Origin: Beverwykella pulmonaria
Taxonomy: Eukaryota; Ascomycota; Dothideomycetes; Pleosporales; Melanommataceae
NCBI GenBank assembly: GCA_001599595.1
Contig: BCHH01000009.1
Span: forward strand, 1,602,901 to 1,666,900
Length of the DNA: 64,000 bases
Direction of reading: 5' to 3'
Shown here: positions 1-64,000 of the stretch, piece by piece
How positions within the stretch are numbered: position 1 is the stretch's first letter
Layout: every line of letters begins with the position of its first letter
The notes under the pieces: generated by a model
What the model saw: only the letters and a program-made list of their open reading frames with translations
What the model was told of the DNA's origin: nothing
The model's database searches: none
Position numbers and translations under genes: made by a program

Positions 1-527
1 AGAAGCATGCAAAACAAAATCCTAGAAATGAACGCCGGCGAAAGTCAAGAGTGTTCAAAGTCGGAAAGCGGGCCAAGGGAAGTAGTATATCAACGTTGAA
101 CTTGGCAAGTGGCAAAGTCGAAAAGCAACAAACAGTCGAAACGTGGTCTGAGACGACAGTGCTACGAGTGACTTCCGGGGTCTCCACGGTGGTGGCATGC
201 TTGCTACCGATTGTCGCTATAACCGTCCTTTCACAACTTCATGGAACCAGAGATCTACTGATATGTATCGCCGGGTTTGCGGTAATTTTTGCAATTGGTC
301 TCATCTTCCTCACTCAAGGAATGAGCACGAGAGTCGAAATATTCACATCGACTGCAGCGTAAGTTTTCGCTCCTGATAGTTCAACCACTCACTAATGTCA
401 TGGTAGATTCTCGGCAGTCTTGGTGGTCTTCATCTCGACTCCAGTAATCAATATACCGCCAATAACCCCTTCGCTCGTGGCGAATATTTCTGCTGCGATT
501 CCTTCGGCGATTCCCACATTGCGATGA
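1..527 (+). CDS. DUF6594 membrane protein, 3' end (partial)
   Basis: The reading frame is open from the window edge (first codon at 3), so the start lies upstream. Coding runs to 358, a 48-nt intron (359-406; GTAAGT donor, ACTAATG branch point, TAG acceptor) is removed, and the second exon ends at the TGA at 525-527. The product ends in two or three hydrophobic segments, with the closing motif FSAVLVVFIS that also ends the two complete DUF6594 proteins in this window. That domain is a fungal family of unknown function with a helical N-terminal half and a C-terminal membrane block. Only the membrane block and a basic linker are visible here. This is the first of three family members in the window; whether a small SH3-like or caspase-like partner lies upstream cannot be seen. 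The family call is secure; the role is unknown. Confidence 0.8.
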
Positions 528-1428
528 TAATGAAAAAAAAACGTTATTTAACGGTAAAGAGAAATATAGATGCGTAGTGGGAAAGCGAGGGATGGGGTGA
601 TTTCGCGAGGGAACCTTGGAAGTTGTGACAAATCACAGAGCTGATCTTACCGTTGGCTGTACTCCCTGGTCACACCTTCCCGAGCGACGAACCTCGTCTC
701 TTCCGCAATTTCCGATATCTCATGATTGTGACATGTCACGGCTGTAGTTGAATGAAAGCGTTGATTATTACGATCTGGTGTTAACTAAACCACATTTGTA
801 AGGCGACTAAACATCCAATCGAGTCATCACATCGATCTATCTAGTGCACTGACTTCAAGCTCTTTTTTTGAGTGAGTGGGAAATAGACCTCGCATTTGAA
901 GCTTGAATACGATGACTGATAAGCATACGGTGATGAACCACCTTCTCCTTTCATTTCAATTCTCAAGCCATCGATGCGAGAAACAAACGGTGGCTGATAA
1001 CTAGAAGCGATGATTACAGTGTGCTCTCATTGTACTCCTTTCCACGTGGGCTCGTTGGCGGATACTTCGCCTATTTTCGCTCTCCGAGAAGGACATATGA
1101 AGAAACCTTTCGCAACTTCCGACCACGGACAAGTCTAATCGCGAAACAGCGAAGATCGCCAAGAGGTAAACGTCGTCACGGCAAAGTCAAGATATATTAG
1201 AGACCGGTCCGCTCACCCAATCAGGCGGCATTGACGAACATGTGGCGTGCGTATCCGTATAATTACACCACGATCAACAACTTTCAGCCTGCAGCTGGAA
1301 GGTCCCGATGTTTGAGCGTTCAGCACGCTCCCCGTCCACACAATGAAAGTGGATTGCATGGCGGGGGGACCCGATGCGTCGCTCTTTTCTGTGCACGAGC
1401 CGACCCGCTTCAAGGCGGTCATGAGACC
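528..1428. other. Intergenic, no gene seen
   Basis: About 900 bases between the DUF6594 gene and the promoter of the lysozyme gene. Frames on both strands are broken by stops and I recognise no coding segment, repeat or RNA gene. Confidence 0.6.
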
Positions 1429-1434
1429 TATAAA
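1429..1434 (+). promoter_or_regulatory. TATA box of the GH25 gene
   Basis: A canonical TATAAA lies 78 bases upstream of the lysozyme start codon, at a plausible distance for a fungal core promoter with a short leader. Confidence 0.5.
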
Positions 1435-1511
1435 GGAGTGGGTTGCTATGTACCTGAAAGCTTGTTAATACTGCATTTTGACTACCAGACGCGTCAATAC
1501 TACTCTTAAAC

Positions 1512-2287
1512 ATGAAAGCTTCTGCTCTTATCGGGACTGCGCTACACATCGCTGTTGCTTCAGCAGCAGTACCTGGCTTTGACATCTCCCACTACCAAGG
1601 CACCGTGAACTTTGCAGGCGCATATTCCTCTGGCGCACGGTTCGTTATTATCAAAGCTACCGAAGGAACGACTTATACCGATCCCAATTTCTCTAACAAC
1701 TATGTTGGAGCAACAAATGCGGGCTTCATCCGAGGGGCCTACCATTTTGCTCGACCAGATGGCGGGTCAGGAACTACACAAGGTAGGGATCTTATGACAT
1801 TGAACAAACGTATTTCTGATGTACTTCCATAGCTCAGTTTTTTCACTCACACGGTGGTGGTTGGTCTAGCGATGGCATCACTCTCCCAGGAATGCTTGAC
1901 ATCGAGTACGGACCCACTTCGACATGCTACGGTCTCTCCTCCACTGCGATGGTTAATTGGATAACGGATTTCGTCAATGAATACCACGCCTTGACTAGTA
2001 GATACCCTCTGATCTATACGACGAACGACTGGTGGACTACCTGCACGGGAAATACACAGAAGTTCAGCACGACCTGTCCACTTGTGTTAGCACGTTATGG
2101 CAGCTCGGTGGGGACTATACCTGGTGGCTGGCCATACCAAACTATTTGGCAGTTCAATGACGCGTATGTTCACCATCTCTTGCATGGCTCTCAATTGCTA
2201 ACAGTATTGTCTAGGTACACATACGGTGGTGATTCGGATACCTTCAATGGAGATGCAGCGGGCCTGAAAAAACTTGCGACCGGGTGA
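1512..2287 (+). CDS. Secreted GH25 lysozyme (Chalaropsis type)
   Basis: Exons 1512-1782, 1833-2163 and 2215-2287 give 224 residues; the introns are 50 and 51 nt with good consensus sites, and all phases fit. Residues 1-19 form a signal peptide. The mature protein opens with PGFDISHYQG (Asp24) and carries the DxE pair LDIEYG (Asp113, Glu115), the acidic catalytic signature of glycoside hydrolase family 25. Later motifs (YPLIYTT, IWQFNDA) also match. The family hydrolyses the N-acetylmuramic acid to N-acetylglucosamine bond of bacterial peptidoglycan, so the product probably acts outside the cell on competing or food bacteria. The length is normal for a single-domain enzyme and no cell-wall-binding module is attached. 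A TATA box lies upstream. Confidence 0.9.
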
Positions 2288-3858
2288 TCCATTAATACGA
2301 GTTGCAATATCTCTCTTTTATTTCTTTTTAGACTCGGAGGGTGTTGCAAGCCGTTGATGTAGACTGAATTGGCGGCCTCGATGGTCTGAACTTTTTCTGA
2401 GCTTGCGTCTGAGTCGTCGAATGGAGAAGTCATGCTTATTCCCGAAATTACTTGCTTTCCTTCCTCAATGACTGGGACCAATGAAGTGAACACCGGAATT
2501 TTGGTCGATGACTATATTCCCTGTACACAAAAAGTGATTGAACTTGAACGGCACCTTCTATGTCTCCATCACTCTCTACTATCATGTCTGATCATCCACC
2601 AAGAAAGATGCTTCTTCCCGGCCGTTCCGGCATGGCCTTCGCTTTCCTCTACAGCAACCGTTGTTGATTAGACCGAGTACCTTCCTTAAGGGGACGTTCG
2701 GTCGGCGACTTCCCTCCACCGATGGTTTTCGTACATACCGATGGAATTGGTAATAAATAACTTGACACGAATGAATTCTGTTTGAGTGACATGCATTTTG
2801 GCGCAGAGTGACTAAATTCTATGCGCATCGAAGAGTGAACAGCAGGAGGTAGAGGCGTCATGCGTGGATTGAAATATGTTGAGGGATCACGTGCCGAATT
2901 TTTTTCTGACCAATCACAGAGCCGTTCCTGCCACCTGGCTCGAGCGTTCAAGGCTGCAACTGCGACATCTGAAACTCTCTACCGATATACGAGCAATAAT
3001 TCCCACAGCGCAGTGCCGTCCCTTTCTCTAATACGCCCTATACGAGTCTCTTACAACAAGAACAGCGAGGATCATTACACAAAGAGTCGAAGGAGACCCA
3101 CGTAGAAAGCCGCCTCAAATTGGTCTGCATAAGCTCGAACTTTGAGACAAAAACATACGTGTGTCTACTGGTTACACAATGACTTAGATGGCACGTTGTA
3201 CCAACCAGGAATATGTCGCCTCATCCGCCAGAGTCGGAACGAGAAGTCTTCGTTGCCGCTTGTGAGGTAGAGCGCTCATTTGGGTGAAGCGCTGGCTTGC
3301 GGAATATGTTAACAAATGAATTAAAGGGCAGCAACCTAAGTTATAATTAGTGTAGTATACTAATTCTTTATATCTAACACGAGATATAATGGAGGATTTC
3401 TATAGAAAATATTGCTATTACGCAGTAAATTTTAGATTGTCTCCCTGTCGCCAACCGTAAGCACAGCCACCACACAATCACTAGAAACGTTACGAACACT
3501 CTTGAGCTCGACGAGATACTCTCCGTTAAAGACGATGTTGCAGGCCCCTCACACAACCCGGCATTTTGGTTGCACACTGCATAACAACCATCTTGGTCAA
3601 ATTTTTAACTCTCAGTCGCACCATGTGTGAAGACTCTAGCATTCTGCGATTAACCCCCACGATTCTATTGGAAGGTTGAATTCCACCATCTATGAAGACA
3701 ATCACTCATGTTAAAGCTTCCATGATCCCATTCGACGGTCGACATCTTGCAACACCAATCAGAACGGCGGCGTAGTTACTGAGCCGCTTGACCACATGTG
3801 ATTCATGCACTACGCCGCTTGGCTGTGCATCTAGTTCATTTACTGTGCCACAGTATTA
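2288..3858. other. Intergenic, no supported gene
   Basis: About 1.6 kb between the lysozyme gene and the cyclase remnant. Short frames exist (for example 2860-3105 plus and 3374-3577 minus), but none has a domain or a supporting splice structure. The part nearest 3858 might contain unrecognisable 5' coding sequence of the decayed cyclase. Confidence 0.5.
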
Positions 3859-4252
3859 ATGAAGACACCGGAGTTGGATAAGACAGCAGAAACATATCTT
3901 CGAATGACAGTGGAACGTGGCGAAGGAAAAGGCAGTGGAGTAGTTTCTAGAGCATGTCCTCCACAAACTTCGAGGTCTTATGGGTACGTATTTACCATGG
4001 TACGTACTAACCCTTACATCACTGACAGATGGTGTGTAGGTTCTGTCTGCTTTGCTTGAGTATAACGTTTGTGATTCAGCACTGGGAAGTGAAAGACTCC
4101 ATACTTTACTCGAGGCTACGATGAACAGAACCGGCAGTACTCAGGGCCTTTTTGGGTTCGGTACGTCTCCTATCGTCCTTGTCATCAACCGATATATCGC
4201 TGACCGCATCTTAGCGCCAGGCATTGAGCCAGATCTCGATAACAGCGCCAAA

Positions 4253-4260
4253 GCCTCGAT
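4253..4260 (+). repeat. Left target-site duplication of the hAT element
   Basis: GCCTCGAT directly precedes the element and is repeated exactly at 5208-5215. Eight bases is the size typical of hAT transposition. Confidence 0.85.
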
Positions 4261-5207
4261 CAGGGCTGCCAACCGGACGTAGTACGTACCCGTAGTACGT
4301 GAATTATACGGTCACGTGATACGTACGAACGTAATTGATTTGTGAGTCGTAGTTTTCGTTTCGTTTGGCATAAATCCTGTACGTACTACGCATATACGTT
4401 AGTAACTTTGGCGGCGGGTTTCGTGCCCATTGGAGGAGGTTGTTTACCTGTTAGCATAAAGCTATTTGTTGCTAAAGTCATATTTTGTTGCAGCCACAAA
4501 TCTCCTATGACTCGTGCAATAGGGGGACCATCAGTGACTTTAGGCATCTACCTCCTATACCTGCGTATCATCGTGATGCAGCAATTTGTTCAATCTTCCC
4601 AGGCATCATCCGCGGCCTCATCAACGCCCTCCATCTCCTATCAAGCAGGTTCTCAATTTGGCAAGGCTCAGTGATAGGCGTCTAGCTCACGCCTCAACGC
4701 TGGCGCGGTGCGACAACAAGCAGGTATCGCGTGAAAACTAGCTCCGCGATAATCTAACTGCCTCTCTACAATAAATAATCTAACGTCGCTTTAGATTGTT
4801 ATTAACCCACCTATCTCATCTTACACTGTCGCAATAATCCTCAATCTAAAGCTCACAACATAGCAGACAAGTTTGACAGCTAGCGATCGCTCCTCTCACA
4901 AGAAAACTCGTTTCGCAACGCTATCATCAATCCTAAGCATAGCTATAGCATAGGAAAGAACTGGCTGAGCAGGGGAGTAGTCCAGACTGAGTTAACTACT
5001 CTAGCAGCTCACATAACAGCCACTACGCCCACGTAACTTCTCACTTTGAGGCGAAACGTACAAACGTAGCAGCAATTTCAAACGTTACTTTTACGTTGCG
5101 TACTTGGCTCTCAATTCACCCTTTACGTACGAACGTACCAGCAATCTGAGAAGTAGCAGGTACAAAAAGGGCGAGCCGTAACGTAGTACGTACGGTTGGC
5201 AGCCCTG
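4261..5207. mobile_element. Non-autonomous hAT-type DNA transposon, 947 bp
   Basis: The ends are a perfect 15-bp inverted repeat, CAGGGCTGCCAACCG at 4261-4275 and its reverse complement at 5193-5207. An exact 8-bp target-site duplication flanks it. The CAGGG-type ends and 8-bp duplication are the hAT hallmarks. Subterminal regions are rich in TACGTAC-type motifs at both ends (for example 4281-4325 and 5125-5192), as expected of transposase-binding regions. No transposase-like frame is present, so it would need an enzyme supplied from elsewhere. It sits inside the coding sequence of the diterpene cyclase remnant. Confidence 0.88.
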
Positions 5208-5215
5208 GCCTCGAT
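5208..5215 (+). repeat. Right target-site duplication of the hAT element
   Basis: An exact second copy of GCCTCGAT directly after the right inverted repeat. Confidence 0.85.
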
Positions 5216-5977
5216 CGTTTTAAGATCGTCCAGCGAGAATGAAAATTCTGAGACGCTTGTGAAAAAGATCAATGCATCCAGGTGCTCGAAGACATACAAC
5301 GGAGAGCGTGACCCAAGCGTTAGTGCTAACTGCCACGCGCTCATTGCTTTACTTCTGGATCGCAATGAGTTCTTCGGAAAGTGGCAGCGATCGAAAAAAA
5401 ATCTCCAATTTTCTTATCGAATCATGGATTACATTAGAGGGGGAATCAGCGATAAGTGGGTCAGTGCGACGCACCGCTCTGATATAGTGTACTTATTAGT
5501 ATCTTACTAACATTAAAGCAAAATCTGTCGCCTTATTACCCCACGATGCTCGTTTCGAAAGCCTTATCCGAGCTACTAATCAGATGGAGCCTAGGCAAAA
5601 GTGATCTTTCATATCTGCCAACTGAATAGATGGAGACTCAAGTGACACCTTTATTGATGGTCATGTTGCATCAACTACTACAATCTCAATGCCACGACGG
5701 ATCATAGGGCTCTCTTAGACCTCATGAAGAGACTGCATATGCAGTGCTTTCTCTCACTAGTCTCGCACAGCTACCAATCTCGTTAGATCTTCACCAGGAC
5801 TTGGAGTTGGCAATGAGACAGGGTAGATATTTCCTGCAACGAGAAGAAGAGTCCGCCGAGTTTCTTTGGATCAAGAAGATCTCTTACGGGTCTCCACTCC
5901 TGAAGGGAACATATGTCCTCGCGGCTTGGTATAGTTCTTCTCATACCACCTGCGAGATTGATGCAATTGCAGTATAA

Positions 5978-6298
5978 GAAGTTGCCATATATTCGAGATG
6001 GATGAGAAAACAGGTGTTCCTGTGGAGGCTGTGAACTTTTATGAGACTAGTTTACAGTGCCAGTCACTCACAAGAAACTGACGTGCCAATTAGACTAGCG
6101 CTTATTTGACCCGATGTTTAGGGAACAGTGGCAGGGTTACCGTTAGGTGATAAAAATATACCCATGCATGAGGCGGTATGATGGATTGCGGCAAAGATGG
6201 TAACGAAGCGCCTTCCTTGGCAGCTTATATTTAGCGGACTTCGCTGCAACATTTGACAGACATACAATCTCTGTCCGAATTTTATTTGCCCCCTTGCT
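5978..6298. other. Intergenic / possible cyclase debris
   Basis: This stretch separates the cyclase remnant from the sulfotransferase-like gene. The expected continuation of the cyclase is not recognisable here, and nothing else is seen. Confidence 0.5.
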
Positions 6299-7087
6299 AT
6301 GGGTAATCAACCCTCCGTTCCTCAACCCGGTACGGAATTCCAGGTCATTGGAGCCGGCCTCTCCCGCACCGGCACTGCTTCTTTCAGCGAAGCCCTCCGT
6401 ATCTTGCTCCAGGGCCCTGTTTATCATGGCGGCACTCAAATAACTCTGGCACCTGAAGTCGAAATCCGTTCGTGGATCACCGTTCTATCTCACTTTCCAC
6501 CCAAAACTGAGTCCGATAAAAAGGTTGTCTTTGATCAGATAAGGCAACGATTCGACGGATATACTGCAGCCACCGACGCACCAATATCTGGGTTAGTGGA
6601 GGAACTCATCGAGCTCTACCCGAATGCGATTGTCGTCTGTACAGTGCGCGACCCAGATGGGTGGGTGAAGAGCATGCAAAGTGTGCAGAACGCGTCGACT
6701 ATGGCGGTACTGCGCTTCATCCTATTCCCTATTCCCGGTATGCGTTACTTCGTTGACTACATCAATGTCCTGCGCAAGCAATGGCTTCATCTTTATGACG
6801 AAGCGGACCCCGTTACTACGAAGTGTTATCTCAACCATATCGAATATCTGAAAAGAGTCGTACCAAAAGAACGTCTCGTTTTCTTTGACGTCAAGGAGGG
6901 GTGGGGACCCTTGTGCAAAGCGCTTGGAAAGGAGGTACCGAAGGACATTGCATTCCCTAGGATCAATGACGGGGAAGCAATCGACAAGTTGACAAAACGG
7001 CTATTGAAGAAGGGCTTGATCAGATGGCTAATCATCTTCGTCACATTGGGGGTTGCTCTTATTCCATACGTTATCTTGAAATACTGA
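6299..7087 (+). CDS. Sulfotransferase-like P-loop protein with C-terminal membrane anchor
   Basis: A single exon of 262 residues. Near the N-terminus is VIGAGLSRTGTASF, the phosphate-binding loop that contacts PAPS in the fungal Sulfotransfer_4-like family. Further on, IVVCTVRDPDGWVKSM matches the second nucleotide-binding segment. The body has the LVEELIELYPNA and VPKERLVFFDVKEGWGPL motifs typical of these proteins. The last 20 residues (IRWLIIFVTLGVALIPYVIL) form one hydrophobic helix, suggesting tail anchoring. Substrate is unknown, and many fungal members have no proven sulfotransferase activity. It lies 320 bases downstream of the cyclase remnant on the same strand. Membership of a former terpene cluster is possible but unsupported by any other gene here. 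Confidence 0.85.
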   Translation: MGNQPSVPQPGTEFQVIGAGLSRTGTASFSEALRILLQGPVYHGGTQITLAPEVEIRSWITVLSHFPPKTESDKKVVFDQIRQRFDGYTAATDAPISGLVEELIELYPNAIVVCTVRDPDGWVKSMQSVQNASTMAVLRFILFPIPGMRYFVDYINVLRKQWLHLYDEADPVTTKCYLNHIEYLKRVVPKERLVFFDVKEGWGPLCKALGKEVPKDIAFPRINDGEAIDKLTKRLLKKGLIRWLIIFVTLGVALIPYVILKY

Positions 7088-7704
7088 GAGTTTGTAGACG
7101 CATGGATTATTCGTGGGACAGGGAACACTAGTATAGACAGTAGTGTATTGCTATCATCTAGTGTATCTATAATTCCTCCCCACCGTCTCGATTCTCGCGC
7201 CAGCCTGCTCGCTAGTATCGAACTCCTCCAGGATGGCCGCCGTATTAATCATACATGGACTGCAAACGATGCATTATCGACGGTGATGTCACTCCGAACC
7301 TGAATGCCCGGCAAGCCCTCGCCATGGTGTTGATGATCTTCCTTTCTACACTCACACACAGTCGTGAGTAGAATCGACTCATTCTCCAATTGTCCAAGGT
7401 TGCGTTTACGCGGACCTATGGACGCACTGCCAGCGCCCCAATTGCAACTAGAACCTTTACTTCCGATACCGGTCGACCTCTCACTACTCGAAGCTTGACT
7501 GAGGGTAACGATGAACTTTGAGCATTGGGCCGCTAACTGACCATATTTATATGTAACTGATCTGCTAGTGCCTTTCCAAAAAGGTGGTTCTTCTGAATCA
7601 TATCTTCTGAATTTTTAAGAAACTATAGGAAGAACAAGAAACATTGCCAACGATACCCTCCAGATCTAAACTTGCTTCAAGTCCGAATCCGCCTTACGCA
7701 ATAT
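7088..7704. other. Intergenic between convergent genes
   Basis: About 620 bases holding the 3' flanks of the sulfotransferase-like gene and of the CHAT gene. I see no further gene. Confidence 0.6.
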
Positions 7705-10700
7705 TTAGACACCAAAGTGAATGTACGGAGCCCAGTATAGTGGACTCTCTAACATAGTTTCATCCTCATTAGAAAGCTCATCATCGCTAAGCTCCGCATC
7801 TCTTATATCTCTTGTTGCATCCATGCGCGCATCCCGCAGCGCCTTGACCGCCTGATGGAGGCCCCGACATATCGCCATATCTGTTATCCCTTCGTCTCGG
7901 ATCGTCTCGTAGACCACCTTAGCCACGTCTACACAGTGGCTGTCAGACACTTCCCAGAGCGTTCCAATAACATGTCGGAACCCCGCAAGTTGGAACGCGC
8001 TCACTAAATGGATTCCCTCATCAACAAGCTTGTCTACCTTGTTTGAGCCAGTCGAGCACGCCGATAGATAACCAAGGAACGGAGAGCTCTCTTGTATCTT
8101 GGAGTCACGAAGATCTCCTACAGTTAACGGGCTCTCTTTCCAATCTTCTAGGAGCAGACAGCTTCGGGAAGGATCCAGAGGATCCGAACGCCCATGACCG
8201 GCGAAATGGAAAATCCTGCATGCTCGCAACTGTGCTAAGACTTGGTTCCTTCGCCGTGTTGGTATGACTGGCTTAAGCCGTAACGATGGGCAGAGGCTAG
8301 CCAACATCTCCACTTCCTGAGTGGCGAAAGCGAGGCGTGAGCGGCCTGGAGTGTCCTGCATCGCAACGAGAAGAGTATGCTCTGGGGCTAACTCTGCAGG
8401 TCTATGAATAGTATGTCGGCGCCCATACAGCAGTGCCTTTACAGAAGAGGCGTATGATGACATGGCTCTATCCAGCACCGTCTTAGTGAATCGTTGAGTG
8501 TGGTATCCCGCTGCGTGAATTGGAAAGTGGCTTAGTGCTCCTGTGGGAATCCACCATACATGAGGCCAGTTATCGTCCAAGGGTGGGCATTGATATCCAA
8601 GTTCGTCTAAGATAGGGCCTGTAGCGATATCCCATAGCCACTTCAGTGTTAATGTTGAACCAACCAATTGCTGTTGGGCTCTTTCTTTTAGCTCCTCTTC
8701 TCTTAGGTCTGGTAGCGGTAGCACCCTAATTCGATGATGCTCAAGGAGAAATGCATCACAGCGGTAAAAACTTACGTTAATAATAACAATAGGCCCTTGG
8801 GCTGCAGCGGCCATCATATCATCGATTGTTGGAGGAAGGAGAAAGTTCTGAAACCCAGACTGGTCGCGTATTTTGGCAATAACCTCATCGAATCTTTGGT
8901 CCGCTTCAAACCGTCGGCTTTTTTGGAATTTCCACGAAGATACAGTATCACCTAGTAGATACATCTCATTAGGAGATGAGTCTAGCTCATTCCGAAGGGA
9001 TTCAAACTCCGATGCTAGCCTAGGATGCTGCTGTCTAAGATCAGAAATGTCTGTACGCATTTCTAATAGGAGGCCAGCGATAATACAACGGCCTAATTCT
9101 AATAGCTGTAAAGCCCGATGCTCATCTTTTCCTGCTTTTAAGGAGATGGCTGCAGCCATGGAAGCCAAACCGGCAAATTGTCCAAGCATATGCTCCTTGT
9201 CATTGTTGTCCAACAGCCGTGGACTTACTTTTGGGAGAAGCTTTATAGCGCCTTGCAACAAGTCACTTGATTCTTTCCAGTTAAGCTGAGAGGCAAGCAT
9301 GGCAGCGGCACGCCGAGCCAAAAGAATACGAGTAGAGGGTGGAGAATTATGGGATGCCCAACCTTTCTTAAAACAGGCCAAGGAGCGGTTAAAGTCATCC
9401 TTTAACCCAGTCCGCTCGAATCGCCTGCTGAGACACTTTCCAAGGTTGTTCAAGCGGACAGCTCGATTGGGGTGGTCTTGAGGAGTAGCATTAACTGCCA
9501 TTTCGGCAACGTCAAAGGCACGGTTGATATCGTCTATCAACCCCGTCCGCTCAAAACGCCTGCCGAGACAGCTTCCAAGGTTATTTAAGTAACCAGCTCG
9601 AATGGGGCGGCCATGGGGAGTAGTAGATACTGCCACATCGGCAACATTGACGGCACGGTTGAGGTCGTCTATCGACCCAGTCTGCTCAAATCGCATGCCA
9701 AGCCAGCTTCCAAGGTTGTTCAAGATGGCAGCTCGATTGGGGTGGTCTTGAGGAGTAGCAGTGACTGCCATGTTGGCAACATCAACGGCACGGTTGAGAT
9801 CTTCTATCGACCCAATCCGCTCAAATCTCCTGCTGAGTCGATATCCGAGGCTGTTCAAGTAGATAGCTCGATCGGGGTGGTTTTGAGAAGTAGCATTAAC
9901 TGCCATATCAGTAACGTCAATGGCGCGGTTGAGGTCATCCATCGACCCAGTCTGCTCAAATCGCCTACCAAGACAGCCTCCAAGATTGTTCCAGTAGCCC
10001 GCTCGGTCAGGGTGGCCTTGAGGGGTAGCATCGACTGCCATGTCGGCAACGTCAACGGCACGGTTGAGGTCGTCTATCGACCCGGTCCACCCAAATCGAC
10101 TACTGAGCCGGATGCCGAGATTATTCAAGTAACCAGCTCGATTGAGGCGGCTCTGAGGAGTAATAGTGACTGCCATGTGGGTGGCATCGACAGCACGGTT
10201 GAGGTCGTCTATCGACCCAGTCTGCTCAAATCGCATGCCAAGACAGCTCCCGAGATTGTTCAATCGGACAGCTCGATTGGGGTGGTCTTGAGGAGTAGCA
10301 TCAACTGCCATGTCGGCAACCTTGACGGCACGGTTGATGTCATCTATTGAACCAGTTCGCTCAAATCGCATGCGGAGACAGCTTCCAAAATTGCTCAAGT
10401 GACTAGCTAGATCGGGATGGCCTTGAGGAGTAGCACTGACTGCCCTGTCGGCAACGTCGACAGCACAGTTGATGTCGTCTATTAACCCCGTCGACTCAAA
10501 TCGCCTAGCAAGACAGCTTCCAAGGGTATTTAAGCAGACAGCCCGACTGGGGCCGCCTTGAGGTGTAGCAGTGACTGCCCTTTTGGTAATTTCAATGGCA
10601 TGGTTGAGGTCGTCTATCGACCCGGTCCACTCAAATCGGCTACTAAGCCAGTTTCCGAGGTTATTCAAGTAACCAGCTCGATTAGGGTGGTCTTGAGGAG

Positions 10701-11304
10701 TAGCATCGACTGCCATGTCGGCAACATCAACGGCACGGTTGAGGTCGTCTATCGACCCAGTCCGCTCAAATCGCAGGCCAAGCCGCTTTCCAAGGTTGCT
10801 CAAGTAGCCGGCTTGATCGGGGTGGCCTTGGGGAGTAGCATCGACTGCCATTTCGGCAGCCTCGACAGCACGATTAATGTCGTCTATTAGCCCAGTCCGC
10901 TCAAATCGCACGCGGAGACAGCCCCCGAGGCTGCTAAAGTGGCGAGCTCGATCGGGATGGTCTTGAGGAGTAGCAACAACTACCATTTCGGCAACCTCGA
11001 CAACACGGTTGAGGTCATCCATTAACCTAGTCCGTTCAAATCGCATGCGTAGCACAGCAATAAAGTCGCTTAATATGCCAACTAGATAGATAGATCCCTG
11101 TGGCATTATATCTATTACTTTCTCCATCATGTTAATGGCCTCATGTAAGTCCTTTATGACGCCGGTTCGTTGGTAATTCTTTGACAGTTCGGTCGCTTGG
11201 TTTCTTTGATGCATTATTTGAGTGCCCACTTCGTCCAATACAGACCCATTGTTTGTGAAGTCGTTGTCCATACTAGTAGAGTGATGATTGCCGCTAGCGT
11301 GCAC
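7705..11304 (-). CDS. TPR-CHAT protease-like protein, 1199 residues
   Basis: An intronless frame. Roughly residues 80-620 are twelve tandem 45-residue tetratricopeptide-like units beginning RFExTGxIDDxNRA, followed by a divergent thirteenth. The 135-bp DNA units are strikingly alike. Next comes a helical linker, then a C-terminal CHAT domain (caspase HetF associated with TPRs). The catalytic dyad is visible as His1037 in FHFAGHGRSD and Cys1083 in LSACSTG, followed by GFRHVIGTLWEVSD. CHAT domains belong to clan CD cysteine peptidases. In bacteria and fungi, TPR-CHAT proteins are linked to immunity or cell death, including activation of gasdermin-like pore formers in some systems. No gasdermin is recognisable in this window. 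The repeats probably sense a ligand and the CHAT domain executes. The next gene on the same strand is a DUF6594 protein 685 bases away. Confidence 0.9.
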   Translation of the reverse strand: MHASGNHHSTSMDNDFTNNGSVLDEVGTQIMHQRNQATELSKNYQRTGVIKDLHEAINMMEKVIDIMPQGSIYLVGILSDFIAVLRMRFERTRLMDDLNRVVEVAEMVVVATPQDHPDRARHFSSLGGCLRVRFERTGLIDDINRAVEAAEMAVDATPQGHPDQAGYLSNLGKRLGLRFERTGSIDDLNRAVDVADMAVDATPQDHPNRAGYLNNLGNWLSSRFEWTGSIDDLNHAIEITKRAVTATPQGGPSRAVCLNTLGSCLARRFESTGLIDDINCAVDVADRAVSATPQGHPDLASHLSNFGSCLRMRFERTGSIDDINRAVKVADMAVDATPQDHPNRAVRLNNLGSCLGMRFEQTGSIDDLNRAVDATHMAVTITPQSRLNRAGYLNNLGIRLSSRFGWTGSIDDLNRAVDVADMAVDATPQGHPDRAGYWNNLGGCLGRRFEQTGSMDDLNRAIDVTDMAVNATSQNHPDRAIYLNSLGYRLSRRFERIGSIEDLNRAVDVANMAVTATPQDHPNRAAILNNLGSWLGMRFEQTGSIDDLNRAVNVADVAVSTTPHGRPIRAGYLNNLGSCLGRRFERTGLIDDINRAFDVAEMAVNATPQDHPNRAVRLNNLGKCLSRRFERTGLKDDFNRSLACFKKGWASHNSPPSTRILLARRAAAMLASQLNWKESSDLLQGAIKLLPKVSPRLLDNNDKEHMLGQFAGLASMAAAISLKAGKDEHRALQLLELGRCIIAGLLLEMRTDISDLRQQHPRLASEFESLRNELDSSPNEMYLLGDTVSSWKFQKSRRFEADQRFDEVIAKIRDQSGFQNFLLPPTIDDMMAAAAQGPIVIINVSFYRCDAFLLEHHRIRVLPLPDLREEELKERAQQQLVGSTLTLKWLWDIATGPILDELGYQCPPLDDNWPHVWWIPTGALSHFPIHAAGYHTQRFTKTVLDRAMSSYASSVKALLYGRRHTIHRPAELAPEHTLLVAMQDTPGRSRLAFATQEVEMLASLCPSLRLKPVIPTRRRNQVLAQLRACRIFHFAGHGRSDPLDPSRSCLLLEDWKESPLTVGDLRDSKIQESSPFLGYLSACSTGSNKVDKLVDEGIHLVSAFQLAGFRHVIGTLWEVSDSHCVDVAKVVYETIRDEGITDMAICRGLHQAVKALRDARMDATRDIRDAELSDDELSNEDETMLESPLYWAPYIHFGV

Positions 11305-11988
11305 GTTAGACGAGCTCGCCAGTGTAGTAGAGTCTTCAGGGTCATATCCACCAGAATCGTCTATCGTGCTCTCGACAAGGCTTGCGGAAGCCGGTATCAG
11401 ACGTCAGGCATTGAGGTTTGAGGAATTAGCCTCGCTGTAGATACCTGTCCAATTCAAGAAAAGCCTACTGGCGTGTTTCTCGAGGCTATATGCTCATTTC
11501 GGCACAGGTGCACAACATTGCTTCACCGGTCAACACGCCAAGGCGCTGAGTGTAATTCCATGAAGGATAATGGCGGCCTTACTGCCTGCCGTCGGCTGAC
11601 TTCAGTTCTGGAGCACATGTGGGCGATTTTGTTTGGCTCTGCGGGTAGTTGCAGTGCGTGTGGCTTGCGTTGCTGCCTAAATGTTGTTCCTGCTCGCTTG
11701 GCAGCTGCCGCTGAGCTGCGTTGCTTCAAGGGCACGGACCTCGTTCCATATTTCGCGTGAGTAATAACTTGGATGCAGCACGCAGCTTCCGTCAATAAAA
11801 CAGCCCTGGGCATCTCAATGGTATGTTCAACCATATGTAGCATGTTTTTCACACACGTCATCATGATACAAATATCAAATTTCTTTTATACACCATATCG
11901 AGGTGCTTGCATGAATCGGCGCTCTGCTGGTCAGCATCAATCTCTAACCGAACTGCGGACCGAGTCGTCCTAACTTCTCATGCAACAC
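11305..11988. other. Intergenic, upstream of the CHAT gene
   Basis: 685 bases containing the CHAT promoter and the 3' flank of the DUF6594 gene. Frames of about 100 codons exist on both strands (11473-11760 plus, 11523-11864 minus), but they overlap each other and have no recognisable domain. Confidence 0.5.
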
Positions 11989-13191
11989 CTAATTCTTGGA
12001 TACATTGGCACTTGAGATGAATACAATCAGTACTGTTGTGTATCTGTACCAGGTAGGATGTTAGCTACTATTGGAAAGAACCACGAATCTCCTAACTCAC
12101 GTTGCACCTGCCACTACTAATTCAACAGTTTTAGCTTTGGTTGAGCCTGACAATACTGCAATAAAGGCGCTTGCGGCAGTTATAATGGCAAGAAGTCTGG
12201 CAGTAAGACTATCCAGGCGAGTGCAAGCAACCACAGGAGCAAGCAGAAGTGTGACAATGAAGGGTGTCATTAAAACTCGAGCAGTTCGCGTAATCGACGC
12301 CTTTGGCATGATGTGGACTTTGGGGTCTCTAGAAATAGCACGGTGCCGATGCTGGAAGGTTTTCAGTTTGAGGTCCGTTTTGTTCTGAGGCAAATACCTT
12401 ACCTTCCCAAACCATCGGCGGAGACGAATTAAGGATTTCTCTGCAATTGTCTCTAACCAAATCATGACAGTATCATCTGTAGAGGCGACACTAAGCAAAT
12501 CATTGGAATGATCAAGATATGCAGTTTCTGCTCTTGCGATGCAACCAGTCCCGTTGACCCAATTCTGCAAGCTCGAGACAGCTTGCAGCCTGGCCGTTTC
12601 GAAGCTGAGTATCTGCTGATTCCTTACAATCAAACTGTCTTCGCCTTTCGTCAGAGCTGTTTAAATTTAGATTGACAAATGCCTACCATAATCAGCTAGC
12701 GCAACATCAATTTGTGACAAGACAGAGCTCCTTTCGCTATTATCGTCCGCGCGACAACTTCCAAGGCGTAGAGTTTCAGTCTCTTGCCTATCGAGTCTCC
12801 GCAATTGGTTCTCCAAGAACGATAATTTGTCCTGTTTCAGCAACAGAAGGCGTGAACGCAAGTGAGAGAACCGGCGACAGAGGTGAAAGTGATCGTGAGA
12901 CGCTATTAGTGCTGAGAATCGAGGATAGCCGGCGGGGTTGTCTTCGACTGGTAGTATTCAGTAATGCTGCGATATATTACATTGGAAAGAAAAAAAATTA
13001 CTCTGCATTGGGTATCTTGAACGGTCACTGCTTTTGCTAACTTCACTGGTAGATCTTGTCATCCAGGATAAAAACGTATTACAGAATCTTTTAGGAAAAC
13101 TTCTGCCTAAGCCTTCACTATTAACAAAAGTTGATGAGAACAAATTGCCAACCTGTCCAAGTTCAACATCAGTAACCCATGGACATGCCAT
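11989..13191 (-). CDS. DUF6594 membrane protein (block A)
   Basis: Reconstructed exons, 5' to 3': 13191-13002, 12947-12687, 12656-12101 and 12043-11989, giving 353 residues. The first intron is 54 nt and the last is 57 nt with a GCTAACA branch point. The second intron could end at 12657 (30 nt, very short) or at 12645 (42 nt); both keep frame. An extra intron near 12390-12330 cannot be excluded. After a 63-residue leader the N-terminal motif reads GYPRFSALIASHDHFHLCRR, followed by a helical segment on heavy and light heptads. The C-terminal part has hydrophobic segments around MTPFIVTLLLAPVVAC, LLAIITAASAFIAVLS and VLIVFIS. These features define the DUF6594 family. No biochemical role is known. 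The gene is followed by an SH3-like small protein and a caspase-like gene. Confidence 0.8.
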
Positions 13192-13767
13192 TGAAGAGGG
13201 CGTTGGAGTAGGCTAAAAACTGCAACGGAAGAAGCTAAATCAAGGCAGAGGAGAGTGAGCATCACAAAAGATCTCGACACTCTGCTTTTAGGTCTTTGGT
13301 AAAATCCTCAGCCGTGGCAGCCGACAAAGGGAGATAAGTGCTCAGATGCGTAGTGTTCGAGGCTGCAGCTCCTAACGTCGTGGGCCTGGACTACACGAAT
13401 CACTGTAATGCCGGGTTGCACTAGTGCAAGATACATGCTGTGGCTGCTGCGGCAAGGCTCGCACAGCGGCTGACAACGGACAGGGATTTAGACTATCTCA
13501 CAGGGCTACAACCCTTCCCCAATTCTTGATTTTCACAGCCTACCAAGAATGACTTCTGAATGCTAAGGCATACTGGTGCGACACATGTTTGCGACTGCAT
13601 TCAGTCTTGGTGGTCCTTTTGTCAGGCTGACAGCCAACAGGTACAGTAAATATTTACTCGCTTTCACCTGCACTCATACTGTCTCATACACAAACGCAAT
13701 TCATCACATTTTCTTGCTTCACTCTTGTACACTGCCATAAGCTTGAGCCTGCTGCGGTGCTATAACG
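13192..13767. other. Intergenic, divergent promoters
   Basis: 575 bases between the divergently transcribed DUF6594 and small SH3-like genes. No further coding sequence is seen. Confidence 0.6.
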
Positions 13768-14138
13768 ATGGGATCGGTCAAGGAGTAAGACGGCCATCTT
13801 ATATACATTTACCATTCTAATAACTGTTATAGAGATACACATAATCCGCAAATCGTTTTCTGCGATGATGGCGGCCGTCCAAAAGTAGATGAATATAGCA
13901 TGGCAAGTAGCACAATCGCGGGTCTATTTTGGGGATTCTTACGAAGAACCACCAGCAACCCAAATTTCGACCAAACGACCGAGTTTACATCATTACCCCT
14001 GCACGAAAAGGACCATTCCAGGTATTCACTATCGTTAGTGGGAAATACACCCTCCGCGACGCGAATAAGAGACTAGTAGAGAATGGGAAAGAGTTCAAGG
14101 AATCGGAGCTGCAACTAGAACAGGAAGATTTTTTCTGA
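13768..14138 (+). CDS. Small SH3-like hypothetical protein (block A)
   Basis: Three exons are proposed: 13768-13784, 13833-13884 and 13947-14138 (or 13956-14138), giving 86 or 83 residues. The first intron is 48 nt with a GTAAGA donor and a CTAATAAC branch region; the second has a GTAGAT donor. The product has a short acidic start (DTHNPQIVFCDDGGRPK), then KFRPNDRVYIITPARKGPFQ, a beta-rich stretch, YTLRD and KEFKESELQL. The pattern resembles small SH3/KOW-like barrels (xFxxxDxVxI...YxLxD...F.ESxL). It resembles the small protein at 25763-26167, which occupies the same place between a DUF6594 gene and a caspase-like gene. No signal peptide or membrane segment is present. It converges with the caspase-like gene, whose stop is 110 bases away. 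Function unknown. Confidence 0.6.
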
Positions 14139-14247
14139 TGAAGTGCCGACACTTTATTATGAACGATGAAACACGTCAGAAGGGATAATCAGTTGGCCTA
14201 GCTAGGAGTCTACTATTATGAAATAATTGGTCGCTGGTATATATGGA

Positions 14248-16257
14248 TTATTCCAATACAGTGCGTATTATGAAGTTCTTAGTTGCCCATCCATCCTCAC
14301 CCTGGCCTCGGATACCCACTGTCAGCTTTGAAAGAAAATCCGATAGATTATCTCCGTTATTAGCGCCTCGAGATACAACGCTAGGAATGCGAGAAATCTC
14401 GGGTAAAACCATCTGAGGAAATGAAATTGGCTTGCTCGTAATGAAGACTTTAATAATATCTTCACACTGGCCTTTGCCGCTATTCTGAAGGAATTCAGGT
14501 ACCTTCATCCGCAGCCCTATTACCTTCCCACCGTCCGCCCCCTCATTCTTTGGTGGTATGATTTTATAACCACCTCCACCAGATTTGGAAATGAGGTTTT
14601 TAATTTGCCAAGAAGGGGCGAAGTTAAACATCGCTAAATATAGCGGTTTATTGCTGAAATTTTCAACGAGAAATTCCCATTTGGTGTTATGTTTGATGTC
14701 GAATGCGCCGGATATACCAGGAGGACATTTGGGAATAAGTGAGAATGACCTTTCGAAGGTCAAACTGGGCAGCCGGTTCACCAATCCCTCGAAGTACTTG
14801 AATGTTGCAAGGTGTTGTATGACATTTACAACAGCTTCTGTAGATCCGTCTGAGCTGCACGGTATGCTTGGAATGCAGGCAACCTTTTCATGTAACGCAT
14901 CGACTACATCATACTCGTCACGTTCGTTGATAGTGACGTTGAATATGCATGGTTCCTCTGTCTGGTCTTCTGTGGAAAGGCGCACGAAACGCAGTCCTTT
15001 CGCAGTCGCTTCTAATTGCCTGCTGCAGCTGATGCTGGCCAGAAGTCCTACACAAATATACCTAGGGGAGAGACTGGTAAGCAGCTTTGCTTTCCAGCCC
15101 ATCTGGAATTGTATTAGGGCTGATGTCGTGCTGACCTCTATCAAGTCTGATTCAAAGTCTCGAACAGTATCGACTCGTACATTCAGAATTGCTTCTTCCT
15201 CCTGGTAGTTGGCGTGCTCGGGAGTGTCAAATGGATATACGGCGTACTCATCACCTTTGCAAACGCCGTTTACATGTCCTGCTTTTAAATATAGGCGACC
15301 ATCTATTGCCTTGATTGGAACAAAATGGATATCTGGCTGGGGAAGAGGGTTCCCAAAAAATATGAGGTTCGCATTACCGTACCGCATTGGGGTTTGCCGG
15401 GGCCAGAAGACATGGAACCTGGTGCTAAGGTGCTCGTGTACGGATTGGTGTGTAAGTTCTATGCCTTTGTCCCTCAGAGTAGTGAGAGCGTCAAGGAGAA
15501 AGTAAGTAAGAGCACCTCGCCTCTCTCCGTCCTTCTCAAGTTCATATGCTTTTTCATGTGGAGCACAGGCCGAGAGGACCGTATAGCTTTTAGGTTCGAG
15601 AAGCCAGTCTCGCTCCATTGAGGAATCGCGTAAAGGGCTGGCCACGTCGAATAAGATCCCTTTCTGCTCTCGGAGGCTGGCAGAATCAACACTGGGGTTG
15701 TAATTGACTGTTCGGACGTCAAACCCGCGCCAGTCGCTATTGCGTACCACACTGCCAGAAAAGCAACAATCAAGAACAAGTGTGATAAGAAGTCCTTTCT
15801 GAGCCATTATATCCAGAGCTGATGCTAAAACTCGAGTTCGAAGGTATCTACTCCCACTTCCATCTTCCGATAGAAGAACCAAAGCAAGTTCAAGAGCGTC
15901 GTTAGGGCCAGATTGTGCATCGGTCGGCGGCAGTCGTGCACCGTGTCCAGAGTAGTGGATGTATACAACGTCTCCACTTTTTGCCATATCCAATACTCTG
16001 CAAAGGCTAGATTTGAAATTTTCATATGTCGGCCATATGCCTGGTTCTTCGGGTGGTCGGTTGGAATTAGGATCCGTAGGTGTTGCTGCGGTAAGGACAA
16101 CTATGTCCACATCAGATTCCCCTGTTTCGAGGAAAAACTTAACAGCCATCGCATCTCGAATGCAACCTTTAAGCCACTCGTCTTCACGCTTAGGGTAGTA
16201 ATTGATGCCAACTATGACTGCCCAGTGGGACGTTGCAATGTGAGTTTCGCGAGACAT
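14248..16257 (-). CDS. Caspase-like (peptidase C14) protein with DUF4384-like C-terminus
   Basis: An intronless frame of 669 residues. Residues 10-300 form a caspase-like domain: it opens HWAVIVGINYY, has the catalytic His105 in YIHYSGHGAR and the catalytic Cys165 in VLDCCFSGSV, and ends ANLIFFGNPLP. Both dyad residues are intact, so activity is plausible. Substrate specificity of fungal members is Arg/Lys or unknown. Residues from about 310 are an all-beta extension. Its final third (WEFLVENFSNKPLYLAMFNF and what follows) resembles the DUF4384-like domain found behind caspase domains in bacterial and fungal proteins. No NLR or prion-like N-terminus is fused. It lies next to the small SH3-like and DUF6594 genes. 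Self-cleavage or partner cleavage in a death or stress pathway is an inference. Confidence 0.88.
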   Translation of the reverse strand: MSRETHIATSHWAVIVGINYYPKREDEWLKGCIRDAMAVKFFLETGESDVDIVVLTAATPTDPNSNRPPEEPGIWPTYENFKSSLCRVLDMAKSGDVVYIHYSGHGARLPPTDAQSGPNDALELALVLLSEDGSGSRYLRTRVLASALDIMAQKGLLITLVLDCCFSGSVVRNSDWRGFDVRTVNYNPSVDSASLREQKGILFDVASPLRDSSMERDWLLEPKSYTVLSACAPHEKAYELEKDGERRGALTYFLLDALTTLRDKGIELTHQSVHEHLSTRFHVFWPRQTPMRYGNANLIFFGNPLPQPDIHFVPIKAIDGRLYLKAGHVNGVCKGDEYAVYPFDTPEHANYQEEEAILNVRVDTVRDFESDLIEVSTTSALIQFQMGWKAKLLTSLSPRYICVGLLASISCSRQLEATAKGLRFVRLSTEDQTEEPCIFNVTINERDEYDVVDALHEKVACIPSIPCSSDGSTEAVVNVIQHLATFKYFEGLVNRLPSLTFERSFSLIPKCPPGISGAFDIKHNTKWEFLVENFSNKPLYLAMFNFAPSWQIKNLISKSGGGGYKIIPPKNEGADGGKVIGLRMKVPEFLQNSGKGQCEDIIKVFITSKPISFPQMVLPEISRIPSVVSRGANNGDNLSDFLSKLTVGIRGQGEDGWATKNFIIRTVLE

Positions 16258-17324
16258 ACCAGTACCGGTATTGGGTTCGAGCTGAACGACGACTGAAGCA
16301 CAGAATGTAAATTATACAAGTATCGGACTCTTTTAGTTTAACGGAACAAGATTACTAGCACCTGACACTGTTGCGCGGACACTGCCGTCGGGGAGGGGTC
16401 GCTCGTGATGTGTTACTGGTGAAGTCGGAGCCAGGGTGCAGTGGGGCTGCCAAGTTGGCAATTTTCTTTTCATATCGCCCAGTCATTCACATCTCTTTCT
16501 ATCTACGAAAGTACCAACTAACTCTCCACGCGTTATCTGACATGTAATGACCCCGCTCCATAGACAGCTTTGCAAATTCTATCACAGCGCACGTAGTCGA
16601 GCAAAGCAACGACAAGGCAGGACGCAACACACAATGGTAAGCCATGTATCACTATATGCCATGCCCATATACAGGGCAGGTGCTTCTATTAAGCCGTCTA
16701 GGCCCTGCTACCGTCCTGTACGACCGCCCTCTAAAATATCGTCCCTCCTTGACAGTCCGTTCCAGAGGGACGACGATTTCATCGGCCATGATAGTGCCGA
16801 TATAAAACATCGGATGTGCTTCATACCAGCCTATCGCGCAAGGCGAGTTGGCCTTGGAGGAATTAGGTGAATAGCAGATGTTGCAAGCCAGCAGCGAACA
16901 GCGGCTATCCGTTGTTTTAAAAGTCCCAGATTACCATCGATTACATCTAGTAGGTAAGGGATGAGTCACCAAAGACATTGGTGTTCTGGTTACATGAAGG
17001 CACGCAGGCGATGTTTGAGAAGGTGGCTACCAGAGGACCGCTGATGCGGTGAGCTAATTAATCTAGGCTGTCTCCCCCACCAGGTTCCGATCACTTATAA
17101 AAGAAGATGCTCAAATTATCCACATTGCAAACGGCCATCGCTTGCTGCTTGTTGGATTTATCGCAGTCAGCTACGAAAAACCCGCAGAACATCTGCTTTA
17201 GGGCTGCCCTATCCGTCCATCCTACTACATTCACCGAACAGATCTATCTTTATCACCTCCCGGAGCTAGGATGTAGCATAAATACTGACAGGATTCCCCG
17301 CTTGCATAACTGAGGTTTAGCTCA
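16258..17324. other. Intergenic, no supported gene
   Basis: About 1.07 kb upstream of the caspase-like gene. A TATAAA occurs near 17095, but the frame directly after it (17107-17313) starts too close to it and has no family features. Nothing else is recognisable. Confidence 0.5.
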
Positions 17325-17860
17325 TAGACGAGGGCAAAGCGCTAGCTCCTTTCTTGTAGAAACTGGGCTCTAATGTGGAAAAGGACAACGCTACTGTACC
17401 ACTACTGCAATCTCTTGACTACATGCATCTTGCTATCAGATATGTTGCTCCTTAAATCGAACAGAGAACGCCGCGTATAACTATCTTGCGATACATAGAA
17501 GTTTACAGAAACAACTATGACCGAACTTGTCTGCTCATGAACGGTGTGGGAGACAATTGCATATTACATGTGAATGAAAAGGAGTTCAAAAGCAACTGAG
17601 GGTATGGCAATACGTGCAATGATGATTAAGGAGAGGATAGCATGGCAGGACGGTCTTAGCACGCTGAAAGTTGCTAGCATCCTGGCGATGGTGCTGAAAT
17701 ATCAAGGAAGTACGAGACGGTAGAGGATATGATCCAGCGAGCGCTGGAGGGAAAGGATAAGGCTCTGGGTAAAGACTACCCCAAAACGCTGATCAGTGTG
17801 GATAACCTGGCGGAAGTGATGCGGTGCCAGGTGAAGTACGAGGCAGCAGTAGCTAGTCCA
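17325..17860 (+). pseudogene. NB-ARC/TPR (STAND NTPase) gene remnant
   Basis: Around 17325-17545 one frame reads IDEGKALAPFL-stop-KLGSNVEKDN, then QSLDYMHLAIRYVAP-stop and IEQRTPRITILRYIEVYRNN. This matches the end of the nucleotide-binding region of fungal NB-ARC-TPR proteins, where LDYMPLA is conserved. Stops are at 17357-17359 and 17453-17455. From 17670 kinesin-light-chain-type TPR sequence follows: ILAMVLKYQG, a one-base frameshift near 17706, then IQRALEGKDKALGKDYPKTL and SVDNLAEVM. Neither end of a full gene is left. Such genes encode cytoplasmic NLR-like receptors. The copy cannot be functional. Confidence 0.7.
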
Positions 17861-18785
17861 TTTTCTGCGGCCACCAGCACGTACCCATTAATACATAAGC
17901 AATCAATATCTGCCCATCGGAGTCGAATGAGATCAGTTTTGAGCACGTAGTGAGCAGATAACCATATTGAGTAGGTGGGGAGATTGATGGCGGAGTGATG
18001 AGGAGCTAACAATAGCCCTTCCAACCATGATGTTAGTTTAGTAACACCACGGGCTAGGCCAATCATATATGAACAAAAATCATCTTACTATCGACAGATG
18101 TTTCGTAAACGCATTTGTCTAGTTTTGGACTAAAATGGACAGGAATATCTGTATGAGTTCATGAGGGGTATTCGCATTCTCGTTTAGCTTACCGAATTAA
18201 TGGTATGCTCGTGCTACTCCAGAACTAGTTGCTCCCTGTGAATGACGCAGCTTACTCAGTTTCCGGTTCACTCAATCAGATTTAAATTAAGTGTAACGCC
18301 AACCTCACCCTTGATACGTGTGAATGCCGTTCTGGTGGGTTTAGAGCAAGCAGATGTCTCAATGCATATTCAACTGCTCACTCTTCTTGTTCAGAATACG
18401 ATTAATGCGATCAAGAGATATGCAAACTGAGCGAGGGTAGTAAACGGAGATTCTAGTTATGATTCATTTGGAAATAGTCTAAAGGACCTTTTAGGGAGCC
18501 ACCTAGAGTATGTTGTCAGCTCGTAATATTTTCAAACTCTACGATGATTGACCAATGTTAGACATTGTTGGGATATGGAAACTGTTTTTGGGATTTCAGC
18601 TTCCTCATCGGGACTACCTATCTGCAGAGACTCTCGAAAACTATGTGTATACCGATATTGTGATAAATGAAGATTACATATGGCCAAGTCTAGGATATGA
18701 AAGCTGACACTATGGGCTGCGCGTTCTTCACAGTGCCACGGCCAGAAGAGAGTAATATCGCATGGAAAGTGAGCCAGGTGCGAGA
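17861..18785. other. Intergenic, AT-rich, no gene seen
   Basis: Roughly 900 bases between the NB-ARC/TPR remnant and the promoter of the cysteine-rich peptide gene. Only short frames broken by stops are present. Confidence 0.5.
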
Positions 18786-18791
18786 TATAAA
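18786..18791 (+). promoter_or_regulatory. TATA box of the cysteine-rich peptide gene
   Basis: TATAAA lies 124 bases upstream of the start codon of the small secreted peptide gene, in a reasonable position for its core promoter. Confidence 0.4.
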
Positions 18792-18909
18792 GACCTCATA
18801 GGTGTCCTGAATTGAATCGTTTCCCTCACAGTTATTGACTTTCGAAGAAAAAAATTGTCTGGCAACTCCTCTACCACACCAAACCACACGAACGTAATCA
18901 TCTATCAAT

Positions 18910-19279
18910 ATGAAGGCCTATCTTGCTATTTTCTTCCTTGCAGGGCAGCTTGCCGCTTCCCTCGCCGCCCCCGCTGAAAATGATGCTTCCCCAGGTGTTA
19001 CTCGTACGTTTCCATTCCACTGTTCGGTATATTTTTGCTGATAATTAAACTACTAGTCAACACATTCCAGCATAATGAACCTGCCCATCTTCAAGGGCAG
19101 GGAGCTTCTGCGGACGCAGCTTGTGAGTGCATTATTCTGGGGATTCGCTATGCCGCATTCTTCCTCCGGTTTCTAACATACACACAGCCGCATGCTGCTC
19201 CGGAATTTGTGCGGGCTACTGCTGCCCCCCCGGCGCCAGTTACTGTTACTACGATGGCAATTGCTGGTGTGTCTTTTAG
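18910..19279 (+). CDS. Small secreted cysteine-rich peptide (effector or antimicrobial candidate)
   Basis: Three exons: 18910-19003, 19057-19122 and 19188-19279. The introns are 53 nt (GTACGT donor, ATTAAAC region, CTAG acceptor) and 65 nt (GTGAGT donor, TTCTAACA branch point, ACAG acceptor). Phases agree and the protein is 83 residues. Residues 1-20 (MKAYLAIFFLAGQLAASLAA) are a clear signal peptide. An acidic, low-complexity propeptide-like stretch follows to about residue 55. The last 28 residues hold eight cysteines spaced C-C-x3-C-x3-C-C-x6-C-x5-C-x-C, ending NCWCVF. Even cysteine number, compactness and secretion suggest a disulfide-knotted effector, toxin-like or antimicrobial peptide. 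I recognise no family; the C-x-C ending recalls defensin-like folds only loosely. It is the only intact gene in an otherwise decayed stretch. Confidence 0.75.
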
Positions 19280-21729
19280 ATGAAGACGGTTTACGCAGAG
19301 TAGGTTTAGGCCATGACTGAAGGTCAGACCAAAATTGCAACAGTTAAGGCGGAGCTTGATAGTCGTAGTTCAAAGGCTCATTCGCTCATTCGCTCATTTA
19401 TGACTACTGTTTGTTTTTGTTGGTATCACATGATTTCTCAGCGTTGATATCACGTGATTTCCCCGCTCTGGCGGCAGTCACATGATCAGCTTTCTGAGTC
19501 AAGGATCCTCAAGGATCCTCGTATCTTAGAACCTCAAAAAGAATATCATCACCACACAAGCAGGACACTAATACTACGGTATTGGAGCCCACTGCTACGT
19601 GGTAATACATTCAACCAGTCGATTACCTCTACTGTGACCGTGAATAACCTCGGGGTTACCGACAGTTTTGAACATTCCATAAAATCCAAATAGTTTATTC
19701 GCGACGAGAGAAGACGTCACTAAATGTGTTGTTTCAGTTCGTGCTAAATCCTTCTCGAGGAGCGTGGTTTGAGAGTAGTTCCCATCATAGAAAAGTCATT
19801 TGCAGAACCAACGTAAATCCATTCTTTAGATTGAAGCACGTTCTTGCATCTTTGTTCCATATATCCGCCTACACAAAGTTTAGCCAGCGATCATTCTCTA
19901 CGGGCCTTACAAGTGTATCGCTAATTACGAAGCGCACAGTGCTAGAACTGTCCTACATACGCGAGAGCCCGTACTCTTTGAATACATATCATGATAACAA
20001 GCAAGTATAATTCTTCATAGACCGACACTTCTATGCGGAGAAAGCGAAAGTAATGTGGGGTCGAAAACATATGGTTGGATGAATGCTTCTCTCATGCAGG
20101 AAATACTACAAATGCAACATAGATAAGCAATAAATAATAGAATGTTTTCTCATTTTAGCCGCTACATAATACGGTCGCAAACCACAAGTTCCTACAAATT
20201 ACCGTGTAGCAATGGAACAAGGTTGAGGTAGCCATTGTTGCCACTAATGGCAGGGTGAGCGCTTAGACGTTTTCATCACTGCCCCAACCACGTCTACTAC
20301 CCATGTGATATATACATGTCCAAAGATAAACTCTAATCAAATGAATTTAAATCCAACATTTCTTCAAAGCATGACAATAGAGAAGTTAAAACCTGTAATA
20401 AATGTAGTCTGGAGGCCGCACGGAAATTTAAGGCGGACAACTCCATCTCGAAGCTGCGACTCATAGTAGTACCAAAACGCAATTATAGGAGGACTATTAT
20501 TCCAAGAGACAAAAGAGCCTTGTGTCCCTAACTTCCCGCTTGTTATGGTGATGGCGGACGAGATTGTTACTGTTCTGCGGGCGACGGACGTCTGAATGTC
20601 TGCAACTCCACAACTTAAAGTTGCCATGTATCCCAGCAACACATAATCTCCTTTATCTCGCTCTTATTCTCACATTTCACCAAAGCCTGGGATCCAATTC
20701 TCTTGTCTTTCTAGCAAACCACAAACTCGTCGTCTTCGAAAAGAAAACAGATGTAGCTAGTATAACACGTAGTAGGGCTGCCTTAACCGATTCGCCAAAA
20801 CTAGTGCTAAACATTAACGTAAAGTAAACAATTAGGAGCATTTGTCCCAAATCCGGGAACTAATCCACAAAAGAGTCCGCCACAGTCTCGTCTACAATAG
20901 ACTACGAGCTATCCATTCGTCATCGCGCTGCCATCGGTGTGGTAAGTCCAACGCAGGAAATAATACCATGCGATGCCAACGATGGGAATGGGCGAAAAGA
21001 ATTGAATATGCCACAATATATGCGCGTTTCCACCACAAGACCAGAGACTTAGGCCGCGAGATTTGGTGGTATGATAGCCAAACCATGCAGGTACTGGCAC
21101 CAACAGGATCTGGAGCAGCGCAGAAATACCACTTAACACGTGTTTGTTACAGTGGGCTTGGGGACGGCCATTGTGGACTTGGTGGATGTACGAGAAATCA
21201 TCTCTCAAGTATTCAGCTGCCTTGACTGCCCCGCGTTTTGACTCCTGGTCCACTGGTAGGCGAAACGTAAGGCCTGCCGTAATAATGGATGCAGATGTCT
21301 TAATAAGAGGAGAAGAGAAATTTTCACGTTATGATGCCTTAGATAACGTTAAATCCAAGGTAGAGAAAAGACTGATACCGAGGTGCTTGAGAGGGGGAGG
21401 GAAGAAGGCAAAGTTATAAGGGGTTGGTGGATGATGTTGAGTCAAGAACAGCTGTGGTCGAACTTGGTGTGGCCTCATGCCTTGGGTTAATGTTGAGGGG
21501 AAATGCTATACTGGGGTGTAGTAGCGTAAGAAAGACGATGGTAGTAGCTACTATATCTCTTTTAAGGACTATGAACGTAATTTCGTTATTTGCGAGCGTG
21601 CTACCAAAGCCTTGTGATAGCTCTGCGATACGGAAAGTGTAGCGAATAAATGTAAAGACTGCACTGAAGGCAAGGGCTAAAATATCAAATAGTGTTAGTC
21701 CATGCTAAGAACGAATAATATACTATAGG
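19280..21729. other. Intergenic with unassigned fragments
   Basis: 2.4 kb without a supported gene. It contains short direct repeats (CTCATTCG-type units near 19378-19400 and a doubled AAGGATCCTC at 19501-19520). A minus-strand hydrophobic frame at 20909-21253 and another open stretch at 20364-20642 may be gene debris, but I cannot assign either to a family. Confidence 0.45.
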
Positions 21730-22445
21730 GTTTTCTTATCTGAGAATGTAAAAACTTGGAACTTGCACCATAGAAATGCTTTAAACTTTAGAAAAGATCG
21801 TAAAGTCAAAGAAATAGGCTCCTGAGACCCAAGTACTGCGCGAACTGCTCTAGAAAAGTCGGCACACAAGAGCATGGAAAGCGCAATTGAGGCAACTTGG
21901 AAAGCCAGACCAGCAACCATGTAAGCCGAGGACACCATAATGTCACGTGGATATGCCACTGACTAGTCAGTCCGTCATATATATATATCAGCTGTACATA
22001 CATCACATACAATACACCTTTTTCCTCCGCCCTCCAGCTTACAAACCATAATATGAATTCCATGTTATTTCTTCTCGCTGGTGTCTGCACCAGGCCAATA
22101 GTGAGAGCGACCAGATACTTGCCATTTCATTATCAGCATTGAAAAGGGATCAAAAGGGATACAATCTAGTGCTAACATCACGAATGGTCTCTTCGTAAAT
22201 GGATTGCAGTGCATCTGAATACGCGCGACATATCCAACAATCTCTAAGATAAGACCACAGAACATACGGGTAAGGAAGCCTCAAGTCTGACTCCAAATGC
22301 CGAGAAGAGTCAGAACAAGTACTGCTAGAGCAAAGATGCTGATATAGAAAGCATTTCCACCAAGACTTGGGTCGTATTGTACCTGTCCATTTATCAACGA
22401 GCAGGTCGCAAGCGTATAGTTTTCGGTAGGAAAACTGGGATCCAT
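21730..22445 (-). pseudogene. RTA1-like membrane protein remnant
   Basis: Starting from an ATG at 22445 the frame gives YDPSLGGNAFYISIFALAVL, a TGA stop, then GFLTRMFCGLILEIVGYVAR and IQMHCNPF. This is the N-terminal half of the fungal RTA1-like seven-helix family, in which LEIxGYxxRI and NPF are conserved. A second segment near 21960-21820 reads RDIMVSSAYMVAGLAFQVAS, matching a later membrane helix. The stop stands where family members usually have Arg (CGA to TGA), and the section between is scrambled. RTA1 proteins are associated with resistance to toxic lipids and drugs. This copy is broken. Confidence 0.6.
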
Positions 22446-22759
22446 GAGTGTACAAAAGCTAGAAGAAATTTATGACCATGAAAATCGGGTGTATATTTTA
22501 AATTAATTTATTAAAGTCCAATTAAGTGTCAACGGCAGCGTTAAAATCTTTCCTCCAATAAGCTCTTGCTAGAATTGAACTTTCTCTGAACTGACGTTCC
22601 TTATCCCAAAAAGTCGTGGCCATTGTTACTCTATGGAGGTTTTCAGTGCCACAAATCTCTTTGAAGAATTTCAACCTCGCACAGTTCTTCCTCCTATCTC
22701 GAAGTCGATGATGCAATGGAGGTAGATGATGCCACTCAGTCGGATTCGCGTCTCATATG

Positions 22760-23243
22760 ACTTAACTAGCTAAAAATGTGATCTCTTGAAGTATGTCCCC
22801 GTCGCTCATGTGTGTATCATCTCGAACAGGCGTGTCTAAAGGACAAGTGCAAGTTTCCATCTCGGGAAGGCTCATTGTCTACATTTTGAGTCCCATAATG
22901 CCTACAGAACATCTTCGATAGTATTTTTCATCACGGATTGGAAGGGGATATGCACGCACGACTCTAGGCTATAATAATCTACAATTAGCTGTCCGATGTA
23001 GCCTGTTATGAACCTCAACTTGCCAGCTCCTGTCATCCCCAGCACGGCAATGAAAATATCTTCTTGGCTGTCTTTCTTGGTGCATAGCACAAAAAAAGTT
23101 TTCTCGGGGTTCGCCAACCTAAGCGTCGTGGCTGCTTCCTGCGATCTTCGTTGAGTTATAGCAATCTTGGGAAGGATTATAGTCCCGAATGGGGTCAAGG
23201 CCGAGCAGAAAGCTTTGCAAAAGAGAGAAACCCTATGAGGCAT
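22760..23243 (-). pseudogene. P-loop GTPase (AIG1/dynamin-like G domain) remnant
   Basis: The frame contains DIFIAVLGMTGAGKLRFI, a GxTGAGKS-type Walker A motif in which the Ser after Lys has become Leu. It continues as YYSLESCVHIP, the usual switch I region (SLxSCT). After stops, TPVRDDTHMSDGDILQEITF follows, a corrupted form of the DTPGFDDTxRSDxDIL switch II motif common in fungal AIG1-like proteins. In-frame stops lie between the two blocks. G domains of this kind occur in fungal incompatibility and NLR-like proteins. The remnant lies just inside the second DUF6594/caspase block. Confidence 0.6.
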
Positions 23244-23879
23244 GTTAATCAGTCCATCAACAGAGCTGACAGTATTTAGAAGGACAAAGCGTCATTTACA
23301 CCAGTAAAGAATATTATAATGCGATCCAAAATATGGTTACCAGAACTTCTTTGCCGAAAGTTTAGCCTTGCATGAATGTGCATGCATATGCATGCATATG
23401 CACTACGCAAACTCAGAAGAGGTGGTGGAACGCTGAAATATTGATAGACTTTGATGTGGCAGAGTCTCATACTCCGGCGCTTGCTCAGGTGCGTTCGCTA
23501 TGACACGACGCAAGGCTAAGACATAATGATGTATATTCGCAGCCCACCATTTGTGCCCTTCTCACCCGCGAATTAAACAGGCAGTCTCCGAAAGAAGGCA
23601 ACGATTGATCACAAACAAATAAGTTTTTGTTCGTTTGACATTTCTGCTTACCGTCGGTTGGTAATACTTTCCACTTGATCGGCTCATGCCATTGATTATA
23701 GTATTCAAGACTGCCCATCAAATATTGAGACTTTCTGGCTGGCTCGCGATATTCGATGTTGGTACCCAAGGTTTCTGTAAAGGGATTTTGAGTTGGATTG
23801 TTCTCTTACTGTAGTCCTCCTGGGTCTCTTCCAAGAACGTCTTTTTATGGAAGAGACAATATCCACTATCCTATTATCC
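23244..23879. other. Intergenic with an unassigned minus-strand frame
   Basis: A 94-codon minus-strand frame (23485-23769) is present but I recognise no domain in it. Two tandem CATGCATATG units lie at 23381-23400. Confidence 0.4.
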
Positions 23880-24030
23880 CACACGCCGCACTAATTGCAC
23901 ACCTAGTGTTGCCTAGTAGTGGCATCGCCGACTTATATTGACTGTAGGCCAGTCCAAGCGGTACTGTTATCATACCTGTACCAATGCTGATCGCGGCCGA
24001 TATCGCTTTAGGGAAGTACCGGGGACTATG
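23880..24030 (-). pseudogene. DUF6536-like fragment
   Basis: A short segment reads MITVPLGLAYSQYKSAMPLL followed by CAISAAC. This resembles the conserved stretch of the fungal DUF6536 membrane-protein family (Lxxx-S-x-MPLxGS-x-SAAISAAC). It is followed by stops. About 50 residues are left, so the call rests on one motif. Confidence 0.45.
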
Positions 24031-24220
24031 ACGGGTTGAGCAGGATGCTATATGTGGAGAGACAGTAATGGGCAGTGGATGAGGTGTCAGGGTGCAAAAC
24101 GAAGAACGTGTGTATGTTGTGACTAACCGAAATTAAAGACTTTTTATGCGCGAACGTGCAGCTCCATCCTCCCCCGCCACCCTACCACCATCATCTCACG
24201 TAGCAACACTCTCTCCGCTC

Positions 24221-25575
24221 TCAGCTACCCTCCCGACCCAACCCTGCCTTCCCACCAAAATTACTAATAAACACGACCAAAACGGCACAATACGCTGCAC
24301 TAGCCGCAAACAACTCATGTCGCTTCGCTTTGGTCAACATGCTCATCGCGGCCGAGAATAACAGGGTGAAAACGACCAAGACGCCAGTAGCATTGAAGTT
24401 CGAGGTATTGTTTCCACTGCTGGTGATCTTGCACATGACTACAACTGGCAGTACGAGGAGCACGAAGATGGTAAGCGTGATAATGAGGTTGACGAGCGAA
24501 GAGATGCGGGACGACGAGTAGTAGTGGATGTGCTTGTTATTTGTCTTGGAGCGGAGCTCAGGAGTGGTAAAGAGTCTCTGTTGCAACAAAACAGATTTCA
24601 GTCAGTAAACATCGTCCATGGAATGATTGTGGGAACCAGATGGAGATGGATGACTTACATGAATGAAAGTGCAATGGCACTTGCGGATCAGGTTCTCAAT
24701 CAGCCCATCAAAGCCGCCCCATTCCCGCCCGTGTCGAAGACTTATAAGGTCCTCTTTGCGTTTGATGAATTCTTCTTCCAGCTCGTACGCGAGCGGCTTC
24801 TCGTTCCAGAACCAGGTACGGAAACTACGGTAATCGCGTTTCGAAGGCCGTTGGAAGAGGTTTAAGTCGCGTGCCTTGAGTAGTATCTCGTCTAGAGGCG
24901 TGACGCGTCAATTCAGTCCGAGCAGGAGGGAAGAGAAGAAAAGGACGCGGCGAGGAGGCATACCATAGTTGACGAGCTTGTCTCGAATTGCAGCTATCAA
25001 CTTTGCACGCGAGCTTTCCGTCTTCTCGCGCTTAGCTTGCCGAAGGTCATATGCTCGAGACATCAAGCGCTTCTCGTTGCCATTCTCAGCGTCCATCTTG
25101 TCCAGATCGCCGAGTTGACCTTCCATGCACCGTAGTTCATCTTGAAGTTCTAGAATAACGCGTGAATGCAAATAATTAAACGCTCGATAAATCGAAAAGT
25201 TAGACTCGCTCGACTGAAATGCTGCTTGGCGAGGATATCCATTTTGGTAATCCTGCACTGTGTGCTGGTTGGTAAACTGGTTGAACAGTTACGTTACTTG
25301 TGGCTGTGCTTACAGGGTATAGTGACGGTTTTCTGGATTTCGTGCTCTGCTTGTATTACTGTTACAATGGGAGGTGCAGGCTCTGAGAAGCGTTAGCAAA
25401 ACCTAGCAATATTTGGTGTGGCGGAGCATATACTGTACGAATCAGGATTGACTATCGTCGTTGTGGGACTACTTATAGTAATGATAGCATCGCCGGTTCC
25501 CTGCGAGCTAAATGAATCATGTTTCTCCGGAATAGCTGCAAGGTTACTAGCAGAGAGAGGAGAGATTTGGGCCAT
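24221..25575 (-). CDS. DUF6594 membrane protein (block B)
   Basis: Exons, 5' to 3': 25575-25434, 25382-25314, 25257-24964, 24891-24659 and 24577-24221, giving 364 residues. All introns are GT-AG (51, 56, 72 and 81 nt) and the phases agree. Residues about 75-170 carry the family start (QNGYPRQAAFQ, then FSIYRAFNYLHSRVILELQD). The middle has LFQRPSKRDYRSFRTWFWN and LRHGREWGGFDGLIENLI. The C-terminus has three hydrophobic segments, near 268-293, 304-322 and 332-350, the last reading AVLVVFISNFGG. This is a textbook member of the DUF6594 family. The helical N-terminal half probably faces the cytoplasm. It is head-to-tail with the small SH3-like gene (187 bases away), and a caspase-like gene follows. 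Function unknown. Confidence 0.88.
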
Positions 25576-25762
25576 AGTAAGGCTGCGCTGATGACGAAGA
25601 AAAGCAAAGTCAACACCGTGTTTAAACAGAAACGTGCTGAATTGGGACCTTTTTCAACGTTGCCGTGTGTTGATTGATACTACAAGGCTGTGAGGCCGCA
25701 AGGCCAAAAAAATCGATTCCGCGGAGGCATATTCGTTAAACAAAGTGAGGCTACCATGCCTT

Positions 25763-26167
25763 TCATCCAATCCAATCCTTCAGTTTAGACTCCGGAAACC
25801 AACTACCACCTTTGTACAGATTTCCGGTGAGCGGGTCTGTTAACTGATACTCCCAACTGCCCTGAACCATCTGAGACATTCGAACCGTGAAATATTTGTT
25901 GAAAGTGCGTGATGTTCCAACATCAGATATTTCTGTAACAACCATGCCACATTCATCCCCGACGTCGAAGCCGGCCAATTTCTGTTCATAACATTAGCTA
26001 TTGTTTAACTGTACTCATAAATTGCACTGCACCGGTTTCGCAAATGGATCTACAACGACTGTAGACTTTTTTGGTTCATTATCCCCATCCTAAGGCATTG
26101 CCAAGGCACCGGTCAGCGTTAATATCGATTGCCTCTTTTGGTTTCGCCTCACCTGATCCGACATCAT
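25763..26167 (-). CDS. Small SH3-like hypothetical protein (block B)
   Basis: Three exons, 26167-26153, 26089-26033 and 25981-25763, give 96 residues; starting at the next ATG (26164) gives 95. The introns are 63 and 51 nt, both between codons, the first with a GCTGAC-like branch point. A short charged leader (DGDNEPKKSTVVVDPFAKP) precedes a beta-rich domain: AGFDVGDECGMVVTE, then WEYQLTDPLTGNLYKGG and SWFPESKLKDW. The ending (YxLxD...L..G..F.ESxL) matches the small protein at 13768-14138, and both have charged leaders. No membrane or signal sequence is present. It is divergent from the caspase-like gene (558 bases between starts). An adaptor or regulatory role towards the caspase or the DUF6594 protein is inference from gene order. 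Confidence 0.65.
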
Positions 26168-26660
26168 GAGGCTCTTGGAAAAGATGGAAAGTTCAGACAC
26201 CGTTTGTATACTTTTGACAGGAAAACAAATGTAGAGTGAGCACGGTAAGGCAGAGCGGGAGCGGCCGTGTCTGAGCCTGACCCGACGATAGTGGCCATAC
26301 TTAAAGCTGTGCAGCCAGCAGAGTTACACAGAGTCCCAGTCTGCCTTGCAACAGGACACAGCTGTCTCCGAAAAGTGGTAATGTTGAGCCTCAAGTGTGC
26401 TGTCATTGGGACAAATGATCAGCTGCATTTCGTTTAGGGGGGTGGTACTCGAAGCTGGTTGGAAGAGATAGACTGGGATCTCGTGTCGACATTGATATGC
26501 CGATTAGTCGACGGCTGGCAGCCACTGGTGAACTCGCCAAGCCATGCAAAAGTCCTCCAATAGTCAAAGTGAGTTGTGAGACTCAGCCTTGATACACAGC
26601 CACTGCGAATTCCTCCCCATTTTGCAATGGATCGTAGCAATGTGCGATATTATAGGTCTT
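26168..26660. other. Divergent promoter region
   Basis: About 490 bases between the small SH3-like gene and the caspase-like gene. The short frames here lack domains. Confidence 0.5.
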
Positions 26661-26666
26661 TATAAA
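26661..26666 (+). promoter_or_regulatory. TATA box of the caspase-like gene
   Basis: TATAAA 64 bases upstream of the first ATG at 26725. Confidence 0.45.
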
Positions 26667-26724
26667 ACCTCACACTCTCCTACGGGTTGCCCTACAACTC
26701 TCAGCCTAGGTGACACCACACAAG

Positions 26725-28201
26725 ATGGCAACACAACGTCAGCCAGTTGTATTACCAGAGCTCAATACAACCCCCTTTCCATCTCGCAGTCCTCCACCGG
26801 GTGAAATTATAAGGCAAAATCCAGCTGTTGTGCCTGACGGAAAACCTGTGTGCCCGCCCGAGGATGAGGAAGCGAAACGAGAACTGAAGAAGGAATCGGA
26901 AAGACAGGCCTGGTTCCAGAATGAAGCCAATAATATCCTGGATATCCCCAATGGATATCTCAACGTAGCCGTTTTGATAATACGTTGGCATGAAGACATT
27001 GACGAATTCAAAGGCCACAACGAAGAAGTGAGTATGGACAACTGAATGTATTGGGCTTGTTATTCACATTTCCAGATCGCGAGACTTGAGAACCTTTTTC
27101 GGTCCCGGTTCAATTACCATTGCGAGGTCGTCAAGCTAAAGAATTGCAAGAAGTCTCAGGTCGACCTAAACTTCGCAATTATGAAACACATCCACGAACA
27201 CGATGGACCTGACAACCTCTTGATCATTTACTATACGGGCCACGGAAATTTGGTTAACGAAGAAAGTGGACAGCGTCTGGAGCTATCAGCGTAAGTGATT
27301 TGATTTGGGTTGCTCTTCTTCCTTGCTGATCGAGAATAGCACTCAGAATTGGACCCAGAGAAGGGGTACTCATGTTCCGGTGGCATTCTGGGACGAGGCG
27401 GAGATTCCACTTCGAAATTTGGCCGAAGGCGACGTACTGTCGATTTTAGATTGCTGTTTTGCTAGCAGCGCTGCGTTAAAGAGTAGAAATGAGGAGTTCA
27501 GGACTTATCAACTGCTAGCTGCTTCTTCGCCAAACGAGACGACTAGCTGTCCGGGAAAGAACTCGTTCACCACAGCCCTGATCGACTCGATGGAAGAACT
27601 GCTACACGAGCATAACCGCGAAAACTTCCCGGTGACCAAACTCTGGGAAAGGATTAACTTGAAGCGTAAGAAGTCAGCGTCGCTGATATGGGATCGACTT
27701 CACAAGTACAAACGCAATATACAGCTGGCACCATTAGAACCTGGAATTATATGCCAGGAAGAGAGAGAGAAATCGTTTCGCAGTGGCGACCCCGAAAAAG
27801 CTTCCTTGACACTTCGGATCTCCCTCAAGGCTGACGACCTATCCAAACTGCAGATCCAGAGTCTTGCGCAACATTTGCCCCAAGCTTGCAAGGATGCGGA
27901 TGTCCCAGTGCGCCGAATCGACTGGATCAAAATGGAAACGTCGACTCGACCGATCAGCTTTCCTGCTGCTGTAACTGCTCTTAGTGTTGCGAAGGGCTGG
28001 ATGGGGAAGAGCAGCGCTCGGAGAAGCAAGTCGGCAGGACAGCGGAGAAGTTCACCTTCGAGAAAACGATCGGAACCAGACGGCGTTCTGTTGTCACCGC
28101 CTTCGAAGCGACGAGTATCGAAGTCAAGTCCCCCAACGCCTGTCTCCCCGGGAAGCGTTGTCATTGCGGAAGAGACGATGTCTTCCCCGGGAGAGGCATA
28201 G
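26725..28201 (+). CDS. Caspase-like (peptidase C14) protein with basic tail
   Basis: Exons 26725-27027, 27076-27290 and 27340-28201 give 459 residues; introns are 48 and 49 nt. Residues 1-75 are proline-rich and then highly charged. The caspase-like core starts at about residue 80 (LNVAVLIIRWHEDIDEF). The dyad is His157 in IIYYTGHGNL and Cys212 in ILDCCFASS, followed by RTYQLLAASSPNETT and SFTTALIDSME, the usual order for short fungal caspase-like domains. From about 375 the tail is Ser/Arg/Lys/Pro-rich with basic clusters (SRKRSEP, PSKRRVSKSS) that could be nuclear-localisation or cleavage sites. It is shorter than, and differently built from, the caspase at 14248-16257. Both catalytic residues are intact. 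It is divergent from the small SH3-like gene. Confidence 0.85.
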
Positions 28202-28535
28202 GGGCCACTAGCCGAGTATGCGAGTCCGGAGGGAGAGATGAGAAAGGTTGAAAAAGTTCGTCTGCAACTAAGGTGCAATGTGGGATCAATCTGGTGCAGC
28301 AATGCTCTGTTTTTTTACTAAGGGAAGCTGCACGATGGAATCAGTAGGCCCAAGTGGAGATAGGAGATTGGGATATAGCTTGAGATTGTTGGTAGAGGGG
28401 CACTACACTAGAGTTGCGACCCCCGAAATGCGCTATGCCTCATCCAGTACGGCTAAGCCCCGGCTCCGCTAGCTCCGATCAGTGATCACCTTGGCCAAAC
28501 ACACTCTCCAGCTCCAACACTCATTCACACCCACC
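28202..28535. other. Intergenic
   Basis: 334 bases between the caspase-like gene and the aminopeptidase gene; this is the boundary between accessory and core regions. No gene seen. Confidence 0.6.
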
Positions 28536-29805
28536 ATGAAGTCTACTATTCTTCTTTCCCTATGCACCGCTACGCTCGCTGCAGCTGCCGCTCAGCCAAT
28601 AGAGCCTCAAATCGTTCTTCAAGACCCGCTCCTGCAACCGACCATCATTGAACCCGACGAGTATCTGATTGAGCTTTCTCCTGGTGAGACAAGACTGGTC
28701 ACTGAGGATGAGAAGTGGGCGCTACGTCGGGTACGTCTTTCTCGAGCTCCGTGAGCTCCAGGCTTTTGATTCGCGGTTGTTGTGGCCGTCTTGTTTGAGC
28801 TCGCCACTAACGTTTCCACAGGAAGGTGTTAACTTCTTCGACATTACGCACACGCCAGACCTCGGTATACTCAACAGCAAGCAAAATGTCGAAAGTGTGA
28901 CGTTTCCCTCCAAAGTTGCGCACAACGAGAGCGTCATTCCCCTGCTCAAACAGCTCGAGAAGAAAAACATGAGGAAGCACTTGGAAGTCTTCACTGCCTT
29001 CCACACCCGATACTACAAGTCGCAGTACGGCGTTCAGTCGTCAGCATGGCTGCTAGGTCAGGTCAACAGCACACTGAACGAGACTGGAGCATTGGAGCAT
29101 GGCGCCTCCGTCAAGGCATTCCCTCATCCGTGGGGCCAGAGCTCCATCATCGCCACGATCCCCGGCAAGAGCAATAAAACGATCGTCATCGGCGCACACC
29201 AAGACAGCATCAACCTCTTCTTTCCCTCCTTCCTGTCCGCTCCCGGCGCAGACGACGATGGAAGCGGCACCGTCACAATCCTTGAAGCCCTCCGCGTGCT
29301 CCTCCAATCCCCCGACATCCTCAAGGGCAAGGGCGAGAACACTGTCGAATTCCACTGGTACTCGGCCGAAGAAGGCGGCCTCCTCGGCTCGCAAGCCATC
29401 TTCCAGTCCTACGAGAAGGAAGGCAGGGATGTCAAAGCCATGCTCCAGCAAGATATGACCGGTTACGTGCAAAAGACTCTTGATGCGGGCGAACCTGAAT
29501 CCGTCGGAGTCATCACTGATTTTGTGGACCCAAATCTTACCGAGTTTATCAAAGAGGTCATCACCGAGTACTGCGATATCCCGTATATCCTAACCAAATG
29601 CGGATATGCATGCTCTGACCACGCCAGTGCCTCGAAGGCGGGATACCCGTCTGCGTTCGTTATTGAGTCAGACTTCAAGTACTCGGATAACAAAATCCAT
29701 ACCAGCGATGACAAGATCGAGTACCTGAGCTTCGATCACATGCTTCAACATGCGCGGCTTACTTTAGGACTAGCGTATGAATTGGCGTTTGCAAAATTCA
29801 AGTAG
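28536..29805 (+). CDS. Secreted leucine aminopeptidase, peptidase family M28
   Basis: Exons 28536-28730 and 28822-29805, with a 91-nt intron, give 392 residues. A signal peptide (residues 1-18) and a propeptide lead into the catalytic domain. Metal ligands of family M28E are visible: His191 and Asp193 in VIGAHQDS, the Asp cluster 209-211 in PGADDDGSG, Glu248/Glu249 in SAEEGGLLG, Asp276 in QQDMTGY and His332 in [11 protein letters not shown]. The enzyme uses two zinc ions to remove N-terminal residues, preferring Leu and other hydrophobics, from extracellular peptides. Cys325 and Cys329 correspond to the conserved disulfide. Several N-glycosylation sites fit secretion. Length and layout match fungal Lap1-type enzymes. 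The first intron falls at the propeptide. Confidence 0.92.
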
Positions 29806-30264
29806 AGGGCCTGACCCGTTGTTACTGTTTCCCTTTGCATGTTGTTCTTATAGGCTGGGAATCGATTTCGCACCCTGTATACTAGATTGGACACGCAGGC
29901 ATCGCAGTGTTCTTGCTGCGTAATAAATAGGATCGGTACGTCACCTGCACCGCAATGGCATGCACGAACTTTTCCTTAGTGCAAACTGTAAAACGCTTCC
30001 TGAGCGACACGATGCGATATAGTGGTGTCAGGTTGGTTCTTTGGTCCTATTACAAACTTCACACCACTAAAAGTAAGCCGCTCAATCAGAGTACGTTACC
30101 TCACACGCGTCCTCCGCAGTGGCTTACCTAAGCGGCGTTCTTGGCAGGAGAAGCGCACCTCGATGTCCTCTGGTCGCGTAGTTTAGCCAGCTGGTGTGTC
30201 TTCCACGGCGTCCATCCACCCCTACGCGTCTCTGAGAGACATCCGGTCTTTTACCAATACAATC
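29806..30264. other. Intergenic, leader of MCD4
   Basis: About 460 bases containing the 3' flank of the aminopeptidase gene and the promoter/leader of MCD4. No other coding region seen. Confidence 0.6.
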
Positions 30265-33200
30265 ATGGCGCAGCTCGGGCGCTACCAGTTTCTTTCGATC
30301 GCCGTTGTTTTCCACCTGGTTTACATCTACAGGTGCGTTGTGAAAAATGGCGGAAAAAGTGAAAACTGACATCATCCAGCATTTTCTCAATTTACTTTGT
30401 TAGCCCCATTGTCCATGGCATGCGCGAGCACTCTGTCGAGACCCAGGAAGCACCAGCCCAAAGATTAGTGCTCTTCGTTGGTTCGTAATGTTGGACCCCT
30501 CCGAAGCTGCAGCAACTGACAACAAATATAGGAGATGGACTTCGCGCAGACAAAGCCTTCCAGTCCTTCCCAGATCCCTCACCCGCTGATGAGAGCTCCG
30601 AAGACGCCAAAATACCACGCCCACTTGCTCCATACCTCCGATCCCGCGTCCTGGAACATGGAACATTCGGCGTATCCCACACGAGGGTCCCTACCGAATC
30701 GCGACCTGGCCACGTGGCGCTGATTGCTGGATTATATGAGGACGTGTCTGCGGTCATGACTGGGTGGAAACTCAATCCAGTAAACTTTGACAGCGTGTTC
30801 AACCGAAGCAGGCATACATGGAGCTGGGGGAGTCCAGACATTCTACCGATGTTCGAGCAGGGAGCAATTCCGGGCAGGGTGGACGCGGACACCTATGACG
30901 CTGAGTTTGAGGATTTCTCGAAAGATGCGCTGGAATTGGATTTGTGGGTGTTCGAGAAAGTGAAGAAGCTTTTCCAGGATGCGAAGTCGAATGCAACACT
31001 GGACACGGAATTGCGCAAGGAGAAGAATGTTTTCTTTTTGCACCTACTGGGACTGGATACCACTGGACATGCGTATCGGCCGTACTCGAAGCAGTACCTG
31101 CACAACATAAAAATTGTGGATCAGGGGGTCCAGGAAATCACCGAGCTCATAGAGGAGTTTTACGCAGATGGCAAGACAGCATTTGTGTTCACTGCAGACC
31201 ATGGCATGAGCGATTGGGGTAGCCATGGTGATGGGCATCCGGATAACACGCGGACACCGTTGATTGTTTGGGGTTCCGGTGTGGCAAAACCGATTGTCAA
31301 CGACTCCGGGGTAGCCAAGGGGCACGAAGATGGCTTCTCTTCCGACTGGGGTCTTGACCACATCCAGCGACACGACGTTGCTCAAGCTGATGTTGCGGCC
31401 CTCATGGCCTACCTTGCGGGGCTGGCCTTCCCGACAAACTCAGTAGGAGAGCTCCCATTATCCTATCTCGACATTGATCCGATATCCAAGGCCGAAGCGC
31501 TCTTAGTGAACGCTAAAGAAATATTGGAAATGTACCACATCAAGGAAGAACTGAAGAAGTCCACAGAACTCCGCTATAGACCATTCTCGGGATTAGATGA
31601 TGAGACACACTCTGTGGAATATAGGATAGCTCGAATTCAGGCATCAATTGCAGCTGGAAATGCTGACGATGCCATTCGACAATCCAATGAGCTCATTCAA
31701 CTCGGCCTCCAGGGCTTGCGATACTTGCAAACATACGACTGGCTGTTCCTCCGAACGCTTGTAACCACAGGCTACATTGGGTGGATTGTCTTTGCCATTA
31801 CAACAGTCATTGACCTTCACGTGCTGAGTGAAGAAACGGAGACCCTTAGAACAGTCCCCAGCATGGTCGTTTTCTCGTCCGTTCTCGTCGCCTTGTACTC
31901 TGTGCTCTTCGTACAGCAATCGCCTTGGATCTACTACGCCTACGCCTTCTTCCCAGTGATGTTCTGGGAAGAGATTTGGGCCCGACGGCCGTCTCTCATT
32001 AAGGGATACAAGGTTCTCTTTGGGCACGTGTCTTCGCGAGCGGAAGTCATTAAGCTGGTACTTTCCGTCATCGGGTTTTTTGGACTCCTTGAAGCATTGG
32101 TAAGCAAATTCTTGCACATGTGCACGCTCTCCTGCTAACTGTGGTGTCAGGTTCAAAGTTATTTCCAGAGAGAGATATTCACCATATGCTATCTTCTAGC
32201 AATAACATGGCCTGCTTTCTATGGCCCGGAGTTCATGAAAGAGAACCTCGTCCTTGTCGCAACTTGGGTTCTGTCATGCATGCTGATGAGCGTTTTCACA
32301 TTGCTTCCAGCAAACAAGATAGAGGACCTCAACTTGATGTACGTTTCGTACACGAACCTTACCAGGCACTGCTAACGTCTTTGACAGTTTGATCGGCGGC
32401 GGTCTGATGTTTGCCGTCGGAGTTCTATATCTACTCTTTGAAAAGAGCATTCTTATTGACGCCGAAGCCTCCAAGGATGAATTATCGACGCCTTCGATTG
32501 ATGGTTTGTCTCGTATCATTATGGGCACCCAGGTAAGTCTCCTGCATGCCATGGAGCCATACAGAGTGTTAATACGTTGCAGGTCGGCCTGATCGCCCTC
32601 GCCATGATCGTCACAAAGTCCAGCATCTGGTACGTCCAGGCTCGAGAAGGGCTACCTCCAGGAACAAAATACGTCGGATGGATCACTCTAGGTCAGCAAG
32701 AGATTTTGCTTCTTGTAGAACGATGAATGACTAACGACTAACAGTGGCATCTCTTATCGTACCCTATCTCCATGGCTTGCAGCCAAACAATCACTATATC
32801 CATCGCCTAGTGGTCGTCTTCCTACAATTCGCCCCATCCTTCATCATACTAACCATCTCGTACGAAGGACTCTTTTATTTCGCTTTCTGTCTTTGCCTGT
32901 TCAGCTGGATGCGTCTAGAGTATCACGTCTACGCATATACCTCCCAACCCTCAAAACATACCGACGCATCTAAGAATGCTCTCAATGCGGCCGTGGCGGT
33001 TGCTACAGACCGACTTGCCTCACTTCAAGACGGCAACTACCGCTCCATCAATCTCGCAGATGCCCGGATAGCTCTCTTCTTTTTCTTCTTCCTTCAGTCG
33101 GCTTTCTTCAGCACTGGAAACATCGCCTCGGTATCATCCTTCTCCCTCGACGCCGTATACAGACTCATCCCAGTCTTTGATCCCTTCTCTCAGGGCGCTC

Positions 33201-33574
33201 TTCTCATACTCAAGCTCATGGCGCCCTTTGCGGTTATGAGCGCCAACTTTGGAATTTTGAACCGCAGACTGGGTATTGCGCCTTCGGCGCTTTTCATGGT
33301 GGTCATGGCGGTGAGTGATGTCATGACGCTGAGCTTCTTCTACATGGTCAAAGACGAGGGCAGCTGGCTCGACATTGGCACAACCATCAGTCATTTCATC
33401 ATTGCCAGTTTACTCGGCGTTTTTGTCGCAGGATTGGAGCTCGTTAGCGAGCTTAGCATTGGGGGGGTAGAATTCGAAAAGTCAACCAAAAAGGACGCAA
33501 TGCCGGTAGAGGAAAAAACGAACAGGAAGGTGAATGGGCGTACTGGCACTGGGAGCAATGGGCGCGCTCATTAA
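30265..33574 (+). CDS. MCD4: GPI ethanolamine phosphate transferase 1 (PIG-N/Mcd4)
   Basis: Seven exons: 30265-30332, 30380-30480, 30532-32099, 32151-32338, 32388-32532, 32583-32691 and 32745-33574, giving 1002 residues. The N-terminus is a signal anchor ([20 protein letters not shown]). The luminal alkaline-phosphatase-like domain follows, with the metal-binding [14 protein letters not shown], the [14 protein letters not shown] active-site segment, [14 protein letters not shown] and [16 protein letters not shown]. The C-terminal half is the multi-helix PigN domain. The enzyme adds ethanolamine phosphate to the first mannose of GPI anchors in the ER and is essential in yeast. All exon phases agree and length is normal for the family. 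No regulatory feature is evident. Confidence 0.95.
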
Positions 33575-34381
33575 AAGCTTGATAGACGTCGATATGCCGA
33601 CATAATATGATATTTTCTGGACATGGTTGTTGTTGTTCCCTTGCTGGTGTGTAGGTGTGGGTGCTGAGACTTTGGGTCACACGAGACGGACATATGAGGC
33701 GGCTTGCAGCGTGTTTTCCGGGCACTGCATGCTGTTGTTATGACCACGGCGACGAGATCGAATTGGAGTTGGGATATCACCGGATCTTTTTGCTTCGAAA
33801 TCCGGGTGAACGGTTGAGGTTGCGTTCATGAGACTGTAGTTTTCGCGCCTTAACCAGCTACGTAAATCTAGCAACCGATTAAGGGAACTAGGGAAGCGTC
33901 GCGCTGTCTGGCTGTATCCATCAGAGTATGCCATACCTACAAGATCATATCCCCCTATCTTCGCTCTGGTATAAAGTTGATGGCCGCTCCGGTTGTTGGA
34001 GCCGAAAAGGTGGCTGGGCCGGGCGCTCGGACCACCGCTTCTCATCATGGGCACGCCTCGAGAAGCACGCCGGGACGCAGACAGCAAAGCACAAGGGCAA
34101 ACTTCGCCGCGGATGCAGCTTGCTCCAACCTAAATACTGTCTGCGCAGCACTTGGCTGGCTGCGTGACAGCGCTCTCCCTGCAGCACGGCAGCGTGCGGT
34201 TTCGGGACCTCCTATTTCTCCCCGCCATCCCCATTGTCGTTCATCGCAGCCACTTCAATTCTCTACCACTAAAAGCAGCAAACCCAACCGTATTTCCAGC
34301 CTTCATCGAACGCTAGTCCACACGAGCACGATATTAACCCATCACTCTCTCTCTCCACCCTCCTCGTTTCTCTCCTCCGAA
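33575..34381. other. Intergenic
   Basis: About 800 bases between MCD4 and the coiled-coil gene, containing the leader of the latter (pyrimidine-rich near 34330-34380). I see no gene. Confidence 0.6.
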
Positions 34382-35469
34382 ATGTTCTTCAAACGACGAT
34401 CGCGGGCAAGCAGCTACATCGAAAACGATCCTCCACCGCGCTCAACTTCATACGACGACTACGAGAAGCGTCCCGATTCTTCGCACAATTCGCAGCACCA
34501 GCAGCCGCCGCCCACAGTCTCACCACCTACCGACGACAAGGACATGTATCCCCGCTCGCAGGCCCCGCAAGACGTGTATCGCGGCATGTCCAACGGTGGG
34601 CACAATGCTGCCGCCGTGCCCAACATGGGCCAGTCGGTACCGTCGTCGGGCAAGATAGAGCCTATGCCCGACATGCTGGCGCAAGCTTTCAACCAGGCCG
34701 TGCGCCCGTACGCCGAGAAGATCGAGCAGCTTGAGAGCCAGCTCGCCGACGCCCAGACGTGGATTGAGCAGTTAGAGCAGCAGCGCGCAGAGGTCCACAG
34801 CTGGATTGACAAGCGCGGTCTAAGACCAGGTATGTAGTTCGAGTGTGCATCGCCTCATTGAGTATGTAGACTAACAATTCCCCAGACGTCCCGCCCTCAA
34901 TCGCCAAGATCATGGACACCACCACACCCGACGCCGCAGTCACCCTCAACGCACAGCTTGACCGCAAAATCACTATCGTTAACTTCGATCTCCACCGTCT
35001 GCAAGACGACCTCAATGACTCCATATCCTCCGCGCACTTTGCCTCTGCAATGCTCAAGTTCCTCCCGGATATCCAGCGTCTGTCCTTACTTCCAGCGGGC
35101 TCACGTCACGCCTTCGACCTCGTCCTCAAACTCGGCGGCAATCTCAACTCACACGGTGGCCTCGACAGCGGCGACGCGACCGATATCGCTGCACGCCGGG
35201 ACTTCTACGGCCGGCTAGACGCCACCATGGGCGAGATCGTCGGACGGCGCTTCGGCGAAGGCGAGGAGTGGAATGTGCAGCGGGAGATCAAGCGTATCGA
35301 AAAGACTGCAAGCTACCTAAGAACGTTTGGTGTCGAGCCTTACTTCCCACAGACTCTGGATCTCATGAGACAAGAGATGGAGTTCCAGTCACAAAACGGC
35401 GCGGGCGCACAGCCGCAGCAGCCGCAGCAGCCGACGAACGGTCAAGGGACACCCCCGCGGTACCACTAA
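34382..35469 (+). CDS. Conserved hypothetical coiled-coil protein
   Basis: Exons 34382-34829 and 34886-35469, with a 56-nt intron carrying a GACTAACA branch point, give 343 residues. Residues 1-95 are low-complexity, rich in Ser, Pro, Gln and charged residues (start MFFKRRSRASSY). Residues 115-145 form a short coiled coil (YAEKIEQLESQLADAQTW, then IEQLEQQRAE). Residues 150-320 are helical and look folded (LDRKITIVNFDLHRLQDDLN, then LPDIQRLSLLPAGSRHAFDL), and the tail is Gln/Pro-rich. I do not recognise a domain. It sits among housekeeping genes and codon use is similar to theirs, so it is likely a genuine core protein, perhaps a scaffold. The start at 34382 is the first ATG in frame before the conserved part. 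Confidence 0.75.
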
Positions 35470-36724
35470 CCCGCACGTTCTTAAGAAGCACCGAGTCTGA
35501 CTGACTGGGGCTAGTGCGAAGAAGCAGTTCAAGATCACAGTTGTGTAGCGTGTAGCGGAGCTTATGGAGAGGAGGAGCAACCACTTCGGCAGCACAACCT
35601 GGACGGCGACAATCCTCAACCTCAATACAAACACCACTCTCGAACCATAACTCCTGCTCAGGCACAAATCTTCCTCCGTCTCCATACTTTTCTCCAACGA
35701 AACTTCCAGCATCTTTCTCCTCTTCTCGGATGTCTTACCTCTCGGTGTCTTATCTCCCGGCTCGTTCATTCATTCGTCTACATCATAATTTGGGCGGCGC
35801 GGCCGCGGCCTTCCCTTTTCTCTTCTCTTCTTTGGGAGCACGTTTCTTGGGGCGTCGCCTGGATAAAGGGAGTTTGGGGTTGGTCGGTGGGAGGCAAATG
35901 ATTTGTAATTAATCCTAACGAATTTCCTTATTGCATTGGGTACGGTAGTGAAAGTGGCCTGGATGGTAGGGTAGATTGGAGGCAAAGTACCCGCGGACTT
36001 TGTTTGTGGACCTGGGCACTCTAGAGAGAGAACTGCTGTGTAGTGATAGCAGGCGGCGGGTAATATGCACAGTCCAGGACGTGCAGATGGCAGGCAGAGG
36101 ATCAATAGCGAGCGAGCGAGCATAGTATAAGCACACATACATTCAACCCAAGACCAGTTTCCTTCCCATTCATGTGTTACGTTTACGATGACGTTCTTCT
36201 CACGACTGTGCAACAATTCGCTCCCAGACTGTCTTTCCATTATTCCCTACAAGTTACTTCTGCTGCCCACAAAGAACACAGAACTTAAAGCGATACCTAG
36301 GTATACATAATCCCTGCAAAATATAACAAGACAGTGTAAAGTTTTGTTAATCTTTCTAAGCCCTGTTTAATATCAACGTGCGCTCTGGAAATGGAAACGA
36401 TTTAATATACCGCTGTGTTCTCTTCTGCCGTCAGAACAGTGAAGACTGGAGCGATTCCAGAGAGAGTGGAAAGAGATTGGTTGACTGTTTCTCTTCCTGG
36501 TGTATTTGTCAGACTAGCCTTTCATTCAGGCGGCGTCAATATAGAAACTTGAGTATCACATGAACAGGTCATGATTTCTTGCTAACTTCAGCAAGAATTG
36601 TGATGGTTTGCATGCTTCTTAACGAATCCCTGTATCATTGCTATAAACACAAGCTCACCCATTTCCACTCCGTGATGTACTAAATTGACTTTGTCGCCGC
36701 AATGGTCTATCCGCGGAAATTCGG
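35470..36724. other. Intergenic between convergent genes
   Basis: 1.25 kb with the 3' flanks of the coiled-coil gene and of the GDI gene. Short frames only. Confidence 0.6.
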
Positions 36725-38472
36725 TTACTCTTCGGCAACCAAGCCCTGGCCGTCCCTCAGTCCCTCAACGACCAAATCATGGCCTTCAGCGCGTCGGTAT
36801 ATATCCTTGATATCATCTAAGAAGTGTTAGCACTTTCAAAACATCAGAACTGTGTTACTTGCCAGTCGTCGTTTCAAAGTGTGAGGTAGCATCGTAGCTC
36901 TTAGACAGGAAGATATTGTCGTTCACTCCGCTCTCCAGGGGCTCATAAAGTGGAATGGGTGGGCCCATGAACTGCTCCTCGATCCGGCCGAGGCGATCGA
37001 GACCGGGCTGGAGCTCTAGGTGGTGGTTGCTATCACCTTCAGCAATTGTGGAAACGATGGCAATGTAGTAGCCTTTGGGGCAAACGTTGTGAGCAGAGGA
37101 GACAACGGCAACGTATATGTCTAATGTGCCGTTAGCTTTCTAGTCCATTATGATTCCTTCGGGTACATACCATGCGTGCGGCCAACTTGTGACTGCGGAA
37201 TAATGAGCTGCAAAGAATCACTGTTGTCGGTGCTAGCAATCGGGTGGTTTAAGATGCAGATTGCTTTTAGGAGGTGGCCAGTAACTCGTGTCTTTCCTGG
37301 GAAGTACGAAGGGTCTGCGAGGATCTTCTTGGCCTTGGTCTCGAACTTCAGGCCCGGACCGCTGTCCCCTTTCTCCTTCATGGTGGCTTTGATGCCGGTT
37401 ACTTTGCCACCGTCGTAGGTGAACTCGTCGACGTCCGTGTTCAGCATGTAGGTACCGCCGTAGATAGCCGAGAGACGAGCGAATCCTTGTGGGAGCTCCC
37501 CGAGACCGTAGAGCGGGTAGATGTATGGTGATTTCCCGTATCTCGCCATGGAGTTGACGTAGAGCCTGATGCGGTTAATCGCATCGTCGGCGGCGCCTGG
37601 CTGGTTGATGTAGTTGTCTGTCTGAAAAAGCGCCATGGAATGGCCAATGAAGTCTCGGGTAGTTGCTTCCAATCCAAACTTGTCATAAACATCCTTCATA
37701 GTGCAAGTCTTCAGATCGAGCCCTAAAGGAAGCTTAGTGGACATCACAAACGATCCACGATACGATGGGACGCCTACCTTTGTGGGAGGCTGGGTCATCG
37801 TTCTTATAGGAGCCAACCCACTCCAGGAAATTCCGAGCCCTGCGCTTCTCGAAGAGACCCATCAACGGTGACCGGAGGGCCTCGCCTGCATCTGAAGGTA
37901 CCTTCGCCACGGTTGCTTTGGCGCCACTTCCTTGTTGCACATAGCTGCCAGCGATTTGCTTGAACTCGAGATATCTTGTGACGTCTGTGGAGACTAGAAT
38001 GTTGGTGAGTTCGCCGTTGGACATGAGGAGTTTCGGGACAAGATCGATGTTCCAGTCGTTGACGCGGCCGTACTTCTTCCATGGCTCGCCGGCAGCTTTG
38101 CCATATTTTTTGAAGAGCTAGGTAGGTAAGCGGTTGATCGATCTGATGACTAGGAGCAGGCTCACGGCTTCAATGTTGACTGATGCTGCCTCGCTGCATT
38201 ACATGAGCTTGTCTGTTTCAGCGTGACGATGCACAAGCACCTACCCGCCATAGTGATCGTTGCGGTCAATGTGAAGAACCTTCTTTCCCTTCACGCTGAG
38301 GACACTGCGAACAGATCAGTATAGAGCCGCATGAACACGAGCATCGGTATTACCCTGAGAGCACGCATTCCGTGAGACCTGCGGAGCATTAGCTTTGGCG
38401 CCTTGTTTGGCGGGGTAGGCACTCACCAGTGCCCAGGACCACCACGTCGTACTCTGGCGCAATCTCATCCAT
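36725..38472 (-). CDS. GDI1: Rab GDP-dissociation inhibitor
   Basis: Eight exons, 5' to 3': 38472-38427, 38378-38354, 38304-38245, 38193-38166, 38117-37778, 37722-37171, 37120-36863 and 36816-36725, giving 466 residues. The N-terminus MDEIAPEYDVVVLGTGLTEC has the Rossmann-like motif of the GDI/REP family. KGKKVLHIDRNDHYGGEAAS, MSNGELTNILVSTDVTRYLE and PLYGLGELPQGFARLSAIYG are the conserved Rab-binding blocks. The protein extracts GDP-bound, prenylated Rab GTPases from membranes and recycles them; it is cytosolic and normally essential. The seventh intron (36862-36817, 46 nt) has a GC donor (G|GCAAGT), a known minor splice class. Length is normal. The 5' end is split into very short exons, so gene finders could miss it. 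Confidence 0.95.
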
Positions 38473-39127
38473 GGTTGCAGCAATTCGGGGGCGCGTTGGA
38501 GTAGTATAGAGGCGTAGATTGGGTGGGTACTGTCAGTGTTGTTGTGGGTGTGGTTAGAAGACGGCGGTGAGTATGAGGTGGGGGTTTCTCATAGCTCTTT
38601 CAACTCGGTTAGATCTACGCCATTCGCTTGTGGCGCATGCGTTTATGCAGCAGAACCATTGCATCGATTTGTTACCCAGGAAATGCATTTACTGGAATGC
38701 CTTTTGTACATGTGAAGTAGATTCAATAGGCATGTACAGCTAGCAATTGATCCTCTTGTTCTTTGGCCAACATTGCATAGGTCAACAATGGCAGGTGGCC
38801 GCGAATGAGTGCATGCACTGCTGTTCACATTTCCGAACGTCTCTTGTTTCAGCCGTGTTGGGTTGGTATATTTGTCAGACCAGACATGCCGGCCGCCTCG
38901 AAAGAAGCAGATATTCTTACATACCGCAGCCGATCAGCGCCACTATTTTATACTGCCCTAGATGATGTACATATATCTACACTACGACGGCAGCAGGATC
39001 AAGCTGCACGTACAGCCCTGCTTCTTACGGCCATTATCTCGCTGAATCGAAAACGGCCAACACCAGGAAGGGAGTGTCCCGTCGTAGTTGGTGGATTACG
39101 TAGATTCCCAGCTTGCATAAATTCGCA
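38473..39127. other. Intergenic, GDI1 promoter and MRPL4 3' flank
   Basis: 655 bases between two same-strand genes; no gene recognised. Confidence 0.6.
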
Positions 39128-40118
39128 CTATTTGTTCCACAAAACCTTCGTTGCCTTGTCCTTGATCTTCTCCTTGATTGTGGGAGGGTTGTCCGGGGTA
39201 TTGAAGAAGGACGATTCGGGCAGCTCCTTGCTCCGTGAAGTGTCTTCCTTCTTCTCCACGCCACCATCCTGTGCTTTATCGGTCTTGTATTCCCCTGAGT
39301 GGAGCTCGGTTGCTTCCTCGGGCTGGGGTTCTTCAAGCGCATCGAAGTCCTATCTCTTTTTAGAAGCTTCGACGAATGGTGCGACGTCCACTTACTGAAT
39401 ATGGGTAACTGTCAAGGAGTTCTCCATCCTCGCCTTCCTGCTTGGGGTCCTTCTCCAAGAGGTCCAAGATGGCCTTCATGGTCTTCTGCACCGTCTCGTC
39501 TCTCTGCTGGTTTTCGTGATCTCCATAGCCAGCATCCACTCGGGCACGTTCCAGCTTCTCCGTGGCCAAACGATTGCGTTCCTTCACGCATTTCCACCAC
39601 AGGGAGTGCAGATAGTCGGATTTGTCCTCCTCGTGTTCCATGTATCCTTCCCTCGTCATGTGCTGTGTCAGTTCAGTGACCGTCCACGACTTCCCTAGAT
39701 CGTGGATTAGCCATTGGTCCGCCCTTTCGCAGAACTAGGTCCTCTAACCGTGCTGCGACTCTTCCGCCGGTGTCATCAACAGCCGCCTGTCCTCGGGAAA
39801 AAACTCCCAGAGACCATGGTCTTCATCGCCCTGAACTTTGGCGTCGACCGCGACGGGCTTGGGCAATGTAAAGTCCTTGCCCTTCTTGACGGACAGTGTT
39901 TGTCGCGGACGCAGGCCGGTGTGCCTGAGCACAGATAGTCCTCGATTCTTATTATTATCTCTCTTCCATACCGCTGGCGACGTCGAAAATCGGGCTACAG
40001 CGCTGCGCGGTGCCGTTCTAGCGGACTGGAGCGACGGGGCCAGGAAGGCGAAGATGAATTCTGATTGTGTCGAAGGTAGGTAGGGCCGCACCATTCGAGC
40101 GGTCGGTATGGCAGGCAT
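39128..40118 (-). CDS. MRPL4: Mitochondrial large-subunit ribosomal protein uL29m
   Basis: Exons 40118-39749, 39694-39396 and 39349-39128, giving 296 residues from the chosen start. The start is uncertain: the frame continues upstream to 40280, and another ATG lies about nine codons further in. An Arg/Ser/Ala-rich presequence ends near RFSTSPAVWKRD. The conserved core reads RGLSVLRHTGLR, DHGLWEFFPEDRRLLMTP, SWTVTEL, then LHSLWWKCVKERNRLATEKL and RVDAGYGD. This is the MRP-L47/uL29 family, a component of the mitochondrial 54S ribosomal subunit near the exit tunnel. The C-terminal extension is acidic and fungus-specific. The first intron has a weaker GTTAGA donor. Its start faces that of the bZIP gene. 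Confidence 0.88.
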
Positions 40119-40238
40119 TGCCGGGGCGGAGCTGAGTGTCGCAGCTGGCAATGGGCGGTGATGCACTGCAACCCATGAAATGATGGCTGTGCTGATGCTC
40201 ACCTGCAAAAGCCGAAATCTCATCGGCCCAGCCCGCGC

Positions 40239-41229
40239 GTGATTGGCTCCGTTATCTCTTGGCATTCCAGGCCCGAACATTTAAGACTTCCCCCGCGCCG
40301 TGCCAACCTTTTTCCTCCTTTACCCAAACCTTCACCCTCTTCACCCAAGTGCAGGGGGTCCTTGACTGAATCAATTTTTACATTTGAAGAATACAGTTAT
40401 TTAACCAGCGGGTACAGTTACCCGCTCAATACCATCCCGAGATGCAATACGCAACCGCCCACGTTACGGCCGTCCCAAGCCAAGGACCAACATGCTTCTT
40501 CTCACCACGAAGACTCGGAGACGCACTCAAGCCACCCGATCTCCAACAGTAGTTGGGACCAGTCGTTATCTCTTTCCGCCGTCGACTCGGTCGGAGCCTC
40601 CGTCCAGTCGACTTCCCTTCCTTTGCCATCTTCTTCGTCGCTTGCCGCCCTGTCAGGTGACATCCTTTTTGAATCCCACGCACCATTTCTTGATGCCTTG
40701 GATTGGAGCGCGTTTTCTTCTTCGCAAACTACAGACGTAAACTCGTTTCCTACCGATGCAGTTCCTTTTGTTACCTCTGCCGGGGATTTGCGCGATGTTT
40801 TAGCGGCACCCCCCGTTGCGGATTATGTTCACGACCCAAGCCTGTCTCAATATATGAACCAAGGTATGGGCTCTGGGCGGCCCCTCTTACTTCCTAACCT
40901 AACTATCAACAGACCTCCTTCCACATTCCGGCTCCTCGCCTGCGAGTCCAGAGAACCGGAATTCTTCGTCTTCGGAGAGGTCCTTGTCCACTTCCAGATT
41001 GTCCAGCAATAAGAGCAAGCCTCTTCCCATTGACTCTGCGCGTGTTGAAAAGAGAAAGCAAAATACGCTCGCCGCCCGTCGATATAGACAGAAGCGCGTT
41101 GATCAAATGACCACGCTTGAAACTGAGCTCAAAGAAACCCAGTCCGAGCGAGATGCTTTGAAAGTTCGAGTCGCAAGACTCGAAGGGGAGGTGGAGACCC
41201 TGCGACAATTGCTCCGTCCTCGGAGCTAG
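40239..41229 (+). CDS. bZIP transcription factor, Gcn4/CPC1-like
   Basis: Exons 40239-40863 and 40913-41229, with a 49-nt intron, give up to 313 residues. The C-terminal 65 residues are a basic leucine zipper: KRKQNTLAARRYRQKRVDQM, then heptad leucines through LETELKETQSERDALKVRVA to LRQLLRPRS. The N-A-A-R-R basic-region pattern and position at the very end are those of Gcn4/Cpc1-type factors that regulate amino-acid biosynthesis genes. The N-terminal half is Ser/Asp-rich with hydrophobic clusters (FLDALDWSAF), like acidic activation segments. The start is the weak point: 40239 is the only in-frame ATG, only 120 bases from the MRPL4 start, and the first 60 codons look like leader sequence. 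A 36-codon frame at 40442-40552 overlaps in another frame. Confidence 0.75.
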
Positions 41230-42324
41230 TTTCGTCTAGATGGAGTCAGCCTTCTTTTTCGTCCATCTTTTCTTGGCTTCTCTTTTCACGCAACTAGTGG
41301 TTCAGACGATGTCGGAAGTTTGATCACTGCCGCTATCTAGCAACGGCTTCACATCGGCAAAAGATTGTCAATCATTCTAGCTTGATGGTATTTCGAGAGT
41401 TAGAAGCACTCACATTCGCTCATTTGGTTTGTTGTTAGAATAGAACTTGTTCCATATTTTCAATGAACTTCATGATACAAATGCGATGGCCTGCCTATAT
41501 GATGTTTCCCCTAGCCTTATTCTCATTTTGCATCACCATGAGTCTGTATGAGATGTTCGTATATTTCCTCTTAGTGATGTCTAAATCCTTCGCACGCTAG
41601 CTTAGACGACTTCTACACAACAATGACCCAAAATGAGTCATTATAGCTCACTGTACGTCAGATTATGAAGTATTGTCGGCTTCTTTGTCCATTGGATCAT
41701 TTGGGCTTCCCCATTGGCAATGTTTGGAGCTGATAACACATTCCACTTGCAACACCAATCGCACTTATAGGCGGATGATTGATGTCATTCGTCTCGGTAC
41801 ATTTATGGAATATATCTAAACAAATACTCTAGGATGCAGCGCGAAGGTCCCTCTTGTATGGCACAGCAGAACTGTTTTGATGTTCTTTCCCTGTTGCAAG
41901 ATCTGGCCGTTGCGCAAGTTGAACGAATCTGACCTTGAGGGTAGTTGTTCGGAGAGGGTGTTGTTGTCGAATAAAGCGAGGGTCCCGACTCTCCTTTAGA
42001 GGTACATTCCAGCTAGGCGCATCTGGGCACATAAAACTGTCCGGCCGTGGCCGTTCGAACTCTTTGACCTTAACTCTACGGGAGGCGCCATGAACAATTG
42101 GGTGATGGTGAGCGTGATGCCCACTCTGTACCCTGCAGATCGTACTAGCCGGATCTAGACTAGCACAACGCCAAGAGTGCCTGCACCTCCTTCAACCGAC
42201 TTGCGTCGCGCAAAGCACGACTACCATATTTCGCCAATACAATCTTCCGAACCTCTTGCTTCCCTAGTGAAGTCGAAAAGACATACCCAGGTACGCTGAT
42301 ACAGTTCACCCACGAGCTTATACC
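41230..42324. other. Intergenic, bZIP 3' flank and NOT2 leader
   Basis: 1.1 kb with no recognisable gene. Confidence 0.6.
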
Positions 42325-44597
42325 ATGAACCGTCCAGGTTTGTTACTCCTCGAAGCCTCAAAAGCTCCGGTCCCATACCATCACGAGCTCGCCTCTGCTC
42401 GTTGCGCGCCCTATTTCCAGCACAGTTATTCGTTATTACGCCTGCGCGCTGAATGCCCCGGAACAGCGTCAAGCGAATCTCAATCACCGCCCCCGGACGC
42501 CTTGTTCTACCTCCGTTCACTTTACCTCGTCTCCGCCTTGGTTTCCTTCTCCACGACCATGTGATATCACTTTTCGCTATAGACCCTATAGAGCTGACTC
42601 TTCTCCGCTAACAGGACCGGGCAACCAACCTCCACGAAACTTCCCCTCCGGCATGTTTCAAAATCAGCAGAACACCGGCGCACGTGGTGCGCCGTTAGGA
42701 ACCAGCAGACTACAGAATGGAAAGCTGGGTGAGGATATGGTCAAGGCTGTTACTGTGAAGAAGGAGGCTAATATAGGGGTGTGAATTTCAGGCAGCGGCT
42801 CTCAGTGGGCATTCGGGGGCCCAATGGGCGGTGCGCCTGGCTTGTCGACAGCACAATCGCGAGCAAACGGCGGCGGACTGTCGAGCTTTGCGCAAACAAT
42901 CGGAAGCTCACAACCCCATACGCCTCTCAATCTTGAGTAAGTCCTACGTCCAACATGGGAAAACGTAAAGCAAAGCCCCACGGCGGCCCCACGCTGTGCC
43001 ACCTTGAGGAAACCAACGAGCCTATCGAATTCAAGCTGAGCATTTCCGATCGCAGAGAATTCCCTTCCCTATCCGGCGCGCCTCAAGCTCAGCAGAATAC
43101 CTCCGCCCAGCAGATGTGGTCGAATCCGAATCTGCGATCGACACAGCACTCCACGATCCAGCGGCCGCAGGGTCAGGCCCCTTCGCAAGGTCAGAATGGT
43201 CCATCCGCATCCCAGCAATTACAAAACCAGGCACACGACGATGTTGCAGGCTCGGTTCAAGGCCAATTCTCGGCAGGCGGCGACGAATACCGATTTGGAG
43301 GACAGGCGGGTGTAGGACAGCTTTCCGGGGGCACGCAACCGCAGACAGGCAACATTGAAGAATTCCCCCCGCTTGGAGGGGCCGCCGGCGAAATTGGGCC
43401 AGACCGAAGGACCGGAATGATACAAAGTGCGGCAGCGTACGGAAGCAGTGCCAGTGCAGCTTTTCCTGGCCTTGGACAGACACGCAACGGGCTGTCAAGT
43501 CCGACGGACAGCCAGCAAGACCGGTCAATAAACCCTGCTGTGGGCAGCAGGGGGATCCACCCGGGAGCTAGTGAGTGTGTGTGATGTGGTCTCCTGCAAA
43601 TATGCTCATGAAATTAGTTTCACGGACGCCCTTCGAAAATATGCGTGGGACAGCCCAAGACATGGACAGGAATGTACGTACACAGTCCCATCCGATCGAA
43701 CCCTGACTTATGGGGAATCGCTAATCCTCCCTCAGGGTAACCCAAGAGCTGGGCAGACATTAGGTAATATGTCTAACTTGTCGTTTATCGGCTCTCAACT
43801 ACCAGTTCGAGCAAGTGGGCCCGAGATTCCGCCTGTGGGACAACGGCCGCAGCCCTCCCACTTCGAGCAAACTTTTGGAGCAGACACCATCGGCTCGCCC
43901 AACGCCCAACTCTCGCAGCACAAGAAGCTATCAGACATGACGGATTCGGAACGATATGGCCTGCCTGGGCTACTATCAATGATCCCCCTGGAGAGTCCCG
44001 ACTATTCCTCGCTCGCCGTGGGCCAAGATCTAACAGTGCTAGGACTCGATCTAAGCCGTCCCGAGTAAGTCCTGCTCTTCATTACCACCCCTTGCAGACC
44101 CGGCTGACCATGCAGCAATTCCCCACTGCATCCGACATTTGGCTCACCGTTTGTGGAATCAAATGTCAAGCCCGTGATACCTCATGATTTCACGCTTCCG
44201 GCGGCGTATACTGTCACCAACGTACCACCACTACACAGCAAGATGAGCAGTTTCTCGTCGGAAACACTGCTCGCAATCTTCTACCAGTACCCGAGGGACA
44301 TCATGCAGGAGATCGCGGCGAACGAACTGTACAACCGAGACTGGAGGTGGCACATGGAGCTGCAACAATGGATGATGAAAGATCCGGATCTTCCCCAACC
44401 GATACGACTCTCACAGAAAGAGGAGCGCGGGTGGTATCTATTCTTTGATGTGACGAATTGGAGGAGAGAGAGGGTATGTCTATAGTCTTTCTCAATGCGC
44501 CACGTTGCATTTGCTGACATCCAGGCAGAGAGAATTCGACCTCAACTACGACCATCTAGATCAGCGTCATGGGCCAGCGATGGCGGGCCAGATGTAG
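42325..44597 (+). CDS. NOT2: CCR4-NOT complex subunit NOT2
   Basis: Eight exons: 42325-42337, 42615-42728, 42792-42936, 43056-43570, 43618-43673, 43736-44064, 44116-44473 and 44529-44597, giving 532 residues. The first exon codes for four residues plus one base and the first intron is 277 nt, far longer than the others. The N-terminal two thirds is Gln/Gly/Ser-rich with the short EFPSLSG and EEFPPLGG motifs typical of NOT2. The region SDSERYGLPGLLS-like (here DSERYGLPGLLSMI) and DLTVLGLDLSRP precede the NOT2/3/5 domain: PTFGSPF, LLAIFYQYPRDIMQEIAANE, WRWHMELQQWMMKDP, and the end REFDLNYDHLDQRHG. The protein is a structural subunit of the CCR4-NOT deadenylase, acting in mRNA decay and transcription. 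Confidence 0.9.
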
Positions 44598-47500
44598 GTG
44601 GAACATTCGGTTTGCTTGCTCAGAGCGGCGGAGTTTCGGGACAACCAGGTACACGGTAATGGGTTTTCGTCTGCTAGATCCCTGGTGGGAGATCTAGAGC
44701 AGACTAGAACTTATTACAATCGAACATATGAACATACCACAACCAAATTGAACTTCCAAACCCACACAAAATGTAGTCGTGAATTGCTCTGTACAGATTG
44801 AACGTAGGCTGAAGATAGAGTTTTGACGTGTAAAATTAGAATCAGTGTCTATTGGGCGACGGTTCTGGTTGTTCCGACATTGGCTCAGAGGTAGGTGGAG
44901 GTAGTGGCTTTCACTTCTATCAATCGCTCTTTCGCCGTCTATTGTACTCCGACGGCAGCGCAATGCCTTTTTGTTCTTTTTCTTCTTCAGGGTAGATCCA
45001 ACATGGCATCATCAATTCTCCATGATCATGCCCTGTTTGCCATTCTTCGAAGTCCCGAGAGCTGCTGTGCTCAAATAAAGTCTAACCCTTTCCCTAAAAT
45101 GATGAGCAATTATCTCGTTCGTCGATATAGGTCGTGTACCATACTTCCGACATGACGCCTTCCTATAAATCTTATTTTGGTCTTTCAGGTTCCAAGCATA
45201 TCATATAATAATATCAACATATTTTCCGCAAGAGAAATACCTATCCCAACCTCGACACCCTCCCTTCACAAGACTCCTCACAGAACATCTTGTATGCTAA
45301 CCTATCTCATGCTCCTTATAACCATCCAATGCAGCACAAAGCAACACTGCACCGCAGCAAAAACAATCGCAATCATTGCCAAGCCATATCGAATAGAGAG
45401 AGCCGATTCAAAAAGTATTGTATATACCACGTCCACATACCACTCACACCATAGTCAAGTAGATGCATTCTACAGACAAAGGAATTGTTCTTACTCCAAT
45501 AGCAAGTGTACGTCTCTTGAAACGTGCTAGGTTCTCTCCTTGGACTCGAGAACGTGAAATATGGCACGAGGAAAGCTTTGCGCGAGACTTTGGGGTAATG
45601 TAGTGGGTTTGGTTAGACTACGATTGATATCATGGTTACGAATAGGAGAACAAAGAGATGGCTAATTGGCTAAAAGAAAGTTCTCAGGTCTTTTACGTCA
45701 TGAATTTTAGTTTTTCGGATGGAGAGCCGCGCCTGGGATCTTGACGCTTCGTTTTCGTGCTCTGTAGTAGGGGGGTTGCTACATGTCTTCGCTATCATGG
45801 CGGGAAATTCATCTGCAATATTTATGAAGACATGAGGCGAAGGGTGGGGTGACATCACTGCTTTTAGTGAAAGACTCATCTTTATACCCATTGGTATGAT
45901 ACTGCGGAGCGTCCACGCATTCTGTGGAGATGGAAAGGGTATCACGCTTGTTGGGGTATACGCAGTCAGGCAGGTAGTATAAGTCATCCCGAGAAGAGAA
46001 TGATATCCTTGTATATGCAGTTAAGCTCGAACTGTTATAGTGATGCGACTGCAAGATGTAGTTGCGTGGGAGCACAGCGCGGGAGAAGCAATATTTGGTT
46101 ACTCACCCTTGAAGATTTGTTACAAGCACGGAGAAATTAGTGAACTCAAAAGCACTCTACAATCTTTTTGGTATAAATATGTCCACGTCTCTAGTACAGA
46201 AATTAGATCTGCAAACCCGCATAGCATATGTTCGAGCAGGTCAGAACTTGAGGAACTGGCAAAGCACAGAACGGCGGTGATTGAATGGCTGTGGACAGAC
46301 CTTGTCCCGCCCTAGGTTAAGAAGAGTTTTTAAGACATTAAAGAACCTCGATTTCCCGGAATGCGTCTCATAGATTGTGTTACCCATGTGTCCCTAGAGA
46401 CCGATGTCCGTGCCCGCATATTTTCTGTTCTACGGCACAGCACTTGTTCCGCTCCTGTATTCTAGTGACTATCAGATGTGCATATTCTACATGTTGTAAG
46501 AAGGAGGCGAGGATGGCACAAGGTCTGGTGGGTTATCTGCTCCGTGCTATGCATCTCGTGAAACTGCATGGTCTGCACTTTCGGGGCCGTGAGTAACTAG
46601 TATCTTTTTCCCGTTACGGCACAGCACGTGTTCCGTTCCGTTGTCCTTGTAAACACCGGATGTCCATAATGCTCTTAGAGCACAGTCTCCGCGGAGGGGT
46701 ACCTCTGCAAGTCTGTTGTAGAGGCTTTGTCGATCGGCTCAAAGCCAGTATTGTATGCGAGTACAATTCGTAGGCCGGATCCAGTATTTGTATCTGCCAT
46801 CAATATTGCATCAGGATGAACAATGTACGTGGTGCTGCTTCTCTTGACAAAAGCCATATACGCACTTGCAGCCTCTATCTCCACCCTCTACGTTTCACTC
46901 CCACTGACCCATTACCCCGGAACCATCCACGGACTCCACGCGAAGTGGCCACTGCATCCACCCGTTCCCCTGGTGTCCGCGCGGGATCGACGAAACTACC
47001 GCTCCCGCTCGGTCAAAGTGGATCTGCAGATGGCGTTTTACAACACGATGGGAACGATAGGGACAGTGGGTGGATCGTGTGTTTGTTGGAGGTTGGGACG
47101 GGCGTTCGGGGAACATGTCGGAAACGGACTTCGGTGTTTGTCAGACTCTTGGGACCAATGGAGGGGAGAGGAGGACGATGGGGACTTGGGATGTTGAGAG
47201 ACTGGAATGGAGTATTCGAGAGACACTGGAAGACGGGTTGAATACATGGCGTTTGTGTTGAAGGGTGAAGTGAGTTGTTAGTTTACCGTCACGAGGGAAA
47301 GAATCCTTGAAGGTATAGTAGGGACATTCGATGTGCTTGCTAGCTTAACAAGACGCTATATTTAAAGAGGAGGAAAGTATGCTTTGCCATTGTTCTCTTA
47401 CGTCGCAATTGTGAAGAGCAAATAATAATTGGACTTTGACTTACGGTGTGTTGAATCGGGTGCTCCATAGGAGACTGATACCAATCGCTGTTTCGGTCCG

Positions 47501-49109
47501 ATTGGCATGAGTAGCACTCAAGATACTTGGAAAAATGCACGCTCTACATGGAATTTTTAATTCCGGTCTATGAAATGCAAGTTTCAATCTTTGGGGGAGT
47601 GTCTCCAGCGGCCTGCAGACGTCCCAAATCCAGCCACAGGGCAAGATGATGAATCTCAACCTCACCGTGTTTTTGTACCTACCAGGAGATAATATCAGCA
47701 GTATCGTATGTGACAACGTGCAGTGACTATCAGCAGCATCATACCGTACATCATGGCTAGTCAAATGAAATTTCAACTCTACACTCTCTTCTGTCTTACC
47801 CCACAAACCAACCCTCTCCCACACGGTGACTACTAAACGCCTAAATCTCACATCATCCATACACTAGGAAGCGCAAAGAATTCCCAGCACCTTTTGTACA
47901 ACCTCCTCACCACATCCTAAAGTCAGCACAACCAGCCTCTATCTCGAATATCACGACAACGCACCTTACCTCTGTAACTCTGCACCAAAATACGCCACGG
48001 CTTCTGCCGTCCCACGTACGCTCCACGAAAGATACGTAAGAGCGTTGTACATAACATAGACTGCGTATGATCTAAGCGCTGGGAACGCCCGTCTACTTGC
48101 ACTTGTCGAATAAGAGTCGAAGACGACGTATCAGAGTTCTGACACCACACGTGAACGTACCAAAGTGAAGTCAGCGCTAGACGTGCTGCTCCGTTATTTG
48201 TGATGGTGCCCTGCGGCTACATATCAGGCCAAACTTACATTCAGCTGTCAGGCTGAGGATTCGACGCTTGTTTTTCTCATAGCTAGAGGATTCGCCCATC
48301 TCATCTCACGTGTGTCGCACTCTGAGTCTAGATGTATGTCGTGGCGGGGTGAAGGAGCGCGAGGCGTTGGCCCCGAGACCCGGGCGGAGAGTTGAGACTT
48401 GGACAAGAGAAACAGTGGTACATAGACGCGTATATGCTATTCCCTTGAAGGATAAGACCGGTAAGAATTGGAGTTTGAACCCGGGACTCGGGTTTCCGAT
48501 CTCGCGCGAGGAAAGACGGAAATCGGAGTTGGACCTCGTGCGATGGGGTTGTGTGATGAGTTTGTAAAAAGAATACCCCTCCAAGTCTGCGCCGAGACAA
48601 GGCGAGGTAAAGTAAGTATAAGACACAGGAATGATGTGGCTCTTCCAAGGCGTAGGAGATGCTGCAGCCATCCTGTCATGGTCAGCCAATCTCACCAGTA
48701 GCGAATCACCCATCCTCCCCGCAAAAAGGTGACTTAATTGCGCGAATAACTATCCTATCAAACCACACCAGTCTGAGACTTTGGAAAAAATATCGTGATG
48801 CAGTGAGGCGAGATCCTCGCCACACTCAGTGGCTCCACGTCGCCTGTTTCATCACCACTGGGATATTCCCGACGGCACGCCAAGCTGATTTCCGACCTTG
48901 AGCCCAAAAGCGGCACGTGGAGATCAAGCGATCAAGCGCATGAACGCTTGGGGTGGGATGGTGACGAGAGGCCGATTATGCGGCTTGTAGATCAGGTGAA
49001 GGCCATGAAGTTGACGTGGCGCATAATGTTTCTGTTTCGGAGAGACTGGGGCTCATGGATGAGTAGGCTGAGCGGGGGCTGGGGAGAAACAAATTATAGG
49101 CTGGAACAG
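44598..49109. other. 4.5-kb gene-poor stretch
   Basis: Many frames of 60-140 codons lie on both strands, none with a recognised domain, signal for splicing or mutual support. Two imperfect copies of an ACGGCACAGCAC-TGTTCCG motif lie near 46432 and 46616. The longest clean frames are 46823-47197 (plus, hydrophobic start) and 47441-47860 (minus); I leave them unassigned. Confidence 0.45.
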
Positions 49110-49569
49110 AGTTGGTCATGTATGCTGTAACCAAGGATCAGGTATGGCAAGGAGTGGAGCTTCTTTACTACAGGATAGCTGACAACCTCACAGGAATTCT
49201 GCGATGCCGACGGGCATTCGAACGAATAAGCTTCCACCCCTGCATCTCTCTCACTTGGAGACTTGGCCAGCGAACTAACGGCGAATGACATACTGGGGAC
49301 GGATGGTTATGAGGATGTTGAATTCTCGCCCTCGATGGAGCAGCTCTGCGAGATAATTACCAGGGCGGAGAAAGACAAGCAAGACCAGGACTTCAGGGCC
49401 GGGGGACACAGCTTGTCTTCGATACCACATACAGAAGGTTGAAGAAGCGGAAGTTGACAGAATCGCCTCCTACAGAGATATCCGAGGCCGACGAGAAGGA
49501 ATGGCAGAAGCAGGAGGAGAGGGCAAGCAAGCGGCAGAGTTGTGGTGATCTATCATATTCGGGCTTATA
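49110..49569 (+). pseudogene. Truncated tandem copy of the PD-(D/E)XK-like gene
   Basis: This segment is closely similar to 50490-50951, the 3' part of the neighbouring gene. It keeps the GTTGGTCATGTATGC stretch, the intron-like region (TGACAACCTCACAGGAATTC), the GATGGTTATGAGGATGTTG stretch and GAATGGCAGAAGCA. It then ends at a stop where the active copy goes on to its basic repeats. Frameshifts and the absence of the whole N-terminal domain show it is dead. It lies directly upstream in the same orientation, so it arose by tandem duplication and truncation. Confidence 0.75.
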
Positions 49570-49744
49570 ACCGACTTCAAGGCAAGACTGTTGATTTGTA
49601 TGATTATTCGAGCACATGTGTGGTGAAAGACCGCTCCTACTTGTTTCGGTGTTCTGCCTTGGCGCTTACGTAGCGGTTGCTGAGTTAACGACCAGAGCGA
49701 CTTCCTAACATTGTCACCATTCAAACAATCCATCAACATAACTA

Positions 49745-51135
49745 ATGTCGCCTCCTACACCACTTTCACCCTCTGTATCGCCCACCAAGGACGGCTGCCA
49801 GAGCCTGCGAAAAGATACGCCGACCTCGGGTTTTACAGGGCCGCCGACACCACCCTCAAGTAACGAGAAGAACTTCCCACAGGCCAAACGCGTTCTCGAA
49901 TACTTTCGCGACATTTATGCGGGCAATCGAAAGCTTGTCAAAGAGCAGACTTGGATAACCTTCAATCTTGCCGAGGGCGAGTACGACGAGGTCGTTCGAC
50001 AACTCGAGTGCGACGTAGATCTTAACGGCTTTGTGCAGGACAAAGTGCGATATGACTACAACGTAAACACGCGAGAGCTAGTGATAAGGATGCTTGGGCT
50101 TGCGCACGAGGCATTTCGCGGGAGCGTAAAGGGTAAGATAGAGGCATGGATTGATGACATTACTGCAAATGGAGAGGACGAGGCGGTAAAGACTTTCGCG
50201 AAGACGATACGAAGATCAACTGGCGACCCTACGTTCTACTTTCCAGAAAATGAAACTGGTTCCCCGTTTACGCCAGACATTACGTTCCGCCATGAGCGTG
50301 ATATCACGCCTAGCGTTATTATTGAAATTGCATACACCCAGCCAGAAAAGGAATTGCGCGAACTGGCCTGGACTTATCTTATGGACTCAGAGGGAGATGT
50401 GCGGGTGGTAGTTGGAATTAACATTAAAAGTGCTAAGTCCCACAGGGCCACCTTTTCAGTTTGGCGGACGAGGGTTGAGAATAATACGGAGTTGGTCATG
50501 TATGCCGCAACTGATGATCAGGTACAACAAGGAGTGGAGCTATTTTTACTGCGGGATAACTGACAACCTCACAGGAATTCCGCGACGCCGACGGGAATCC
50601 AACTGATCTCCCACCCCTGCATCTCCCACTTCGAGACTTCGCCAACGAACCAACTGCAGAAGACATGCTAGGACTAGATGGTTATGAGGATGTTGGATTC
50701 TCAATCTCGACGGAGCAGCTCTGCGAGATGATTACCAAGGCGGAGAAAACTAAGCAGGAGCGGGATGACTTCAGGGCAGGGAAGATACAGCTTTCCAGAA
50801 ATACCAAATACCGCGGGCTCACGAAGCGGAGGTTAACAAAATCGCCTCATCGAGAAATAACTGAGACCGACGAGGAGGAATGGCAGAAGCAAGAGGAGAG
50901 GGTAAGCAAGCGGCAGAATCGTGGTGATCCATCATATTCGGGTCCGAATGCCCAAACCCGGAGCAACACTACTCGTCGAAGATCGAGCCGCCTAGCTCGG
51001 GCTTCGCTATCGGGTGCCCAAACCCGGAGCAACACTACTCGTCGAACATCGAGTCGCCTGGCTCAGGCTTCGCGATCGGGTGCCCAAACCCGGAGCAACA
51101 CTGTTGTTCGTCGAAGATCGAGCCGCCTAGCTTAG
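49745..51135 (+). CDS. Putative PD-(D/E)XK (Uma2-like) fungal protein with basic repeats
   Basis: Exons 49745-50521 and 50575-51135, with a 53-nt intron, give 445 residues. Residues 100-240 resemble the restriction-endonuclease-like fold of Uma2-type proteins: Asp178 in FTPDITFRHE, Glu194 in SVIIEIAYTQ with Gln199 after it, and an alpha-beta unit VRVVVGINIK. This arrangement (PD...ExxYxQ) is a typical degenerate active site; whether it cuts DNA is unknown. The C-terminus has about three 22-residue repeats (GAQTRSNTTRRRSSRLARAS) that are strongly basic and could bind nucleic acid. The N-terminal 40 residues are Pro/Ser-rich. I infer, but cannot prove, that it is a lineage-specific family amplified in this genome. 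A broken copy lies upstream. Confidence 0.6.
50942..51133 (+). repeat. 66-bp coding tandem repeats
   Basis: Nearly three 66-bp units, each coding for a 22-residue basic segment with TRSNTTRR and SSRLA. The last unit has an extra codon (TVVRRR instead of TTRRR). They form the C-terminus of the PD-(D/E)XK-like protein. Confidence 0.75.
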
Positions 51136-53007
51136 GCTTCGCCATCGTTGGAACCGTGAGCCTACAGGTTGACAACTGCTGATTACATCTTGTTGAGACG
51201 GCAGGAATTATGGAGTTTCTTCCGAACTCCTAACAAGAATAGGAAAACCAGATTGCCCGAGTCTGACCTTGAAGGTCGTAGCTTAAACTTGATATGTTAT
51301 AATACCCCTTTATGAGTTATTTCAGTCAATCGTTACTCTACATTCCACAATGCGGATGTTCACCGCCTTCCCGGCTTCTTGAGACATGAGGCGAATAATG
51401 CCTGAGGGTTGGGTACCCGTTTGTAGTTGATTTGAAGTCGTTTCAAAACACATTATGCGATGGGAATGTTTCGTTTGGAGTGCCAACGTCAGTCGTCACA
51501 TTCATGTCCTCTCGGAGGCCTCGATTTATAGCCGTTCTGCCCCACTCATCTAAGGATTTAGGCGGCAAGTAGATCCTCGCAAACGAGTTGTCATGGAGCT
51601 GTTCGAGGTATGGTTGAATGTCTTTGGGGATTAGAGCCAGGATGCGGAGTTCCGGGGATTATATTTCATGTTACTTCTGAGCAATGCTCTTAGGCATCTG
51701 GTGCGGAAGTCCGGCCGATAGATCCACTGGGAGCAGGTAAGGTTCTGGGAAGCATTTTTGTCGCCTGGCTGGAATTCTTTAACTGCACTGCTCAGCGCAG
51801 AGCAGACTTGAAGGGTCGATATGGAGGTGATGACGTAAAGTTGAAATATGATTCGATTTCGTCTCGTTATCGGAAACGGCATCACAGAGGCGCATTATCG
51901 CATAATCAAGGTTTTAAGGAAGGTCTGAATAGCATTGGCTATACATGCACACCGTACATAAGCAGTCCCCCATCATCATGGTACGTGGCTCCATGGTGTC
52001 TGGGACAGTGACATGCCGATGCATTAGCCTGCTTTGTCGAAACGTACCGCAGCCCAAAAAAAAGACGAAGAATCTGGAGAACTGGATACACAACTACATT
52101 CGCGCAATGATCGTCAGCTTGCCCATGATGCGTTCGGGAATCGCGCTCGGGAGGTTTGCGATGCTGACTGGAGACACGAGGCGTTGGCGTTGGTTATAGA
52201 TCATCGGGACTAGAAATCAAGCGATGTCCGATGCGCAGATGATGTTGATATCAAACCCCGGAATACGGCAGAAGCTCATGGCGTACGCGTCTGAACTTTG
52301 CGATGGATAAGAAACCTGGGATAATTATTGGTGGCAAAGAGAGGGCCGCTACCATGATGTCTGCGTTCCCATGAGGGGCCGACGCCAAGGTGGCCTTCTT
52401 TTGCCTGTACGAACACTAGGTGGCAGCTCGTGTTGGCTCTAAACGCTCTTGGATCCACAGCATGTTGAAAGCTTAACTGTAGGTTTGGATGTCGAAACAG
52501 AAAGTTCTTATACAATTATAAGAATGCCAGTGAACAAAGTGGCGTTAGGAAAAGAAAGCTATGACAAGGAAGCAATGGCAATGTGCGAACAAAAGGAGAG
52601 CAAGTATAGGTGGAAGTGGTAGAAATGGGAGTGTAACGTTGGCCATGCTCTAAGCAGCGTTGATTGAATGAAGCGCGCTTCAATATGCGGCAGATTGGCT
52701 ATTTGAAAACGATGCTTCCAAATGAGGAAGAAGAACCGTGAGAACAGTAGGTGAAACCTGAGGTGCTAGATCGCTAAATTGGAGATGAGAGGGTGAAATC
52801 GGTGAAACAAAGCATATTTGGGTGTTACTCTACGGAGGAAAGGGATTGTTGAAACCGTGAAACGGAGGCTCCGAGGCGGGAAGAAAGTCCATCAGCGTTG
52901 ATCAGCCGGCGTTGATCAGGCACAGACAGGAGGCAATTCACCACAGCCGGCTCGTCTCCTGAGGCACAAATGGCTGGGCGAGATGGTCGACTGTTCAAAG
53001 TCCAGGC
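51136..53007. other. Gene-poor stretch
   Basis: A minus-strand open segment ending at a TGA at 51443-51445 reads DIQPYLEQLHDNSFARIYLP followed by SLDEWGRTAINRG. It looks protein-like, but it is preceded by a stop and cannot be extended into a gene; it may be debris. Nothing else is recognised. Confidence 0.4.
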
Positions 53008-53029
53008 AAGCCTGCCCTTGGGCAGGCTT
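53008..53029. repeat. Perfect 10-bp inverted repeat (hairpin)
   Basis: AAGCCTGCCC, a 2-base loop, then GGGCAGGCTT. It is noncoding, about 2.3 kb upstream of MSB2, and not followed by a T-run. Confidence 0.6.
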
Positions 53030-55333
53030 TGTCGAGGAGGAAATGAGTCGAGCGAGAGTCAAGTCGCGCAGTAGCTAAGAAGAGGTTTTACGAAATCAAT
53101 AGATTGATGGGGCATCTCGCCTGGTCTTGGGACGTCGCGCCGCTGCTAGCCATGGCCCCTAAGATGAAGAACGTGACGGAGCGACTCCTGGCGCAGGACG
53201 GAACAGCTAGGCGTGGCTGCATCCTCAATAAAGGCCTTGCAGGAGGATGTCAGCCGGCGGAAGTGCGACCAGGACGCAGCAGAGTGGACAGGCACGGGGA
53301 CGCTGTGGCGAGAGCCAGTGGCCGTCGGCGCAGTTATTGAGCGCGGCGGGTGAAGAGCGCGACAATCAAATTTTATATGGGCGCGCATGTGTAGAGTGCG
53401 GGACCAGAGCGTGGTGGTGAGGTCGGGCGAGGTGCGCCGCTCGATTGGCGTGGAGGTGGTGATGAAGCTTCCTTCCCGAGATGAGGGCCCACGGCCCCTG
53501 ACATTGGCACGAGTGGCCTCATTGGCCGCACGAGTCGCGCGAAGAGTAGGGCGAACAGCCGATTTTCCACGCCCCGGGCGGAAGAACCTTTGCATCCAGC
53601 GCAGTTGGCAGCAGCCAGCGCAGCCTCCACGGTCGTGTCGGGCGTGTATTCCTCGCACCACGCCTCCGCAGGTTCACGACGTGCGCGCTGCACCGCAACA
53701 CACTGATCGCCTTGACCACTCTGACTGCCGTGGTTGTTCATTCACACAGACAGGGGGCCCGGCGTGCTGACCCATGTTTAGAGTGTTTGAAAGAGAAAGT
53801 GCACAGCCTCTGGGACAGGGAGCCCTAGCTAGAATTAATTCACCAGCACGACGAGGCGAGTTGCACCGTGGCAGATGAGGGCACACAAGGTGCGAATTGG
53901 ACACAGAAGGGACTGCTGAGCGCTGCTGGACGCTGCAGCTCGCCGCCGCATCGCTCTCATGATAAGTTGCGTGTGCCTGATCACCACAACACGACGACGA
54001 CGACGACGAAGCGCCGGACCGTCCTATTTTTGTCGGCAAGGCTATCGAAAGGCTACCTGATCGAGGACGGCGCCGTTTGATGAGGAGCGAGCGAGGGTGC
54101 CTCTACCCGCAAGGGCTGCAGGGAGTGCTGTTAGCGACTCGCCGCTAACTGGATTCTCTCCTTCTGCCCTCCCCTGCGCCGCCCAGGTGATGGCTCCGGC
54201 GCGCAATTTGGTCGCCGCCCGTGGTTGTTTGGCGTGGTGGTCCAGGCGCCGCCGCTGTCTCTGTTGTACATGCTGACTTGCTCACCACTCCCTCATCCTT
54301 ACCCACTCCGCCTCGCCCTCCCTCACCTCTCTCTCTCCCTCCTTCCCATCTCGACAATTCTCGACCGGACCGCACTGCTGGCTTCATCTGCAGTGCGCAT
54401 ACACCGCCGTCGCAGTCCTCCGCCATCGTCTTCGCTTCTCACCCCCGTCCAGCCATCCTCGATTCCCGCCCTACGGCCTTACGCTCCTTGAACGGTTCCC
54501 CGGAATCACGACTTTTCGTTTAGACGTTCCCTTCGTGCCTTTGGTTCAGCTACCAGTAATACGCCTGTTGCCCGCCAACATCGCCGCCGCTCCTTCTTCC
54601 TGCACCGCAGTTCCTCGACATTGCCAGCCCTCACTCCTTCACCTGACCCGGTCACGACACGCACGCAGTCCCACCGTTTAGGAACAAAGCCCATCGTAAT
54701 CGTCGAGACCGTGAAGGGATTGGAGGTGCTGCTTGGTACCTGAGTCCTGGTTCTTTGTTTGCAGGTGGTTTTCGCGGCAGCCCAGGAAAGGCTTCCTTGA
54801 GGACGATAGCCATCGCGACAGTTTCTTTGTTGCGGTCGCATTGCCTCATTCACGGCTGGGCGTGTGTCAACCCCTGGTTCGATCGCAGCGATACACCCCG
54901 TTGTTGCAGCATTGGCGAATAAACGTCTTCTCGCGAATCAAAACAATCGTCGTCAAACATGACGGCATAGCCCGAATCACGACCCAATTCTCCTCGCGAC
55001 CGCGCAACCTCTGAATTGCCTGGAGCACTGGCCTTTCTTCCAGCTGTATTGACAGCCTAGTGAGTCTTTCCACAGAACATATGTGTCGCGGCGTGACACT
55101 GCCCAGATTGTACTGTTCCGACAGCTAACAGGAGACCGTTCCCAGGTCCATTCCTTATCCATCCTTGACACGTCAAGTACACTCGTTTAACATTTTACCC
55201 TGACAGTACGTTTTTTTTCGTATCTGGTCTTGTCGCAACCTCTTAACTTTCTCCAGATTTCGACTTACACCTTACGATTCCGATACCCTCGAGCCTCGTA
55301 ATTAGGACATAGTTCTTGAAGTTAATAGTAAAT
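53030..55333. other. Upstream region and probable long leader of MSB2
   Basis: 2.3 kb without a convincing gene. A pyrimidine-rich tract at 54283-54360 (runs of CTCTCTCTCC and CCCTCC) is typical of fungal core promoters and transcription starts, so the MSB2 transcript may begin near here with a leader of about 1 kb. That is inference. Confidence 0.4.
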
Positions 55334-58300
55334 ATGCCTCGATCTACGACAATATGGGCCGCTGCGCTGTTGCTGGCCAGCTTGTCTGGCTCTGGTACGA
55401 TCCTGACCACAGCCGAAGCCATGCCAGCGCCAGGTCCTCAGCAAACACCCGGCCGTCCAAGATACTATTTCCCACGGCATGTGAAACGGCAGATTGTGAC
55501 CAACGCGACTGCACCAGCTTCATCGACATCTTCTACTTCGTCCTCTATCACTAGCACATCAGACTTGGAGTCCCGGCAGGCAGATATCTCGTTCTTCGAG
55601 TCGCTCTTCAACCCGCCAGCGCCGCCTTCATCTTTGTCCCTTTCCTCGGCATTGTCATCGGATGTAATTAGCAGCACCCTTGACCCCGTACTCACGACGA
55701 CCATCATTACGGATATCACCGTAACCCCAGTGCCCGTGTTGGGTTCGACGGAATCTCCAGTTGGAACAGGGAACAAACAACCGGAACCCCTTCCGTCATC
55801 TAGTTTGATAACCCCACAACCACCAATCCCAATTCGAACTTCCTTGGGCGAGCCATCATTGCCTGCTTCTTCTGTTGGTTCCACAATCGGACTTCCTGAA
55901 TCTATTCTGCCTATCTCGAGCGCAGCACCCGCTCCCACCTCCAGCGAGGCCGTTCCTTCGGCGCCAACAGAGCTGGGATCAACCGGCGGATTCCCACAAT
56001 CAATTGTTCAACCAACCGCCTCTGCTTTGGTCTCGTCGGTGGTTGTGCCCAGTTCAAGCATTGGTTCGACACTTGGGCTACCGGAGAGCATTGTTCAGCC
56101 ATCCTCCTCGGCCGCGGTTACGGATATTCCGTTTGTCGGATCAACTGGCACTATTCCACCATTCATCGTGCAGCCGTCGTCTTCGGTTGTGGTGGCCACG
56201 AGTGAGGCTGTTCTGCCTACAGACAAACCGCTTGTTGGATCAACAGCAGGTCTTCCATCATCTATTGTGCTACCTTCGAGCAATCTGATCATTGGATCTA
56301 CCGGAGTCCTTCCATCGTCTATCGTGCAACCTTCGAGCGTTCCAGTTGTTGGATCCACCGGAGTTCTGCCATCTTCTATTGTGCAACCTTCGAGCGTTCA
56401 GGTCATTGGATCTACCGGAGTCCTTCCATCGTCTATTGTTCAACCTACGAGCGTTCAGATCATTGGATCNNNNNNNNNNNNNNNNNNNNNNNNNNNNNNN
56501 NNNNNNNNNNNNNNNNNNNNNNNNNNNNNNNNNNNNNNNNNNNNNNNNNNNNNNNNNNNNNNNNNNNNNTCTATTGTGCAACCTTCGAGCGTTCAGGTCA
56601 TTGGATCTACCGGAGTCCTTCCATCGTCTATTGTTCAACCTACGAGCGTTCAGATCATTGGATCTACCGGAGTTTTGCCATCGTCTATTGTTCAACCCAC
56701 GAGCGTTCAGGTCATTGGATCTACCGGAGTCCTTCCAGCGTCTATTGTGCAACCTTCGAGCGTTCAGGTCATTGGATCTACCGGAGTCCTTCCATCGTCT
56801 ATCGTGCAACCTTCAAGCGTTCCAATTGTTGGATCCACCGGAGTTCTGCCATCGTCTATTGTGCAACCTTCGAGCGTTCAGATCATTGGATCTACCGGAG
56901 TCCTGCCATCGTCTATTGTTCAGCCAACTGATTCTCCCTTAGTTGGCTCCACCGGGCTTCCTCCCTCATCTATCGTTCTGCCTACAGATCCTCCCTCGAT
57001 TGGATCGACAGGTGTGTTGCCGTCATCAGTTGTCTTGCCGACTACCATTCCAGTAGCAGGTACTACCGAAGGAGTTCCGGGGTCGATTGTGCTCCCCTCT
57101 GGACCTGCGACGTCTGCGCCTGCTTCAACTGGCGGACTTCCTGGGTCTGTCGTTCTGCCCAGTTCTGTTGTACCAGTGACGGAGCCTTCCACGGCGCCCA
57201 CTACGATCCTCGGACCTTTCATCCTCTCCACGTCGACTGGTGGGGAGCTCCCAACCGCTACTGGACTGCTCCCGTCCAGTCCCGTCGTTCTTCCAACCAG
57301 CGGTCCTATCCAACCATCCGGCCTTAGCCAGGCATCGCAACCAACCTCTGGCATCGTTGTTGGAATTACTACTGCCTTTGGAACAGCAGATCCGGGACTG
57401 TCAACAGCCACTGTTCCCCTCCCAATTCCCACTTCAGAAAGTGTATCGCAATCGGGTATTATTCCCATCATTCCGTCGGTGCTATCCTCTCTCCTCTCCT
57501 CGCTCCCATCGGCTGTTTCGACTGGAGTCCTTCCCAGCATTACTGTTGGACCAACCGCGACTGGTATCGTCCCTACTCCTCTTCCTTCCTTTGCTTCAGA
57601 GCTGTCTAGTGCCCTCTCCGCCATCACGTCGGATGTCAACAGCCTGGTTTCGTCAGTGGTTAGCGTACTGCCAACAGGGGTTTCAAACATCCCCAGCATC
57701 GTGTCCAGCATCGCATCTAGTGTAGGCTCCCAGATTTCACAGGTTTCCAGCGTCGTTGTTCCTACTGGAACTATTCCTACCCCATCCATCCCTATCAGCG
57801 GCGTCCTGTCAAGTTTGCAATCATCTCTTGCCACAGCCATTCCCACTCTTCTCCCTACGACCGCTTCTGGTATTCCCCCACCTGTGACTTCTAGCTTGCG
57901 TTCTGGAACTGGCGTAACACCTGCCCCGACAGGAGTGACCACGACCGGAGGTGGTATCCCGACATCTGAGGGGCCCTTAACTTCTAGCCCCATCCCAACA
58001 TCCGGGGTCGTGTCATCAGGATCTGTCGTCAGCTCTGGTATTACTGGACCAAGTGGAACTGGATTTACCAGCTCAAATGTTCCTACACCAACAGGCACTG
58101 GCATCTCGACCTCGACGCCTGTGGTCTCAACAGGGAGCTTAATTCCAACCTCTGAGAAGCCCACTACAACGGAGCCTATCACTCAATCACCCAGCTCTAC
58201 AAACGGGACAGGAGATATCACTTCCGCACCACAAACACCATCGAGCACTCGGTTCGTAATACCGACCAGCACGGCATCATCGACTTTGAATACGCCAAGC

Positions 58301-59278
58301 ATTACACCAAAGCCAACTGAGCCCACCAAGCCAATTTTCTCCATCTTGCCAACGGCATCCGATAGCGAGACAACGTATATCGTGGGAACTAGCATTATCC
58401 AAGAAGCTACTACGGTGCCAATTCCCAGCCCGTCTGCCACTGGTATCTCGCCTGATCTGCCAGTTATGATCGCTCCTCCTAGCGGTGTAAAGCCACAACC
58501 CCCGAATACTTTCTTGGGACAGATCGGGTTCAAGTGGCCGCTGAATTACCCATTCGTTTGTGCCAATGACGGAGGAAATCAGATCTTCACGTTCCTGCCA
58601 ATTGCCATTGCTGATGCTCTGAACATCAGTCTGTCGGACGTTGTGATGACTGGCCTTCGCCCGTCTGACACTACCATGTACCTTGGCTACATCACGACCA
58701 TGGCTATGTTCTATATTCCGGCCGACCTAAACACCACTCTCCAGGCTCAGCTCCGCAATCCTCCTGATCCTTTCTGGCACAACAAGAATGAGACTGTCAA
58801 TCAGTTGACGAATCTGATCAACACTGCCTTCCCTCTTAGTGCTGGAGGCACCCTTGAGAATGGCAACTCATCTCCATCTGGCGATCAACAGTCCGCACCA
58901 ACTGGCGACAGTCAGGGCGGTGGCGCAATGGGTGGCGACATTGGTGCCAGTCGCAAGGTCAACCCTACTAGCGCCGGTATCGCCACTGGTGCTGTGATGG
59001 GAGCTTTCGCATACGGTGCTGCCATGTTCTTCGTCGCACGCCGGTACAGGAACAAGAAGATATCACACAGAAGATCACCTTCTGTTCCTAGTTCCAGCCG
59101 CTTTACCTACGGCTCCGTGGCCGGCGGCGGTGCTTGGATGTCAGGTGCTCGCGGCCCCGGGTCCACTCCGCCTGGTGGAAGAGATAGTCGAGGAAGCAGC
59201 AGCAGTAACGGCCGCAGCATACGAACACAGCAGATTTCAGCTCCTGTCATGGCCGAGAACTCCCTTGGCTGGAACTGA
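55334..59278 (+). CDS. MSB2: Signalling mucin Msb2-like transmembrane sensor
   Basis: A single frame from ATG 55334 to the stop at 59276-59278, about 1314 residues counting a 100-N gap (56470-56569) of arbitrary size. Order of parts: signal peptide (residues 1-30), a Ser/Thr/Pro-rich mucin region with 19-residue tandem repeats (GSTGVLPSSIVQPSSVQVI), then a longer, less repetitive mucin region. The folded extracellular domain follows (GQIGFKWPLNYPFVCANDGG, then FLPIAIADALNISLSDVVM), then one membrane helix (AGIATGAVMGAFAYGAAMFF) and a basic cytoplasmic tail. This is the layout of Msb2, the plasma-membrane sensor feeding Cdc42 and the filamentous-growth MAP kinase pathway. In plant pathogens it senses surfaces. 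Glycosylation and cleavage are expected from the family. Confidence 0.88.
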   Translation: MPRSTTIWAAALLLASLSGSGTILTTAEAMPAPGPQQTPGRPRYYFPRHVKRQIVTNATAPASSTSSTSSSITSTSDLESRQADISFFESLFNPPAPPSSLSLSSALSSDVISSTLDPVLTTTIITDITVTPVPVLGSTESPVGTGNKQPEPLPSSSLITPQPPIPIRTSLGEPSLPASSVGSTIGLPESILPISSAAPAPTSSEAVPSAPTELGSTGGFPQSIVQPTASALVSSVVVPSSSIGSTLGLPESIVQPSSSAAVTDIPFVGSTGTIPPFIVQPSSSVVVATSEAVLPTDKPLVGSTAGLPSSIVLPSSNLIIGSTGVLPSSIVQPSSVPVVGSTGVLPSSIVQPSSVQVIGSTGVLPSSIVQPTSVQIIGXXXXXXXXXXXXXXXXXXXXXXXXXXXXXXXXXXSIVQPSSVQVIGSTGVLPSSIVQPTSVQIIGSTGVLPSSIVQPTSVQVIGSTGVLPASIVQPSSVQVIGSTGVLPSSIVQPSSVPIVGSTGVLPSSIVQPSSVQIIGSTGVLPSSIVQPTDSPLVGSTGLPPSSIVLPTDPPSIGSTGVLPSSVVLPTTIPVAGTTEGVPGSIVLPSGPATSAPASTGGLPGSVVLPSSVVPVTEPSTAPTTILGPFILSTSTGGELPTATGLLPSSPVVLPTSGPIQPSGLSQASQPTSGIVVGITTAFGTADPGLSTATVPLPIPTSESVSQSGIIPIIPSVLSSLLSSLPSAVSTGVLPSITVGPTATGIVPTPLPSFASELSSALSAITSDVNSLVSSVVSVLPTGVSNIPSIVSSIASSVGSQISQVSSVVVPTGTIPTPSIPISGVLSSLQSSLATAIPTLLPTTASGIPPPVTSSLRSGTGVTPAPTGVTTTGGGIPTSEGPLTSSPIPTSGVVSSGSVVSSGITGPSGTGFTSSNVPTPTGTGISTSTPVVSTGSLIPTSEKPTTTEPITQSPSSTNGTGDITSAPQTPSSTRFVIPTSTASSTLNTPSITPKPTEPTKPIFSILPTASDSETTYIVGTSIIQEATTVPIPSPSATGISPDLPVMIAPPSGVKPQPPNTFLGQIGFKWPLNYPFVCANDGGNQIFTFLPIAIADALNISLSDVVMTGLRPSDTTMYLGYITTMAMFYIPADLNTTLQAQLRNPPDPFWHNKNETVNQLTNLINTAFPLSAGGTLENGNSSPSGDQQSAPTGDSQGGGAMGGDIGASRKVNPTSAGIATGAVMGAFAYGAAMFFVARRYRNKKISHRRSPSVPSSSRFTYGSVAGGGAWMSGARGPGSTPPGGRDSRGSSSSNGRSIRTQQISAPVMAENSLGWN
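56293..56935 (+). repeat. 57-bp tandem repeats of the Msb2 mucin domain
   Basis: At least nine near-identical 57-bp units coding for a 19-residue Ser/Thr/Pro/Val repeat are visible on both sides of the gap. Differences are few (PSS/PTS, VQ/VP, II/VI/VV). Confidence 0.85.
56470..56569. other. Assembly gap of 100 N
   Basis: Exactly 100 unknown bases inside the tandem repeats. The flanks match the repeat 19 bases apart, so the true gap should be 19 plus a multiple of 57; 100 is not, so it is a placeholder. Confidence 0.95.
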
Positions 59279-60265
59279 GGCAGTCGCCAAGAGGCCACTG
59301 TCTTGCGCACGACTTTACGTGTATCTGTATCATATTTCAGCGATCGGAAGCCCCGATCGACGCTTCGCCGCGATGCCCACGGGGTGGCCTCGTTCCTCCC
59401 CACGTGTAATTATCTTCTGGGGGCGCCGAGCCCTTTCGCATTTTTCACACCAAGCCTTTGGCGTCTGCCAGGCTCGTCTAAGCCGGTACGATCTAGCTGG
59501 GGCTCTTCTTTAATGTTCGACACTCTCTCTAAACACGCCTACAACTATATCTCTTTTATTATAGTTCTGATTCTTTTCTATTTCGATTCTTAGATACCTG
59601 TTCATGCTGTCAAAGCTGGACCTTTTCCCTTGATTTGTTGTTCCTGGACGAGAGGAAGCTGCATCTATTGAGCATCTGCATAAAGTGGATTTTTGGTTGT
59701 TGTGTGGATGAAGTGTGTGGAGGTCACGTAAATAGTGTAGTGAGTGAGAAGTGAAGAAAAGTTCACCATGATCATGATTGACCCGACGTGGTGGTGATGG
59801 TGATACGTGACATCGCATGGTACCAGCACGCTATGGTGTATGTTGAGTGTTCTCTACTACGGCTGCCCGAAACTAGCAGAGACAACGGAAGTAGACAGTG
59901 TTGCATGTGCCGTTACGTGAGCCCCGTGCTTGATTTGTACATGTAATTATTGGCGTGAGTTTGGAGTATCTTTTGCTGAAGCGGCCACTTTGTGGCTCAC
60001 ACTTCCCAATCACGCTTCGCACCTACCTGAACCCTGTAGAAAGTCTTGGCATCACCGAGCCTCTACCGACCACAATACTGCAAGGAATCATTCATATGGT
60101 CACTCTTACAACAATCTTCCTCCACCCTTGACGCCAGATTTGTCTAGCTCACGCATCTCATTGTGCGCCGTCCTTATTTTTGGCTTCTGCCTTTGCGCGC
60201 GCCGACTGGCTAAAGCCACGTCTCCCAATACACCCCTCCACTCAAACCCACCTTGAGCTACAACC
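59279..60265. other. Intergenic between MSB2 and SEC27
   Basis: About 990 bases with the MSB2 3' flank and the SEC27 promoter. No gene recognised. Confidence 0.6.
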
Positions 60266-63200
60266 ATGCGTTTGGATGTGAAGGTACGGTAGCAAAATAT
60301 TATAGAGCTCTATTTATTCGACGACAATCACTGACACATATCTCCCTATAGAGGCAGCTCTTCGCGCGGTCGGAGAGGGTTAAGGGTAAGCTCGTTGCCA
60401 ACACCTCATGAAGGCGTCCCCGCTAACAATGTTTAGGAATTGGTATAGAATACACCTGCCCAAGGTCTTACACATTGCTAAACTAGGCCCGAAGACTTTC
60501 ACCCGACGGAGCCGTGGATTCTCACGACCTTATACAGCGGTATGCGATTGCGGGAATGCCAGCGAAGGAGTAGAGAAGCTGACGGCCATAGGCCACGTCC
60601 ACATCTGGTCCTATGTATCGCAATCGATTGTGAAAACGTTCGAACTCACCGATGTGCCAGTTCGAGCCGGTCGCTTCATTGCGAGAAAGAATTGGATAGT
60701 CGCAGGTGGGACCTCCAACCGCACACCCATAGAACAAGGATTGACACATTCTGTCTCTAGGCTCCGATGACTTTCAGCTTCGCGTATACAATTACAACAC
60801 TTCGGAGAAGGTCACGTCTTTCGAAGCGCACCCGGACTATATTCGCGCCATTGCCGTTCACCCAACACAGCCCTTTGTGCTGACTGCTAGTGTGGGTTCG
60901 GCGATTGACATGTTCAATGGCATAAACTGATGCAGTTGTAGGATGACATGACAATAAAGCTTTGGGACTGGGAAAAGTCATGGAAATGTACGTGGATATG
61001 CTTCCCCCTTTGGAAATGGGACCTTGTTCAGTGGTTACTCACGATTTGCAGGCGTCCAGGTGTTCGAAGGGCACGGCCACTATGTCATGGGCATTGCCAT
61101 AAACCCCAAGGATCCAAACACATTCGCTTCAGCCTGTCTCGACCGAACGGTGAAAATCTGGTCATTGGGTAGCGCGACACCCAACTTCACCCTCGAAGCA
61201 CACGAGGCAAAGGGTGTGAATTTTGTTGACTACTATCCGCAATCTGACAAACCATATCTTCTTACCACGTCTGATGATCGAACCGTCAAAGTCTGGGACT
61301 ACACCACCAAAGCTCTCATCGCCACGCTCGAAGGACATACTTCCAATGTGAGCTTCGCGGTGTACCACCCTGAGCTTCCGGTGATCATTTCTGGATCCGA
61401 GGATGGCACTATCAAGATCTGGCATTCGTCGACGTACAGGCTAGAACAGTCATTGAATTACGGCCTAGAACGAGCTTGGTGTGTAGCCTATCAGAAAGGG
61501 AAAAATGGCGTCGCTCTCGGTTTCGACGATGGAGCCGTTGTCATTTCCATGGGGCGAGAAGAACCAGCAGTCAGCATGGATGCCGGAGGAAAGGTATTGT
61601 GGGCCAGGCACAACGAGATCATCACTGCTGTAATCAAAGTCGGTAACGAGAAGCTGAAAGACGCTGAACGCCTGACGCTCCCAACCAAAGATCTAGGAAC
61701 AACCGAGATCTACCCCCAGTCACTGCTACACTCGCCAAATGGACGATTCGTCGCTGTCTGTGGCGATGGCGAATATATCATCTACACGGCACTTGCTCTC
61801 CGTAACCAAGCTTTCGGTTCTGCACTAGATTTCTGCTGGGCTTCTAAAGAGCACGATAAGGATTATGCTATACGCGAGTCGTCTACAAGCGTCAAGATAT
61901 TCCGCAACTTCAAGGAGCGGAGTGTTTTGAATGTTGGATTCTCGGCGGATGGTCTTAGCGGTGGCATCCTCCTTGGTGTCAAAGGTCAAGGTGGCATTGG
62001 CCTTTTTGACTGGGACAGCGGCGCCTTAGTCCGAAGGATAGAAGTCGAGCCAAAGAGTGTCTACTGGTCAGAGAGCGGCGAACTAGTGACACTGGCAACA
62101 GAAGACACATTCTACGTTCTTCGGTATTCCCGTGAGAACTACCTAGAAGCTGTGCAAAACGGTGATATTGATGAAGATGGCGCGGAATCGGCTTTCGAGG
62201 TGGTCTGCGACATAAACGAGAGGCAAGCAATCTTTTCTCCTGATATGAATTGGGGCTAACAAACTCCAGTGTGCGGACAGGTGCATGGGTTGGCGATTGC
62301 TTCATCTACACAAACAGCACCAACCGCCTTAACTACCTCGTCGGCGATCAGTCCTACACCATCTCACACTTCGACTCACCCCATTACCTCCTCGGATACC
62401 TCCCCCGTGACTCTAGAATCTACGTTGCGGACAAGGATGTGAACGTGGTCTCATTCGCCCTCTCCCTCGCCGTGGTCGAGTATCAAACCCTTGTTCTCCG
62501 AGGCGATCTTGAGGCCGCCGAAGAAGTCCTTCCCAACGTGCCCAAAGATCAGAATAACAAAATCGCCCGGTTCCTGGAAGGCCAAGGATATAAGGAGCTA
62601 GCTCTCAAGGTTGCCACCGACCCAGAGCACCGCTTTGACCTTGCCCTTTCCCTAGGAGATCTCAAACAAGCAACCGAGATTGCGAGGGAACAAGACACAG
62701 AGCACAAGTGGAAGACAGTCGGCGACGCAGCACTTACAGGCTGGGACGTCAAGCTCGCCCAAGAATGCTTCGTCAAAGCCAAAGATCTCGGGTCCCTTCT
62801 CCTCGTCTACTCTGCTACTTCCGACGAAGCTGGCCTCCGCGAACTCGCCCAACTGGCGGAAACTGCGACTGCGAACAACGTTGCGTTTTCGGCGCTTTGG
62901 CAAATCGGCGACGTGGACGCGTGCATCGAGCTTCTCACAAAGACCAATCGTCTCGCCGAGGCCGTCTTGTTTTCTCAGACGTACAAGCCGAGTGGAACTG
63001 CAGCGTTGGTCAAGAAATGGAAAGCGGCGTTGGAGAAGGATGGCAAAGCCAAGGTGGCGAGATTATTGGGGACTCCGCCTGCTGACGGCGAGGGCGACGA
63101 CGAGATGTTCCCTGAGTGGGAGGAGTATTTGAGATTGGAGAGGGAAGGCGGCACGGTAGCGGATCTTAAGATTGAGGATACGGGTGAGGACGCGGAGGAT

Positions 63201-63266
63201 GCGGAGGAGGAGGTTGCTGAGGATGCGGATGAAGATGAGGAGGAAGAGGAGGAGACTGAGGAGTAG
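60266..63266 (+). CDS. SEC27: COPI coat complex beta'-subunit
   Basis: Nine exons: 60266-60283, 60352-60385, 60437-60442, 60495-60539, 60592-60705, 60761-60891, 60942-60987, 61052-62222 and 62270-63266, giving 853 residues. The start [17 protein letters not shown] is the family N-terminus. Two WD40 propellers follow ([73 protein letters not shown]). Then an alpha-solenoid runs from about [12 protein letters not shown], and an acidic tail ends the protein. Beta'-COP binds KKxx cargo signals and drives Golgi-to-ER vesicle budding. The third exon is only six bases (GAATTG) and supplies Gly-Ile of the conserved [12 protein letters not shown]. The last intron uses a GC donor (AG|GCAAGC). Length is normal. 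Confidence 0.95.
60437..60442 (+). other. SEC27: 6-nt microexon of SEC27
   Basis: The flanking introns (60386-60436, 51 nt; 60443-60494, 52 nt) each have a GT donor, an AG acceptor and a GCTAA-type branch point. Including GAATTG restores the conserved KGIDFHP; skipping it would lose two invariant residues without shifting the frame. Confidence 0.8.
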
Positions 63267-63701
63267 ATGGTGGGTGGGAGGATGGTTTTACAAATGGAGA
63301 TGAGGGTCCATTGGCTTTCTGCGCTGTTTCTGATAGAAACGTGGTAAAGTGGAACAAAATGATACACTGACTTCTAAGTTGCGGGTTGCTCAGCGGTTTG
63401 CGTGTGAAATGATGTAAACTATGGATCGTACCAGATTTGTGTATTGAGTAGCATGATATCACCCCAAGATGTCGCCGTCCCAGTCCAACCTGCTGTCTAT
63501 CCGAACCCTTCCTTGAGACTGAACGCCGAAAATGCTGCCACGTTGACCGTCCCTTCAGATACACACGCCGCCCATATATACGATGTGCGATACGTTTCCA
63601 GACGCTCTTGCACACCCCCGCGACCCCGAACCGTTCAATGTACATACACCAAACCTTGCCAACGCAGAAAGGGAATGACGGGCAGATAGACAAGTGGTTT
63701 G
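63267..63701. other. Intergenic between convergent genes
   Basis: 435 bases with the 3' flanks of SEC27 and of the gene at the window edge. Confidence 0.6.
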
Positions 63702-64000
63702 CTACCGCACAGCCGTCGGGATCCCCGTCTCGGCCGGGTCTCCGTAGACATCGTCGCCGCTCTCGGTCCCCTCCGACGAACTTGTCTCACTCTCCTCAGT
63801 GGTATGTATCTTCCTCGCGCCCTCCTTCGCATTAACAACCATATCATCCAAGTCCTCCATCTCCCTGCCAATTTCCTCCCTCGCCCTCGCCCTCCCAAAG
63901 AAATCTTCTGTCCTCAGCCCGCGCACATCGCTCTCCTTTACGCCTCTGCGTCCCTTCAGTGTGCCGTCTGCCTTCTTCCTCCGTATATACTCCCTCACCG
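63702..64000 (-). CDS. Unknown protein, C-terminal end (partial)
   Basis: The frame is open from the window edge to a stop at 63702-63704, giving about 98 C-terminal residues. It is highly charged: basic at first (REYIRRKKADGTLKGRRG), then LRTEDFFGRARAREEIGREM, then a Ser/Glu-rich tail (TTEESETSSSEGTESGDD). I recognise no domain. The sequence looks constrained rather than random, and it is the only long frame here that continues to the edge. The start and the rest of the gene lie outside the window. Confidence 0.55.
   Translation of the reverse strand, partial: VREYIRRKKADGTLKGRRGVKESDVRGLRTEDFFGRARAREEIGREMEDLDDMVVNAKEGARKIHTTEESETSSSEGTESGDDVYGDPAETGIPTAVR

Follow-up and report, generated by a model that had tools for sequence, protein, structure and literature searches.

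A TPR-CHAT protease gene is the strongest partner of the caspase-like (family C14) genes in the genome of the fungus Beverwykella pulmonaria, in which the linkage of CHAT and C14 genes recurs. The window discussed here is a 64,000-nucleotide stretch of contig BCHH01000009.1, and the survey covered the 45.6-Mb genome of this one fungus, with contigs labelled C2, C4, C5 and so on. The original prediction described a trio of genes (a DUF6594 membrane protein, a small SH3-like protein and a caspase-like protein) repeated in two blocks, block A (11989-16257) and block B (24221-28201). Its component genes are genuine: both DUF6594 genes matched PF20237 (E values of 4e-11 to 1.5e-22 across 4 exon pieces), both caspase-like genes encode His/Cys dyads (caspase-A, 669 aa, PF00656; caspase-B, 459 aa, 3 exons), and each block contains one small gene, in the orientations originally given. 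That list omitted the TPR-CHAT gene, which lies 0.6 kb outside the start of block A and is the largest gene of the module. Our preferred reading, held tentatively as it falls somewhat short of an even chance, is that block A is an instance of a fungal module found repeatedly, whose CHAT and C14 core acts as a two-step relay.

A TPR-CHAT protease gene beside block A

CHAT-A (7705-11403, minus strand) is an open frame of 1232 codons, identified by Pfam, by a DNA repeat array and by its catalytic dyad. Residues 166-705 comprise 12 TPR-type repeats of 45 aa, the 12th of which is degenerate; the corresponding DNA array consists of 12.2 copies of 135 bp with 76% matches, and repeats 1-11 share a mean pairwise identity of 66%. 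The C-terminal CHAT domain occupies residues 919-1231 with the dyad at His1070 and Cys1116, so that CHAT-A has the TPR repeats followed by a CHAT domain with a His/Cys dyad that define a TPR-CHAT protease. Pfam returned CHAT at 120 bits together with TPR_10 and TPR_12, and no SAVED domain was found in that scan up to an E of 1. His/Cys dyads were intact in the 7 CHAT domains compared; the CHAT copy on contig C6 is broken. PADLOC returned no match for CHAT-A.

CHAT and C14 genes are linked across the genome

A search of the genome for CHAT domains gave 12 matches. The C14 loci numbered 11, made up of 10 search matches in 9 loci, a broken A-type copy and caspase-B. A C14 locus was found within 10 kb of 7 of the 12 CHAT loci, the remaining 5 having none within that distance, and reciprocally 8 of the 11 C14 loci had CHAT at that distance or less. 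Within 5 kb, 6 of the 12 CHAT loci had a C14 neighbor compared to 0.035 expected (0/5000 shuffles), and with the window left out the count was 6 of 11 compared to 0.023 expected (0/5000 shuffles), the shuffles placing genes uniformly regardless of gene density, and the linkages not being independent events because the loci are paralogous. The two genes are head-to-head in 5 of the 7 paired loci (C2, C4, C15, C6 and C5:1557k) and tail-to-tail at C5:787k, while two genes intervene in block A. Pairwise distances ranged from 0.46 to 0.84 among 8 caspases and from 0.26 to 0.71 among 7 CHAT domains, and CHAT and caspase distances were correlated across the 7 pairs (Mantel r 0.56, 36/5040 permutations), a signal that faded once the C5:1557k duplicate was removed (r 0.36, 69/720).

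The linkage might instead be a relic of descent, in which an ancestral CHAT-C14 pair was duplicated and dispersed without any mutual action of its products, an explanation that we regard as somewhat unlikely. The C5:1557k locus speaks for it in two ways. Its CHAT gene (C5:1561k) shares 66% identity with CHAT-A and sits next to a remnant caspase gene ~59% identical to caspase-A, and since both members are near those of block A, duplication of the whole unit seems to occur. Moreover, this caspase is a relic, with stops and loss of the catalytic His, and the neighboring CHAT frame stays open, indicating that CHAT can do without a caspase. Descent alone accounts less readily for the retention of adjacency despite divergence of the genes and variation in their orientations and in the genes inserted between them, or for the recurrence of close CHAT-C14 spacing, in both relative orientations, in bacteria.

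The pair indeed has bacterial counterparts. A CHAT frame was present in the flank of 13 of 80 prokaryotic relatives of caspase-A, at a distance of 200 bp or less in 8 of the 13; in the other 67 no CHAT was detected in the flanks, which are often incomplete. These 67 would fit a different view, in which the parallel activity of CHAT and C14 serves signalling or development rather than cell death and DUF6594 is an unrelated neighbor, as would the presence of CHAT, C14 and DUF6594 each in multiple copies in the genome. We nevertheless judge it improbable, given a genome-wide CHAT-C14 adjacency far over chance and published roles of CHAT proteins in fungal incompatibility and gasdermin activation (PMC11138114, PMC12881547).

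Caspase-A is predicted to cleave after basic residues

Caspase-A (14248-16257, minus strand) is a C14 peptidase recognized by PF00656 (54.5 bits compared to a cut-off of 21.4), by matches to metacaspase structures in the PDB, and by its paralogues and their alignment. Its open frame has 687 codons, and the length of 669 aa is counted from the first Met. An N-terminal catalytic domain (His123 and Cys183 in the numbering of the 687-codon frame) is followed by a C-terminal region of ~350 aa. Both catalytic residues are invariant in 6 aligned paralogues, and the dyad is likewise intact in the C2 caspase. PADLOC matched caspase-A to a model named 'caspase'.

Based on spacing and on alignment to metacaspase structures, residues C50, D53, S121 and D181 of caspase-A correspond to C92, D95, S156 and D211, which form the acidic S1 pocket of TbMCA2 (PMC4357240); a second source gives the pocket serine as Ser159 (PMC6426788). 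D53, S121 and D181 are invariant in the 6 paralogues, and the pocket Cys is replaced by Ser in 2 of the 6 (the first C6 copy and the C4 copy). The pocket therefore predicts cleavage after Arg or Lys. We also considered whether caspase-A is a type I metacaspase. Members of this type have a proline-rich N-terminal prodomain (PMC13304501); the catalytic domain of caspase-A begins ~10 residues past the first Met and leaves no such prodomain, and we rejected the assignment.

A small gene accompanies the A-type caspases

Small protein A (13768-14138, plus strand) is encoded by three exons read by eye (13768-13784, 13833-13884 and 13956-14138), which in the present model yield 83 residues rather than the 86 first proposed. 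A genome search found further copies only at C6:1847305-1847496 and C5:790995-791168, and three different small-protein queries led to the same 3 genomic places, each adjoining an A-type caspase. The copies share an intron position, before the same residue as judged by eye. Functional linkage within the trio had been proposed from its repetition in blocks A and B; comparison of the two blocks provided no support for it, whereas block A and its paralogous loci supported it well for the small protein and the caspase (3/3 copies). Encountered only next to A-type caspases, the small protein may be their dedicated partner, serving as a cofactor, inhibitor or adaptor. The 3/3 linkage makes a concrete and cheap biochemical test possible.

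Its fold is less clear. A single-sequence model gave beta strands at low confidence (pLDDT 58), no PDB match fell below an E of 0.7, and the lone Pfam match, found in 1 of the 3 copies at an E of 0.056, was to an unrelated-looking family. We thus describe small protein A as short and apparently beta-rich, its 'SH3-like' character being unproven and suggested by inspection only. A word-based search of a large protein database, which is weak for a query of 83 aa, returned no homologues, and none of the 80 prokaryotic loci with relatives of caspase-A yielded the small protein.

DUF6594-A is found in two copies of the module

The domain-coding exons of DUF6594-A (11989-12957, minus strand) were defined by PF20237, exon reading and hydropathy, in a model whose upstream N-terminal exon is provisional and in which one inferred intron is just 30 nt. 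Hydropathy identified 3 hydrophobic segments at the C-terminus. In a search that took in 33 of the 34 DUF6594 loci of the genome, the best paralogue was at C5:791776 (196 bits, compared to 93.6 for the runner-up), where contig C5 carries a second four-gene set of CHAT, caspase, small gene and this closest paralogue. The structure model of a DUF6594 relative (P0049) was nearly all helical; no PDB match was obtained for the fold at E <= 0.001, and structural alignments covered mainly residues 90-163 at a level that the tool describes as common for helical bundles. PADLOC had no match for P0049, and the term DUF6594 was not found in the literature searched. A conserved Arg ahead of the membrane helices, present in 45 of 66 relatives, was considered as a cleavage site and set aside, since it is absent from the C5 module copy.

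Linkage of DUF6594 to caspases was weaker than that of the small gene: 3 of the 34 loci have a caspase at 5 kb or less, and although 0/5000 shuffles matched this count, 2 of those 3 are inside the window. Outside the window the count was 1 of 31 loci, which 344/5000 shuffles equalled. These figures bear on the original model, in which cleavage of DUF6594 or of the small protein by the caspase would release a membrane-active effector, akin to a gasdermin pair that lacks a gasdermin. Consistent with that model are the 3 hydrophobic helices behind a helical domain, the placement of the closest paralogues (A and C5) in two module loci, the 2 of 34 DUF6594 loci within 5 kb of CHAT (30/5000 shuffles, window counted) and the established fungal pattern of membrane effectors adjoining their proteases (PMC10197012). 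Nevertheless, DUF6594 is missing from 5 of the 7 loci where CHAT is paired, 31 of the 34 DUF6594 loci lack a caspase at distances up to 10 kb, the search for a conserved cleavage site gave none, and block B is not demonstrably a second copy of the unit. We regard the model as rather improbable.

A putative two-step protease relay and its known relatives

Returning to the relay, we infer its order of action, its targets and an involvement in cell death or in recognition of non-self as follows. The high-identity TPR array of CHAT-A would sense a signal or a non-self partner and thereby switch on the CHAT protease, which would cleave or otherwise activate caspase-A; this C14 protease would in turn cut downstream proteins, after Arg or Lys if the pocket prediction holds. 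DUF6594-A may be an optional membrane-anchored partner or substrate. A more elaborate version, which we consider unlikely as a whole, would be a genuine caspase cascade of filamentous fungi, encoded in compact gene modules, with a TPR-CHAT initiator, a C14 executioner, a dedicated small regulator and DUF6594-A as a new family of membrane effectors, sharing common descent with the bacterial CHAT-C14 pairs. A recurring pair of caspase-fold proteases with close bacterial counterparts would suggest that fungi use a protease relay of two steps, and the uncharacterized fungal family DUF6594 would gain a testable pathway neighbor.

SAVED-CHAT of type III-B CRISPR reportedly acts on a caspase (Steens et al. 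2024). Like that cascade (SAVED-CHAT is mentioned in PMC11417357), the module pairs a CHAT protease with a caspase-like protease; in contrast to it, the module has a TPR array in place of the SAVED nucleotide sensor, no CRISPR context was seen, and the host is a eukaryote. Csx29 of the type III-E Craspase resembles CHAT-A in fusing TPR repeats to a CHAT protease (PMC11127173) but is switched by a guide-RNA complex, and nothing similar was seen here. Among bacterial C14 proteins (orthocaspases, cyanobacterial and other), a cyanobacterial one aligns with residues 31-663 of caspase-A at an E of 5e-62, whereas the fungal protein is linked to a small protein and DUF6594.

Among fungi, the cell-death loci described in the literature consulted couple a single protease or receptor to a single pore-forming protein, and in Podospora a TPR-CHAT protease activates a gasdermin (PMC12881547). 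The gasdermin/protease clusters of HET-Q1/HET-Q2 type, with a CHAT or S8 protease, share with the module a repeat-bearing protease beside its partner in a small multi-gene unit (PMC12881547, PMC10197012). Unlike in those clusters, the CHAT gene of the module mainly neighbors that of another protease, from family C14, and DUF6594 belongs to another Pfam family and is modelled as helical. The heterokaryon incompatibility locus hetB of Aspergillus fumigatus likewise encodes a CHAT protein, of 1327 residues, but the cited passages mention no C14 partner (PMC11138114). No fungal CHAT-C14 gene pair was found in the literature searched, whose incomplete coverage leaves room for a prior description.

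Block B is a separate neighborhood

Block B appears to be a separate neighborhood, with another DUF6594 and another class of caspase. DUF6594-B (24221-25288, minus strand; PF20237) belongs to a different DUF6594 subfamily from DUF6594-A, which it matches over only 33 residues (E 0.007), and its best paralogue by bit score is C4:1188k. Caspase-A and caspase-B failed to retrieve each other at an E of 1e-2. The small proteins of the two blocks retrieve different relatives, the profile of A does not retrieve B among the frames of the window at an E of 10, and direct profile comparison was weak (E 0.035, probability 1.5%). Block B has no CHAT gene within 10 kb. With a different caspase class, no nearby CHAT and a small gene not demonstrably related to that of A, block B shows none of the recurrence seen for block A. 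Its reading as a second copy of the block A unit was not supported, and the trio was not confirmed as a single repeated unit.

Of small protein B, the last coding exon (25766-25981, minus strand) was checked over 72 aa, its upstream exons being provisional; the sole other match in the genome, at C7:856975-857175, is 31% identical and contains one stop. PF00656 did not match caspase-B in 2 exon pieces or in a relative (P0002), for which PADLOC likewise gave no match, and a precomputed PF00656 match is present in 10 of its 47 relatives. Caspase-B (26725-28201, plus strand; introns 27028-27075 and 27291-27339), which lies outside the module as does DUF6594-B, is 77% identical to the best of these 47, some of which are in other fungi, and its His and Cys are invariant in 17 aligned relatives, with the TGHG and DCC motifs conserved.

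Gene content of blocks A and B

The original prediction described a repeated trio of genes encoding a DUF6594 membrane protein, a small 'SH3-like' protein and a caspase-like protein. All six genes claimed for block A and block B (24221-28201) were present, with their orientations as proposed. Caspase-A is encoded by a single 687-codon open frame, which gives 669 aa when counted from the first Met, and caspase-B has 3 exons encoding 459 aa. Absent from the original gene list was CHAT-A (7705-11403, minus strand), an open frame of 1232 codons encoding TPR repeats and a CHAT domain (120 bits), which adjoins DUF6594-A and extends block A to 7705-16257. Both the catalytic His and the catalytic Cys of its CHAT domain are in place. 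The TPR array consists of 12 repeats of 45 aa, with a mean pairwise identity of 66% among the first 11; the corresponding DNA is a 135 bp unit present in 12.2 copies. Fungal recognition receptors typically have repeat arrays of high internal identity.

Genome-wide linkage of CHAT and caspase genes

Searches of the whole genome (45.6 Mb, 31 contigs, the window included) returned 12 CHAT matches, 10 C14 matches representing 9 loci, and 49 DUF6594 exon matches that we grouped into 34 loci, match counts for large families being lower bounds ('at least'). Together with one broken A-type caspase (a C14 protease akin to caspase-A) and caspase-B, the C14 loci gave 11 caspase loci. Within 10 kb, 7 of the 12 CHAT loci had a caspase and 8 of the 11 caspase loci had a CHAT gene; five CHAT loci were without a C14 partner, and the caspase loci without CHAT were two on contig C1 and caspase-B. 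Using random placements that were uniform and ignored gene density, we found that the 6/12 CHAT loci with a caspase within 5 kb (0.035 expected) were matched in 0 of 5000 placements. Excluding the window gave 6/11 (0.023 expected), again with 0/5000. DUF6594 loci had a caspase within 5 kb in 3 of 34 cases (0/5000 placements) and, with the window excluded, in 1 of 31, a value equalled by 344/5000; 2 of the 34, one of them inside the window, had a CHAT gene within 5 kb (30/5000). Taken together, we regard the recurrent association of two protease genes with accessory genes as real, while its mechanism is one that we infer. No fungal CHAT-C14 gene pair is described in the available portions of PMC11138114, PMC12881547, PMC10197012, PMC11417357, PMC13304501, PMC11127173, PMC4357240 or PMC6426788; PMC11138114 reports a CHAT gene at hetB of Aspergillus fumigatus.

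Anatomy of the other module copies

The locus at C5:785-793k carries CHAT, caspase, small protein and DUF6594 genes, each homologous to its block A gene, in a different order. At C6:1845-1854k, an A-type caspase lies next to a convergent small protein gene; further on come open frames (4014-4763 of the C6 locus, L053) that we take from their motifs to be transposase-like, a broken CHAT gene, and a second caspase head-to-head with the latter. C5:1557-1563k combines a TPR-CHAT gene with an open frame, which shares 66% identity with CHAT-A, and an A-type caspase relic (1041-1995 of that locus, L054, minus strand) that contains stops and has its catalytic His replaced; this is a module in the course of losing its second protease. 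On C2, C4 and C15, CHAT and caspase genes stand head-to-head, and genome searches found no small protein or DUF6594 match at these pairs. The C15 caspase (658-3087 of locus L051, minus strand) has ~110 additional C-terminal residues, without a Pfam match, ending in the motif WDHLGIPRGLGRRLSRDVKEFKK, which by eye resembles a SAM-type interaction module.

CHAT-domain distances correlated with those of the partner caspases (r 0.56 over 7 pairs, the C6 CHAT being paired with the second C6 caspase; 36/5040 permutations); without the C5:1557k duplicate, r was 0.36 (69/720). The signal of CHAT/caspase co-evolution is modest.

With each of the three small protein copies as query, the genome search returned the same three places and no others up to E 10, and each of the three (3/3) lies next to an A-type caspase. 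In copies A and C6, as judged by eye, the same residue is preceded by an intron, and this is probably true of the C5 copy too. Last-exon identity to small protein A was 49 and 38% for the other two copies. Small protein A had no PDB match and no convincing Pfam match.

Caspase-A and its prokaryotic counterparts

The His/Cys dyad is kept in six aligned caspase-A paralogues. Since its catalytic domain begins close to the N-terminus, caspase-A is without a type I metacaspase prodomain. When caspase-A is aligned to metacaspase structures, the match and the spacing of the residues predict a basic-residue pocket, making it likely, as judged from sequence, that caspase-A cuts after Arg or Lys; two copies, the first on C6 and the one on C4, have Ser in place of the pocket Cys.

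Prokaryote genomes contained at least 264 caspase-A relatives, of which the best 80 were retained. The top relatives among these were cyanobacterial, the first aligning over residues 31 to 663. Using a profile built from seven fungal CHAT domains, we found a CHAT frame in the flanks of 13 of these best 80 loci at E <= 1e-5 (8 at 1e-8), and in 8 of the 13 no more than 200 bp separated it from the C14 frame; 40/80 loci were at least 15 kb long, and the position of CHAT frames within the flanks served as sole control. The small protein was not found at these 80 loci.

Block B and the DUF6594 proteins

The functional linkage originally suggested for the trio holds for block A when the CHAT gene is counted in; that A and B form a pair is not proven, and their resemblance may be coincidental. 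The genome-wide CHAT search placed no CHAT gene within 10 kb of caspase-B, which has 47 relatives (best 77%), the best presumably Pleosporales, an order we assigned from genus names; the window therefore probably comes from a filamentous ascomycete of this group. Small protein B matched small protein A at E 0.035 and was not found with the profile of small protein A at E 10, so that their similarity is suggestive at most; its one other genome match, on C7, was weak. The best paralogue of DUF6594-B by bit score was C4:1188k. For three species represented in both sets of relatives (Melanomma, Lentithecium and Lojkania), the contigs given for the caspase-B relatives and for the DUF6594-A relatives differ in length.

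For DUF6594-A we found 126 relatives (best 79% among the 120 matches listed), spread, as we take it from class names, over many other ascomycetes. The model of one DUF6594 relative, P0049 (66-row alignment, mean pLDDT 81), shows a helical domain and, after it, three helices at the C-terminus, and the matching segments of DUF6594-A and DUF6594-B are hydrophobic; the model had no match among solved structures at E <= 0.001. A third DUF6594 gene (G000:C9:1602177-1603259) runs into the window at its left edge (1-359). It and the CHAT domain of CHAT-A are 7.4 kb apart, and it was not retrieved with the DUF6594-A query at E 1e-2. Elsewhere in the window, an open frame of 1321 codons (55313-59278, plus strand) had no Pfam match at E 0.01, and a piece of an RTA1-like membrane protein gene (21414-21704, minus strand) lies between blocks A and B.
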